In this document: piece after piece, positions 1 through 44,044 of the stretch | Position numbering within the stretch: position 1 is the first letter of the stretch | Layout of the letters: each line of letters starts with the position of its first letter | NCBI GenBank assembly: GCA_003599015.1 | Contig: QZIK01000058.1 | Coordinates: forward strand, 1-44,044 | Source: Desulfobacteraceae bacterium | Lineage (GTDB): Bacteria > Desulfobacterota > DSM-4660 > Desulfatiglandales > Desulfatiglandaceae | Reading direction: 5' to 3' | DNA: 44,044 nucleotides | The notes under the pieces: generated by a model | The model's database searches: none | Told to the model about the DNA's origin: nothing | Seen by the model: only the letters and a program-made list of their open reading frames with translations | Translations under genes and position numbers: made by a program

Positions 1-57
1 TATAAATTAATATAATTTAAATATATTAACTATATTCTAAAACTTGGAGGAATTTAA

Positions 58-2334
58 ATGGGACGTTTATTTAAACTTATTATATGTCTCTTTCTGATCT
101 CCAGTGCAACAGCATGCTCTTCAAATGAGGAGAAAAAATTAGCCCATTTTGAGAAGGGGAAGACTTATTTCGAAAAACAGGAATTCCAGAGCGCGAGGCT
201 AGAATACAAGAATGCCATAAAGCTTGATCCTAAATTTTCTGATGCCTACTGGCAGCTGGCTGAAACCAGCATGAAACTTAACGACCCCAAAGAAGCATTC
301 GGGGCTTACAGCATGGTGGTAATGCTTAACCCTGACAACCTTGAGGCACAAATCAAAGTGGCCACATTCCTTCTCCTTGGGCGCAAGATAGAGCAGGCAA
401 GGGAAAAGGTGGAACTCGTACTTGGGAAGGATCCGAATAACTCAAAGGCACTACTTCTCAAGGCAGCCATCCTGAGCCAGGAAAGCAACCTTGATGAAGC
501 GCAGGCTATATTTGAGCAACTCCTTACGGCAAATCCAAACGAGGCCAACGCAGCCCTTGGCCTTTCAAGGGTACACATGGCAAGGGGAGCTTTCGACGAT
601 GCGCAGAAGGTGCTGAAGTCCGCCATTGAAAAGGACCCAAAGGATCTTCAACTGCAGATGGCTCTATTTGGTATGTATTATCAAAAAAAAGATTTTGAGT
701 CTGCTGAAAAAGTTCTCCTCGGGCTTCTCTCATACAATCCGGAAAATGTGGATCTGTTTCTGGTCCTGGGAAACTTCTACGCAGGGCGCAAACAGAATGA
801 GCAGGCCGAGGACGCATTCAAAAAGGCAATTGCAGCAAGCAAAAAAGGTATAAGACCACACATGGCAGCTGCGGCCTTTTACTCATCCATGGGCAGGAAA
901 AGCGAGGCTGAAGCAACATACAAAGAGGCATTGGCCATTGAACCTGAAAACATTGGAATTATGGAAGTAATGGCTCGTTTTTACCTGGAGAATCAAAAAA
1001 CCGAGCAGGCTGAAGCACATATCAAAAAAATACTTCAAAAGGAACCCAAATCCGTTTCAGCCAGAATGCTGCTTGGAGAAATAGCGGTTTCCAGGCGCGA
1101 CTTTGACGGAGCCCTAGAGATATTCAACGGAATTCTAAAAGATGATCCCGCTTCGTCCCCTGCAAACTATTTCATGGGTGTTATTCAATTCACCAAGGGT
1201 GATCTTTCCGGCGCAAAAGGTTCCGTCGAAATTGCACTGAAGTCCAACCCGGGCTTTTTAAAGGCCAGAATCCTTTTGGCGGATATTTACCTGGGAACAG
1301 GAAACTACGAGTCGGCACAAAAAGAGATTCAGTCAGTACTTATGAATCTTCCGCAGGATTATCAGGCCAATATGATCGCAGGGCTTGCTTACCTTCATCA
1401 GGGGAATCTCGAAAAGGCAAGGGTAGCCTTTGAAGCCACAACCAGGATAAACCCCAACAGTCCATCCGGCTATTATCGTCTTGGGATAATACAGCGACAT
1501 CAAAAAGACTATGAAAACGCAATGTCCAATTTCGAGAAAGCCATTGCCATAAACCCTAATCTTTTGGATGTGTTCTCGGAGATAATAGCAACCCATGTGG
1601 CAAAAAATGAGCATGACAAGGCACTATCGAGATGTGACGACAAGCTTAAGGAATTGGGAAAAAATAACCCGGCCCTAGCCATCCTTTATAATCTCAAAGG
1701 GGAGGTCTATGTGGCCAAGAACGATCTTGCCAATGCTGAAAAGATTTTTCAAACCGCCCTTGAAAAAAATCCTGAGTATCTTCTACCCTACTATTCACTG
1801 GCTGGCATATATTTAAGGGAGAGCAAGATAGACAAGGCTATTGACCAGTATCAGGCCGCCCTTGGGAAAAAGCCTGATGATCATGTTATACATATGTTGC
1901 TGGGTACTGTATATGAGATGAAAAAAAAGTACGCTGAATCTGAAAAGCATTACCGGGAGGCCATCAGGATAAGGCCTGATTTTGCTCCGGCAGCCAATAA
2001 CCTTGCTTACCTTCTGGCATCTCAGGACAAGGAACTAGATTTTGCCTTGACACTGGCCAAGATAGCAAAAGAAAAACTCCCTGAAGACCCTGCTGTTATG
2101 GATACCCTCGGGTGGGTCTACCTTAAAAAAGGCATATACGACAGGGCGATTATGGAGCTTTCAGCAAGCGTAGCCAAACTTCCCAAAAATGCTGTGGTGC
2201 GATATCATTTGGGGTTGGCCTATAATGGAAACGGAGATTCTACACTGGCAAAGGAAGAACTTGAAAAGGCACTTCAACTTGAACCTGGATTTGAAGGGGC
2301 CTCCGACGCAAAACGAATCCTTTCTGAGTTGTAA
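58..2334 (+). CDS. TPR-repeat lipoprotein (PEP-CTERM-system TPR/PrsT-like)
   Basis: ORF with N-terminal hydrophobic segment and lipobox-like ATAC-S; tandem TPR units across about 750 aa; SD 'ggagg' upstream. Confidence 0.85.
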   Translation: MGRLFKLIICLFLISSATACSSNEEKKLAHFEKGKTYFEKQEFQSARLEYKNAIKLDPKFSDAYWQLAETSMKLNDPKEAFGAYSMVVMLNPDNLEAQIKVATFLLLGRKIEQAREKVELVLGKDPNNSKALLLKAAILSQESNLDEAQAIFEQLLTANPNEANAALGLSRVHMARGAFDDAQKVLKSAIEKDPKDLQLQMALFGMYYQKKDFESAEKVLLGLLSYNPENVDLFLVLGNFYAGRKQNEQAEDAFKKAIAASKKGIRPHMAAAAFYSSMGRKSEAEATYKEALAIEPENIGIMEVMARFYLENQKTEQAEAHIKKILQKEPKSVSARMLLGEIAVSRRDFDGALEIFNGILKDDPASSPANYFMGVIQFTKGDLSGAKGSVEIALKSNPGFLKARILLADIYLGTGNYESAQKEIQSVLMNLPQDYQANMIAGLAYLHQGNLEKARVAFEATTRINPNSPSGYYRLGIIQRHQKDYENAMSNFEKAIAINPNLLDVFSEIIATHVAKNEHDKALSRCDDKLKELGKNNPALAILYNLKGEVYVAKNDLANAEKIFQTALEKNPEYLLPYYSLAGIYLRESKIDKAIDQYQAALGKKPDDHVIHMLLGTVYEMKKKYAESEKHYREAIRIRPDFAPAANNLAYLLASQDKELDFALTLAKIAKEKLPEDPAVMDTLGWVYLKKGIYDRAIMELSASVAKLPKNAVVRYHLGLAYNGNGDSTLAKEELEKALQLEPGFEGASDAKRILSEL

Positions 2335-2369
2335 GGAAGCGAAAGGAAAATAAAAGATGTTGGAAGATC

Positions 2370-3512
2370 ATGGCTCAGCTTAAGGATTATCAGAAAATTA
2401 TATTGTCAGAAATTAGTAAGATGGCAAAAGACAAGATTTTGCCCATGGCCGGAACTATGGACAAGGAAGGCAAATTCAACCTGGATTCTGCTAAGCTTTT
2501 AGGTGAAATGGGCCTTTTGCAGATCTTTCTTCCGCCTGAATACGGAGGTCTTGAGGAGGACCAATGCTTGATGTTCTGCCTTTGCATTGAAGAGGTGGCA
2601 AAGGCTTGCGCTTCCTCTGCCTTAACCATAATCATACAGGCAGTGGGCTCGTTCCCCATAATAGAGGCAGGCTCTTCAGAGCAGAAAGACACATATTTCC
2701 CCCGTCTTGCTTCCGGTAAAGAGCTGGTGGCATACCTTGTAACAGAACCCCATGCCGGTTCAGATGTAGCCGCAATAAAAACAAAGTCTGTCAGAAAGGG
2801 AGACAACTACCTCCTGAGCGGAAGGAAATGCTTTGCCACGAATGGAGGAGTGGCGAGTATTTCAACGGTCCTTTGCCTTACAGGAGAAAAAGAGCTGAGC
2901 TTTTTTGTACTTGATATGAACGCCAACGGAGTGTTTCTTGGCAAAGAAGAGGATAAACTCGGATTTCGAGCAAGCAATACCCAGGAGGTGATCCTGGAGG
3001 ATGTTCTCATTTCAGAGAAAAACCTTTTGGGGAAAAAGGGAGAAGGGTTCGTGATAGCAATGAAGGATTTTGATATGTCAAGACCCGGAGTAGCGGCCCT
3101 TTCCCTTGGTATTGCAGAGTCATCCGTGGAAGCAGCCATTGAATATGCATGTCAGAGGCATACTTTTGGAAAGCCCCTCATCAGGCACCAGGCCATTGAA
3201 TTCATGATAGCCGACGCCCTTACCCATATTGAAGCAGGACGAGGCTTGATGATTGAGGCTGCAAGAACCTGGGACAAGAAACTTAAGAACACCAAGCTGG
3301 CCTCGATGGCTAAATACTTCTGCAGCGATGCTGCAATGCGTATCACCACGGATGCTGTTCAGATCCTTGGAGGTTATGGATATTGCAAGGACTTTCATGT
3401 TGAAAGAATGTTCCGGGACGCCAAGCTAACACAGATTTTTGAGGGGGCCAACCAGATCCAGCGCATGGTCGTGGGAAGGGAGGCGCTCAAAGAAAGAGGA
3501 TTTTTGCTTTAA
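2370..3512 (+). CDS. acyl-CoA dehydrogenase
   Basis: ACAD family motifs: 'YLVTEPHAGSDVAAIKT', 'RHTFGKPL', 'QILGGYGYCKDFHVERMFRDAKLTQIFEGANQIQR'. Confidence 0.93.
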   Translation: MAQLKDYQKIILSEISKMAKDKILPMAGTMDKEGKFNLDSAKLLGEMGLLQIFLPPEYGGLEEDQCLMFCLCIEEVAKACASSALTIIIQAVGSFPIIEAGSSEQKDTYFPRLASGKELVAYLVTEPHAGSDVAAIKTKSVRKGDNYLLSGRKCFATNGGVASISTVLCLTGEKELSFFVLDMNANGVFLGKEEDKLGFRASNTQEVILEDVLISEKNLLGKKGEGFVIAMKDFDMSRPGVAALSLGIAESSVEAAIEYACQRHTFGKPLIRHQAIEFMIADALTHIEAGRGLMIEAARTWDKKLKNTKLASMAKYFCSDAAMRITTDAVQILGGYGYCKDFHVERMFRDAKLTQIFEGANQIQRMVVGREALKERGFLL

Positions 3513-3602
3513 AAAAACTGCACATAAACACATATGATTTGGCTGTCAACAAGCTTTCATAAAACTGTAAAATAAGAAAAAAAGACTTTTTGATATTATA
3601 AA

Positions 3603-4628
3603 ATGCATGGAATGTTTTTAAAACTTGCATTTACTTTTTGGATCGCTACCGTTTATATCTGCTGCAGCCCTTTAAGCTGGGATATTGCTGAAGCCGAGGA
3701 AATTCTCCTTGGCCCCGCTCCCATCATCAATCAGTCACCCACTCTCATCCCTTTTCTTCAGGCGTCTCCAGACAAGGCGGAGATTATACCCTGGGGACGA
3801 TATGCAATGAGACTCTCCATTGCCATTACTAACACACTTCTTAGTGAAAATTCGCAGGATTATTCAGGCGTTATTGATATGGAAACCTTTAGAACATCCC
3901 TTGACCTTAAAGTTGGAGTGCTCTCAGGTCTCGAGATTGGCTTTTCCATGCCTTTGTCTTACAGCTATTCGGGTATAATGGATGAAGCTATTCTTGACGT
4001 GGAAAAATCCTTTGGAAATCCTAGAATTGTAAGGGAAGATCAAACGCCTGGCAGATATGAATACCATCTTGAGAAAAACGGCAAGACCTTCCTTGGAGGC
4101 AAAAAGACAAGCTCTGGACTCGGGGATCTTGTCATCACTGCAAAGGGGAAACTTTTTGATGAAGGACGACTGGTCCCATGCGTCAGCACAAGGTTCAGCT
4201 TTAAAATTCCTTCAGGGAACACGGAAAGAGCTCTAAGCAGCGGCAAAGCCGATGCTGGACTCGGACTGCTCTTACAGAAGCGGATAAACAAACTTACTGC
4301 TTATTTAAATGGAGATATTATATTTCCCGGCGAGCCCTTTAATGAGTTTAATATTTCGGTCCACAACTTTTATATATTTATGCTCGGCATAGAATATAGT
4401 ATAAATTCGAGGCTTTCCCTCATATGCCAGGGAAGGTACACCTCGCGACCCTTCAGGAACGCAGCCCTTGCCATGCTTGACAGGAGAATACATGACCTGA
4501 CATTGGGATTCAACTATGTAAGAGATAGTGGCCTGTTTATTCAAGGCGGAGGAGTTGAAGACTTCCGTGACTCAACCGAAGCAGGCGCAGATATAACATT
4601 CTTCCTTAATATTGGAAAATTTTTCTAG
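3603..4628 (+). CDS. DUF3187-like predicted outer-membrane/exported protein
   Basis: Hydrophobic N-terminus, alternating beta-rich sequence, 'GLGDLVITAKGKLF...FSFKIPSGN' pattern typical of DUF3187 proteins. Confidence 0.6.
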   Translation: MHGMFLKLAFTFWIATVYICCSPLSWDIAEAEEILLGPAPIINQSPTLIPFLQASPDKAEIIPWGRYAMRLSIAITNTLLSENSQDYSGVIDMETFRTSLDLKVGVLSGLEIGFSMPLSYSYSGIMDEAILDVEKSFGNPRIVREDQTPGRYEYHLEKNGKTFLGGKKTSSGLGDLVITAKGKLFDEGRLVPCVSTRFSFKIPSGNTERALSSGKADAGLGLLLQKRINKLTAYLNGDIIFPGEPFNEFNISVHNFYIFMLGIEYSINSRLSLICQGRYTSRPFRNAALAMLDRRIHDLTLGFNYVRDSGLFIQGGGVEDFRDSTEAGADITFFLNIGKFF

Positions 4629-4651
4629 ACTCTTAACCAAAACTGCCCCGC

Positions 4652-4683
4652 GAATAAAAAAGGTTGTTTTCCCCTCTTTATTC
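4652..4683. terminator. possible bidirectional terminator between convergent genes
   Basis: gaataaa...tttattc arms with a partly paired G/C interior, between the DUF3187-like and AOR genes. Confidence 0.35.
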
Positions 4684-4697
4684 ATCGGTACACGGCT

Positions 4698-6554
4698 CTA
4701 TGGCAGTCCCAAAAACTTTTTTCTATCAGGCGTGGGTATACCCGTTTTCCTGTCCCAGCCCTCCTCATCGTAGTAGTCTTCTATCATCAATTCTGCATCG
4801 CTATGACTTATGGGCTTATCTGTTAAATAATCCTTGAAACCGGGGGTATCGAACCAACCTCCTGGCGGTGAATCATCATTTCTGGTAAAGCCCTCACGAA
4901 CATTTGCCATTCTGAGAAGTGTCCAGGCACGGTCAGCCCTCCTCCTGAGAGATTCCAGGTCCGTGTCTATGCCCGTTACTGCTTCATAGAGCCTTGAGCA
5001 GAGCAAGGCATCATAAAACCGGTTCACCTGCGCCCTGGCGCAAATACCAAGAGATCCCAGCATGGAAAACCAGGCATGGGAATAGCGGAGAAGTCTTCCC
5101 ATTCTAATCCCTTGGTTTCCCCCTACTTGTGCTTTGAAAGAAGGAAGTATCCTCTTTATTGCCTCCTCAGGCACTCCCATCCGCACAAGATGCCGAGGGA
5201 ATACGCTCAGTGGCCGCCTGGCAAAATACGTAGGGGACCCGCTTGCACCGACATGAGGTCCCCTTGGATCCAGGGTCTGCCCGAGTTCCATGGTGCCGAA
5301 AAGATCCCAGGGCACTGCAGCACCCGGACCGGCGTACGGGTGCATGCCCTTTACCAAAGGAGGCGCACAATCCCTTGCCGCATTACCGAATTCCTCAAAA
5401 ATTCCCTTGAAACCTCCTGCAAGTATTCCACCGATTCCCTCTCGTTTAACAATCTTCTCTGCCCATGTCTCCATGGATGTCAGGGAATCAAGAACAATAT
5501 CCGGCGAGCACTCGCCTTTTCCTAGCAAGCCCTTATGTGCCAATGTCCTGGCCATTCCCATGATCCCGAAAAACTCAAACATGTCCAACCCGCAGCGGTC
5601 AAGGGTAGAAGCACATCTAACAGCCTCCCTGTAATCCTTGAACCCATACCTGAGGGGTGTTAAAAGATTCATTATGGAACTTGTGTGAGCAGTAAGCCCT
5701 GCAAACTCCCCATCGGGGATCTCAGCAATCTCTTTGCACCCTACCGGACACGAAACGCAGGATATCCGCCGTTTCTTTATTCTGTAATAGGTTTCCACCG
5801 GTATCATTGGGAATGATTTTAAAATACCAAGATCCTGCCATTCCTTCAGATATGGGTAGTCTCTTATGCCTGCAAGAAGTCCCCCTATTATGTGCCGGTA
5901 TTGTTTCCTGTGAGTCACCTCTAATCCGCCATTACCCCTTACCAAGATGGCCTTGAGGTTCTTAGATCCCATTACTGCTCCAAACCCGCCCCTTCCGAGA
6001 GTGGCAAGCCGGTTAATGAAGGCCATGGAGAATGGGATCATTGCCTCCCCTGCCCTTCCAATAGAGAGCACGCCCGAGGGCCAGGGAATCATTTGCCAAA
6101 GGGATTCACAGGTTTCAACTACGTCTTTTCCCCAAATATGGGCGGCATCTCTTATCTCTATTCGATCATCCTCTATAACAATGTAAACAGGCGCGTCGGA
6201 TCTGCCCTCAATTATGATATGGTCATATCCTGACGCCTTGAGCTGTGCTCCAAATGTAACACCGCCGGCACCGCACCAACCTATTGTACCGCTTGCCGGC
6301 AGTTTGGTTACAGCGTAAATCCTTGATGCAGAAGGTACGTTTGTCCCCACAAACGGGCCTGCCCCCAGGACGATTGGGTTATCAGGTGAAAGAGCCCCCG
6401 TTCCGGGCTTTATAATATCGTATGCCAGTTTGATGCAAAGGCCCAGACCTCCCGCAAATTTCTCAGCCATCGCAACATCAAGAGACCTTGCGGCAACTTC
6501 TTTTTTTGCCAGGTCAACGTAAAGTATTTTTCCGGCAAATCCTCCCGGTTTCAT
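4698..6554 (-). CDS. aldehyde:ferredoxin oxidoreductase (tungsten AOR family)
   Basis: N-terminal 'GFAGKILYVDLAKKEV', 'GRGGFGAVMGSKNLKAI', CxxCxxxC 'CVSCPVGC', C-terminal Cys 'LGICARAQ'; ATGA overlap with the upstream ferredoxin. Confidence 0.93.
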   Translation of the reverse strand: MKPGGFAGKILYVDLAKKEVAARSLDVAMAEKFAGGLGLCIKLAYDIIKPGTGALSPDNPIVLGAGPFVGTNVPSASRIYAVTKLPASGTIGWCGAGGVTFGAQLKASGYDHIIIEGRSDAPVYIVIEDDRIEIRDAAHIWGKDVVETCESLWQMIPWPSGVLSIGRAGEAMIPFSMAFINRLATLGRGGFGAVMGSKNLKAILVRGNGGLEVTHRKQYRHIIGGLLAGIRDYPYLKEWQDLGILKSFPMIPVETYYRIKKRRISCVSCPVGCKEIAEIPDGEFAGLTAHTSSIMNLLTPLRYGFKDYREAVRCASTLDRCGLDMFEFFGIMGMARTLAHKGLLGKGECSPDIVLDSLTSMETWAEKIVKREGIGGILAGGFKGIFEEFGNAARDCAPPLVKGMHPYAGPGAAVPWDLFGTMELGQTLDPRGPHVGASGSPTYFARRPLSVFPRHLVRMGVPEEAIKRILPSFKAQVGGNQGIRMGRLLRYSHAWFSMLGSLGICARAQVNRFYDALLCSRLYEAVTGIDTDLESLRRRADRAWTLLRMANVREGFTRNDDSPPGGWFDTPGFKDYLTDKPISHSDAELMIEDYYDEEGWDRKTGIPTPDRKKFLGLP

Positions 6555-6793
6555 CCTTTGGTCTCCTTGGCTTTCTTTTCAATGGCGTCATAGAAACAAT
6601 GATCAGCGCAGATGCCGCATTCCCGGCATTCATCGTTGAATTCTATCTGGAAACCGTCGCCCTTTGTCGTTATCTGAATTTTTGCCTTTACCGGAGCAAA
6701 GAGCTTGGTATAAACCTCGCTGCATGCAAGCTCACACCTTAGACAGCCGGTGCATCTCTTTTCATTTTTTTGGATGATATATTCGTCCATTGC
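6551..6793 (-). CDS. 4Fe-4S ferredoxin, AOR-associated
   Basis: 'CTGCLRCELAC' and 'CRECGICADHC' motifs. Start placed at MDEYIIQ (6793) because the longer ORF (to 6952) runs into the upstream gene. Confidence 0.85.
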   Translation of the reverse strand, partial: AMDEYIIQKNEKRCTGCLRCELACSEVYTKLFAPVKAKIQITTKGDGFQIEFNDECRECGICADHCFYDAIEKKAKETKG

Positions 6794-6833
6794 CATCGCC
6801 AGATTAGAGGTCGCATCCCGGCTCTGTTGTGAC

Positions 6834-8399
6834 CTACTTATTAACGTTTTCTTCCAACATTCTGTCAGAATACATTCCGTGGCCGTAAAGCCGTCCCCAT
6901 GTGCCATCAGATCTTTGATCCTTGGCCACATACATCGTATGGAGAAACACATCTCCTCCCACCCTGGCTGCTATCTGAGCCGTAACCGCCCTGGTGACCC
7001 TGTACCGTACTGCTGTCTTGGTTGTATCCGTATGCTCGAGGACCCTTTCTTCCTTCCAGTCGTCACTGATAACAGTTGTCCTGAGCAACGTTGCGTCAGG
7101 CTTGTCTTTTTTTAGAAATTCAACGGCGGCGTCCTTGATTGCGGAAAGCTCAGGCCCGGAAAATCGGTCAGGTTTCATGAATGTCCTTTTGACCCTGAGT
7201 TCCCTCAGTTCCCTGTCTTTATTTTCAAGCTCACCGAACTGCCTTTTCATCTCAGCAATCCTGGGATCATTTGGTGATCCTGATTCAGCCGACACGATAA
7301 GTCCTTTGATATCTTCAAAAATATCTTTACTTAGAAAGTTTGGCGGTCTTTTTCCGTCATCCTTGGCAGCCTCCTGTTGGAGCCATCCTGCGGAGTTGTC
7401 GAGCTTTTCTTTTGCCTTCTGAAAAAAACCTTCACTCATGGATGAATAGCTGGATTTAAAGCTCTTAAGGGCGTAGTCCAGCTCCTTTTCAGCCATCTCA
7501 AGCTTCTCTGTTTTTCCTTCAGAAAACTTGACCTTTTTGTATTCAGAAAAAAGCGACTCTGCTTCATCAAAGACCTTCTTTCTTCTGGCCAGCTCCACCA
7601 AATCTTCAGTAGCCCCGGCAACCATGTACTTAGACGGATCATGGCCGGGTTGGCCCACTCCCGCTATATATGGTTTCATTTTGGAAAGCCACTCGTTGGA
7701 AAGGGCCTCCACCTTTGCCTTTCCTTCCTTTGTATCTTCAATTGCCTTGGCGACCCCTGCATTGAATGCCTCTACCTTCGCCTTGAAGGCTGCTATCTTC
7801 TCATTACGAGAGGATATCTCTAAATTATTTTCCGGGATCTGGGTGCCATAGCCCTTTAATATTTCATCCATGGTACCTTGTGCATCCCTGATCACAGTCT
7901 CAAGCTCCTTGGATTTCCACTCATTGGAAGCAACTGAATCCTTCTTAAGTATCCCTTCACCTTTCTCAATTATCTTATCTATATTCTTGAGCCTGTGTGT
8001 AACACCCCCCGGGAGCTTTTCAGAAGAAGGGCCTTTGGCAGCCCTGTCAGCGGCCTGTTTCTGGGCAGGGGCAGGCGAAGCGCCGACTCGCTTGGCAAGA
8101 TCATTGGTAATTTTTTGAATCTTTGATTCGAGGCTTTTCAATCCGGAAAAATCCGGATAGTCCTTCCTTATCTTTTCAACCAAACCCGATGCAGCATCGA
8201 GCTGGGTCTTTGCCTCGTCCAGCTTTCCGGAAAACATGGCCTTTTCACAGTTCCTTATTGCCGTCCCTGCATCATTGACCAGAGACCTGACATCCGCTGC
8301 AAATACTATTGCATGGGATACTGCTATCACTAGAAAAAAAACTGCAACTGTGATTGGACATCCTTTCAGGATCCCATTAATGCCAAAACATTTTTTCAT
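6834..8399 (-). CDS. exported, helix-rich protein of unknown function
   Basis: Start at MKKCFG (8399) preceded by SD 'cggaggttatt'; signal peptide 'GCPITVAVFFLVIAVSHAIVFAA'; long K/E-rich helical region. Confidence 0.75.
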   Translation of the reverse strand: MKKCFGINGILKGCPITVAVFFLVIAVSHAIVFAADVRSLVNDAGTAIRNCEKAMFSGKLDEAKTQLDAASGLVEKIRKDYPDFSGLKSLESKIQKITNDLAKRVGASPAPAQKQAADRAAKGPSSEKLPGGVTHRLKNIDKIIEKGEGILKKDSVASNEWKSKELETVIRDAQGTMDEILKGYGTQIPENNLEISSRNEKIAAFKAKVEAFNAGVAKAIEDTKEGKAKVEALSNEWLSKMKPYIAGVGQPGHDPSKYMVAGATEDLVELARRKKVFDEAESLFSEYKKVKFSEGKTEKLEMAEKELDYALKSFKSSYSSMSEGFFQKAKEKLDNSAGWLQQEAAKDDGKRPPNFLSKDIFEDIKGLIVSAESGSPNDPRIAEMKRQFGELENKDRELRELRVKRTFMKPDRFSGPELSAIKDAAVEFLKKDKPDATLLRTTVISDDWKEERVLEHTDTTKTAVRYRVTRAVTAQIAARVGGDVFLHTMYVAKDQRSDGTWGRLYGHGMYSDRMLEENVNK

Positions 8400-8415
8400 A
8401 ATAACCTCCGAATGT

Positions 8416-9531
8416 TCAAAGTACACCTTTACTGTTTTCAGGCCGTTCAACCAATTTCTTCACAAAACTATATACCGGAGGACGCCTCATTCCCATCTGT
8501 TTGCGGATACGCAGTATGTCAGGCCTCTCCGGCGGGAAAGGGTAGTTGCGGATATAAGGGCCGGGCCTTGAATTTGCGTAAGGCCTGTTGCACGCCACCT
8601 CTCCGTCATAGCCCTCACAGCCGCTGGTACGGAACGGTTCCCCGGAGTCAACAATCTTGTCCAGATTTCCTGAAGCCTCCCCAAAATCAACAATTTTTCC
8701 ATCCTGATCAAATGCGAACGTTCCCATATAAGACAAGTCATTATCAATCAAATATCTTGCGAGCTGGATACGCCTGTACTGATCTATGGGAGGTGGTTGC
8801 ATATCGCACATGGGTGAATCAGGTTCGGGGAAAAAGGAAAACAAATGGGTCCACCCTCCCATATCTCTAACTCTTTGGATTGCTTCACACATCTCTTTTT
8901 CCGTCTCACCCATTCCCACCATAAAGTGGGAACCGGCCTTTCTTTTTCCGAAGACATAAAGCGATTCCTCCAGGCACTCCCAGTATCTTTCCCAGTTGTG
9001 GGGCCCCCCTATGTATTTACCGCGATACCTGTCGAAAAGTCCCCGTGTTGCAAGGTCGATGGCAACCCCTATCCTGTCAGCCCCGGCATCCCTGTAATTC
9101 TCAAGGTCCTTTAAATCGACAATTGTGGGTGAAATGAGCACTGACACAGGGATATCAAAACTTGACCGCAGCCTCGAGATCACATAAAAGGTGTCCTCCC
9201 TGGCACTCCTGTTTGTAATCATTGAGATGCAGATCCTTTTGACCTTGTCCTTGCGCTCGCCGATCCTCCCGATTATTTCATCCAGGGCAACCACCGGCCA
9301 GCTGACCCTTATGAAGCTTTTCTGCCCATACTGACCGGGACGTCTGCTTGAAAGACCGCAATAAGCACATCTGGCGGCACAGCCGTTTTTGTAGGTAAGA
9401 AGCAGGTTTATGCAGTAAAGTTTTGCGTTTCTGTAAAACAGCCCGGGTTTGATCCCCAGGGTCATTGCCGCCGCAAGACTCATCCTGAGGACATCCGGGC
9501 TTTCCTGTAAAATGATTTCATCATTTGTCAT
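8416..9531 (-). CDS. radical SAM protein, LipS1/LipS2-type lipoyl synthase subunit (which of the two not assigned)
   Basis: CxxxCxxC motif 'CAARCAYC'; BioB/LipA-like barrel; C-terminal Cys pairs 'SGCEGYDGEVACNRPY'; clustered with a lipoate ligase and a second radical SAM gene. Confidence 0.75.
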   Translation of the reverse strand: MTNDEIILQESPDVLRMSLAAAMTLGIKPGLFYRNAKLYCINLLLTYKNGCAARCAYCGLSSRRPGQYGQKSFIRVSWPVVALDEIIGRIGERKDKVKRICISMITNRSAREDTFYVISRLRSSFDIPVSVLISPTIVDLKDLENYRDAGADRIGVAIDLATRGLFDRYRGKYIGGPHNWERYWECLEESLYVFGKRKAGSHFMVGMGETEKEMCEAIQRVRDMGGWTHLFSFFPEPDSPMCDMQPPPIDQYRRIQLARYLIDNDLSYMGTFAFDQDGKIVDFGEASGNLDKIVDSGEPFRTSGCEGYDGEVACNRPYANSRPGPYIRNYPFPPERPDILRIRKQMGMRRPPVYSFVKKLVERPENSKGVL

Positions 9532-9565
9532 CTAAAAACCTTACCCCCCAATTAAGCCTACACAT

Positions 9566-10540
9566 CTACCACTTAGTCGACGCAATATCCAATGAAACAG
9601 AGCAACAGGTCCTCTGAAAAAGTGTTTTCAAGCCAAGTTTCTCAGCATGATAGATGGCTTCATCCGAAGGAATCGCCATACGGTTAACGCCGGCCATTAT
9701 CGCAAGAAGCTCAATCTCTGCCTCACCTCTCTTTCTTGCGCATCCAAGTCCTATCCTCACACCAGGCATCATCAGGCGAGCATCTGCGATCAAATCAGCC
9801 ACCTCCCATGGCGAAGGCGACTGAAAAAACTTCTCTCCAAAGGCAGGAGGTGGCATTAATGCAACGATCACAAGCTGGGCAACTTTGAAAGACGAAATCA
9901 TTTCAATTGCCTTTTTTTCTGACCTCATCATGCCGTAATACATGCCGCATACCACATGAGGAACAATATCAATCCCTTCTTGCTCAAGTGCTTCCATGGT
10001 GTTAAGTATCGCAGATACCCCGAAGTCCACATGGCAGATGGTATTGTAGGTTTGATCATCCCCCACTACATCAAGAAGAGCCTGATCAACTCCAGCCTGC
10101 TTGAGAATAGCTGCTTCCTTACGATCAACAAGACCGCAATGAACTGTTATGTAAAGACCTGTTTCCTGCTTAATTTTTCCAATGGTGTCAACAAACCGGT
10201 CCCAGGGAAGATGCCCCTTTTTATCACAGCCGCCGCTTATCAGCACCCCATGAAATCCCTTCTTCTTGAATTCCCTGCATATACTGAGAAGCTTGTCAGG
10301 GTTAGCCGCATCAGACATAGTATTAAGAAGCGTGCCTTTGCAGTGGTCACACCTGAGGGCGCAGGCTCCTCCAGTTATGGAGACTGCAGGATATCTTCCA
10401 ACTATCCCGTTATAATGAAACATTCCAGGAAGGTAAAAAGTGATGGTTTCCCCAAAAATCTGCCGGGAAATGCCCCATGCTGCCTCCATTTTCTCCTGCA
10501 ATGCCTTATGGTTTGTGTTTATTTCTAAGGTGTTATTCAT
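9566..10540 (-). CDS. radical SAM protein, LipS1/LipS2-type lipoyl synthase subunit (which of the two not assigned)
   Basis: CxxxCxxC 'CALRCDHC', 'ISGGCDKKGHLPWDRF'; start placed at MNNTLEI (10540), giving an 8-nt overlap with the end of the upstream flavoprotein gene. Confidence 0.75.
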   Translation of the reverse strand: MNNTLEINTNHKALQEKMEAAWGISRQIFGETITFYLPGMFHYNGIVGRYPAVSITGGACALRCDHCKGTLLNTMSDAANPDKLLSICREFKKKGFHGVLISGGCDKKGHLPWDRFVDTIGKIKQETGLYITVHCGLVDRKEAAILKQAGVDQALLDVVGDDQTYNTICHVDFGVSAILNTMEALEQEGIDIVPHVVCGMYYGMMRSEKKAIEMISSFKVAQLVIVALMPPPAFGEKFFQSPSPWEVADLIADARLMMPGVRIGLGCARKRGEAEIELLAIMAGVNRMAIPSDEAIYHAEKLGLKTLFQRTCCSVSLDIASTKW

Positions 10541-11600
10541 GGAGTCTTCCGTAATATTCCTTGAAACCAACCCAGCAGAAGGGAAGAATCCTATCAAGAC
10601 AATCCCATCGTTCCTCCATAATCTTTCTACGCTGAACCCCCCTTTCAAGGCTTTCCAAAAACAGGTCTTTCCACTCCTCCTCGTATCCGTAAAGAATCTC
10701 TATATTATCCTCAGCCGCAGCCCTGGCAGCCCACTCCCCTGCCATCTTTCCGCATATGACCGCCTGGGGCACGCCTGCCCCTGTGATCGGATGTGTCTGT
10801 CCGGCAGCATCCCCCACAAGCAACATGTTCCCGGATACAGTCCTTTGAAGTGGCCGTACAGGTATCCAACCTGCCATGCAACCCTTTGTCTTCATATCTA
10901 TTTTTTTTAATCCTTCAAGAAACGATAGGAAATCCCTAAGAGCCTTGTATAACGATCGTCCGTCTCCGCCCTTTATCATACCAAGACCTGCATTGGCATC
11001 GCCTCCCTTGGGAAAAAGCCAGCCGTACCCCCCCACAATTTCCTTAAGAAAATATACCTCTGTAAAATCCATGGAAGCAACGAGAGGAACCCTGGCCTGG
11101 ACAGCCGGGATAAGATCCTTATTCACTGAATTCATCCAGCGGCCGACTGTGGAGCGGGGCCCGTCCGCCCCTATTATTACTTTAGCTTTGATCCTTAAGG
11201 TTTTCCCGCCCAGAGAGATGATCACACATTCATTATCCACCCCAAGGACCCTTGCGTCTGTTATGATCTGGACACCATTCTCCCGGCACTGTCTTGCAAG
11301 TCCCTGGTCAAAAAGGTCTCTCCTTATCATGTATCCTGGAGCCTTATTCTCAATTACTCGACCGTCAGGCAGTATGGTTTTCATTGCCCTTACAGTCTGA
11401 ATAACGGCGGTCGGTTCCACACATGTCTCACTCTTTAGCAGGACCGGTATGTGCTCTGCGCATCGCACAGGGACACCCACTACCGCCTTTCTTTCGCATA
11501 TCACCACGTCCAGACCCCTGGCCTTTACAGAAAGCCCTGCGGAGCAGCCTGCAGGTCCTGCGCCAACAACAAGAACGTCGCAGGTTCTTAAAGACTCCAT
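10533..11600 (-). CDS. geranylgeranyl-reductase-family FAD-dependent oxidoreductase (LipT-like by context)
   Basis: 'DVLVVGAGPAGCSAGLSVKARGLDVVICERK' FAD motif; 'GADGPRSTVGRW'; 'LLVGDAAGQTHPITGAGVPQAVICGKMAGEWA'; 13-nt overlap with the ligase gene. Confidence 0.8.
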   Translation of the reverse strand: MESLRTCDVLVVGAGPAGCSAGLSVKARGLDVVICERKAVVGVPVRCAEHIPVLLKSETCVEPTAVIQTVRAMKTILPDGRVIENKAPGYMIRRDLFDQGLARQCRENGVQIITDARVLGVDNECVIISLGGKTLRIKAKVIIGADGPRSTVGRWMNSVNKDLIPAVQARVPLVASMDFTEVYFLKEIVGGYGWLFPKGGDANAGLGMIKGGDGRSLYKALRDFLSFLEGLKKIDMKTKGCMAGWIPVRPLQRTVSGNMLLVGDAAGQTHPITGAGVPQAVICGKMAGEWAARAAAEDNIEILYGYEEEWKDLFLESLERGVQRRKIMEERWDCLDRILPFCWVGFKEYYGRLHE

Positions 11601-13177
11601 TGAATCTTCTCCGCTACTGAAAGAACGGCCTTGAGAAGCGAAAGGTTCACGCTGGTCTGGGAATCGAATCGTCCCTCATAGGCCTCCCTGGCCTTATCCA
11701 ACTCGTAACAGGTTGTGTTGTCAATATCGAGCAGGATGCCAGGAAGGCCAATCTTTTCAAAATCATCCACATGCTTTGCAAAAAAAGGCTGGCAGCAGCA
11801 GCCTACAAAGGCCTTCACCCCTGAATTTTTAAGCCGCATCAGTTCAGACATGAGGTCCTCGAAGCTTACGATACAGATGGATTTCATCATGGCCCTGATA
11901 CCTATTTCTCTGGCAGCTCCCACCGTGCAGTCGCCACAACCCCTGCATATCTTTGAATATCTTAAATCGCAAGTGGTAAGCTTGGAGCAGTAGGGGAGCA
12001 AAAGTGCTGAAGGTCTTAGGCCAAGGACCTCTTCAAATGATCCGTTTGTCACGGAAATAAGATTGCATAGCTCAAGGGGTATGCCATAGTCTGAAATGTC
12101 AACCTTTCTAAGTGCTTGATCAAGGGGTTTTATAAAATCATCGGGTCCCATGCCCGGTATGGCTATCAGTCCTTGTTCAAAAAAGCGCCTCACGCTTTCA
12201 TGGAGGCTTTTCCTTTCCAGCTTGGCTCCCCTCAGGGCCGCTTCCATATCAAAGAGTGCCCTTGAGGGAAAAGACAGAAAATCCCCTGTTATGTAAACAT
12301 CTTTTATCCTTCTTTGAGGAAGGTTCACAATCAGGGTGAAACGCACCAGACCCGACTCTGACTTATAGGCCCCCTGGACAACCTCCCGCCTCAACAGCTT
12401 TGGACTTACAAGGTCTATCCACTCCTGGGAACGGTAGTATTCTAGTTTCTGTTTAAAAAGCTCCTCCTCTTCACCTGTCAGACCCCCTGGTTCAAGCCTT
12501 ATGGCCAGCGCTGCCTCAAAACCTCGTTTTATAGCCTCCTTGATCTCGGGCATGGCTGGGGTATATCCCAATTCCCATGCAAGGCATGTTACCCTCTCCT
12601 TAACAGAGTCAATCTCCTTGGCCTTGAGCTTTTCAACAGGAATCCGCAAGGATTTAAGCATGGTATCCACGTCAAAATCGGTAAGCATTGTCCCCTGGAA
12701 AAGAAAAGCCGCATCAGAGTCAGTTCCGCCCGTGCCTGAAATCTTTCTTCCATTTATTTCAATATCGTTTCTCGGCCTGAATTGCGCTTCAAGTCCAAGG
12801 TATCGCAGCGCCAGTATCACCGGGTCGCAAAGGGTCCTGAAAAGCCTTTCATTGGGGATCTTAACCCTGAAAAACTCCTTATCACAAATCACTTCCCACC
12901 CAAGCTGGCTTTCATCAAAAAGTATGGCCCCACCTCCTGTTATACGCCGGTTGATGTGGATATTTTGATCATGGCAGTAGTCTGTGCGGATTTCCTCAGA
13001 CACGGCCTGATGAAATCCCACCAGTACGCACCGGGGCGAGAACTGAAGGAACCTTATGGTATTGGGTGTCATACCCAAACCCCGCAACTCAACAAGCGTC
13101 TCATCCATGGCCATGTTTTCCGCGGCGGTCATGGGCGGGGTATCAAGCAGTCTCCAAACTTTTCTTGCTTTTGGCAT
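11588..13177 (-). CDS. lipoate-protein ligase A-like protein fused to a C-terminal Cys-rich DUF116-like domain
   Basis: 'RRITGGGAILFDE', 'RPRNDIEINGRKISGTGG' (LplA core), 'DVYITGDFLSFPSRALFDMEAALRG' (LplA C-terminal accessory domain), then 'LLPYCSKLTTCDLRYSKICRGCGDCTVGAARE...GCCCQPFF' (DUF116-like). Start at MPKARK preferred over the ORF start at 13258. Confidence 0.85.
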   Translation of the reverse strand: MPKARKVWRLLDTPPMTAAENMAMDETLVELRGLGMTPNTIRFLQFSPRCVLVGFHQAVSEEIRTDYCHDQNIHINRRITGGGAILFDESQLGWEVICDKEFFRVKIPNERLFRTLCDPVILALRYLGLEAQFRPRNDIEINGRKISGTGGTDSDAAFLFQGTMLTDFDVDTMLKSLRIPVEKLKAKEIDSVKERVTCLAWELGYTPAMPEIKEAIKRGFEAALAIRLEPGGLTGEEEELFKQKLEYYRSQEWIDLVSPKLLRREVVQGAYKSESGLVRFTLIVNLPQRRIKDVYITGDFLSFPSRALFDMEAALRGAKLERKSLHESVRRFFEQGLIAIPGMGPDDFIKPLDQALRKVDISDYGIPLELCNLISVTNGSFEEVLGLRPSALLLPYCSKLTTCDLRYSKICRGCGDCTVGAAREIGIRAMMKSICIVSFEDLMSELMRLKNSGVKAFVGCCCQPFFAKHVDDFEKIGLPGILLDIDNTTCYELDKAREAYEGRFDSQTSVNLSLLKAVLSVAEKIQWSL

Positions 13178-13368
13178 AGGTTTAATCTTCCATCCTTCGG
13201 TTACCCTGGAAACCCTGCAATACTGACAGTGCCCCCTGGCAGGCGATAACCATGCCATAAGAGCAGGCCTCTTTCAAGCTGCAAGAACTCAAAAAACATT
13301 GTTTTTCAAAAAATCGATAATTAACTTTACGAATCAATGAAAATGCTTGATTAAGGAGAAACAAGGCC

Positions 13369-14484
13369 TTGGGCTTTTTTATTTTTATATCCATTTTCCT
13401 GACTCTTTATGGAGGGATGCATCTTTATGCCTTCTTCAAGATAAAAAAGGCTGTTGCGATCGGATTTCCCACTGAGGCAATAATTGTATGCTTCATGATC
13501 TTGATGGTCCTTTCCCCGATCCTTGTCAGGCTTGCTGAAAAATATGAATTTGAGGGCACAGGCATGGTGCTCGCCTATGCTGGCTATACATGGATGGGGT
13601 TTTTGTTTATTTTCTTCGCCATCTCACTTGCTATGGACTTTCTGCAAGCAATTATCCCGTCAGACTTAAAACCGTCTTCCCTTTTATTTCTTTTAACAGC
13701 CGTTTTTTTGTCGGTAATTCTAACTCTATACGGCATCAGGGAAGCCATGGACGTCAGGACTGAACATATCACCATTGTCTCTCCCAAGATCAAGGAGCCT
13801 AATCAAGGAATCAGGATTGTTCAGATCTCCGATGTACACCTAGGGCTCTTATTTAGAGAACAACGCCTCAGAAAGGTTGTTGAGAGAGTGAAGGAAGCCG
13901 ATCCTGACGTACTTGTTTCAACAGGTGATCTCGTGGACGGGCAAACCGACGGGCTTTCAGGCGTCCTTGAAATGCTCAAGAAGTTGAAACCGCGATATGG
14001 TAAGTTCGCAGTTACCGGAAACCATGAGTTTTACGCAGGATTAGGAAAATCATTGGATTTTACCAGAGATGCTGGATTCATGGTGCTGAGGAATAAGGCA
14101 GCCACCTTGCCCGGAATTATTAATCTAGCCGGTGTTGATGACCCGGTAGGCAGAAGAAATAATCCTTCCGCAGATTCACACGAAGCAAAAATCCTTTCAC
14201 CCCTTCCGGGGGATCTGTTTACGGTGCTGCTCAAGCATCGGCCCCATGTGGATAAAAATGCTCATATGCTCTTTGATCTTCAGCTCTCAGGCCATACCCA
14301 CAAAGGCCAGATATTCCCTTTCAGCCTCCTGGTGAGGCTCGCACACAAAAGGCTGGCAGGTCTCCACACTCTTCCATCCGGATCGTCTCTATATATCAGC
14401 AGGGGATCCGGGACATGGGGGCCTCCATTACGTATTCTGTCTCCCCCGGAGGTTACAGTAATCGATATCGCCGGCGGGGAATGA
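13369..14484 (+). CDS. membrane-anchored metallophosphoesterase (YaeI/YkuE-like)
   Basis: N-terminal TM helices, then 'QISDVHLG', 'STGDLVDG', 'VTGNHEFY', 'LSGHTHKGQIFPF'; TTG start with upstream 'aaggag'. Confidence 0.88.
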   Translation: MGFFIFISIFLTLYGGMHLYAFFKIKKAVAIGFPTEAIIVCFMILMVLSPILVRLAEKYEFEGTGMVLAYAGYTWMGFLFIFFAISLAMDFLQAIIPSDLKPSSLLFLLTAVFLSVILTLYGIREAMDVRTEHITIVSPKIKEPNQGIRIVQISDVHLGLLFREQRLRKVVERVKEADPDVLVSTGDLVDGQTDGLSGVLEMLKKLKPRYGKFAVTGNHEFYAGLGKSLDFTRDAGFMVLRNKAATLPGIINLAGVDDPVGRRNNPSADSHEAKILSPLPGDLFTVLLKHRPHVDKNAHMLFDLQLSGHTHKGQIFPFSLLVRLAHKRLAGLHTLPSGSSLYISRGSGTWGPPLRILSPPEVTVIDIAGGE

Positions 14485-14589
14485 AATCATACCTCAGCAA
14501 CAACCATCATCAGACATTAATAAATATTATCTTGACATATCATCTGCATCTCTGCCATGGAATCGTTCTGTCTGTGAGCATTTTATGTC

Positions 14590-14634
14590 ATGATTTTGAT
14601 CATCATTTAGCGACTTTTTTAATTCAAAAAAGTC
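14590..14634. promoter_or_regulatory. two dyads upstream of the wHTH/4Fe-4S gene
   Basis: atgat-tttg-atcat (14590-14603; contains the TGAT-N4-ATCA core) and gactttttt-aattc-aaaaaagtc (14612-14634, perfect 9-bp arms). Confidence 0.45.
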
Positions 14635-14658
14635 ATCCTTTTTTTCAGGAGTACGCCT

Positions 14659-15672
14659 ATGGTTATGTCAGAAGGCTTGAGGCACTACGCCAGGCAATTG
14701 GGTTTTCCTCAGTCCGATAACCTTGCAAGGATTTTTGAGATACTGCTGGAGGCGGAGGACGACCGGCGTATTTTTGAGGCATTACCCGGAACCGTCTCCG
14801 ACCTGGGCGAACGCACAGGAATTCCACCACGGCGGATTTCTGAAATATGCGAAAAGCTCTTCAACCGAGGGGCCATCTCCAAGCCCATTGATCGACCGGA
14901 TCAGTACAGGAGATTCCCTGCCATGATAGAAATCAGAGACGCCACAGCTCTTTGGCCTGAGGCGCCTCAAGAGATTTTTGTACTTTGGGACAGGCTTATG
15001 ACGGATGAGACACCTGCCTTGGTTCCTGTTTTTAAAAAAGGCAAGCTACCGCCCATGATGCGGGTGGTCCCAATAGAGAGAACCGTGAAGGCACAGAATA
15101 CGGTTCTGGACGTGGACTCTGCCCGGAAGATATTCAGAGACGCCGAGCTTATTTCAGTAATGCCCTGTGTATGCCGACTGATTGCCCGCAAAAACGGAAG
15201 AGGAAAAGAATGTCCTGCGCCGAACACATCGGTTTGCATGCAGACCAACCGCTTCGCTGAGGGGGTTTTGATGCGCGGTGTGGGAGAAAGTATAACCAAT
15301 GAGGAGGCATTGCGACGCATAGCCTCTGCAGAAGATGCCGGTCTGGTTCATACTGTGAGGAATAATGTCAAAAATGACATGATCATGTGCAACTGCTGCG
15401 CGTGCTGTTGCACTGGGCTTTATTTCGTTCACAAGTTGAAATACCCCCAGGGACTCGCCCCATCCAGGTTCAGGGCATTCATTAATGAAAATGCTTGTTC
15501 AGGTTGCGGTCTCTGCGCAGACAGATGCCAGTTTCATGCAATAACCTTAGAAGATGTGGCCACGATAGACGACAATAGTTGTTATGGCTGCGGCAACTGC
15601 GTTCTAAGCTGCCCGGATGAGGCCATAAAGCTTGTAGAAGTCAGGCCTGTTGAGCATATAAGAATTACTTAA
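14659..15672 (+). CDS. 4Fe-4S dicluster protein with N-terminal winged-helix-like segment
   Basis: N-terminal 'TVSDLGERTGIPPRRISEICEKLFNRGAI' (HTH-like), Cys cluster 'CNCCACCC', then 'CSGCGLCADRC' and 'CYGCGNCVLSC' ferredoxin motifs. Confidence 0.82.
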   Translation: MVMSEGLRHYARQLGFPQSDNLARIFEILLEAEDDRRIFEALPGTVSDLGERTGIPPRRISEICEKLFNRGAISKPIDRPDQYRRFPAMIEIRDATALWPEAPQEIFVLWDRLMTDETPALVPVFKKGKLPPMMRVVPIERTVKAQNTVLDVDSARKIFRDAELISVMPCVCRLIARKNGRGKECPAPNTSVCMQTNRFAEGVLMRGVGESITNEEALRRIASAEDAGLVHTVRNNVKNDMIMCNCCACCCTGLYFVHKLKYPQGLAPSRFRAFINENACSGCGLCADRCQFHAITLEDVATIDDNSCYGCGNCVLSCPDEAIKLVEVRPVEHIRIT

Positions 15673-15688
15673 TATGTCAGGTCCGAGT

Positions 15689-16384
15689 TTAAAGCTGAAT
15701 TCCGATTGGTGATCGCAGTCTTACCTGGTCAGGATCAAGATCAGTGTCATAGACGATCAACTCTACCCCTGTCTTGAGAGAGGACCTTAAAAGTCTTCCA
15801 TACTCAGGATCAATGTGGTCGGCAGGCTTAAAGAAACGGGCATCCATCCTTTGAATGAGCATAAACAAAACTCCCCTGTTGCCGGAGCCAACAAGCCTGG
15901 CAAGCTCCTTAAGATGCCTCTGGCCTCTTTTCGTAACAGAATCCGGAAACATCGCCACCCCTTCCTGCACAAGTGTACAGTTCTTTATCTCGACGTAACA
16001 TGAACTACGATAGGGATGGGTTAAAAGTAGATCGAGTCTCGAACCGGAACCGGTTTTTACCTCGCTTCTCGCATGCGAATAACCTTTCAGTTCTTTTATA
16101 TCGCCCTCCAACGCAGCCGTTTTTATAAGTCTGTTGGGTAGTGATGTATTGATCCCAACCAGTGAACCGGGCATCTCAATCAGTTCCCAGGTGTAGGGGT
16201 ACTTGCGACTTGAATTTTCATGGAGTGACAGCCATACTGTTCGCCCAGGTTCCGAGCACTCCAGCATCGAACCGGTATTAGGGCAATGGACGGTAACTAC
16301 CCGCCCGTCGGACAGAAGCACATCCGCCAGAAATCGCTTGTATCGTCTGATCAAAGTTCCCTTAATTTTGGGGACGTCCTTCAT
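15689..16384 (-). CDS. sfsA: SfsA, sugar fermentation stimulation protein homolog
   Basis: 'GTLIRRYKRFLADVLLSDGRVVTVHCPNTGSM', 'YPYTWELIEMPGSLVGINTSLPNRLI'. Start at MKDVPKIKG (16384) preceded by SD 'ggag'. Confidence 0.92.
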   Translation of the reverse strand: MKDVPKIKGTLIRRYKRFLADVLLSDGRVVTVHCPNTGSMLECSEPGRTVWLSLHENSSRKYPYTWELIEMPGSLVGINTSLPNRLIKTAALEGDIKELKGYSHARSEVKTGSGSRLDLLLTHPYRSSCYVEIKNCTLVQEGVAMFPDSVTKRGQRHLKELARLVGSGNRGVLFMLIQRMDARFFKPADHIDPEYGRLLRSSLKTGVELIVYDTDLDPDQVRLRSPIGIQL

Positions 16385-16396
16385 ATTTCTACTTTT
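16370..16396 (-). repeat. 27-nt REP-like element copy
   Basis: Minus strand AAAAGTAGAAATATGAAGGACGTCCCC; 22/27 identical to the 27644-27670 copy. Confidence 0.6.
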
Positions 16397-16483
16397 CTCC
16401 AAAGCAGTTAAACTAGGTTTTGTTTGACATGATATTATCCTAAGTAATAAATAACTGATAATCAATGCAGGAGATAATCCCAG

Positions 16484-16510
16484 AAAAGTGGAAAAGTTAA
16501 GGGCGTCCCC
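16484..16510 (+). repeat. 27-nt REP-like element copy
   Basis: AAAAGTGGAAAAGTTAAGGGCGTCCCC; 23/27 identical to the 27644-27670 copy; inverted relative to 16370-16396. Confidence 0.65.
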
Positions 16511-18274
16511 ATGAAGGGAGAACGAATAATAAACCGTCAGACCTGGACCAGCCTGATCTCAAGTGTTAGGCAACTTACCTCATCCAAAGAAGTGGGCCGA
16601 AAGGCCAGATGGCTTTTCACACTACTCATTCTCTTCTTGCTTGGAATAAACGCCCTAAACGTGCTCAACAGTTATGTCGGTAGAGATTTTATGACTGCAA
16701 TTGAAAACAGAAATCGCACCGAGTTCATAAGGATGGCTCTTCTCTACATAGGCGTATTTGGAGCCTCCACTTTAGTGGCGGTAATACACAGGTATACTGA
16801 GGAATATCTGGGACTGGTATGGAGGGAGTGGGCAAGCCGTCAATGCATATATAATTACGCAAGCAACAGGGTCTACTATCGCCTTAAGACCAAGGGAGAT
16901 ATTGCTAATCCTGACCAGCGAATAGCCGATGATATTCGAACCTTCAGCACAACAACCCTATCTTTTATCCTTATGCTCCTCAATGGAACAATAACAGTAA
17001 TTGCCTTTTCAGGTGTACTCTGGTCAATAAGTCCCAGATTGTTTGTTATTTCAGTTCTGTATGCTTTTGCGGGTACCCTTTTTACTTTTCTCCTTGGCCG
17101 GCCCCTTGTCCGCCTTAACTATGATCAGTTGGACAAAGAAGCAAATTTTCGCTCATCTCTAATCTACCTGCGGGGCAATGCCGAATCAGTAGCCATATCG
17201 AGGAGGGAGGGGCATCTTGTAAAGCTCAATCTGGACAATCTCAAAACTCTTGTTACTAATTTCCGTAGAATAATTGCCGTTAATCGCAATCTAAATTTCT
17301 TTACTACAGGGTATAACTGGATGATCCAGATTATTCCTGCTTTAGTTATAGCTCCAATTTTTATTAGAGGTGAAGTCCAATTTGGAGTAATTACGCAATC
17401 AGCCATAGCCTTTACCCACCTTTTGGGAGCCTTCTCCCTTATAGTAACCCAATTTCAATCCATCTCCTCCTATACGGCGGTTTTGGCAAGGGTTGCATCC
17501 TTACTGGGGGCCGGGGAAAGAGAAAAGACGGAGGTAATGGCAAACAAAGCAGTTTGCATTGATAATAATCGCATCGCCTACCAGGGGATAACACTTCATT
17601 CACCTCGAAGCGGGCGAGACCTAATCAAAAATCTTCATTTCGAAATTCCTCATGGGACCTATGTTCTTGTCAAAAGTCAGGATGAGAGCGCAAGAACCGC
17701 TCTTTTTTATGGCACTGCAGGCCTATGGGAAGCAAGTGAAGGAACCATATGCAGACCGTCGCTTGAAAGGGTACTTTTCCTATCTGAACTTCCGTATCTG
17801 CCGCCGGGCACGCTTCGCGAGCTTTTCCTCAGACCATGGCCAGAGAGAGAGCCTGACGAGTTGTTTCTTAAAGGCATAACGGTTCCTGAGGAACGCATAA
17901 TGGAGGTAATGAGGCAACTTGAGATAGATTCGCTGGTAAAGCGCTTTGGGGGACTGGACAACAGGCAGCACTGGGAAAACAATCTGCTTCTTGAAGACCA
18001 GCAGCTTCTTGCGGTTGGGCGCATCCTGGTTGCAGAGCCAAGGTTTCTAGTAATGGATAAACCCAGCACTACCCTTGAACCAAAGAGACTCGACAGGGTG
18101 CTTGCTTTGCTCAGGGAACATTCCATAAGCTATGTCACCCTTGAGGATGCCGCGAATACTACAAGCCTTGAAAACTATCACCTTATACTGGAACTTAAAG
18201 AAGGAGGGACATGGATCTCAAAGCGTGTTAAAGCCGGACGCGTAGTGGCTGACGTAAGATTGGTAGCCCCATGA
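16511..18274 (+). CDS. SbmA/BacA-like or YddA-like ABC half-transporter with degenerate nucleotide-binding domain
   Basis: Transmembrane domain of the ABC_membrane_2 / SbmA_BacA type ('ALNVLNSYVGRDFMTAIENRN', 'NPDQRIADDIRTFSTTTLSF'); C-terminal NBD fold recognisable but lacking Walker A and signature consensus. Confidence 0.85.
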   Translation: MKGERIINRQTWTSLISSVRQLTSSKEVGRKARWLFTLLILFLLGINALNVLNSYVGRDFMTAIENRNRTEFIRMALLYIGVFGASTLVAVIHRYTEEYLGLVWREWASRQCIYNYASNRVYYRLKTKGDIANPDQRIADDIRTFSTTTLSFILMLLNGTITVIAFSGVLWSISPRLFVISVLYAFAGTLFTFLLGRPLVRLNYDQLDKEANFRSSLIYLRGNAESVAISRREGHLVKLNLDNLKTLVTNFRRIIAVNRNLNFFTTGYNWMIQIIPALVIAPIFIRGEVQFGVITQSAIAFTHLLGAFSLIVTQFQSISSYTAVLARVASLLGAGEREKTEVMANKAVCIDNNRIAYQGITLHSPRSGRDLIKNLHFEIPHGTYVLVKSQDESARTALFYGTAGLWEASEGTICRPSLERVLFLSELPYLPPGTLRELFLRPWPEREPDELFLKGITVPEERIMEVMRQLEIDSLVKRFGGLDNRQHWENNLLLEDQQLLAVGRILVAEPRFLVMDKPSTTLEPKRLDRVLALLREHSISYVTLEDAANTTSLENYHLILELKEGGTWISKRVKAGRVVADVRLVAP

Positions 18275-18300
18275 TTAAAGATTCATGATTAAACAAATGA

Positions 18301-18333
18301 TGTCTATTCTTATAAGCTTAAACATAATAGACA
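18301..18333. repeat. inverted repeat tgtctatt-N17-aatagaca (operator or weak terminator candidate)
   Basis: Perfect 8-bp arms in the 116-nt gap between the pseudo-ABC gene and the large glycosidase gene. Confidence 0.5.
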
Positions 18334-18390
18334 AAATTAAAGAACTTGATCAGCTTTCCATAAAATCCCATCAAGCAATTAAGAGTTGAG

Positions 18391-21300
18391 ATGCAAGAAA
18401 CAATACTGGATGATTTTGAAGACCCCTCCAAATGGACTCCCTTCTCTTCAGGAAAAGCAAAGGTGCGGATTGCCCGGGACCAAGGCCTGAGGGGCGGGGC
18501 CATGCGTCTTGATTATGATTTTAATGGCGGAGGAGGTTTTGTGGTTGCCCGTAGGGCTTTCTTTATAATAATTCCAGAAGCCTATTCATTCCGGCTTCAT
18601 ATCAGAGGTGAAGCCCCTTCAAACATATTTGAGTTCAAGCTTATAGATTCTTCCAACCGAAATGTTTGGCGCTACAGGATTGAAGATTTTCTATTTCCAG
18701 TTCATTGGGCGCCCTTACTAATAGACGGTAAAGAAATCGCCTTCGCCTGGGGGCCCCTGGGAGGGGGACCTCCACGGAATATAGAGGCCATTGAAATCGT
18801 GATAGCTGCCGGTTCAGGGGGCTGCGGTTCAGTTTGGTTTGACGATCTGGTCATGCGGGACAATACCTATCGAAGGATTCCTGAGGTAACAGCCTCAAGC
18901 ACTATGGCAGGACTCAGCCCCCAGTGCGTTCTTGACTTAACTGACGGACGTAGTTGGATAAGTGAGCATTCCGACAAACAGCAATGGCTTATGCTGGACT
19001 TCAAGGAAGATAGGGAGTACGGTGGTATTGTTATTCATTGGGAAAAAAATCTGGAGGCGCAGAGCTTTAAGCTGGCGATTTCATCTGATTCATTGGAATG
19101 GAAAACGCTTTTTGAATCAAGGCACCGCCCCGATGAGAAAACTTACCTTTATCTTCCCGAAACCGTGTCCAGATATATCAGGCTGGAACTTGAAAGAAGT
19201 TCGGAAGGAAGAGGATTAGGGATAGCAGCCATCCGGATAATGCCCCATGATTTTTCGAGGACAATTAACCACTTCTTTCATCATGTAGCCGCTGATAAAA
19301 GACCCGGCCTCTACCCCAAGTATCTCTTGGGACGTCAGACCTACTGGACTACCGTTGGGACTGGATATGGCGATGGGACTGCCCTTTTTAATGAGGAAGG
19401 AGTGATTGAGGCCTCCAAAGGATCGTTTTCAATTGTCCCTTTTCTATATGTTTCGAATCGGCTTATTACCTGGGCTGATGCAATCATTGACCAGGATATT
19501 AAAGACGGTTACCTCCCCATACCCCTAGCCAGATGGAAAACAGAAGGCATAACCATGGAAATAGAGGCGTTTGCCGGCTACCATGAAAGAAGAACTTTTG
19601 TATTGATAAGATACAGGATCGCCAACATGAATTCAGAGCCAAGGGAGATCTCTCTTTTTGCCTGCATCATGCCATTCCAGGTCACACCAACATGGCAGCA
19701 GTGGCGTTCATTTGGGGGAGCAACTGAAGTCCGGGAGATCCTGTGCAAAGATAAAAGAGTATTTGTCAATGGATATGAAGTCTTGAAAGCCATTTCCCCT
19801 CATGATGGCTTCGGTGCTTCTGTTTTTGAAGAAGGAGGTATCACTAGACATATCAAGTCAGGCGGACTTCCAGAGAGCAGCCATATAAGCGATAAGTTCG
19901 GATATGCCTCCGGAGCACTGCGCTTTAATCTGGAACTGACTCCTGGCTCAAGCCGGGATGTATTTATCGCCCTTCCATTCAACCATCTGGAGAAGAACAA
20001 TGACGAAAGGACTTTAAAAGAGGATATGAATCATGAACCCTCAGCCTCGGAGCTTTACTATGAAGCCTTGAGGCATTGGATGAACATCCTGGACAGAATC
20101 TCGTTCCTTGTTCCCCATTGCCAGGAGGCTTACGTTAAAGCCATGAAGACTTCGGCAGCTTATATTATGATAAACAGGTCAGGTCCCGCTCTCCACCCGG
20201 GTCCGCGTCGCTATTCAAGAGCATGGATAAGGGATGGAGTAGTGATGGGCACAGCTCTTCTGCGAATAGGTTTGAGCGAACCTATCAAGGAGTTTCTTCG
20301 ATGGTACAGCTCGTTCCAGGCGCATGATGGACAACTGCCAGACTGCGCCGACGAGGACGGAATAGAGTGGCTCCCTGAATTCGATGCATATGGACAATTC
20401 CTACATGGAATCACTGAATATTTCAGATTTACAAAGGACGTAGACTTTGTCTCGGAGATGTGGCATGCCACGGAAAAAACTTTAACCTACCTGGAAGGGC
20501 TTAGGAAAAGACGCCTCACTGATGAGTTTTTGCAATCTGAAAAAAGAGCCCTTTACGGGATTCTCCCAGAATCCATGAGCCATGAAGGCTACATGGCAAA
20601 CCCGGTGCATTCCTACTGGGACGATTTTTGGGCGCTGCGGGGCATGAGAGATGCCGCATTCCTCGCTGCCGCCCTTGGGAAGAAAGATGAATCATCAAGG
20701 ATTTTGGACGTTGCCGAGGCATTACGCAAGGACCTTAAAGCGTCCCTGGAGAAAACTATCTCTGACAGAGGGATTGATTACATACCCGGATCAGCGGAAC
20801 TTGGGGACTTTGACCCTGCGGCTTCTTCGATCGGGATCACCCTTCTGGATGGATTGGATGTTCTGCCTGTCAAGGCAGTCCGGCAGACATTTGACATCTA
20901 TTTTGACGGGTTCAGAAAAAGGTCTGCGAATGCTATACAAAGGGAAAACTACAGTGCCTATGAAATAAGAATTATCGGCGCCCTCATTATGCTTGGAAAA
21001 AGAGAAGAGGCTCACGAACTCACAAAGTTCATGTTGAAAGACAGGCGCATTCCAGCCTGGAATCAATGGCCTGAGATATCCTGGAAAGACCCGAAAGCAC
21101 CTGCATTTATTGGCGATCTCCCCCACTGCTGGATAAGCGCCGAATACATCAACTCAGTACGGATAATGTTTGCTTACGAAAGGTGCTCTGATGATTCCCT
21201 GGTGCTGGCCGCTGGTGTTCCTTCCGAATGGATTAAAAACGGTGCTGAAGCAGGGGTCAAGGGTCTTCCAACCTGCTATGGAGAATTATCTTATACCATA

Positions 21301-21495
21301 AATGAAAAAGAACCTGGGACCATACAAATTCTGATACAGGGAAACCTGACACCTCCCGCAGGCGGGATAATCATAAAGCCTCCTCTTTCGCGTGAGATTA
21401 ACAAGGCTTGGATCAACGGTAAGCCTGAAACAGAGTTCACCCATGATTCAGTAAGATGCGGAGTTTGCCCTGCCGAGATATTGCTTAACTGCTGA
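18391..21495 (+). CDS. large (alpha/alpha)6-barrel glycosidase-like protein with F5/8 type C (discoidin/CBM32-like) domain
   Basis: N-terminal beta-sandwich and discoidin-like segment 'QWLMLDFKEDREYGGIVIHWEKNLEAQSFKLAISSD...YLPETVSRYIRLEL'; C-terminal 'RYSRAWIRDGVVMGTALLRIG...SYWDDFWALRGMRDAAFLA'. Confidence 0.7.
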   Translation: MQETILDDFEDPSKWTPFSSGKAKVRIARDQGLRGGAMRLDYDFNGGGGFVVARRAFFIIIPEAYSFRLHIRGEAPSNIFEFKLIDSSNRNVWRYRIEDFLFPVHWAPLLIDGKEIAFAWGPLGGGPPRNIEAIEIVIAAGSGGCGSVWFDDLVMRDNTYRRIPEVTASSTMAGLSPQCVLDLTDGRSWISEHSDKQQWLMLDFKEDREYGGIVIHWEKNLEAQSFKLAISSDSLEWKTLFESRHRPDEKTYLYLPETVSRYIRLELERSSEGRGLGIAAIRIMPHDFSRTINHFFHHVAADKRPGLYPKYLLGRQTYWTTVGTGYGDGTALFNEEGVIEASKGSFSIVPFLYVSNRLITWADAIIDQDIKDGYLPIPLARWKTEGITMEIEAFAGYHERRTFVLIRYRIANMNSEPREISLFACIMPFQVTPTWQQWRSFGGATEVREILCKDKRVFVNGYEVLKAISPHDGFGASVFEEGGITRHIKSGGLPESSHISDKFGYASGALRFNLELTPGSSRDVFIALPFNHLEKNNDERTLKEDMNHEPSASELYYEALRHWMNILDRISFLVPHCQEAYVKAMKTSAAYIMINRSGPALHPGPRRYSRAWIRDGVVMGTALLRIGLSEPIKEFLRWYSSFQAHDGQLPDCADEDGIEWLPEFDAYGQFLHGITEYFRFTKDVDFVSEMWHATEKTLTYLEGLRKRRLTDEFLQSEKRALYGILPESMSHEGYMANPVHSYWDDFWALRGMRDAAFLAAALGKKDESSRILDVAEALRKDLKASLEKTISDRGIDYIPGSAELGDFDPAASSIGITLLDGLDVLPVKAVRQTFDIYFDGFRKRSANAIQRENYSAYEIRIIGALIMLGKREEAHELTKFMLKDRRIPAWNQWPEISWKDPKAPAFIGDLPHCWISAEYINSVRIMFAYERCSDDSLVLAAGVPSEWIKNGAEAGVKGLPTCYGELSYTINEKEPGTIQILIQGNLTPPAGGIIIKPPLSREINKAWINGKPETEFTHDSVRCGVCPAEILLNC

Positions 21496-21610
21496 TATCT
21501 TTTCAGGCATGGGATGGGCAACCTTTTGGCCCAGACCTATTGACACACAAGGCACCATGCTTTTATCCTTCCTGACAGCTCCACAAAAACCTGAGGAAGA
21601 GGGGAACAAT

Positions 21611-22390
21611 ATGAGTTATAAGACTATCTTAATTGATATAAGTGATGATAACGTTGGAAAAATTATATTAAATCGTCCCGACCATTTAAATACCTTTAAT
21701 ACCCACATGGCAAAGGAGCTGCTCCATGCACTCATGGCCCTGGATGATGAAAATAAAGTACGCGTCATTGTAATTGCCGGAAGCGGAAAGGCATTTTGCG
21801 CAGGGATAGATGTCAATGAACTTTTTGGTAAGTCAACACAGGAGTACCGCAATTGGATTGAATTAATGGAATCCCCTCTTGTGGCAATAAGCCAGATGAA
21901 AAAACCCGTCATAGCACAGGTCCACGGAGTTGCAGCTGCAAATGGCGCAGGTCTGGTGGCTGCATGCGATCTGGCAGTTGCCGCCGAAAACGCAAGGCTT
22001 GGACTTACAGCCATAAACGTGGGACTCAACTGCATTGGACCGGTGGTGCCTCTTTCTCGATCTTTAGGAAGAAAGAGGGCTCTCGAGCTTCTTCTTTACG
22101 GAGACCTTATAAGTGCATCCAAGGCTCTTGAAATAGGAATGATCAATAAGGTGTGCACAATGGATATACTTGAGAAGGAAACCCATGAATGGGCGGCATC
22201 TCTGGCGAAAAAAAGTCCCATAGCGGTTCAGATAGCTAAGAGATCCTTTTATTCAGCCGAAGACATGGGATACCAAAAGGCGTTTGAATACATGAACGAG
22301 GCCTTCGCTCGTCTGTGCAGCACCGATGACGCCAAAGAGGGAGTGACGGCATTTCTGGAAAAAAGAGACCCATACTGGAAGGAAAAATAG
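21611..22390 (+). CDS. enoyl-CoA hydratase/isomerase family protein
   Basis: 'GSGKAFCAGIDVNELF', 'KPVIAQVHGVAAANGAGLVAACDLAVAAENARLGLTAINVGL'. Start at MSYKTILI (21611) preferred over the ORF start. Confidence 0.92.
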   Translation: MSYKTILIDISDDNVGKIILNRPDHLNTFNTHMAKELLHALMALDDENKVRVIVIAGSGKAFCAGIDVNELFGKSTQEYRNWIELMESPLVAISQMKKPVIAQVHGVAAANGAGLVAACDLAVAAENARLGLTAINVGLNCIGPVVPLSRSLGRKRALELLLYGDLISASKALEIGMINKVCTMDILEKETHEWAASLAKKSPIAVQIAKRSFYSAEDMGYQKAFEYMNEAFARLCSTDDAKEGVTAFLEKRDPYWKEK

Positions 22391-22429
22391 TAGCCGGGCC
22401 CACCTTAAATCAGCAAGAGGAAAGTTGCC

Positions 22430-23656
22430 ATGAAATCAATAAAGATCTGGTTGATTGTTTTGACTTTACTGCCGTTTCTTTTCTCCCCTTTGTGGGCCCA
22501 AGACACAAAAGGCAAAAAAGATACAAAAAGGATTCATTCAAAGGCAGCCTCAAAAACAACTGCCTCACAGCAAAGGCAGATTGCCGGTCCTGCCGGCATT
22601 GAAAAAGACACACAGACCTTCAAGGCCTTCATTGTGGTTGAAGCCGAAAGCGGCATGGTAATTGAGGGGGAAAAAGTCCATGAAAAATGGCCTATTGCAA
22701 GCATTACGAAACTTATGCTTGCAGCAATTGTAATGGAGAGACTTGAAAACGGGCACATAAAGCTCGATGACAAGATTACCGTATCGCAGGAGGCATCTTC
22801 AATGGGCGGCAGCCAGGTCTATCTCAAACCTGGCGAGGTTTTTTCCCTGGATGAACTAATGAAGGCGGTTATGGTGGCATCTGCTAATGATGCAGCCTAC
22901 GCGGTAGCTGAATTTGTTGCGGGCACAAGAAATGCCTTCGTGGATCTCATGAATGAGAAGGCCCAGAAACTTAATATGGCTGATACTCAATTTTTCAGCC
23001 CCCACGGTCTGCCTCCCTCTAAAGATCAGCAACCTGACGTTTCATCCCCTTTTGACCTCTCCATACTGGCAAGGGAACTTGTCAAACGTCCGCAGATATT
23101 AGCGTGGACATCCCTTAAAACAGAACCTTTCAGGGATGGAACTCTAATCATGAGGAACCACAATAACCTTATGCAGCGTTTTTCAGGAATGGATGGCCTT
23201 AAAACAGGGTTCTACCGTGAGGCCGGATACAGCATTGCTGCCACAGCAAAAAGAGAGGACATGCGCCTCATAGCCGTAGTCATGGGGAGCCCAACGGCAA
23301 AGGTTCGCGATGGCATTGTCAATGAAAAACTGAAAAGGGCTTTTGCTCAGTATCAGATGGTAAGGGTAGTTAAAAAAGGAGATACCGTAGAAAAGGAAAT
23401 CGCCCTTCCCGAAGGCATCCAGAAGAGCATCAGGCCGGTTGCAGCCGCAGATTTTTCGTACCCCATCCCGAAAGATAAGAAAAAGATGCTCACCAAAGCC
23501 ATTGATCTGCCCGACAAAATCAAAGGCGAGATTAAACAGGGACAGGTTCTGGGGACAATAACTGTTCGATTCAACAATGAAGTCGTATCCAGGGTTGACC
23601 TGATATCCCCCTCATCAGTGGCTAGGCGGGGATTTATTTCCAGAATACTTGAATGA
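22430..23656 (+). CDS. D-alanyl-D-alanine carboxypeptidase (PBP5/6-like, DacA family)
   Basis: SxxK 'SITK', SxN 'SAND', KTG 'LKTGFY'; signal peptide; C-terminal PBP5-like domain. Confidence 0.93.
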   Translation: MKSIKIWLIVLTLLPFLFSPLWAQDTKGKKDTKRIHSKAASKTTASQQRQIAGPAGIEKDTQTFKAFIVVEAESGMVIEGEKVHEKWPIASITKLMLAAIVMERLENGHIKLDDKITVSQEASSMGGSQVYLKPGEVFSLDELMKAVMVASANDAAYAVAEFVAGTRNAFVDLMNEKAQKLNMADTQFFSPHGLPPSKDQQPDVSSPFDLSILARELVKRPQILAWTSLKTEPFRDGTLIMRNHNNLMQRFSGMDGLKTGFYREAGYSIAATAKREDMRLIAVVMGSPTAKVRDGIVNEKLKRAFAQYQMVRVVKKGDTVEKEIALPEGIQKSIRPVAAADFSYPIPKDKKKMLTKAIDLPDKIKGEIKQGQVLGTITVRFNNEVVSRVDLISPSSVARRGFISRILE

Positions 23657-23694
23657 TAAAGGTCCCGGATGAGCCAGGCGCACTCTGGGATCCT

Positions 23695-26600
23695 TTATTC
23701 AATAAATACTTCAATCTTAATTGTCGGCTTTTCTCCCCTGCTACGCAGATCGGCAAATTTGATCTCCGCCGCACCTGTTCTGTAAGGGTTACTCCTCCTC
23801 TCGAACGGTATCTCCCTGCCTTCGATTTTTATCATTTTGGTCCCTGAACCCTTTTTTTCGATTCTGTATGTCAGTCCCAAGCGCAAACCTTCAACCTCAA
23901 TCTCTGCCATCATTCCGTCCAGGAATTTTGGGATGACGGGGTCAAAAAGAAGCTCAGATTTCTCCCTTCGAACTCCCAGAAAACATTGCACTACAATCCG
24001 TGTCCAGATACCAGGGCCGCTTGAGTAGATCCTCCAGCCTCCGTCCAGAGGGATCTCACCGCTCCTGACCTTACTGTAATTTTCAATGGCCTCATAACGA
24101 TCTAAAAACGCAGCATCAGAGCTTGAGTAATAACAATTACTCTGTCTCCTTGTCGCCGTTGGAACTATATGCTGGATGCCAGCAGGATTGACCTGGCAAA
24201 GGGCATGAAAAAATCCCTCGGAATCTCCGTAATGTGCGAGGGCTTCTGCATAGCGCAGATGGGCATGTGTATACATTAAACCTATCTCCCGCCCAAAAAA
24301 AGAGGCGCTTTCAGCGCGCTGGAAATTCCTCATAACGCCCCCTCTGTAAACCATGGGCCTGTCAAAAAGCCTTGCACCGTCCACCCCGAGAAGGTTATCA
24401 CTTATCAGACGGAGATGCCTTTCCGCATCTTCCTCCGTCAGCAGATCGTTTATGACTGCATGTATCATCGGAAGCAGCCGGAAGGAAATACCGGTTGACT
24501 TATCTCTCGGGTGGAGAAGATAATCCACACATCCATCTTCTCGAAAATAGGCAAATCCTGCGATAGTACCATCAACAACCAGCAGACGGTTAAATTCCTC
24601 CCTGATCTTCTCTGTCTGACTGGCAAGCCCAGCCGAGCGATCAGCCATTTTCGCTACCCTGAGAGCACAGGCCAATGCCCTTAGTGTCTGATAGTGAAGA
24701 GTGACTGTCCAGGAACTGCACAGGCGTTCCCGCATAGCCGGATCGACTGGCTGCATTGAGTCGTTCCAATCTCCATGGCCGTAAGCCGCAAGGCTGGTAC
24801 CCGGAATCATTCTTGTAGAAATAACGGAAAGTGCGCGATCCATGTGAGTTAAAATATCTGCAGCTTCTGCCTTGAACTCCCCATCAGGATGAAAAAAAGG
24901 GACTTCTTCCCGCAGAATACCGCTGTCGCCTGACGCAATTATATAATTTGAAATGGCTATTAAAGGCCAAAAGACTATGTCTCCATGCGAGTCCGCTGCT
25001 CGAATATTGCGTTCGCGTTCAAAGAATGTGAACCACTGGGGCCAGTCGCCACCAGGGTTTTGTGCCTTGAAAACCCTTACCAGAATATCCCTCACAGGTT
25101 CAAATCTGCCAAGAGCCAGCAATAACTCCACCGGACCCTGGCAGATATCCCTGGTACCCCACCCACCCCCCGTATACTGCTCTGTTCCTCTCGGAGCAAG
25201 GTAGTGAATCAAAGCATTGTGTATGAACCAGGGCATTATTTCCCCCAGCCGCAAAGCAAGGCTTAGGTAGCGGCATTCCTCGGATGGTTGTATCTTTGGG
25301 TAACAATGCATTGGTAAACTTAGTGCTTCTGAAGACAGAGCGGCAATGTCGTCCTTATCTTCTTTTATCAGGTTGCCCCTCAGGACGAAACCGGCAGAAA
25401 GAGCCGGGGATGTTATTATGCATAGAAAAGGTTCATTTCCTGAGCGACCGTCCGGGTACAGCAGCTCATCTCCTCCCACTCTGTCTATTTTTGTATTTTG
25501 TAATGGCTCAATGGAAAACCCTCCCTGGGGAAACCTCCGCCCCAGTTCAGAGTCATGCACAGGGAACACAAACAGGCAGTCCCCGTCTCTGGTGTAATGG
25601 ACAGGGCCACGAATGATGCCGTCATCTCCGTTCAACGCCACATGATTTGAAATCAAAAACCGCGCAGGCACGCCTGAAAGTATGCAGATTGAAATCAATA
25701 TCTCGTGGCGTTCCTTAAGCGCTTCGCATCTGACCTCAAGAATACCCAAACTATGTTTGTATATCCACCTGCATGTATTAGGGGTCATCTCAAAAGCTGA
25801 AGGCACATCCAGCAGACACCAACCATCTGAAAGCTCAAGAAAGATCCTCTGACCATTGGATCTATAAACACTCAGGTAACTGTGAGCAGTGGACAAGAAA
25901 CGGTTGATACTCACATGACCCTGGGTAACCATTGAATTGAAAATACCGGCCATCCAGGTCGTGGTAGTAAGTGATTTCTCATCGGGGACCAACAGCATTC
26001 CAGTACGTAGTATGTTGGCATGAGGCCGCAGGATCGAGAGCTCTTTTGTTTTTAAGACAACATGGCGTTCAAAATCCATAAAGAAAGATAAAAGTCGGCC
26101 CTCGGATAACTCTTCATCAATCCTCTTACCGGGAAACAGATTGCTTATCTCGCTTTCGGTCAAATCAAGGGCATTCAATAAAGGGGCAACGCCAAAGAGG
26201 GTTTCTGACGGTTTAATCCAGGAGACTTCTGTTTTTTGTACTTCATAGGAGTCTTCGGGAAGTCTTAAGACCTTGTCCACATAGTCAAGATCGCTGATTG
26301 AAGTTGATCCCGGGTGATCCGGCTCGTACCACCCGAAAAAGCCGCAATTCATAGCCTCTCCAGCTTCAAGTCTTATTGGTGAATCCTGAATGGCCGCCAT
26401 CGAGTGTTCATGCTGAAGGCGATGGCCAGGCAGTCCGGTTTTATAAAATTTAGGCAAAAAACCTCGCCGGGTATCAAGTCCATGAACCTGAAGCGCATCG
26501 GTTGCGTAGCTTATGCCTTTATTAAGGCTTCCGATCATGGTCCACGGGTGTTTTCCGACCATGGGAAGGTTCTGACGGGAAAAAAGTACAGTGCCTGCGA

Positions 26601-27084
26601 TATTATGAACCAGGGCCGTGTGATCAATGTAATGGCTTGTATAAAACTCGTTGATCCTTATCGCGTTATAATCGGCAAGTCCCAGATCCTGAATGTGTAT
26701 CAGGTCAACGACCCGAGATGAATTACCGGTGTTCATGAGCTTAACATGCCAAAACCATGCAGGAACAGATACGGACAACTTCAAATAGAGTTGATACTCA
26801 ATTCCCCACTCTTTTCCTGATATTCGGAATATACCGCCATCCAATGAGAACACTGAACGACTAGCCGGGCCCAAAAGAGGGATCACCTGGCGCTCTTCCT
26901 CTAGGCGCCTGAGGTAAATATTGCATGGTCCTGCCTCAATCTCTGTACCAAGAAACAAATTCAACATTACTTCATTAAAGAGTATACGCCGGATGGAACC
27001 ATTAGCATTTATCTCAAAGCTCAAACCTGAGCTGTTCCTGAGAGTTACTGGAAAAACCGGTTCAGAACCGTTAAGGCAAGTCAT
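23695..27084 (-). CDS. GH94-like glycoside phosphorylase (former GT36 family)
   Basis: 'YTGGGWGTRDICQGPVELLLALG', 'ADSHGDIVFWPLIAISNYIIASGD', 'YGHGDWNDSMQPVD' match GH94 phosphorylase motif order; no transmembrane glucan-synthase module. Confidence 0.78.
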   Translation of the reverse strand: MTCLNGSEPVFPVTLRNSSGLSFEINANGSIRRILFNEVMLNLFLGTEIEAGPCNIYLRRLEEERQVIPLLGPASRSVFSLDGGIFRISGKEWGIEYQLYLKLSVSVPAWFWHVKLMNTGNSSRVVDLIHIQDLGLADYNAIRINEFYTSHYIDHTALVHNIAGTVLFSRQNLPMVGKHPWTMIGSLNKGISYATDALQVHGLDTRRGFLPKFYKTGLPGHRLQHEHSMAAIQDSPIRLEAGEAMNCGFFGWYEPDHPGSTSISDLDYVDKVLRLPEDSYEVQKTEVSWIKPSETLFGVAPLLNALDLTESEISNLFPGKRIDEELSEGRLLSFFMDFERHVVLKTKELSILRPHANILRTGMLLVPDEKSLTTTTWMAGIFNSMVTQGHVSINRFLSTAHSYLSVYRSNGQRIFLELSDGWCLLDVPSAFEMTPNTCRWIYKHSLGILEVRCEALKERHEILISICILSGVPARFLISNHVALNGDDGIIRGPVHYTRDGDCLFVFPVHDSELGRRFPQGGFSIEPLQNTKIDRVGGDELLYPDGRSGNEPFLCIITSPALSAGFVLRGNLIKEDKDDIAALSSEALSLPMHCYPKIQPSEECRYLSLALRLGEIMPWFIHNALIHYLAPRGTEQYTGGGWGTRDICQGPVELLLALGRFEPVRDILVRVFKAQNPGGDWPQWFTFFERERNIRAADSHGDIVFWPLIAISNYIIASGDSGILREEVPFFHPDGEFKAEAADILTHMDRALSVISTRMIPGTSLAAYGHGDWNDSMQPVDPAMRERLCSSWTVTLHYQTLRALACALRVAKMADRSAGLASQTEKIREEFNRLLVVDGTIAGFAYFREDGCVDYLLHPRDKSTGISFRLLPMIHAVINDLLTEEDAERHLRLISDNLLGVDGARLFDRPMVYRGGVMRNFQRAESASFFGREIGLMYTHAHLRYAEALAHYGDSEGFFHALCQVNPAGIQHIVPTATRRQSNCYYSSSDAAFLDRYEAIENYSKVRSGEIPLDGGWRIYSSGPGIWTRIVVQCFLGVRREKSELLFDPVIPKFLDGMMAEIEVEGLRLGLTYRIEKKGSGTKMIKIEGREIPFERRSNPYRTGAAEIKFADLRSRGEKPTIKIEVFIE

Positions 27085-27280
27085 TGAGTTTCTCCTTAAG
27101 ATATTTCTTCAGACCTTTCGGATTAGAATGACATAGCTACCATAATCCAAGAAAAAATACCATTTCAATGCCGGGGCTTGAATGAAAGGCTTGAAATCCT
27201 AATTTATTTCTTTAATACTGATGATGGTATTGTTTCTTTTAAGGCTACTACGGATCTGGCAAATATTGTTGAGGCTGGAA

Positions 27281-27589
27281 ATGAGCGTCTATGTATTCAT
27301 GGAAGCAAGGGTCAAGGATAAAGAAAAATACAGCAGCTACCTATCTTCTCTTTCAGAGATCATTATAAAATACAGCGGTCGCTGGCTTGTACGAGACGCC
27401 TGCGTAACGCCCCTTCACGAAGGGATGAAGGAGGATCGCCGCCAGCCCCAGAGGGTGTTTCTACTGGAATTCCCGTCAAAGGTTCAGCTGAGGCGATGTT
27501 TCGCATCTCCAGAACACCAGCGAATAATCCCGCTCAACAACGATGGGGCCGATACAAGGGCGATCATTCTTGAAGGCTACATCGAATAG
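27281..27589 (+). CDS. DUF1330-like small protein
   Basis: 'MSVYVFMEARVKDKEKYSSYLSSLSEIIIKYSGRWLVRD...VFLLEFPSKVQLRRCFASPEHQRI'. Start at 27281 with an SD-like upstream purine run. Confidence 0.65.
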   Translation: MSVYVFMEARVKDKEKYSSYLSSLSEIIIKYSGRWLVRDACVTPLHEGMKEDRRQPQRVFLLEFPSKVQLRRCFASPEHQRIIPLNNDGADTRAIILEGYIE

Positions 27590-27595
27590 TTTACA

Positions 27596-27670
27596 GGAGA
27601 GGCCCTTAATTTTTCATGTTTTAACTCCCTTGCAGGTAGTTATAAAAGTGTAAATCTAAAGGGCGTCCCC
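27596..27670. repeat. inverted REP-like pair (REPIN-like), arms 27596-27622 (-) and 27644-27670 (+)
   Basis: Right arm AAAAGTGTAAATCTAAAGGGCGTCCCC; left arm (minus) AAAACATGAAAAATTAAGGGCCTCTCC; arms fold on each other; lies between convergent genes. Confidence 0.6.
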
Positions 27671-27678
27671 TTGTTTCC

Positions 27679-28980
27679 TTATTTCATAAGATTGGGAAGG
27701 AAAAGAGCGATCTGGGGAAAAGGTATAAGGACAAGCGAAAGTACTACTATGGCAATGAGAAAAGGCAAAGCGCCCTTGAATATGCTCTGAAGAGGTACAT
27801 CCTGTACTACACCGCTCACCACATAGACATTCACCCCTACGGGCGGGGTGATGACACCCATTTGGGTCACAAGAACAACGATAACCCCAAACCATATAGG
27901 ATCATATCCCATATTGGTAACCACCGGATAAAAAATCGGGATGGTGAGAAGTATCAGCGCCAGAGCATCAATGAAGCAGCCTCCTGCAAGGTAAATAAAA
28001 ATTATGAAACCCATAACAGCATAGTGAGGAAGAGGAAGACTGCTGACCCACGTAGCAAGTTCGTAAGGAATGCGTGTTACTGCAAGAAAATGGCCGAACA
28101 TCGTTGCTCCAGCAACAATAACCATCACCATGCAAGAGATCCTGGTGCTCTCTTTGAGGGCCTGCATAAGCCCTTTCCAGCCCAAGCGGCGGGTCACAAA
28201 ACCGAGGATTATAGCCCCTCCTGCACCTATGGCCCCTGCCTCAGTAGGCGTAAAAAACCCTATAAAAAGTCCTCCCATTACCAAGGCAAAAAGCAGGAGG
28301 GTTTCTATGACACCTTTAAGAGATGATATCTTGCTTCCGAGTGATGTCCTGGGTCCCTTAGGAGCCATCTCAGGCCGCACCTTTACCCATATATAGACTG
28401 CTAATACGAATAGAAGGCTTAAGATGATCCCTGGCAGGACCCCTGCCACAAAAAGCTTTCCTATTGATTGCTCTGTGAGGATTCCGTAAACGATAAAAAT
28501 GACGCTCGGTGGTATCAGGATACCCAGGCTTCCGCCGGCAGCCACCGTACCGGTACCAAGAACCATGCTGTAATGATAACGCTTCATCTCAGGCAAGGCT
28601 ACTGTGGCCATTGTCGCAGCAGCGGCATTGGTTGATCCGCATATGGCTGCAAAGCCTGCACAGGCTGCGACTGTAGCCATAGCGAGTCCGCCCGGAAGGT
28701 GGCCCACAAACTTATAAGCCGTATCAAAAAGACGCCGGCTGATGCCGGCGTGGAAGGTGATCTGTCCCATGAGTATAAAAAGCGGTACAACTGTAAGGCT
28801 GTAAGAACCGAAAACTGTATAAAAATCCTTGGCGAGCATCCTCAGGCCTCCTTCCCAGGAAACCGTATAGCTGAAGCCTATTACCCCAAGAAGCGCCATG
28901 ACAAATCCAACTGGCATTCTTGAAAAAAGAACAATTATAAGGACTGCCAGACCCACTAAACCAATTGTTGTCGGCTCCAC
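27679..28980 (-). CDS. TRAP transporter large permease (DctM family)
   Basis: 'GFVMALLGVIGFSY', 'GSTNAAAATMATVALPEM', 'GGSLGILIPPSVIFIVYGILTEQSIGKLFVAGVLPG', 'FFTPTEAGAIGAGGAI'. Confidence 0.94.
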   Translation of the reverse strand: MEPTTIGLVGLAVLIIVLFSRMPVGFVMALLGVIGFSYTVSWEGGLRMLAKDFYTVFGSYSLTVVPLFILMGQITFHAGISRRLFDTAYKFVGHLPGGLAMATVAACAGFAAICGSTNAAAATMATVALPEMKRYHYSMVLGTGTVAAGGSLGILIPPSVIFIVYGILTEQSIGKLFVAGVLPGIILSLLFVLAVYIWVKVRPEMAPKGPRTSLGSKISSLKGVIETLLLFALVMGGLFIGFFTPTEAGAIGAGGAIILGFVTRRLGWKGLMQALKESTRISCMVMVIVAGATMFGHFLAVTRIPYELATWVSSLPLPHYAVMGFIIFIYLAGGCFIDALALILLTIPIFYPVVTNMGYDPIWFGVIVVLVTQMGVITPPVGVNVYVVSGVVQDVPLQSIFKGALPFLIAIVVLSLVLIPFPQIALFLPNLMK

Positions 28981-29025
28981 TTCTTAATCTCCTTAATGCT
29001 CTTAATATCATCCAAGGTTAAAGTT

Positions 29026-29529
29026 TTAATTTTTCCATCTGAAACCGGGAAGTTCTCTTCCTGTAATCACAAACCATAGGTCCAGGACAAGCACAAGACA
29101 AACAACCATAGTGGCAAAAGAGATGCCGTAAAGAATTGGATAGAATGGCAGACGCAAAGTCATGGAAACCTCACCTGAAGTGCGAAAGTCATTTCCATAG
29201 CGTATACATTCGAATGAAAGCAAAACAAAAAGAAATATCGCTAGAATATGGGTAACTATGTATAAAAATTTTTGAACCTTAGGCGAAAATAATAAAACTA
29301 CAACATCCACGGCCACATGAGCTCGATGCAGCGTAGTATGGGCAATCGCAAATGCAGCAACCGCAGCGCCCAAAAATTCCACCATTTCATATGCCCCCAG
29401 TATCGGACACCTGAAAAGGCGCATAATAACATCCGAGAATGTAAGTGCTGTCATGGCCAGCAGGGACCATCCGGCGATAAGGTTCAGAAAGTCAGCCAAC
29501 TGTCTCACTAGCCTAGGGAAACCTGCCAT
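29026..29529 (-). CDS. TRAP transporter small permease (DctQ family)
   Basis: Four TM helices; 'ALTFSDVIMRLF...GAYEMVEFLGAAVAAFAIAHTTLHRAHVAVDVV'; adjacent to dctM and dctP. Confidence 0.9.
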   Translation of the reverse strand: MAGFPRLVRQLADFLNLIAGWSLLAMTALTFSDVIMRLFRCPILGAYEMVEFLGAAVAAFAIAHTTLHRAHVAVDVVVLLFSPKVQKFLYIVTHILAIFLFVLLSFECIRYGNDFRTSGEVSMTLRLPFYPILYGISFATMVVCLVLVLDLWFVITGRELPGFRWKN

Positions 29530-29564
29530 TATCCCACCTCAATGAATTAAAAGGTTCAAGAAAT

Positions 29565-29591
29565 AGGGCTGTCGTCCCAGACGACAGCCCT
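29565..29591 (-). terminator. stem-loop between dctP and dctQ (minus-strand TRAP operon)
   Basis: Perfect 11-bp stem agggctgtcgt/acgacagccct, 5-nt loop, 7 nt past the dctP stop; only a weak T tract on the minus strand. Confidence 0.6.
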
Positions 29592-29598
29592 TTCCCGA

Positions 29599-30624
29599 TC
29601 ACTTTTTCCCGTATTTCTTTATTCCGTCCCGGATAAATTGGACGTACTCCTTTCCTGGAAGTCCCTTTCCTTCGAGGACGCCGACATATTCATCAATAAC
29701 GGGAGCAACCTTTGAAGCCCAAAGTTTGCTTTGTTCATCTGAGAGAGGTATAACCTTGTTACCAAGGCTCAGGGTAAATTCCCTTCCTTCCTTGTCAGCC
29801 TGATCCCAACCTTGGCCGTGTTTGGGTATCCACGCACTGCTCACATCTTCGAAGACCTTCTGAACCTCCTTGGGAAGTGCGTTCCATTTTTTCTCGTTCA
29901 TGATCACATACATGGCTGTGGTGTATCCAACGCTGTAACACTCGATGGTATACTTGACCACTTCTGCCTGCTTCCATCCCTTCAAGGTCTCAATAGGCGT
30001 AAGAGTCGCCTCCACAACGCCTTTCTGCAGAGCCTCATAGGCCCCACCCTGTCCCATCGCCACAGGCACTCCTCCCAGAGCCGCTGCCGCCTTGGCACTA
30101 AAACCTGTGCACCTTATCTTGAGCCCCTTTAAATCCTCCAGCCTGTTAATCTCCTTCTTGGCATGGAGAAGGCCTGGTCCGTGTGCATGCAGCAGAAGGA
30201 CCTTAACTCCATCCAGTTCTTTAGGTCTGTATTTCTTATAGAAATCGTTTGCAATCATGGTAGCGGTGTTTCCGTTGGGATATCCCATTGGAAGGTCAAG
30301 GGCTTCCATGGATGGAAAACGTCCGGCTGTGTATGCAAAAAGAGACATCCCTATATCGGACACCCCTTTTATAACTCCGTCGAACATCTCAGGACCTTTT
30401 AAAAGGGCTCCGCCCGGAAAATAGGTAAACTTTACCGCCCCCTTGGTTCTGGTCTCTATTTCCTTTCCCCAGGACTCTGCCAGCTGGTGGTTGAAATGGG
30501 TCGGAGGGAAAAAGTTGCTGTAGGTTAGCTGAACCACATCTGCCTGAACCATAGAGGCAGTAATCCCGAAGAGTGCAGAAAAGAGGGCCATGCCCAATAC
30601 AAAGACAATCTTCTTACTTTTCAT
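29599..30624 (-). CDS. TRAP transporter substrate-binding protein (DctP family)
   Basis: Signal peptide; 'LTYSNFFPPTHFNHQLAESWGKEIETRTKGAVKFTYFPGGALLKGPEMFDGVIKGVSDIG'; 'LKGLKIRCTG'. Confidence 0.93.
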   Translation of the reverse strand: MKSKKIVFVLGMALFSALFGITASMVQADVVQLTYSNFFPPTHFNHQLAESWGKEIETRTKGAVKFTYFPGGALLKGPEMFDGVIKGVSDIGMSLFAYTAGRFPSMEALDLPMGYPNGNTATMIANDFYKKYRPKELDGVKVLLLHAHGPGLLHAKKEINRLEDLKGLKIRCTGFSAKAAAALGGVPVAMGQGGAYEALQKGVVEATLTPIETLKGWKQAEVVKYTIECYSVGYTTAMYVIMNEKKWNALPKEVQKVFEDVSSAWIPKHGQGWDQADKEGREFTLSLGNKVIPLSDEQSKLWASKVAPVIDEYVGVLEGKGLPGKEYVQFIRDGIKKYGKK

Positions 30625-30792
30625 TTTGACAACCTCCTAAGATGAGAAATTATGAAAAGCCGTCCAAGCAATAAACAGCTAGTGTTCTCTTTTCACCTCC
30701 CTTCCTGGAAAATATCGTCTGAAAAGCCAAGACAATATTAGTAGAATACGACTACAAAACAAGCCCTTCCCTGTCAACTCAAATCTGAACAT

Positions 30793-30820
30793 GGTCACGT
30801 CCTCTAAATTTGCACCTTTT
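30793..30820 (-). repeat. degenerate REP-like element copy
   Basis: Minus strand AAAAGGTGCAAATTTAGAGGACGTGACC; aligns to the other copies with one insertion and several substitutions. Confidence 0.4.
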
Positions 30821-30891
30821 ATCGCCCCAATTGTCACTCCGAAGATCCTCGAGGCTGAGGCGGTTTATTCATTTCATGAGGACAAAAAGCG

Positions 30892-30921
30892 TTGACATAT
30901 ACTATAGCCGAACGATAAACT
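30892..30921 (+). promoter_or_regulatory. candidate sigma70-type promoter for the plus-strand TRAP operon
   Basis: TTGACA at 30892-30897, 18-nt spacer, TAAACT at 30916-30921, about 90 nt before the dctP start. Confidence 0.4.
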
Positions 30922-31013
30922 TTCTTCTCGACTATAATTAAAAGGCCGGATTCGTGACCAATGAAATATTTGAACTCCGGCAAACAGTTAACTTATCAAT
31001 TAGGAGGCGCTCA

Positions 31014-32045
31014 ATGAAAAAACTATCGGTTTGTTGTCTGGCATTTTTTATCGCTGTTTCTCTTATTTTGTCTCCCTTAGTCGCTGGGGCCGCTACAGAC
31101 AAAATCAAGTTCGGTCATGTGGCGCCGCCGTTCCATGGGCAGTCAAAAGGCGCGGATGCATTTGCTGCTTATGTAAAGGAGAAGACAAACGGACGTATTG
31201 ACATAGCTACTTTTCCCATGGGGCAACTTGGGGGTGAAAGATCTATGGCAGAGCAGGTCCAGGCTGGAACCCTTCAGATTGCCTCTATAACTACGGCTGT
31301 CATGCAAAATTTTGTCCCCCAGACGGGGATAATGGATCTCCCCTACCTTTTCCCCAACAGGGAGACAGCTTACGCAGTCATAGATGACCCCAAAGTGCAG
31401 GAAAAGCTTTTCTCATACCTTCCCAAGAAGGGATTTATCGGCATCGGATGGACTGAAAACGAACTACGGGATTTTACCAACACCAAGAGACCGGTCAGAA
31501 AACCGGAAGATATAAAGGGGCTAAAGGTGAGAGTTATGGAAGCGGCTGTTTTTATGGACACCTTTAAGCAACTCGGGGCATCTCCTGTCGGCATCCCCTT
31601 TCCTGAAATCTACAATGCGCTTCAGACCGGCGTAATTGATGCCCAGGAAAACCCGCTCCTAACCTCAATTCTTATGAAATTTACCGAGGTGACCAAGTTT
31701 GTAACTCTCACCCAGCATACCATCACCGAGTGCATCATAATAGTGAATCCGGACTACTGGGCCTCTTTGTCTAAGGCAGACCAGAAGATTTTCAGGGACG
31801 CGGCCGCGACAGCAATAAAGACCAACAGGGAGGTAAATGAAGGCCTTCATAATAAACTGCCCAAGCTGGGTATCTCCATTGATGAGTACTGCAAGAAGAA
31901 TGGGATAGAAGTTATCCGCCTGACGAACGCTGAAAAAGAGGAGTTCCGAAAGGCCGTTCTCCCTGTTTATGATTTATACAGGGAGAAAATAGGGGGAGAC
32001 CTCATGGACTTCTTCCTCGGCAAGGTAAAAGAGCACAGACGCTAG
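31014..32045 (+). CDS. TRAP transporter substrate-binding protein (DctP family)
   Basis: Start at MKKLSVCC (31014) after SD 'aggagg'; 'FGHVAPPFHGQSKGADAFAAYVKEKTNGRIDIATFPMGQLGGERSMAEQVQAGTLQIA'. Confidence 0.93.
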   Translation: MKKLSVCCLAFFIAVSLILSPLVAGAATDKIKFGHVAPPFHGQSKGADAFAAYVKEKTNGRIDIATFPMGQLGGERSMAEQVQAGTLQIASITTAVMQNFVPQTGIMDLPYLFPNRETAYAVIDDPKVQEKLFSYLPKKGFIGIGWTENELRDFTNTKRPVRKPEDIKGLKVRVMEAAVFMDTFKQLGASPVGIPFPEIYNALQTGVIDAQENPLLTSILMKFTEVTKFVTLTQHTITECIIIVNPDYWASLSKADQKIFRDAAATAIKTNREVNEGLHNKLPKLGISIDEYCKKNGIEVIRLTNAEKEEFRKAVLPVYDLYREKIGGDLMDFFLGKVKEHRR

Positions 32046-32066
32046 ATAAAATTTTGCCCTGATTAG

Positions 32067-32112
32067 ATCAATGCGGCCCGCACCCTCATAGGGATTGCTG
32101 TACCGCATTGAT
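32067..32112 (+). terminator. stem-loop between dctP and dctQ (plus-strand TRAP operon)
   Basis: 10-bp arms atcaatgcgg/ccgcattgat with an inner ccct-cat-aggg hairpin, followed by the T-rich run tttctttccttt. Confidence 0.6.
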
Positions 32113-32143
32113 TTTCTTTCCTTTCTATGCGGATATAGAGCTT

Positions 32144-32623
32144 ATGCTGGCGAGGATATCACGATTTTTTGACCATATCGAGAAGCAAGTATTGGTATGG
32201 ACCATTCTGGCACTTGCCTTAATAGGTTTTATTCAGGTTGTCTGCCGCTATTTATTTAACTACAGTTTCACATGGTATGAGGAACTGGGCCGCTATTTAG
32301 GCGTATTTATTGCATTTTTAGGAGCGGCGACAGGGGTGAAATATGGAATGCACTTTTCCATGGACGCTCTTTCAAAAAATCTGAAGAAGCCATGGAAAAA
32401 CATTCTATCTATATTTTCCAACTGCACCTGCGCTCTATTTTTCGCAGTGGTGGCATATTATTCCTGGAAGGTCGTAGGAAAAAATTATACCTATGAAACC
32501 ACATCAGCCGCCATGAACATGCCAATGTATTTGGCCTACCTGCCCATACCCGTCTTTTCACTGGTCATGACCGCAAGACATCTCAAGGTTGCCACCGACG
32601 ATGCAAGGGACCTAAGGAAATGA
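32144..32623 (+). CDS. TRAP transporter small permease (DctQ family)
   Basis: 'FIQVVCRYLFNYSFTWYEELGRYLGVFIAFLGAATGVKYGMHFSMDALSK'. Start moved to 32144 because the listed TTG start (32108) lies inside the stem-loop. Confidence 0.85.
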   Translation: MLARISRFFDHIEKQVLVWTILALALIGFIQVVCRYLFNYSFTWYEELGRYLGVFIAFLGAATGVKYGMHFSMDALSKNLKKPWKNILSIFSNCTCALFFAVVAYYSWKVVGKNYTYETTSAAMNMPMYLAYLPIPVFSLVMTARHLKVATDDARDLRK

Positions 32624-33897
32624 CCCTTACCATAGCAATATGCTTTATAGCTTTGCTGCTGGCAGGTGTCCCTATCGCCGCACTGCTCGGCATCACCACG
32701 ATGGCTGCTTTGCTAATCCATACTTCAACCCCTCTCCACATCATCGCACAGCAGTTTTTTAATGCCCTTGATAAATTCGTTCTCCTCGCAATACCGTTTT
32801 TCATACTTGCAGGCGCAATAATGACCAGGGGTGGAATTGCCAGGAGACTCATCAATTTTGTAAACGCCCTTGTTGGATGGTTTCCGGGCGGTCTTTCTAT
32901 TGCAGGCGTCATGGCCTGCATATTTTTTGCGGCCATATCAGGCTCCTCACCGGCCACTGTAGTTGCAATAGGCTCCATTATGATTCCCGCCCTTATCGAG
33001 GCCGGTTATGGAAGACGATTTTCCTACGGCATGATAACGGTTTCAGGTTCACTCGGCATAGTTATCCCTCCTTCAATACCAATGATCCTTTACTGCCTGG
33101 TGATGAACGCGTCGGTGGCCGAGCTTTTTATGGCAGGAATCCTGCCGGGTCTAATCATAGGGTTTTCCTTGATGGTTTACGCGTATATCCAGGCCAAACG
33201 GAAGGGATGGAAGACAAGAAAAAAACCGTCAATTAAAGAGCTGTTAAACTCAGCCAAAGAGGGCGTCTGGGCGCTTTTGCTCCCCGTCATAGTCCTGGGC
33301 GGAATCTATTCCGGCATATTCACACCTACGGAGGCTGCCGCTGTGAGCGTAGTCTATGCACTCTTTGTAGAAATTGTCATTTACAGGGAGTTCGGAATCA
33401 AGGATCTGTCAGGGATCTGTGAACAGGCCGCCATACTATCAGCCTGTCTTCTATTTATCCTTTCATGTGCGATGACATTTGTATGGCTTCTTACCGCGGA
33501 GCAGATCCCGGTGCAGTTGGCCGATTTCATAATGAAGCATATCCAAAGCCCCTGGATGTTCCTGCTGGCGATAAACCTGCTCTTTCTTTTGCTGGGCTGC
33601 TTTATGGACGACGTGAGCGCCATGCTTGTTTTGGCGCCTCTGTTCGTTGAGACCTTGAACCGGTTCGGCATTGATTTTGTCCACTTCGGAATAGTGATGG
33701 TTCTCAATATTCAATTCGGAATGCTTACACCGCCTTTCGGCCTCAATCTCTTTGTAGCCATGGGGATTACAAGGGCATCGCTCATGGATATAGCACGAGG
33801 AGTATTTCCCCTCCTGATCATCCTTCTGGCCTGCCTGTTCCTTGTTACTTATGTGCCATCGATCTCCCTGTTCCTGCCTAACCTTTTGCTCAGGTAA
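32620..33897 (+). CDS. TRAP transporter large permease (DctM family)
   Basis: ATGA overlap with dctQ; 'ISGSSPATVVAIGSIMIPALIEAGYGRRFSYGMITVSGSLGIVIPPSIPMILY'. Confidence 0.94.
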   Translation: MTLTIAICFIALLLAGVPIAALLGITTMAALLIHTSTPLHIIAQQFFNALDKFVLLAIPFFILAGAIMTRGGIARRLINFVNALVGWFPGGLSIAGVMACIFFAAISGSSPATVVAIGSIMIPALIEAGYGRRFSYGMITVSGSLGIVIPPSIPMILYCLVMNASVAELFMAGILPGLIIGFSLMVYAYIQAKRKGWKTRKKPSIKELLNSAKEGVWALLLPVIVLGGIYSGIFTPTEAAAVSVVYALFVEIVIYREFGIKDLSGICEQAAILSACLLFILSCAMTFVWLLTAEQIPVQLADFIMKHIQSPWMFLLAINLLFLLLGCFMDDVSAMLVLAPLFVETLNRFGIDFVHFGIVMVLNIQFGMLTPPFGLNLFVAMGITRASLMDIARGVFPLLIILLACLFLVTYVPSISLFLPNLLLR

Positions 33898-33962
33898 AAA
33901 GTTGGACCTGCAATCCATAAAATTTTTGAAAACCATGAAATATATTAAGGAGGCAAATAATT

Positions 33963-34508
33963 ATGTTTAGCTCATTGATTGAAAAACGCCGGAGCATAAG
34001 AAGGTATGAGGAAAAGCAAGTGGAACCTCAAAAAATAGCATCCCTGGTGGAAGCCAGTCTCAGGGCCCCTTCCTCCATGGGAACAAACCCCTGGCGCTTT
34101 GTTGTAGTGACAGATAAAGGAATCCTGAGAAAACTGTCACTTGCAAAAGAACACGGGTCTTCTTTTCTCTCGGGCGCCCCGCTTGGGATTGCTATATGTG
34201 CCGATCCTTCCAAAAGCTCTGTGTGGATTGAAGACGCATCCATAGCTGCAACCTATATCCAGCTTGCAGCGGAAGATATAGGCCTTTCCAGTTGCTGGAT
34301 ACAGATCCGTGAAAGAATGCATAATAAGGAGAAAACCTCCGAACAATACATCGCGGAACTCCTCAACATCCCGGCTGCCGTTCGTGTCGAGGCAATTGTG
34401 GCAATTGGCTATCCTGCAGAAAAAAAGACTCCCCATTCAAGGGACTCATTACAGTATGAGAAGGTTTACGCCGGCGAGTATGGAAGGCCTTACAGGGAAG
34501 GATTCTAA
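33963..34508 (+). CDS. nitroreductase family protein
   Basis: 'KRRSIRRYEEKQVEPQKIASLVEASLRAPSSMGTNPWRFVVVTD'; SD 'aaggagg'. Confidence 0.92.
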   Translation: MFSSLIEKRRSIRRYEEKQVEPQKIASLVEASLRAPSSMGTNPWRFVVVTDKGILRKLSLAKEHGSSFLSGAPLGIAICADPSKSSVWIEDASIAATYIQLAAEDIGLSSCWIQIRERMHNKEKTSEQYIAELLNIPAAVRVEAIVAIGYPAEKKTPHSRDSLQYEKVYAGEYGRPYREGF

Positions 34509-34638
34509 ATCAGATTCTGATTGACAGACAGATTTAACTCCAATATTTACACGTAGAACGGGGCGGTACATCCGATACCATTGAGTAAAAGGAGAAATGC
34601 TTTTTATCCACAATTATTAAGGCGTTAAGGAGGGCAAG

Positions 34639-35634
34639 ATGAAAAGAGCTGGTTTACTTGCATTGGTTTTTGTTATGTTGACTGCGGTCAATCTTCATGC
34701 GGATGGGCCAAAGGTAGTTGTAGCCACAGGCGGCATAGGTGGGGTTTATTACTATTACGGCACTCAGGTTGCCGAGATAATGAGCAAAAACAATGTTGCT
34801 TCCACAACCGCGATTCAAACCGCTGCATCCGTTGACAACATGATGCTGGTTCGGGACAAGACCGATCCGGCAAAAGGAACCTATTTCTTCGCAACCGTCC
34901 TTCCCGACACGGCATATTTTACCTTTACGGGAAAACATGAAAAATTTGCACAAAAACCCGCAAAAGCATGCATATTGTGGATGATGTATCCGAACTTTCT
35001 GCATATTGTAACAACCAACAAGTCTGGAATAACAAAGCTTTCCGATCTGACCGACAAAAGAGTTTCAACAGGTGCACCCGGTTCAGGAACTGAATTTACC
35101 GCCCTCAACCTGCTTGAGGCAGCCAAAATTGACCCCGCCAAATTCAAGAAATGGGAAAAACTTGGCGCAAAAGAATCGGATGAGGCACTTGCCAACGGAA
35201 CACTTGATGCGTACGTTTGGTCGGGCGGCCTGCCTACAGGCTCAATAGTGGAACTTTCCAACACCTTGAAAAGGAAAGGTATGAATCTATTTTTGGTTCC
35301 CCTTCCAGCAAGCGATCCAGGCGTGGCAGCTTTCATGAAGGCGTTCCCCGGGTTGACAGACGCAAAGGATATTCCAAAAGAGATCTACGGAACAGATGAA
35401 AACACCCCGACACTGGCCTTCTGGAATATGTTTGTATGCCCGGAGTCAACGCCGGCTGATCTTGCCTACAAGGCTACAAAGGTGCTTTTTGAAAATGTTC
35501 AAACACTTCACTCATCTGTGAAGGCGGCAAAGGATACCAACCCGGAGGCAACAGCCAAATTTGTAGGAAAGACAGCTATCCCCTTTCACCCGGGGGCAGT
35601 TAAGTATTTCAAGGAAAAGGGATTAGTAAAATAA
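34639..35634 (+). CDS. TAXI-family TRAP transporter substrate-binding protein
   Basis: Signal peptide; 'VVVATGGIGGVYYYYGTQVAEIMSK', 'LSDLTDKRVSTGAPGSGTEFTALNLLEAAKID'. Confidence 0.94.
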   Translation: MKRAGLLALVFVMLTAVNLHADGPKVVVATGGIGGVYYYYGTQVAEIMSKNNVASTTAIQTAASVDNMMLVRDKTDPAKGTYFFATVLPDTAYFTFTGKHEKFAQKPAKACILWMMYPNFLHIVTTNKSGITKLSDLTDKRVSTGAPGSGTEFTALNLLEAAKIDPAKFKKWEKLGAKESDEALANGTLDAYVWSGGLPTGSIVELSNTLKRKGMNLFLVPLPASDPGVAAFMKAFPGLTDAKDIPKEIYGTDENTPTLAFWNMFVCPESTPADLAYKATKVLFENVQTLHSSVKAAKDTNPEATAKFVGKTAIPFHPGAVKYFKEKGLVK

Positions 35635-35641
35635 CTGAGTG

Positions 35642-36037
35642 ATGCTGAAAAAAGGGCTAATAGCATCAGTAGCGGTTCTGGCTCTTCTGGTGCTGATGTT
35701 CAGACCTGCCCTTCTTAAGACAGACACCCAGACTCGACTGCTGGCGCTTTTCCGCTGGCAGTCGGGAGAAATCAAATTTGTCAATTCAGTCACTCAACGG
35801 CCCGTAGTCATTCGATTCAATATCGGAAGCCGTTTTCACAATTTTTCTATCTTAACCGATGAAGCAACTGAAGAATATTACTCCCACGGCCTTTATGATT
35901 TAAAAAGAGCCGTTTCAAAAGATTCCACGATGACCTTGAAGTTTTGTTCCATGAAAGGCATCTCGGTCACTGTCGGTTTTTATAGAATTCATGTTCAGGA
36001 CGGCTGCCTTGAGGTATCTATCCTATGGAAAATATAA
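35642..36037 (+). CDS. DUF1850-like TAXI-TRAP accessory protein
   Basis: Short N-terminally anchored protein between the TAXI binding protein and the TRAP permease; typical DUF1850 position and size. Confidence 0.6.
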   Translation: MLKKGLIASVAVLALLVLMFRPALLKTDTQTRLLALFRWQSGEIKFVNSVTQRPVVIRFNIGSRFHNFSILTDEATEEYYSHGLYDLKRAVSKDSTMTLKFCSMKGISVTVGFYRIHVQDGCLEVSILWKI

Positions 36038-38091
36038 TCAAGAAACTTATAGCCGTCCTTGGGATTACAGGGGCCCTTTACCACCTGTATCTTGTCATTC
36101 ATCCTTATACTCCCCTTTCCAATTTTCACGTTTCAATTCTGGATCTTACGCAGATCCAAAGGGCTGCACACGTATTTCTTATAGCTACACTTGGCTATCT
36201 TGTAAGCCTTTTGAGATGGAAGAAAAGATCTATCGCCGGGGGAATACCGCTTGCCATAATGACGGGGTTTATCATCTTAGGATTTATCGGCCTTAATATT
36301 CCTTATTACCTTAAAACAATGGCCGTTGCAGTTTGGGCACTTGTAATTTTTCCTACTATTTTCCCATCTTTCCAAAAACCGGCAAGTCTGATATGCGCAA
36401 CTTTGAGTGCTCTACCTTTCCTTTATCTGCACATAACCTATGAAAAACTCATATACAGGGCGATCATGCCAGAGCCCTGGGATTTGATAATGTCTTTGAC
36501 GGAGATACTCCTTGTCCTGGGCGTCATATTTAGGCTGAGTGGACCTATCATGCCTAGTCTCGTAATGATATTTCTCCTCTACAATCTTTATGGTAACCAT
36601 ATACCAGGACTATTCTCCAACCCCGGATTTGATCTGGATATGCTGCTGGGAAAGCTTTACTGTGAAACTGAAGCAGGCATTTTCGGGTCCATTACTGGCG
36701 TTTCCCTCAAGTATCTAGTATATTTTACGATCCTTGGTGCAATCGTCACCAGGCTGAATTTTGGAAAAATCATAGCCAACATAGCGCTTCTTTTCGTAGG
36801 CAGAAGCCCTGCCTCACCGGGAAGAGCGTGTTCTGTTATGGCAGTGCTCATGGGCATGTTTTCCGGATCAGGGGCTGCAGATACTCAATTCGTCGCAACA
36901 CTAACTAAGCCTCTTTTTGAAAAGGTTGGTTATGAAAAGCTGGTGGCCGCAGGAGTAATTGCAACTGTGGGATCAATAGCTTACATCACCCCGCCTGTGA
37001 TGGGGTCCATTTCTTTTATCATGGTGGAACTCCTCTCAATTCCCTACTCGCATATTATAGCAATGGCCATTACACCCATGCTTTTATATTTATTCTCCAT
37101 CGTTACATATAACGAGTTGTACGTACGAAAGGAAAAACTACTCCAATTAGAAATTTCTTCCCTTATTGATTTTTCTTATTTCAAACGATACTGTTATGTA
37201 TTTATTCCTATAGTGATCATAATTATTATGATTTACAGAGGTTACAGCATCAACATTACTGTAACCGTAGCATCGCTTTTATTTGTTGTATTTGCTTTTG
37301 TTGATCCAAGCATACGCCCACCATTTGGAAACCTCTTGAAGGCGCTGGAAGAAGGCGTCACAGGCCTGCTTCCTATAGCCAGTGCTGTGATCGCCGCCAA
37401 TATGATCATGTCCATGATGGTTATGAGTGGTCTGGCCTCCAAGTTTTCTATCTTTTTAATGGAAATAAGCGGAAGCAGCATACTTTTGGCAACCCTCTTT
37501 ACCGGCGTCTTCAGCCTCATACTGGGAATGGGCGTACCGCCCATAGCAACCTATGTCCTGACCTCAGCCTTGACTGCTCCCACCATACAGAAACTGGCTA
37601 TCATAAACGGTATTCCTGAGGAAGCAGCTCTGCTCGCGACACATATGTTTCTATTTTATTTTGCTGTGTTGGCGGAGGTTACCCCGCCGGTCGCCCTTTC
37701 CGCTTATGCAGCTAGCGCTGTGCTGGGTACGGACCCCATAAGAACCGGGGTATTTGCGGCACGCGTCGCCCTTCCCAAATATTTCATAGGGATTACCTTC
37801 ATCCTTTCCATGAGCGGCACAGGCCTTCTTATACTTCCGGTTCTTCAGACAATGCAGGGGCTGGAGGCATTCGCCTACATCTTTGTCAGGATAATTTTTT
37901 CAATCATTGCTGTTTTCAATCTCAATGTGGCCGTAGTGGGTTTTTTCAGAAAGAGGTTCTCCGCTATAGAAAGGTTTTTAGTTGGGATCTGCGCAGTATC
38001 GCTCTTTTATCCGGATATAAAGGCAAATATAGTTGCAGCCATATTGAGTTTAATTATACTGACCAAGAAATGGATAGAAACTAAATCTTAG
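36025..38091 (+). CDS. TRAP transporter permease, fused 4TM/12TM type (TAXI)
   Basis: 'GMFSGSGAADTQFVATLTKPLFEKVGYEKLVAAGVIATVGSIAYITPPVMGSISFIMVE', 'GMGVPPIATYVLTSALTAP'. Confidence 0.94.
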   Translation: MENIIKKLIAVLGITGALYHLYLVIHPYTPLSNFHVSILDLTQIQRAAHVFLIATLGYLVSLLRWKKRSIAGGIPLAIMTGFIILGFIGLNIPYYLKTMAVAVWALVIFPTIFPSFQKPASLICATLSALPFLYLHITYEKLIYRAIMPEPWDLIMSLTEILLVLGVIFRLSGPIMPSLVMIFLLYNLYGNHIPGLFSNPGFDLDMLLGKLYCETEAGIFGSITGVSLKYLVYFTILGAIVTRLNFGKIIANIALLFVGRSPASPGRACSVMAVLMGMFSGSGAADTQFVATLTKPLFEKVGYEKLVAAGVIATVGSIAYITPPVMGSISFIMVELLSIPYSHIIAMAITPMLLYLFSIVTYNELYVRKEKLLQLEISSLIDFSYFKRYCYVFIPIVIIIIMIYRGYSINITVTVASLLFVVFAFVDPSIRPPFGNLLKALEEGVTGLLPIASAVIAANMIMSMMVMSGLASKFSIFLMEISGSSILLATLFTGVFSLILGMGVPPIATYVLTSALTAPTIQKLAIINGIPEEAALLATHMFLFYFAVLAEVTPPVALSAYAASAVLGTDPIRTGVFAARVALPKYFIGITFILSMSGTGLLILPVLQTMQGLEAFAYIFVRIIFSIIAVFNLNVAVVGFFRKRFSAIERFLVGICAVSLFYPDIKANIVAAILSLIILTKKWIETKS

Positions 38092-38182
38092 TAAAAATAG
38101 CACCTTTAAAATGCCAGGATGTGTCAAATAATTAACCATTTGATTTTTAAAGATATAAACTATTTTGAAAGAGGTAAAAATT

Positions 38183-38695
38183 ATGAGAAGCTGTTTAATA
38201 GTTTTAAAATTTGCCTTTGCACTGTTGATATTGGCTCTTCCCGTGATGGCAGGAGCATTTGATTACAAGAGCTGGGTCCCTCTCCTGCCTGCCGAACTTG
38301 GCGGCCTGAAAAAAATTGGGAAACACGAAGGGATGAACATGGAAATGAATAATGAAAAGTGGGCTACCCTGACCCAGACTTACGGAGATGAGAACACTGA
38401 TAAAGAGATATCCATAACCATTGTCTGCGGCACAATGGCTCCGCAGATGCAGCAGTTCAAATCCATCCCTAAGATGAAGATGGAAACAGATGATCAGATC
38501 ATGACAAACATATCCGTGGCCGGTCGCGAAGGCTTTCTTATTTTTGATAAAAATGAAAAAAGCGGCTATCTCATGATTCCACTTGGCAATCAAATGCTTA
38601 TCACCCTGGAAACTGAAAACGCAGCAGATCAGGACAAGTTGACCGCCATAGCCACCGAACTGCCTCTTGATAAATTTAAATGTGGGGAAAAATAG
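38183..38695 (+). CDS. small exported protein of unknown function
   Basis: Signal peptide 'MRSCLIVLKFAFALLILALPVMAGA'; start preceded by 'gaaagagg'. Confidence 0.7.
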   Translation: MRSCLIVLKFAFALLILALPVMAGAFDYKSWVPLLPAELGGLKKIGKHEGMNMEMNNEKWATLTQTYGDENTDKEISITIVCGTMAPQMQQFKSIPKMKMETDDQIMTNISVAGREGFLIFDKNEKSGYLMIPLGNQMLITLETENAADQDKLTAIATELPLDKFKCGEK

Positions 38696-40027
38696 TCATC
38701 CCTGACTCTGGCGGCATCTCGTGTCCCTGCTGAAAGACACAAGAAGGGATGAAGAGGCTGAGAAGACTATCATCAGCATAAACCCTATTCTATATGCTTC
38801 AAGGGGATAGATTCTTATCCCTTCTGCCATATCACCGTTCCAGTAAAGGTCCAGAATCCATCCCAGAAGTGGCTGAAGGATCATGGGACCCAGCATTACA
38901 CCCATATTGCACACACCTGAGACTGTTCCTGCCAGATGAGGAGGCACAGATTCCTTAATGAAGGCAAAGCCTATGATCATTACACTGGATGAAAAGCCTG
39001 TCGCCGCGATAAAGAGAACAAGAAGCCAGACGGAGAGACCCGGGATATAAAGGACTATGATCCAGCATATACAGGCAGCCGTTGATCCCAGAACATAGAT
39101 TGGTTTTCTTCTTCCAACCCTGTCGGAAATCCACCCCGCCAAGGGCCCGCCTAATGCCCAGGCAACCAGAAGTATAGAAGCAACAGCAGAGCTTTCCACA
39201 CTGGAAAGACCGTAATGTGTGCTTAAAAACGGAACCCCCCATAGTCCAGAGAAGGCCATTATAGGTCCTACGATTCCGCTGGGAGCCAGGGAGAGTATCC
39301 ATGTATTAGGATAGCGCAAGACCTTCCCGACCCCCGCAAATACCCCTGCCAGGCTGAGGAAAGCAGCCTCTCCGAATTGGGAAGAAAAGCTTCTATAACC
39401 TCTCTCGGAAGGGTCGTCCCTCACCACAAACCATATAGCCAGGCCAAGGAAAAAGGTGACTGCAGCCGTAAAAAGCATCACCGGCCTCCACCCAAAGACA
39501 TCCACCATGATCCTCAAGGGAACACCTGCCGATATAGCTCCGGCCAGTCCGCAAAGAAGAAGCATTCCGCTCAACATCGCGTAGCGATGGGAAGGAAACC
39601 AGCCGTTTGAAAGCTTCAAGATTGCGACAAAGGCGACTGCCGAAGCAGCTCCTATAAGGAGCCTCCCCAGCCCGGCCGAGGCAAGGTTGGGGGCTGATGC
39701 AAAAAGGGCTGTACCAAGCGCTGCAACCATGCTCCCTGTTGTCAGAAGCCTCCTGGGGCCCCAGTGGTCTGCCAGTATGCCCGTGGGAATCTGCATGACC
39801 ACATATGAGTAAAAATAAAATGCCGACAGATTACCAAGAGCGGCAGCTGTAATTCCGAGATCCTTCATGAGTTCAGTGGTCATTACAGCCGGCGCTATCC
39901 TGAGATAGAATCCTATTAGATAGAAAAGTGCCCCTAAACCCCAAACCGAAAGTGAGAGCCCGGCAGCAGGAAAACGATCACTAGATCTTTCCGGTATCGC
40001 TTTGGGATCGAGCAAACCCATAGGCAT
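38696..40027 (-). CDS. MFS transporter
   Basis: 12-TM pattern; 'GILADHWGPRRLLTTGSMVAALGTALFA', 'GWISDRVGRRKPIYVLGS'; SD 'aaagga' before 40027. Confidence 0.92.
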   Translation of the reverse strand: MPMGLLDPKAIPERSSDRFPAAGLSLSVWGLGALFYLIGFYLRIAPAVMTTELMKDLGITAAALGNLSAFYFYSYVVMQIPTGILADHWGPRRLLTTGSMVAALGTALFASAPNLASAGLGRLLIGAASAVAFVAILKLSNGWFPSHRYAMLSGMLLLCGLAGAISAGVPLRIMVDVFGWRPVMLFTAAVTFFLGLAIWFVVRDDPSERGYRSFSSQFGEAAFLSLAGVFAGVGKVLRYPNTWILSLAPSGIVGPIMAFSGLWGVPFLSTHYGLSSVESSAVASILLVAWALGGPLAGWISDRVGRRKPIYVLGSTAACICWIIVLYIPGLSVWLLVLFIAATGFSSSVMIIGFAFIKESVPPHLAGTVSGVCNMGVMLGPMILQPLLGWILDLYWNGDMAEGIRIYPLEAYRIGFMLMIVFSASSSLLVSFSRDTRCRQSQG

Positions 40028-40430
40028 CCCATATCCTTTCTTTTAGGTAACTGATTAATGCATGATCGTATTCCGTCACATGAAAACAGTAGCCGTCTTC
40101 ACCAAGGAGCCCTTTCGGCACCACCTCCCCTTTTTCCATGGGATCGGCAATCATCTGCTCGTAGAAGCAAACGGAAAGCCAACGCTCAGAAGGATCTTCC
40201 ACTATATCCACAAGGGCAAAAAGCATAGAGTCCTCTGGTCCTGTATTTCTAAATCCTGCTCTCATGGAATATGATACGCCGGGCCTGGGATGAAACCGTA
40301 AAACCACATCTTCCATAGCCTCAAGGGTATGCCTCAAGGAAGCAAAGGCTGCCTTGACTGCTCCCGGGTCATTGTCCCATCCCTCAAGCAAAAGAGACAG
40401 CTCCCTGAGCTCATCTTGTGTCCCCCACAC
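39981..40430 (-). CDS. hypothetical protein downstream of tex
   Basis: GTG start at 40430 with SD 'ggaaggaggtagg' that overlaps the tex stop codon; ends inside the start of the MFS gene. Confidence 0.65.
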   Translation of the reverse strand: MWGTQDELRELSLLLEGWDNDPGAVKAAFASLRHTLEAMEDVVLRFHPRPGVSYSMRAGFRNTGPEDSMLFALVDIVEDPSERWLSVCFYEQMIADPMEKGEVVPKGLLGEDGYCFHVTEYDHALISYLKERIWDAYGFARSQSDTGKI

Positions 40431-40434
40431 GGGC

Positions 40435-42714
40435 CTACCTCCTTCCCCTGTCCTCTGGAGATCTTCCGGGTGAGCCGGCGAGAAGCTCCTTGAACGGATT
40501 ATTGAAACGTCCCTTTGTTCTGTTCTTGTCGGATGTGTTTCCCGATTGCGGCAAGCTGTCTTCCTTTTTTCTTGAAACCGCATCATTTGACTTCATTGAA
40601 AGAGATACGCGTCTTCTTTCCAGATCCACACTAAGCACCTTCACCTTCACCCTTTGTTGAACTTTGACTATTTCGGTGGGATCTTTTACAAACCGATCGG
40701 CAAGTTCACTGATGTGCACCAGTCCGTCCTGGTGCACTCCTACATCCACAAAGGCTCCAAAGGCGGTCACGTTTGTAACGACACCATGAATCAACATGCC
40801 GGCCTCCAAGTCTTCGATCTTTTCAACCCCTTCTGTAAACTCAGTCTTTTCAAACCTTGTCCTGGGGTCGCGCCCAGGCTTTGCCAGTTCATTTATTATG
40901 TCATCAAGGGTCGGCATTCCTACTGTATCACTAATATAGCGTTCCTTCCGAATAGCCTTTCTGAGCTCTGCACTTCTTATGAGATCCCCTACTGTGCATT
41001 CCAGATCTCTCGCCATTGCCTCCACAACGGAATAGCTCTCAGGATGAACCGCGCTTTCATCAAGTGGATTAACAGCCCCCCTGACTCGCAAAAATCCGGC
41101 CGCCTGCTCAAATGTCTTTGCACCCATGCGCGGTACACGCTTCAAATCCTCGCGGGACTTAAAAGATCCATTTTCATCTCTATAGACCACAATGTTTCGC
41201 GCCAGTTGCGGTCCGAGGCCGGACACATAAGAGAGAAGCTGCCTGCTTGCCGTATTTACATCCACTCCCACAGCATTAACACAGCTTATTACCACGTCAT
41301 CAAGGCTCTTTTTAAGGGCCTTTTGATCCACGTCATGTTGATACTGGCCAATCCCTATGGCCTTTGGCTCAATCTTTACGAGTTCAGCCAGCGGATCAAT
41401 CAGTCGCCTCCCGATAGATACCGCACCTCTCACTGTCAAGTCATAATCAGGGAACTCCTCCCGGCCAGCCTCCGAGGCAGAGTAGACCGATGCCCCGCTT
41501 TCATTGACCATGATAATTAAAATTTTACAATCCAGAGAAAGACCTCTCAGGAAATTCTCTGTCTCCCGCCCACCTGTCCCGTTGCCCACAGCAATCGCCT
41601 CGATCCCGAAGCGTGCGCAAAGATTCCTGACAACATTACCCGCATCTTCCCTCGCCCTGTCTGAAAGCAGTGGATATATCGTTTCATTGTGGAGGAGTTT
41701 GCCCTGGGGGTTAAGACAAACCAATTTGCATCCGGTCCTAAAACCCGGATCTATGCCCATGACCCTGCGCTCACCCAACGGCGGGGAAAGCAAAAGCTGA
41801 CGCAGGTTGGAAGCAAAGACGGAAATTGCCTCCTGGTCGGCCCTCTTTTTGGTTTCTGTACGGATCTCCGTCTCCATGGAGCCGGCAAGAAGCCTCCTGT
41901 AAGCATCTTCCACCGCCATGCTCACCTGCCCTTCAGCAGGCATATCTTTTCTTACAAACAAAGCATCGATAAGGGATATAGCCTTATCCTCCGGAGGAGC
42001 GATCTTCAAGGTGAGTATTCCCTCCTTCTCTCCCCTTCTCATTGCCAGGATCCGGTGGGAAGGCGCCTTTGAAACAGGTTCCTGCCAGTCAAAGTAATCA
42101 CGGTATTTCGCACCCTCCGCCTCCTTGCCTTCAACAACCTTGCAGATGAAGACGCCTTCTTCTCCAAAAAGCCTTCGAAGGCCGGCCCTTGCCTCCTGGT
42201 GTTCGCTGATCCTCTCGGCAATGATGTCTCTGGCTCCTGCCAGTGCATCCTGCAGGTTCAGTACCCCTTTCTCAGGGTTTATAAAAAGTCCTGCATCGTT
42301 TTCAAGATTAAGGGATTCATAGTTCATAATCCTGTCAGCCAGCGGTTCAAGCCCCTTTTCTTTTGCAACGGTAGCCCTGGTTCTTCTCTTGGGTCTGAAA
42401 GGCAGATATATATCTTCCAGGTGCGACATGGAGGAGGCTTCAAGCACCTTTTTTTCCAGTTCGACATCCAGCACGCCCTGATCCTTGAGAGACTTCAGGA
42501 TAACCTCGCGTCTTTTATCCAGCTCATCAAGCTGCTCCATCCTGTCGCGGATTGAAGCTATAGCTACTTCGTCGAGGCCCCCAGTATGCTCCTTCCTGTA
42601 GCGGGCAATAAAAGGCACTGTTGCTCCCTCCATCAGGAGTCTGGATGCGGCATCAACCTTTTCCTGCCCGACAGAAAGCTCCAGGGCTATAATCTCTATG
42701 TGTTTTGGGTTCAT
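40435..42714 (-). CDS. tex: Tex family transcription accessory protein (S1 RNA-binding)
   Basis: 'VPFIARYRKEHTGGLDE', 'MGIDPGFRTGCKLVCL', 'IGQYQHDVDQKALKKSLDDVV', C-terminal S1 domain 'LIHGVVTNVTAFGAFVDVGVHQDGLVHISELADRF'. Confidence 0.96.
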   Translation of the reverse strand: MNPKHIEIIALELSVGQEKVDAASRLLMEGATVPFIARYRKEHTGGLDEVAIASIRDRMEQLDELDKRREVILKSLKDQGVLDVELEKKVLEASSMSHLEDIYLPFRPKRRTRATVAKEKGLEPLADRIMNYESLNLENDAGLFINPEKGVLNLQDALAGARDIIAERISEHQEARAGLRRLFGEEGVFICKVVEGKEAEGAKYRDYFDWQEPVSKAPSHRILAMRRGEKEGILTLKIAPPEDKAISLIDALFVRKDMPAEGQVSMAVEDAYRRLLAGSMETEIRTETKKRADQEAISVFASNLRQLLLSPPLGERRVMGIDPGFRTGCKLVCLNPQGKLLHNETIYPLLSDRAREDAGNVVRNLCARFGIEAIAVGNGTGGRETENFLRGLSLDCKILIIMVNESGASVYSASEAGREEFPDYDLTVRGAVSIGRRLIDPLAELVKIEPKAIGIGQYQHDVDQKALKKSLDDVVISCVNAVGVDVNTASRQLLSYVSGLGPQLARNIVVYRDENGSFKSREDLKRVPRMGAKTFEQAAGFLRVRGAVNPLDESAVHPESYSVVEAMARDLECTVGDLIRSAELRKAIRKERYISDTVGMPTLDDIINELAKPGRDPRTRFEKTEFTEGVEKIEDLEAGMLIHGVVTNVTAFGAFVDVGVHQDGLVHISELADRFVKDPTEIVKVQQRVKVKVLSVDLERRRVSLSMKSNDAVSRKKEDSLPQSGNTSDKNRTKGRFNNPFKELLAGSPGRSPEDRGRR

Positions 42715-42850
42715 CAGTTCCTCCGAAGAACAAACAAGATCCCGATCCCGTCACAGATAGAAAAGGGTCTTTCTGGCACGGTTTTCCCTATAGTGGCAAT
42801 ATGTAATAAAACCTTATCTTGGAAATAGAATAGGCAGGTTTAAATCCAAA

Positions 42851-42916
42851 GGGGGAGGCTCCGGTTCGCCAAGTAAATTAATCGGGAGTAGGGCAGAAGA
42901 CCTCCCCCAGGGGGAG
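42851..42916 (-). terminator. G/C-rich alternative stem-loops downstream of the HU gene
   Basis: ctccccc-a-gggggag (42902-42916) plus a second gggggagg (42851-42858) able to pair with cctccccc (42901-42908). Confidence 0.4.
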
Positions 42917-42934
42917 TTATCCTGTTAGTCTTTT

Positions 42935-43201
42935 TTACTTGACGGCATCCCTCAGGGCCTTACCCGGGACAAACTTGGGAACTTTCTTCGCCTTGATCTT
43001 GATCTCTGCTCCGGTCTTGGGATTTCTTCCTGTTCTAGCCTTCCTCTTATCCACCTTAAAGGTTCCGAAACCTACCAGGGTTACGGATCCCTTCTTGAGT
43101 GCGCCCTTGACAGTGTCAATAACGCAATCAACAGCTGCCTGCGCAGCCTTTTTGGTCCCAACAACTTTAGCCACCTCATTAACCAGATCACTCTTGTTCA
43201 T
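42935..43201 (-). CDS. HU family DNA-binding protein
   Basis: 'MNKSDLVNEVAKVVGTKKAAQAAVDCVIDTVKGALKKGSVTLVGFGTFKVDKRKARTGRNPKTGAEI'. Confidence 0.96.
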   Translation of the reverse strand: MNKSDLVNEVAKVVGTKKAAQAAVDCVIDTVKGALKKGSVTLVGFGTFKVDKRKARTGRNPKTGAEIKIKAKKVPKFVPGKALRDAVK

Positions 43202-43273
43202 AGCCTACTCCTTTCTCCAATAAAGTGGTTTTTGGTTATGAACATGAGCAACTAGCATAGCTTTTTTCATTTT

Positions 43274-44044
43274 TCAACAAAAAATATCTTTAATGATAGA
43301 TTTTGTATGGTAATACTGTAAATCGCTCAGTGCCATGGATCCATCCGGCCGGAACAAAGGTGGATTATCTATTTTATATATACGTTCATTCAGTTTGCTT
43401 TGCTTTGCAATCCTCTCCGGGACTTCCGGGGTGAGTCCTATTGCTTTGTTTACATCGTCAGGAAATTTTCCTGGATCAGCGGTTTCATAAATCACTGCCA
43501 ACTTCTCGTGACTCCCGCCCAGATATGTATCGAGCGCCTTCCACCCCACCGCCCCATGAGGCTCAATAACCACCCCATAACGGTCAAAGACCTCCTTCAT
43601 GGCTGAGTAATGGTCTTTATTGGAGACAGGAATTGAATACAGGTCTCTCCTCATCGCGCTCATATCCGGCAGGATGTCCATCACTCCTTCTTGAACCACC
43701 TTTCCCTCCGTATCACGTCTGTCATATACGTGACCACCGTAAAGGTCCACAAGCCTTGCGAAGTTACTTGGATTTGAAACGATCATTGCAGAAGAAGGTG
43801 ACTTTCTGGAAGGCTTAACTATATAACGACCGGTTTTGAGGAAAACCGGAAATTCATCGTTTTCATTCACTCCACAAAGTATTTTGGATATGGGAAGTCC
43901 CATTTCACGAGCAAGCACGGTGCCCATCATGTCTCCGAAATTTCCCGAAGGAACGCTTGCAATCATCGGCTCATCAAAAGATGCTACCCTTGAGTAGGCG
44001 AAAAAAGGATAAACCGCCTGGGGCAGGAGCCTGCCGAGGCTTAT
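43274..44044 (-). CDS. thrC: threonine synthase, C-terminal part (5' end beyond the window)
   Basis: The frame stays open to the window edge ('ISLGRLLPQAVYPFFAYSRVASFDEPMIASVPSGNFGDMMGTVLAREMGLPI'), so the listed start at 43966 is internal. Confidence 0.9.
   Translation of the reverse strand: MSLGRLLPQAVYPFFAYSRVASFDEPMIASVPSGNFGDMMGTVLAREMGLPISKILCGVNENDEFPVFLKTGRYIVKPSRKSPSSAMIVSNPSNFARLVDLYGGHVYDRRDTEGKVVQEGVMDILPDMSAMRRDLYSIPVSNKDHYSAMKEVFDRYGVVIEPHGAVGWKALDTYLGGSHEKLAVIYETADPGKFPDDVNKAIGLTPEVPERIAKQSKLNERIYKIDNPPLFRPDGSMALSDLQYYHTKSIIKDIFC

Follow-up and report, generated by a model that had tools for sequence, protein, structure and literature searches.

The assembly of lipoate by means of two radical SAM proteins, LipS1 and LipS2, leads to the same end product as the canonical LipB/LipA pathway, and has been described both in its chemistry, sulfur being inserted at C8 and then at C6 (PMC9585515), and in its occurrence in bacteria, where LipA and LipB are commonly found alongside LipS1 and LipS2 (PMC10332631). 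The ligands of the auxiliary clusters have been identified by mutation in T. kodakarensis, and comprise three cysteines and one histidine in LipS1 and three cysteines in LipS2 (PMC9585515). In the sulfur oxidisers (Thioalkalivibrio, Hyphomicrobium; PMC10332631) the ligase, the two radical SAM proteins and an FAD oxidoreductase are encoded in one cluster; their ligase, sLpl(AB), combines an LplA and an LplB part and works with the oxidoreductase LipT without DUF116 (PMC10332631). In particular, the ligase of H. denitrificans is about 361 aa long, as judged from its deletion design (PMC10332631), and because of this length very probably carries no DUF116.

The four-gene block described here shares with the sulfur-oxidiser cluster both its gene content and the LplA and LplB parts of its ligase; it differs in gene order, in a C-terminal DUF116 domain that brings the ligase to 529 aa (against about 361 aa; PMC10332631), in the additional presence of canonical LipA and LipB in the same genome, and in its host, an uncultured bacterium of the sulfate-reducer type, placed in the NaphS2 family of the Desulfobacterota and not among the established sulfur oxidisers. 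The block lies in a window of 44,044 nt (the whole stretch of DNA that was analysed), corresponding to contig 7 of a 3.0-Mb assembly of 149 contigs, estimated to be 66% complete. The nearest named relative of the host is Desulfobacteraceae bacterium CG2_30_51_40, of the same genus; strain NaphS2 belongs to the same family.

An earlier note, made from the DNA alone, had described four adjacent minus-strand genes, coding for an LplA-like ligase joined to DUF116, a geranylgeranyl-reductase-type FAD protein and two different CxxxCxxC radical SAM proteins, and had read them as the LipS1/LipS2 pathway with its ligase and LipT in a different bacterial setting. Open frames are found for all four genes (Table 1), with the overlaps of 13 nt (11588-11600) and 8 nt (10533-10540) and the gap of 34 nt (9532-9565) exactly as described; Pfam recognises LplA-B_cat, Lip_prot_lig_C and DUF116 in the ligase, an FAD oxidoreductase in the second gene product and Radical_SAM in both radical SAM proteins, whose motifs could be located, and NCBIfam assigns the FAD protein to the geranylgeranyl reductase family. 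The same four-gene order is found again in dozens of genomes, and the block is thus far beyond what chance would produce. The reading put forward in that note agrees with the best HMM matches and with the auxiliary-cluster ligands, and the block very probably represents a LipS1/LipS2-type lipoate-assembly operon, its activity in this organism being deduced from its genes.

Table 1. Genes, domains and motifs of the lipoate-assembly block (positions counted from the first letter of the window).
Feature	Position	Strand	Size, source and remarks
Fusion ligase Lpl(AB)-DUF116	11588..13177	-	529 aa from the ATG of the earlier note; Pfam, NCBIfam
LplA catalytic domain, residues 18-220	12518..13126	-	Pfam LplA-B_cat; same place in whole-genome search (C7)
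LplB-like accessory domain, residues 269-356	12110..12373	-	NCBIfam NF053749
DUF116 domain, residues 376-529	11591..12052	-	Pfam PF01976; eight Cys and one His conserved; alpha/beta fold predicted
LipT-like FAD oxidoreductase, geranylgeranyl-reductase superfamily	10533..11600	-	355 aa; TIGR02032
LipS1-like radical SAM protein	9566..10540	-	324 aa; NF053742; auxiliary ligands
CxxxCxxC of LipS1-like protein (C60, C64, C67)	10340..10363	-	Sequence; invariant
LipS2-like radical SAM protein	8416..9531	-	371 aa; NF053743; auxiliary ligands
CxxxCxxC of LipS2-like protein (C51, C55, C58)	9358..9381	-	Sequence; 98-100% conserved

The earlier note had left open which of the two radical SAM proteins is LipS1 and which is LipS2. 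HMM comparison (NCBIfam) assigns the product of the third gene to LipS1 (NF053742, 214.6 bits, 1.9e-63; BioB next, with 58 bits) and that of the fourth gene to LipS2 (NF053743, 222.7 bits, 6.5e-66; a variant radical-SAM domain family next, with 55.6 bits), the best family exceeding the second by about 155-165 bits in both cases, a margin on which BioB, HydE, PylB and MoaA were rejected. That the two proteins should belong to BioB, HydE, PylB or some other family, as the weak second matches (58 and 56 bits) might suggest and as the earlier note had envisaged in the form of two unrelated families, is thus exceedingly improbable, the LipS1 and LipS2 models scoring 215 and 223 bits on the very same proteins and the ligand patterns fitting LipS1 and LipS2. 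Scores alone are not final, since both proteins, like nearly all of their relatives, fall under the equivalog cut-offs: 230 for NF053742, reached by one of 61 relatives and by neither of the T. maritima and S. acidocaldarius control genomes, which match below it, and 270 for NF053743, reached by none of the 61. Most of the doubt is removed by the conservation of the ligands mutagenised in T. kodakarensis (PMC9585515), with which the two proteins also have the CxxxCxxC motif in common. As matched by motif order and spacing, H195, C267, C312 and C313 of the LipS1-like protein correspond to H159, C230, C276 and C277 of T. kodakarensis, and are invariant in 33 sequences and kept in 96-100% of 85 (98% for C267, 96% for C312 and C313); C101, C305 and C314 of the LipS2-like protein, matched in the same way, correspond to C85, C276 and C279, and are kept in 99-100% of 72 sequences.

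The last two of these LipS2 cysteines are spaced Cx8C here and CxxC in T. kodakarensis, from which the present system also differs in being a bacterial operon with LipT; at this site one relative (L044) reads TTGCSGCNRPY, with the CxxC spacing of T. kodakarensis, and the LipS2-like protein of the window reads TSGCEGYDGEVACNRPY, so that the extra residues between the two cysteines are a loop insertion. The marks of canonical LipA are found in neither radical SAM protein: RSSY is absent from both on inspection, as previously observed, and the only TIGR00510 match lies elsewhere in the genome. A sequence search of the PDB returned no match for LipS2 (phmmer) and only distant biotin synthases and PylB for a LipS1 profile, and a search of plasmids for a LipS1 relative found none.

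The catalytic part of the ligase is recognised with confidence (LplA-B_cat, 161.6 bits, 2.9e-47; NCBIfam lipoyltrans also matches), and the core residues R74, R75, G78-80, N134, D135 and K142 (alignment numbering) are invariant in 35 fusions; the LplB part is weaker, both in Pfam (Lip_prot_lig_C, 20.8 bits, 3.7e-4, under cut-off) and in NCBIfam (NF053749, 43.1 bits against a cut-off of 65). The protein thus displays an LplA domain with intact active-site residues and a fused LplB-type domain, but departs from the plain sLpl(AB) layout, which spans about 360 aa and ends with LplB; because of the additional 154-aa DUF116 domain, it is to be regarded as a variant of sLpl(AB). The FAD oxidoreductase, being encoded with lipS1 and lipS2, has the defining context of LipT, and its family match (TIGR02032) reaches 201.4 bits against a cut-off of 158.8.

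The LipS1/LipS2 route itself was already known; the novel part is the fusion of DUF116 to the lipoate ligase, found nowhere described for this pathway. The domain is recognised by Pfam PF01976 (37.3 bits against a cut-off of 25, 2.4e-9) and contains eight cysteines and one histidine (C22, C28, C36, C39, C42, C86, C87, C115 and H94, domain numbering) conserved in 98-100% of 44 sequences, including a CxxCxxC motif (C36xxC39xxC42, 98% conserved). The AlphaFold2 model of the domain is alpha/beta with a pLDDT of 91.8; in the predicted structure of the whole fusion the placement of the domains is uncertain (pTM 0.59). A fold search with the DUF116 model gave no significant PDB match (the best, with E 0.049, being a designed Rossmann 2x2 protein), and a PDB sequence search with the DUF116 profile gave none. 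The only paper found to name DUF116 in a search of literature open without subscription predicts the archaeal proteins (arCOG02078, PF01976) to be metal-binding, flavodoxin-like and involved in electron transfer (PMC5898192); no paper linking DUF116 with lipoate was found within the same scope. The archaeal proteins are likewise cysteine-rich and have CxxCxxC; they are stand-alone with two N-terminal transmembrane segments (PMC5898192), whereas in the block DUF116 makes up the C-terminal part of a lipoate ligase. The domain is cysteine-rich and probably an Fe-S module.

Two types of LipS2 locus could be distinguished among 60 relatives. In type A the order is that of the window, namely fusion, LipT, LipS1 and LipS2; in type B a GcvH gene is followed by an Lpl(AB) of about 355 aa and by LipS2, with LipS1 elsewhere in the genome. 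Among 73 named LipS1 loci, many of them on MAG contigs whose binning was taken as given, type A is present in many Desulfobacterota from several families (including Desulfovibrio An276, Dethiosulfatarculus and Desulfocarbo), and sporadically in other phyla and in archaea, with MAGs of Bryobacterales, CSSED10-310, Subteraquimicrobium and Thermoplasmatota; Hydrothermota and Mcinerneyibacteriota have the type A genes in another order. Type B loci raised the possibility of a solitary LipS2 producing a mono-thiolated cofactor, which was set aside as unproven: most such genomes have LipS1 elsewhere, and the three in which no LipS1 was found beside a type B LipS2 (G009, G020, G034; 95-97% complete) have LipA.

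The fusion follows LipT closely. After removal of duplicates, the ligase is a fusion at 42 of the loci that also encode LipT and is unfused at one (L144), and about 28 ligases at loci without LipT are unfused; among loci examined later, G061 has LipT without the fusion and G069 the fusion without a neighbouring LipT. Across 297 Desulfobacterota genomes, each of the 36 strong DUF116 matches belongs to a fusion, in a frame of 520 aa or more, and fusion-type DUF116, LipS1 and LipT are found in 36, 44 and 37 genomes, respectively. LipS1 is present in 35 of the 36 genomes with the fusion and in 9 of the 261 without it, and LipT accompanies the fusion in 34 of the 36; among genomes with LipS1, 34 of the 36 that have LipT and 1 of the 8 that lack it carry the fusion (Fisher 7e-6, related genomes being counted as independent). 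In the ligase tree the fusion state needs only three changes, so that the association with LipT rests on few evolutionary events; the tree is consistent with one gain and few losses of the fusion.

Since the fusion tracks LipT, and not LipS1 alone, DUF116 can be placed between LipT and the radical SAM proteins, and we tentatively propose that it carries electrons between them. This placement is weakened by two lineages that keep LipT in the absence of DUF116 (L144 and G061, these being at least two such genomes), which also indicates that the domain is not strictly needed with LipT. A somewhat more doubtful possibility is that DUF116 supplies not electrons but Fe-S clusters or sulfur, rebuilding the auxiliary clusters of LipS1 and LipS2: the sulfur that these enzymes insert is taken out of the auxiliary clusters themselves, and no more than 1-1.5 turnovers are reached when a physiological system supplies the electrons (PMC9585515), and eight conserved cysteines and a histidine would suit such a task, but type B systems run the same LipS2 and LipS1 enzymes without a fused DUF116, three type B genomes (G015, G039, G047) have no DUF116 match to the fusion profile, and the fusion follows LipT rather than LipS1 alone.

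The host genome, whose content was judged from family searches of the 66%-complete assembly, encodes LipA and LipB as well as a GcvH-like and an E2-E3 protein; the earlier note had proposed to look for lipA, lipB and lipoyl-domain proteins. LipA, with RSSY, is encoded on contig C19 and is the sole TIGR00510 match of the genome; the E2-E3 protein, which has a lipoyl domain, is encoded on the same contig, LipB likewise outside the block, and two more ligase-like proteins on C53. The GcvH-like protein sits between two HdrD-like CCG/4Fe-4S proteins on a contig other than that of the operon, and the remaining five Biotin_lipoyl matches have, by eye, biotin-type motifs. As canonical LipA and LipB are present too, the operon constitutes a second, parallel route; the earlier note had considered a canonical set that is the only active route to be incompatible with its reading, and of this only the presence of the set is established. 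It is unlikely that the operon lipoylates all lipoyl proteins, with LipA and LipB as a minor route: several genomes of the same order hold LipS1 and LipS2 with no LipA match (G032, on one contig; G042; G045), but the LipA and LipB of the host both seem to be intact, and the distance between LipA and the E2-E3 gene is about 10 kb.

In a parallel arrangement, LipB and LipA would serve the E2 of 2-oxoacid dehydrogenase, and the likely acceptor of the operon would be the GcvH-like protein of the HdrD-like redox module; the GcvH-HdrD-like pair adjoins about a dozen type A blocks, though not the operon in the host genome. The Lpl(AB) part would carry out the ATP-dependent activation of octanoate (or lipoate) and its attachment to the lysine of the lipoyl carrier; LipS2 would then add sulfur at C8 and LipS1 at C6, with the auxiliary 4Fe-4S cluster of each enzyme as its sulfur source and with reducing power from the LipT-like flavoprotein, and the fused DUF116 would most likely relay electrons between LipT and the radical SAM enzymes, holding the ligase beside them. 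It is very improbable that the block belongs to another sulfur-insertion or cofactor pathway, whose LipS-like enzymes would modify something other than an octanoylated lipoyl protein: the HMM scores lie under the cut-offs and the reaction is deduced here from genes, but the active-site residues of a lipoate ligase are intact, the auxiliary-cluster ligands are conserved in both radical SAM proteins, and GcvH neighbours recur. Lipoate assembly being retained as the function, it is quite conceivable that DUF116 is a dedicated part of it so far unrecognised, namely an Fe-S redox module fused to the ligase that couples LipT to the sulfur insertions of LipS1 and LipS2, while the octanoyl-protein is held by this same fusion polypeptide; the proteins lipoylated in this way would mainly be the GcvH-like carriers that belong to HdrD-like electron-transfer complexes of sulfate reducers.

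The fusion also gives a specific context to DUF116, whose function as a family is uncharacterised. LipT has been suggested as electron donor (PMC10332631); with its physical link to the ligase and its statistical link to LipT, DUF116 offers a concrete candidate for the reduction of LipS1 and LipS2 or for the renewal of their auxiliary clusters. That a single cell has two complete routes to lipoate, and a GcvH-like protein encoded amid HdrD-like Fe-S proteins, suggests that sulfate reducers have a lipoyl-based redox carrier resembling the LbpA of sulfur oxidisers.

Downstream of the LipB-LipA fusion of genome G061 lie GcvH, a ligase of the unfused type, LipT, LipS1 and LipS2; this single cluster combines the genes of the canonical and the LipS1/LipS2 routes of lipoate assembly. 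The type B arrangement, in which a GcvH-like protein precedes Lpl(AB) and LipS2, recurs at about 23 loci besides the one tabulated; LipS1 is not adjacent in these loci and is usually encoded elsewhere in the same genome. In three relatives (G009, G020 and G034), type B LipS2 and LipA are both present, while LipS1 was not found at E <= 1e-20, an absence for which assembly gaps could account; LipS2 possibly functions without LipS1 in these genomes.

Coordinates of the features discussed
Locus	Positions	Feature
L178 (G061)	2016-3848	LipB and LipA fused in a single open frame
L079	6430-9082	GcvH-like, Lpl(AB), LipS2
Window	4698-6952	Aldehyde:ferredoxin-oxidoreductase-like protein, adjoining ferredoxin-like protein (by eye)
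Window	6834-8450	538-aa open frame, directly after LipS2 gene
L012 (window's genome)	3-2927	GcvH-like protein gene flanked by two HdrD-like CCG/4Fe-4S proteins

The 538-aa product, for which a Pfam match is absent, is probably secreted, judging by eye from its sequence. Two additional LplA-like proteins (364 and 379 aa) are encoded at L004 and L005 on contig C53 of the same assembly; genes for acyl-CoA dehydrogenases and for a NifU-like protein lie close by. The GcvH-like protein of L012 is possibly a lipoyl redox carrier.

Follow-up and report, generated by a model that had tools for sequence, protein, structure and literature searches.

What can an ABC half-transporter do once the nucleotide-binding domain (NBD) that it carries has lost its catalytic motifs? 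This question is raised by the open reading frame at 16511-18274 (+ strand) of the window, by which we mean the whole 44,044-nucleotide stretch of Desulfobacteraceae DNA analysed here. The initial annotation had described an intact frame, and this was borne out: a single uninterrupted ORF holds 587 codons for residues, and all the motif strings quoted earlier were found in it. The 587-aa product is a half-transporter of the YddA/Rv1819c/ABCD-like (PF06472) kind with a pseudo-NBD. Its transmembrane domain (TMD; residues 1-330, 16511-17500, +) matched PF06472 (ABC_membrane_2) at residues 30-284 with an E-value of 9.3e-39, far over the cut-off. No Pfam match to the NBD family ABC_tran was obtained for the protein. 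A phmmer search aligned residues 34-575 with Rv1819c (6tqe; 4e-45), that is, through the collinear C-terminal NBD, and ABCD-family proteins also aligned with the NBD included. The pseudo-NBD (residues 345-580, 17543-18250, +) aligned to intact NBDs over its full length, suggesting that the fold is retained. The motif NPDQRIADD (16907-16933, +), which is coupling helix 1 by homology, is kept despite the dead NBD.

We read the motif losses from an alignment of the window protein to intact relatives. The Walker A consensus GxxGxGK[S/T] aligned with S389-Q-D-E392-S-A394-R395-T396 (remnant SQDESARTA, 17675-17701, +), so that the P-loop glycines and the lysine are gone, with Glu in place of G4, Ala in place of G6 and Arg in place of the Lys. 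The Q-loop Gln is replaced by Glu (E426, 17786-17788, +), and the signature, LSxGEQQ in intact relatives, reads LLLEDQQ (residues 492-498, 17984-18004, +). Walker B, LVMDK (18047-18061, +), retains its Asp (D516), with the catalytic Glu changed to Lys (K517), and the switch-His position is occupied by Glu (E545, 18143-18145, +). The earlier claim that the catalytic motifs had disappeared thus holds for Walker A, the signature, the catalytic Glu and the switch His alike.

One scan of bacterial genomes yielded 45 homologues of 42-80% identity from many genera, none of which had an intact NBD (0/45). We enlarged this set to 51 by adding sequences from other genomes; it covers Thermodesulfobacteriota, alpha- and gammaproteobacteria and others, again with no intact NBD. 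An intact Walker A GxxGxGK[S/T], the catalytic Glu and the switch His were each found in 0/51 members, and the degenerate motifs are conserved across orthologues in a recurring form. The fourth P-loop position is E/D in 38 of the 51 and the sixth is Ala in 43; Glu replaces the Q-loop Gln in 33, the catalytic Glu position is Arg, Lys or His in 50, and the switch-His position is acidic in 41. The Walker B acid is retained across the clade (D in 37, E in 14), and the coupling-helix motif PDQRI..D is invariant (51/51). One idea is that an internal salt bridge could link the P-loop, now acidic, to the basic residue in Walker B. The degeneration is graded: the Walker A Lys is still present in 13/51 and the signature Gly in 19/51, and some members may therefore still bind nucleotide. 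The branch that includes the window protein is the more strongly degraded one.

We built a tree from the TMD alone, which kept the columns of the NBD trait itself out of tree building. In this tree, the 51 pseudo-NBD homologues formed one clade (UFB/SH-aLRT 100/100), and its sister was a pair of intact proteins, L086 and L118 (100/99). E. coli YddA is remote from both the clade and this glycan-linked sister lineage. We looked for intact orthologues among close relatives and found none; the nearest intact proteins are those of the sister clade, at about 35-37% identity. The tree shows the pseudo clade arising from an intact glycan-linked lineage, with a single origin of NBD loss there as far as the sequences indicate. 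One member, L079, comes from a contig labelled Mycobacterium sp. KBS0706; it is nested beside rhizobial pseudo-transporters and has a phosphoketolase neighbour, and the label looks doubtful. In the openly accessible literature that was searched, we found no description of a pseudo-NBD YddA family or of its glucan link. The present labels 'ABC transporter ATP-binding protein/permease' and 'SbmA/BacA-like transporter' are misleading for this clade.

Five further proteins (L135-L137, L139 and L140) carry another dead NBD, with a GNAxTGAK-type P-loop and FLQE at Walker B. A single origin of all pseudo-NBDs was rejected (AU p = 0.00019 for joining this second lineage to the first clade). Its loci with flanks (L155-L159) contain a GH5-like hydrolase in 5/5 cases and a GH1 in 2/5. 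Because joining the two pseudo clades was rejected, the ATPase appears to have been lost at least twice among YddA-like transporters, each time beside beta-glycosidases.

The initial annotation had also held that the pseudo-NBD is maintained by selection and is not decaying. NG86 dN/dS was 0.045-0.36 for the pseudo-NBD and 0.015-0.16 for the TMD, ranges that come from clade pairs with usable dS, as synonymous sites were saturated in the window pair. Purifying selection therefore acts on the pseudo-NBD, more loosely than on the TMD. The NBD also evolves faster than the TMD in intact pairs, so the rate ratio alone is no proof of relaxed constraint. Invariant columns numbered 47 in the TMD and 65 in the NBD of 12 intact relatives, versus 84 and 20 in 12 spread pseudo members, which is indicative of a shift of constraint from NBD to TMD, the two sets differing in divergence. 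Conservation in the clade is highest in the TMD, which holds 88 of the 108 columns with at least 94% conservation. With 51 members, no intact NBD and purifying selection on the domain, the claim of maintenance is upheld, the non-hydrolysing state itself being read from sequence. A sequencing error or a recent pseudogene is ruled out, since the 45 homologues share the dead state and it is under purifying selection.

We then considered the genes around the transporter. The next gene encodes a glycosidase-like protein that we label GH_c2 (18391-21495, +), with an F5/8C carbohydrate-binding-like domain and a weak amylo-1,6-glucosidase/GH15-like barrel. It gave a weak GDE_C/oligosaccharide-amylase match and shows no visible signal peptide, and a PDB sequence search picked up only its F5/8C domain, which is CBM32-like, and, very weakly, the barrel. 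GH_c2 is possibly an undescribed glycoside hydrolase family, with an (alpha/alpha)6-type barrel signal. Downstream, on the opposite strand, lies a GH94-related homologue of 1,2-beta-oligoglucan phosphorylase (SOGP; 23695-27084, -; SOGP_N 4e-62; PDB 5h3z 8e-183). The closest relative, from the same genus, has its copy of GH_c2 divided between two frames (L037, 3913-7018) by a frameshift or an assembly error.

Elsewhere in the window, a lipoate-assembly locus (8416-13258, -) encodes two radical SAM proteins, LipS2-like and LipS1-like, whose scores fall slightly short of the NCBIfam cut-offs; a geranylgeranyl-reductase-family flavoprotein is encoded between them, and the locus also includes a fusion of a lipoate-protein ligase with a DUF116 domain. 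Three consecutive TRAP transporter systems occupy 27679-38091; by eye, two are DctPQM-like sets, and the third is of TAXI type with a fused permease.

The pairing of transporter and glucan enzyme, which the initial annotation had not noticed, recurs well beyond the window. Among 395 genomes of the phylum, GH_c2 occurred in nine, namely all eight with a pseudo-transporter and G076, where GH_c2 adjoins the intact sister transporter L118. SOGP exceeded its cut-off in six genomes, all within those eight. In other classes, GH_c2 was present in 9/10 non-rhizobial pseudo-transporter genomes, the tenth being a fragmentary MAG. Rhizobia have instead a stand-alone GH94 matching the C-terminal half of NdvB (8rf9, E=0), together with GH144-like PF10091 proteins related to endo-beta-1,2-glucanase (5gzh, 2e-32), and in Chromatiaceae GH1, MdoG and MdoH take the place of GH_c2. 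Rhizobial transporters (L060-L081) also adjoin genes for phosphoketolase, glycogen phosphorylase and a CBS/BON-domain protein. Overall, a glucan-type enzyme was in reach at 31/48 pseudo loci versus 1/12 intact loci, the one being the sister (Fisher p = 7e-4, uncorrected for relatedness and with the families picked after seeing the loci). No glucan enzyme was found within 6 kb of L038, L039, L040, L041 and L046. These results show that the partnership of transporter and glucan enzyme is older than the loss of the NBD. By eye, SOGP and 8/9 GH_c2 proteins have no obvious signal peptide, and the sugar chemistry should therefore be cytosolic; one GH_c2 paralogue, L054, does have a signal peptide.

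From this material we infer transport activity, a homodimer, the substrate, an inward direction, an energy source and a structural role for the pseudo-NBD. The reading that we favour, with confidence a little short of even, is that the protein works as a homodimer and carries beta-1,2-glucan-type oligosaccharides independently of ATP, probably inward, with cytosolic phosphorolysis as the pull. The ancestor would have been an ATP-driven YddA/Rv1819c-like half-transporter already paired with the same glycosidase. Its NBD would have been disarmed a single time, before the clade diversified, with the P-loop becoming acidic, the catalytic Glu basic and the switch His acidic, and would have stayed as a folded, docked piece of the dimer. 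Linear, cyclic or osmoregulated-periplasmic-glucan-like beta-1,2-glucan-type oligosaccharides would bind from the periplasmic side, and the TMD would switch access without ATP, by facilitated diffusion or by coupling to some ion. Hydrolysis and cytosolic phosphorolysis, the latter yielding glucose-1-phosphate, would then trap the sugar and draw it inward.

Transport through ABC-type membrane domains without ATP has precedents. MsbA and LmrA without their NBDs moved drugs using the proton gradient (PMC4979069). These proteins, MsbA-MD and LmrA-MD, are laboratory truncations, whereas the pseudo clade, for which ATP-free transport is only suggested, is natural and keeps its NBD in a disarmed form. 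A D-loop mutant of TAP is cited in PMC10960864 as having become a facilitator uncoupled from ATP hydrolysis. Mycobacterial BacA, the nearest ATP-driven relative, is itself out of the ordinary in that it moves cobalamin in both directions (PMC10960864), so that a slide from ATP-gated to ATP-free diffusion is plausible.

Among the alternatives, the one that survives best is that the protein is the degenerate half of an ATP-driven heterodimer, as in TAP, TM287/288 and BmrCD, with an intact half-transporter as partner or a recruited separate NBD. Degenerate sites in ABC exporters normally occur in heterodimers whose other site works (PMC7756269), the coupling helices and a dimer-sized length are still present in the pseudo-NBD protein, and other ABC exporters exist in the genomes. 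A partner could come from another ABC subfamily elsewhere in the genome. However, no second PF06472 protein was found in seven of the genomes searched (G000, G001, G041, G044, G045, G047 and G048), where the pseudo-transporter was the single match. These include the genome of the window (G000, a MAG of 66% completeness), G001 (97%), Methylococcus capsulatus (G047) and Allochromatium humboldtianum (G048), and a heterodimer with a PF06472 partner is ruled out for all seven. Likewise, no conserved intact ABC NBD lay within 6 kb of the 48 pseudo loci, where we found two unrelated ones, in closely related rhizobia. TAP, TM287/288, TmrAB and BmrCD share with the pseudo clade, judging from its sequences, an NBD unable to hydrolyse ATP, but they keep one canonical site, whereas in several genomes the pseudo-transporter is the family's only representative, and nothing canonical remains in it. 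The window protein has damage in both Walker A and the signature, which would leave a heterodimer without a canonical composite site. We consider this explanation unlikely.

A second alternative concerns direction. NdvA/Cgt is an ATP-driven exporter of cyclic beta-1,2-glucan from a different ABC subfamily, and it resembles the pseudo clade in presumed substrate class, unlike it in subfamily and in being an ATP-driven exporter. The pseudo-transporter could replace the NdvA/Cgt type as a beta-1,2-glucan exporter or flippase driven by membrane potential or by synthesis; the structure of NdvA/Cgt is mentioned in PMC11842490. MdoG and MdoH adjoin the locus in Chromatiaceae, a stand-alone NdvB-type GH94 is found in rhizobia, and glycoside phosphorylases are reversible (PMC11842490). 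With these MdoG/MdoH and CGS-like pieces, a role of the locus in export or in the synthesis of glucan is just as conceivable. Known members of SOGP, of GH_c2 (at the window locus) and of GH1 (elsewhere) are degradative, however, and MdoH itself already carries its product across the membrane (PMC11842490). Export therefore seems quite unlikely compared with the ATP-independent import that we prefer.

The initial annotation had placed the protein between ATP-driven YddA-like and proton-driven SbmA-like transporters, and this proposal was not supported by the comparison. SbmA and BacA belong to the SLiPTs, which have a related TMD and are descendants of a YddA-like ancestor in the phylogeny of PMC13316013; a weak PF05992 match (3e-15) of the window protein also speaks for such a relationship. 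ATP-free work has been shown for SLiPTs and is suggested for the pseudo clade. SLiPTs lack both the NBD and the coupling helices (PMC13316013) and have an extra TM0 and a proton ladder of six glutamates, E193, E203, E269, E276, E287 and E378 in SbmA (PMC13316013), whereas the pseudo clade retains its NBD and coupling helix. Counterparts of only 193 (as D/E) and 276 exist in the clade, and YddA has both too; 203 is L, 269 is N, 287 is R and 378 is S/N/A, so that the ladder is less complete here than in YddA. Without the SbmA proton ladder, the clade has no recognised ion pathway, which also counts against the reading that we favour. Asp208 (17132-17134, +), two residues ahead of the conserved E210 and adjoining the E276 counterpart, is D throughout the pseudo clade and R/Q/A in intact relatives, which makes it a candidate functional change and no more. 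Moreover, the pseudo clade has a separate origin, from the intact glycan-linked lineage far from E. coli YddA. It is thus very improbable that the protein is proton-driven like SbmA/BacA and represents a step between YddA and SbmA. The nearer comparison is with Rv1819c/mycobacterial BacA (6tqe), YddA and BclA, full-length type IV ABC importers of the COG4178/PF06472 type, of which Rv1819c is the best relative with a solved structure. They share fold layout, TMD family, coupling helix and NBD length with the pseudo clade, but they need ATP and have a working Walker A/B, signature and switch His, all lost in the window protein. The cargo of Rv1819c is cobalamin and peptides; the pseudo clade is tied to glucan enzymes instead.

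The loss of the motor and the strict genetic partnership with cytosolic glycosidases would also suit a protein that is no longer a transporter and acts as a membrane scaffold or glucan sensor holding cytosolic glucan enzymes at the membrane, but this is hard to credit when constraint is strongest in the TMD, where many polar and charged positions are conserved across the membrane domain.

The ATP-independent glucan transporter that we favour may represent something broader. We put forward tentatively, and would not be surprised to see it fail, that there is a natural class of homodimeric ABC transporters with two dead NBDs and at least two origins in glycoside-hydrolase-linked YddA-like lineages, in which oligosaccharide transport is metabolically pulled and free of ATP and the NBD pair serves as a structural or regulatory clamp. 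If true, this would be a third way to energise the ABC fold, distinct from the use of ATP by ABC transporters and of protons by SLiPTs. The clade also provides natural before-and-after pairs, in which the intact sister (L118 in G076) is set against disarmed relatives with the same partner glycosidase. Such pairs open to direct test the long-debated matter of how far an ABC TMD can transport without ATP, and what use there is for an NBD unable to bind or burn nucleotide. For the many bacteria that lack a described inner-membrane route for beta-1,2-glucan oligosaccharides, the pseudo-NBD protein is a candidate transporter.
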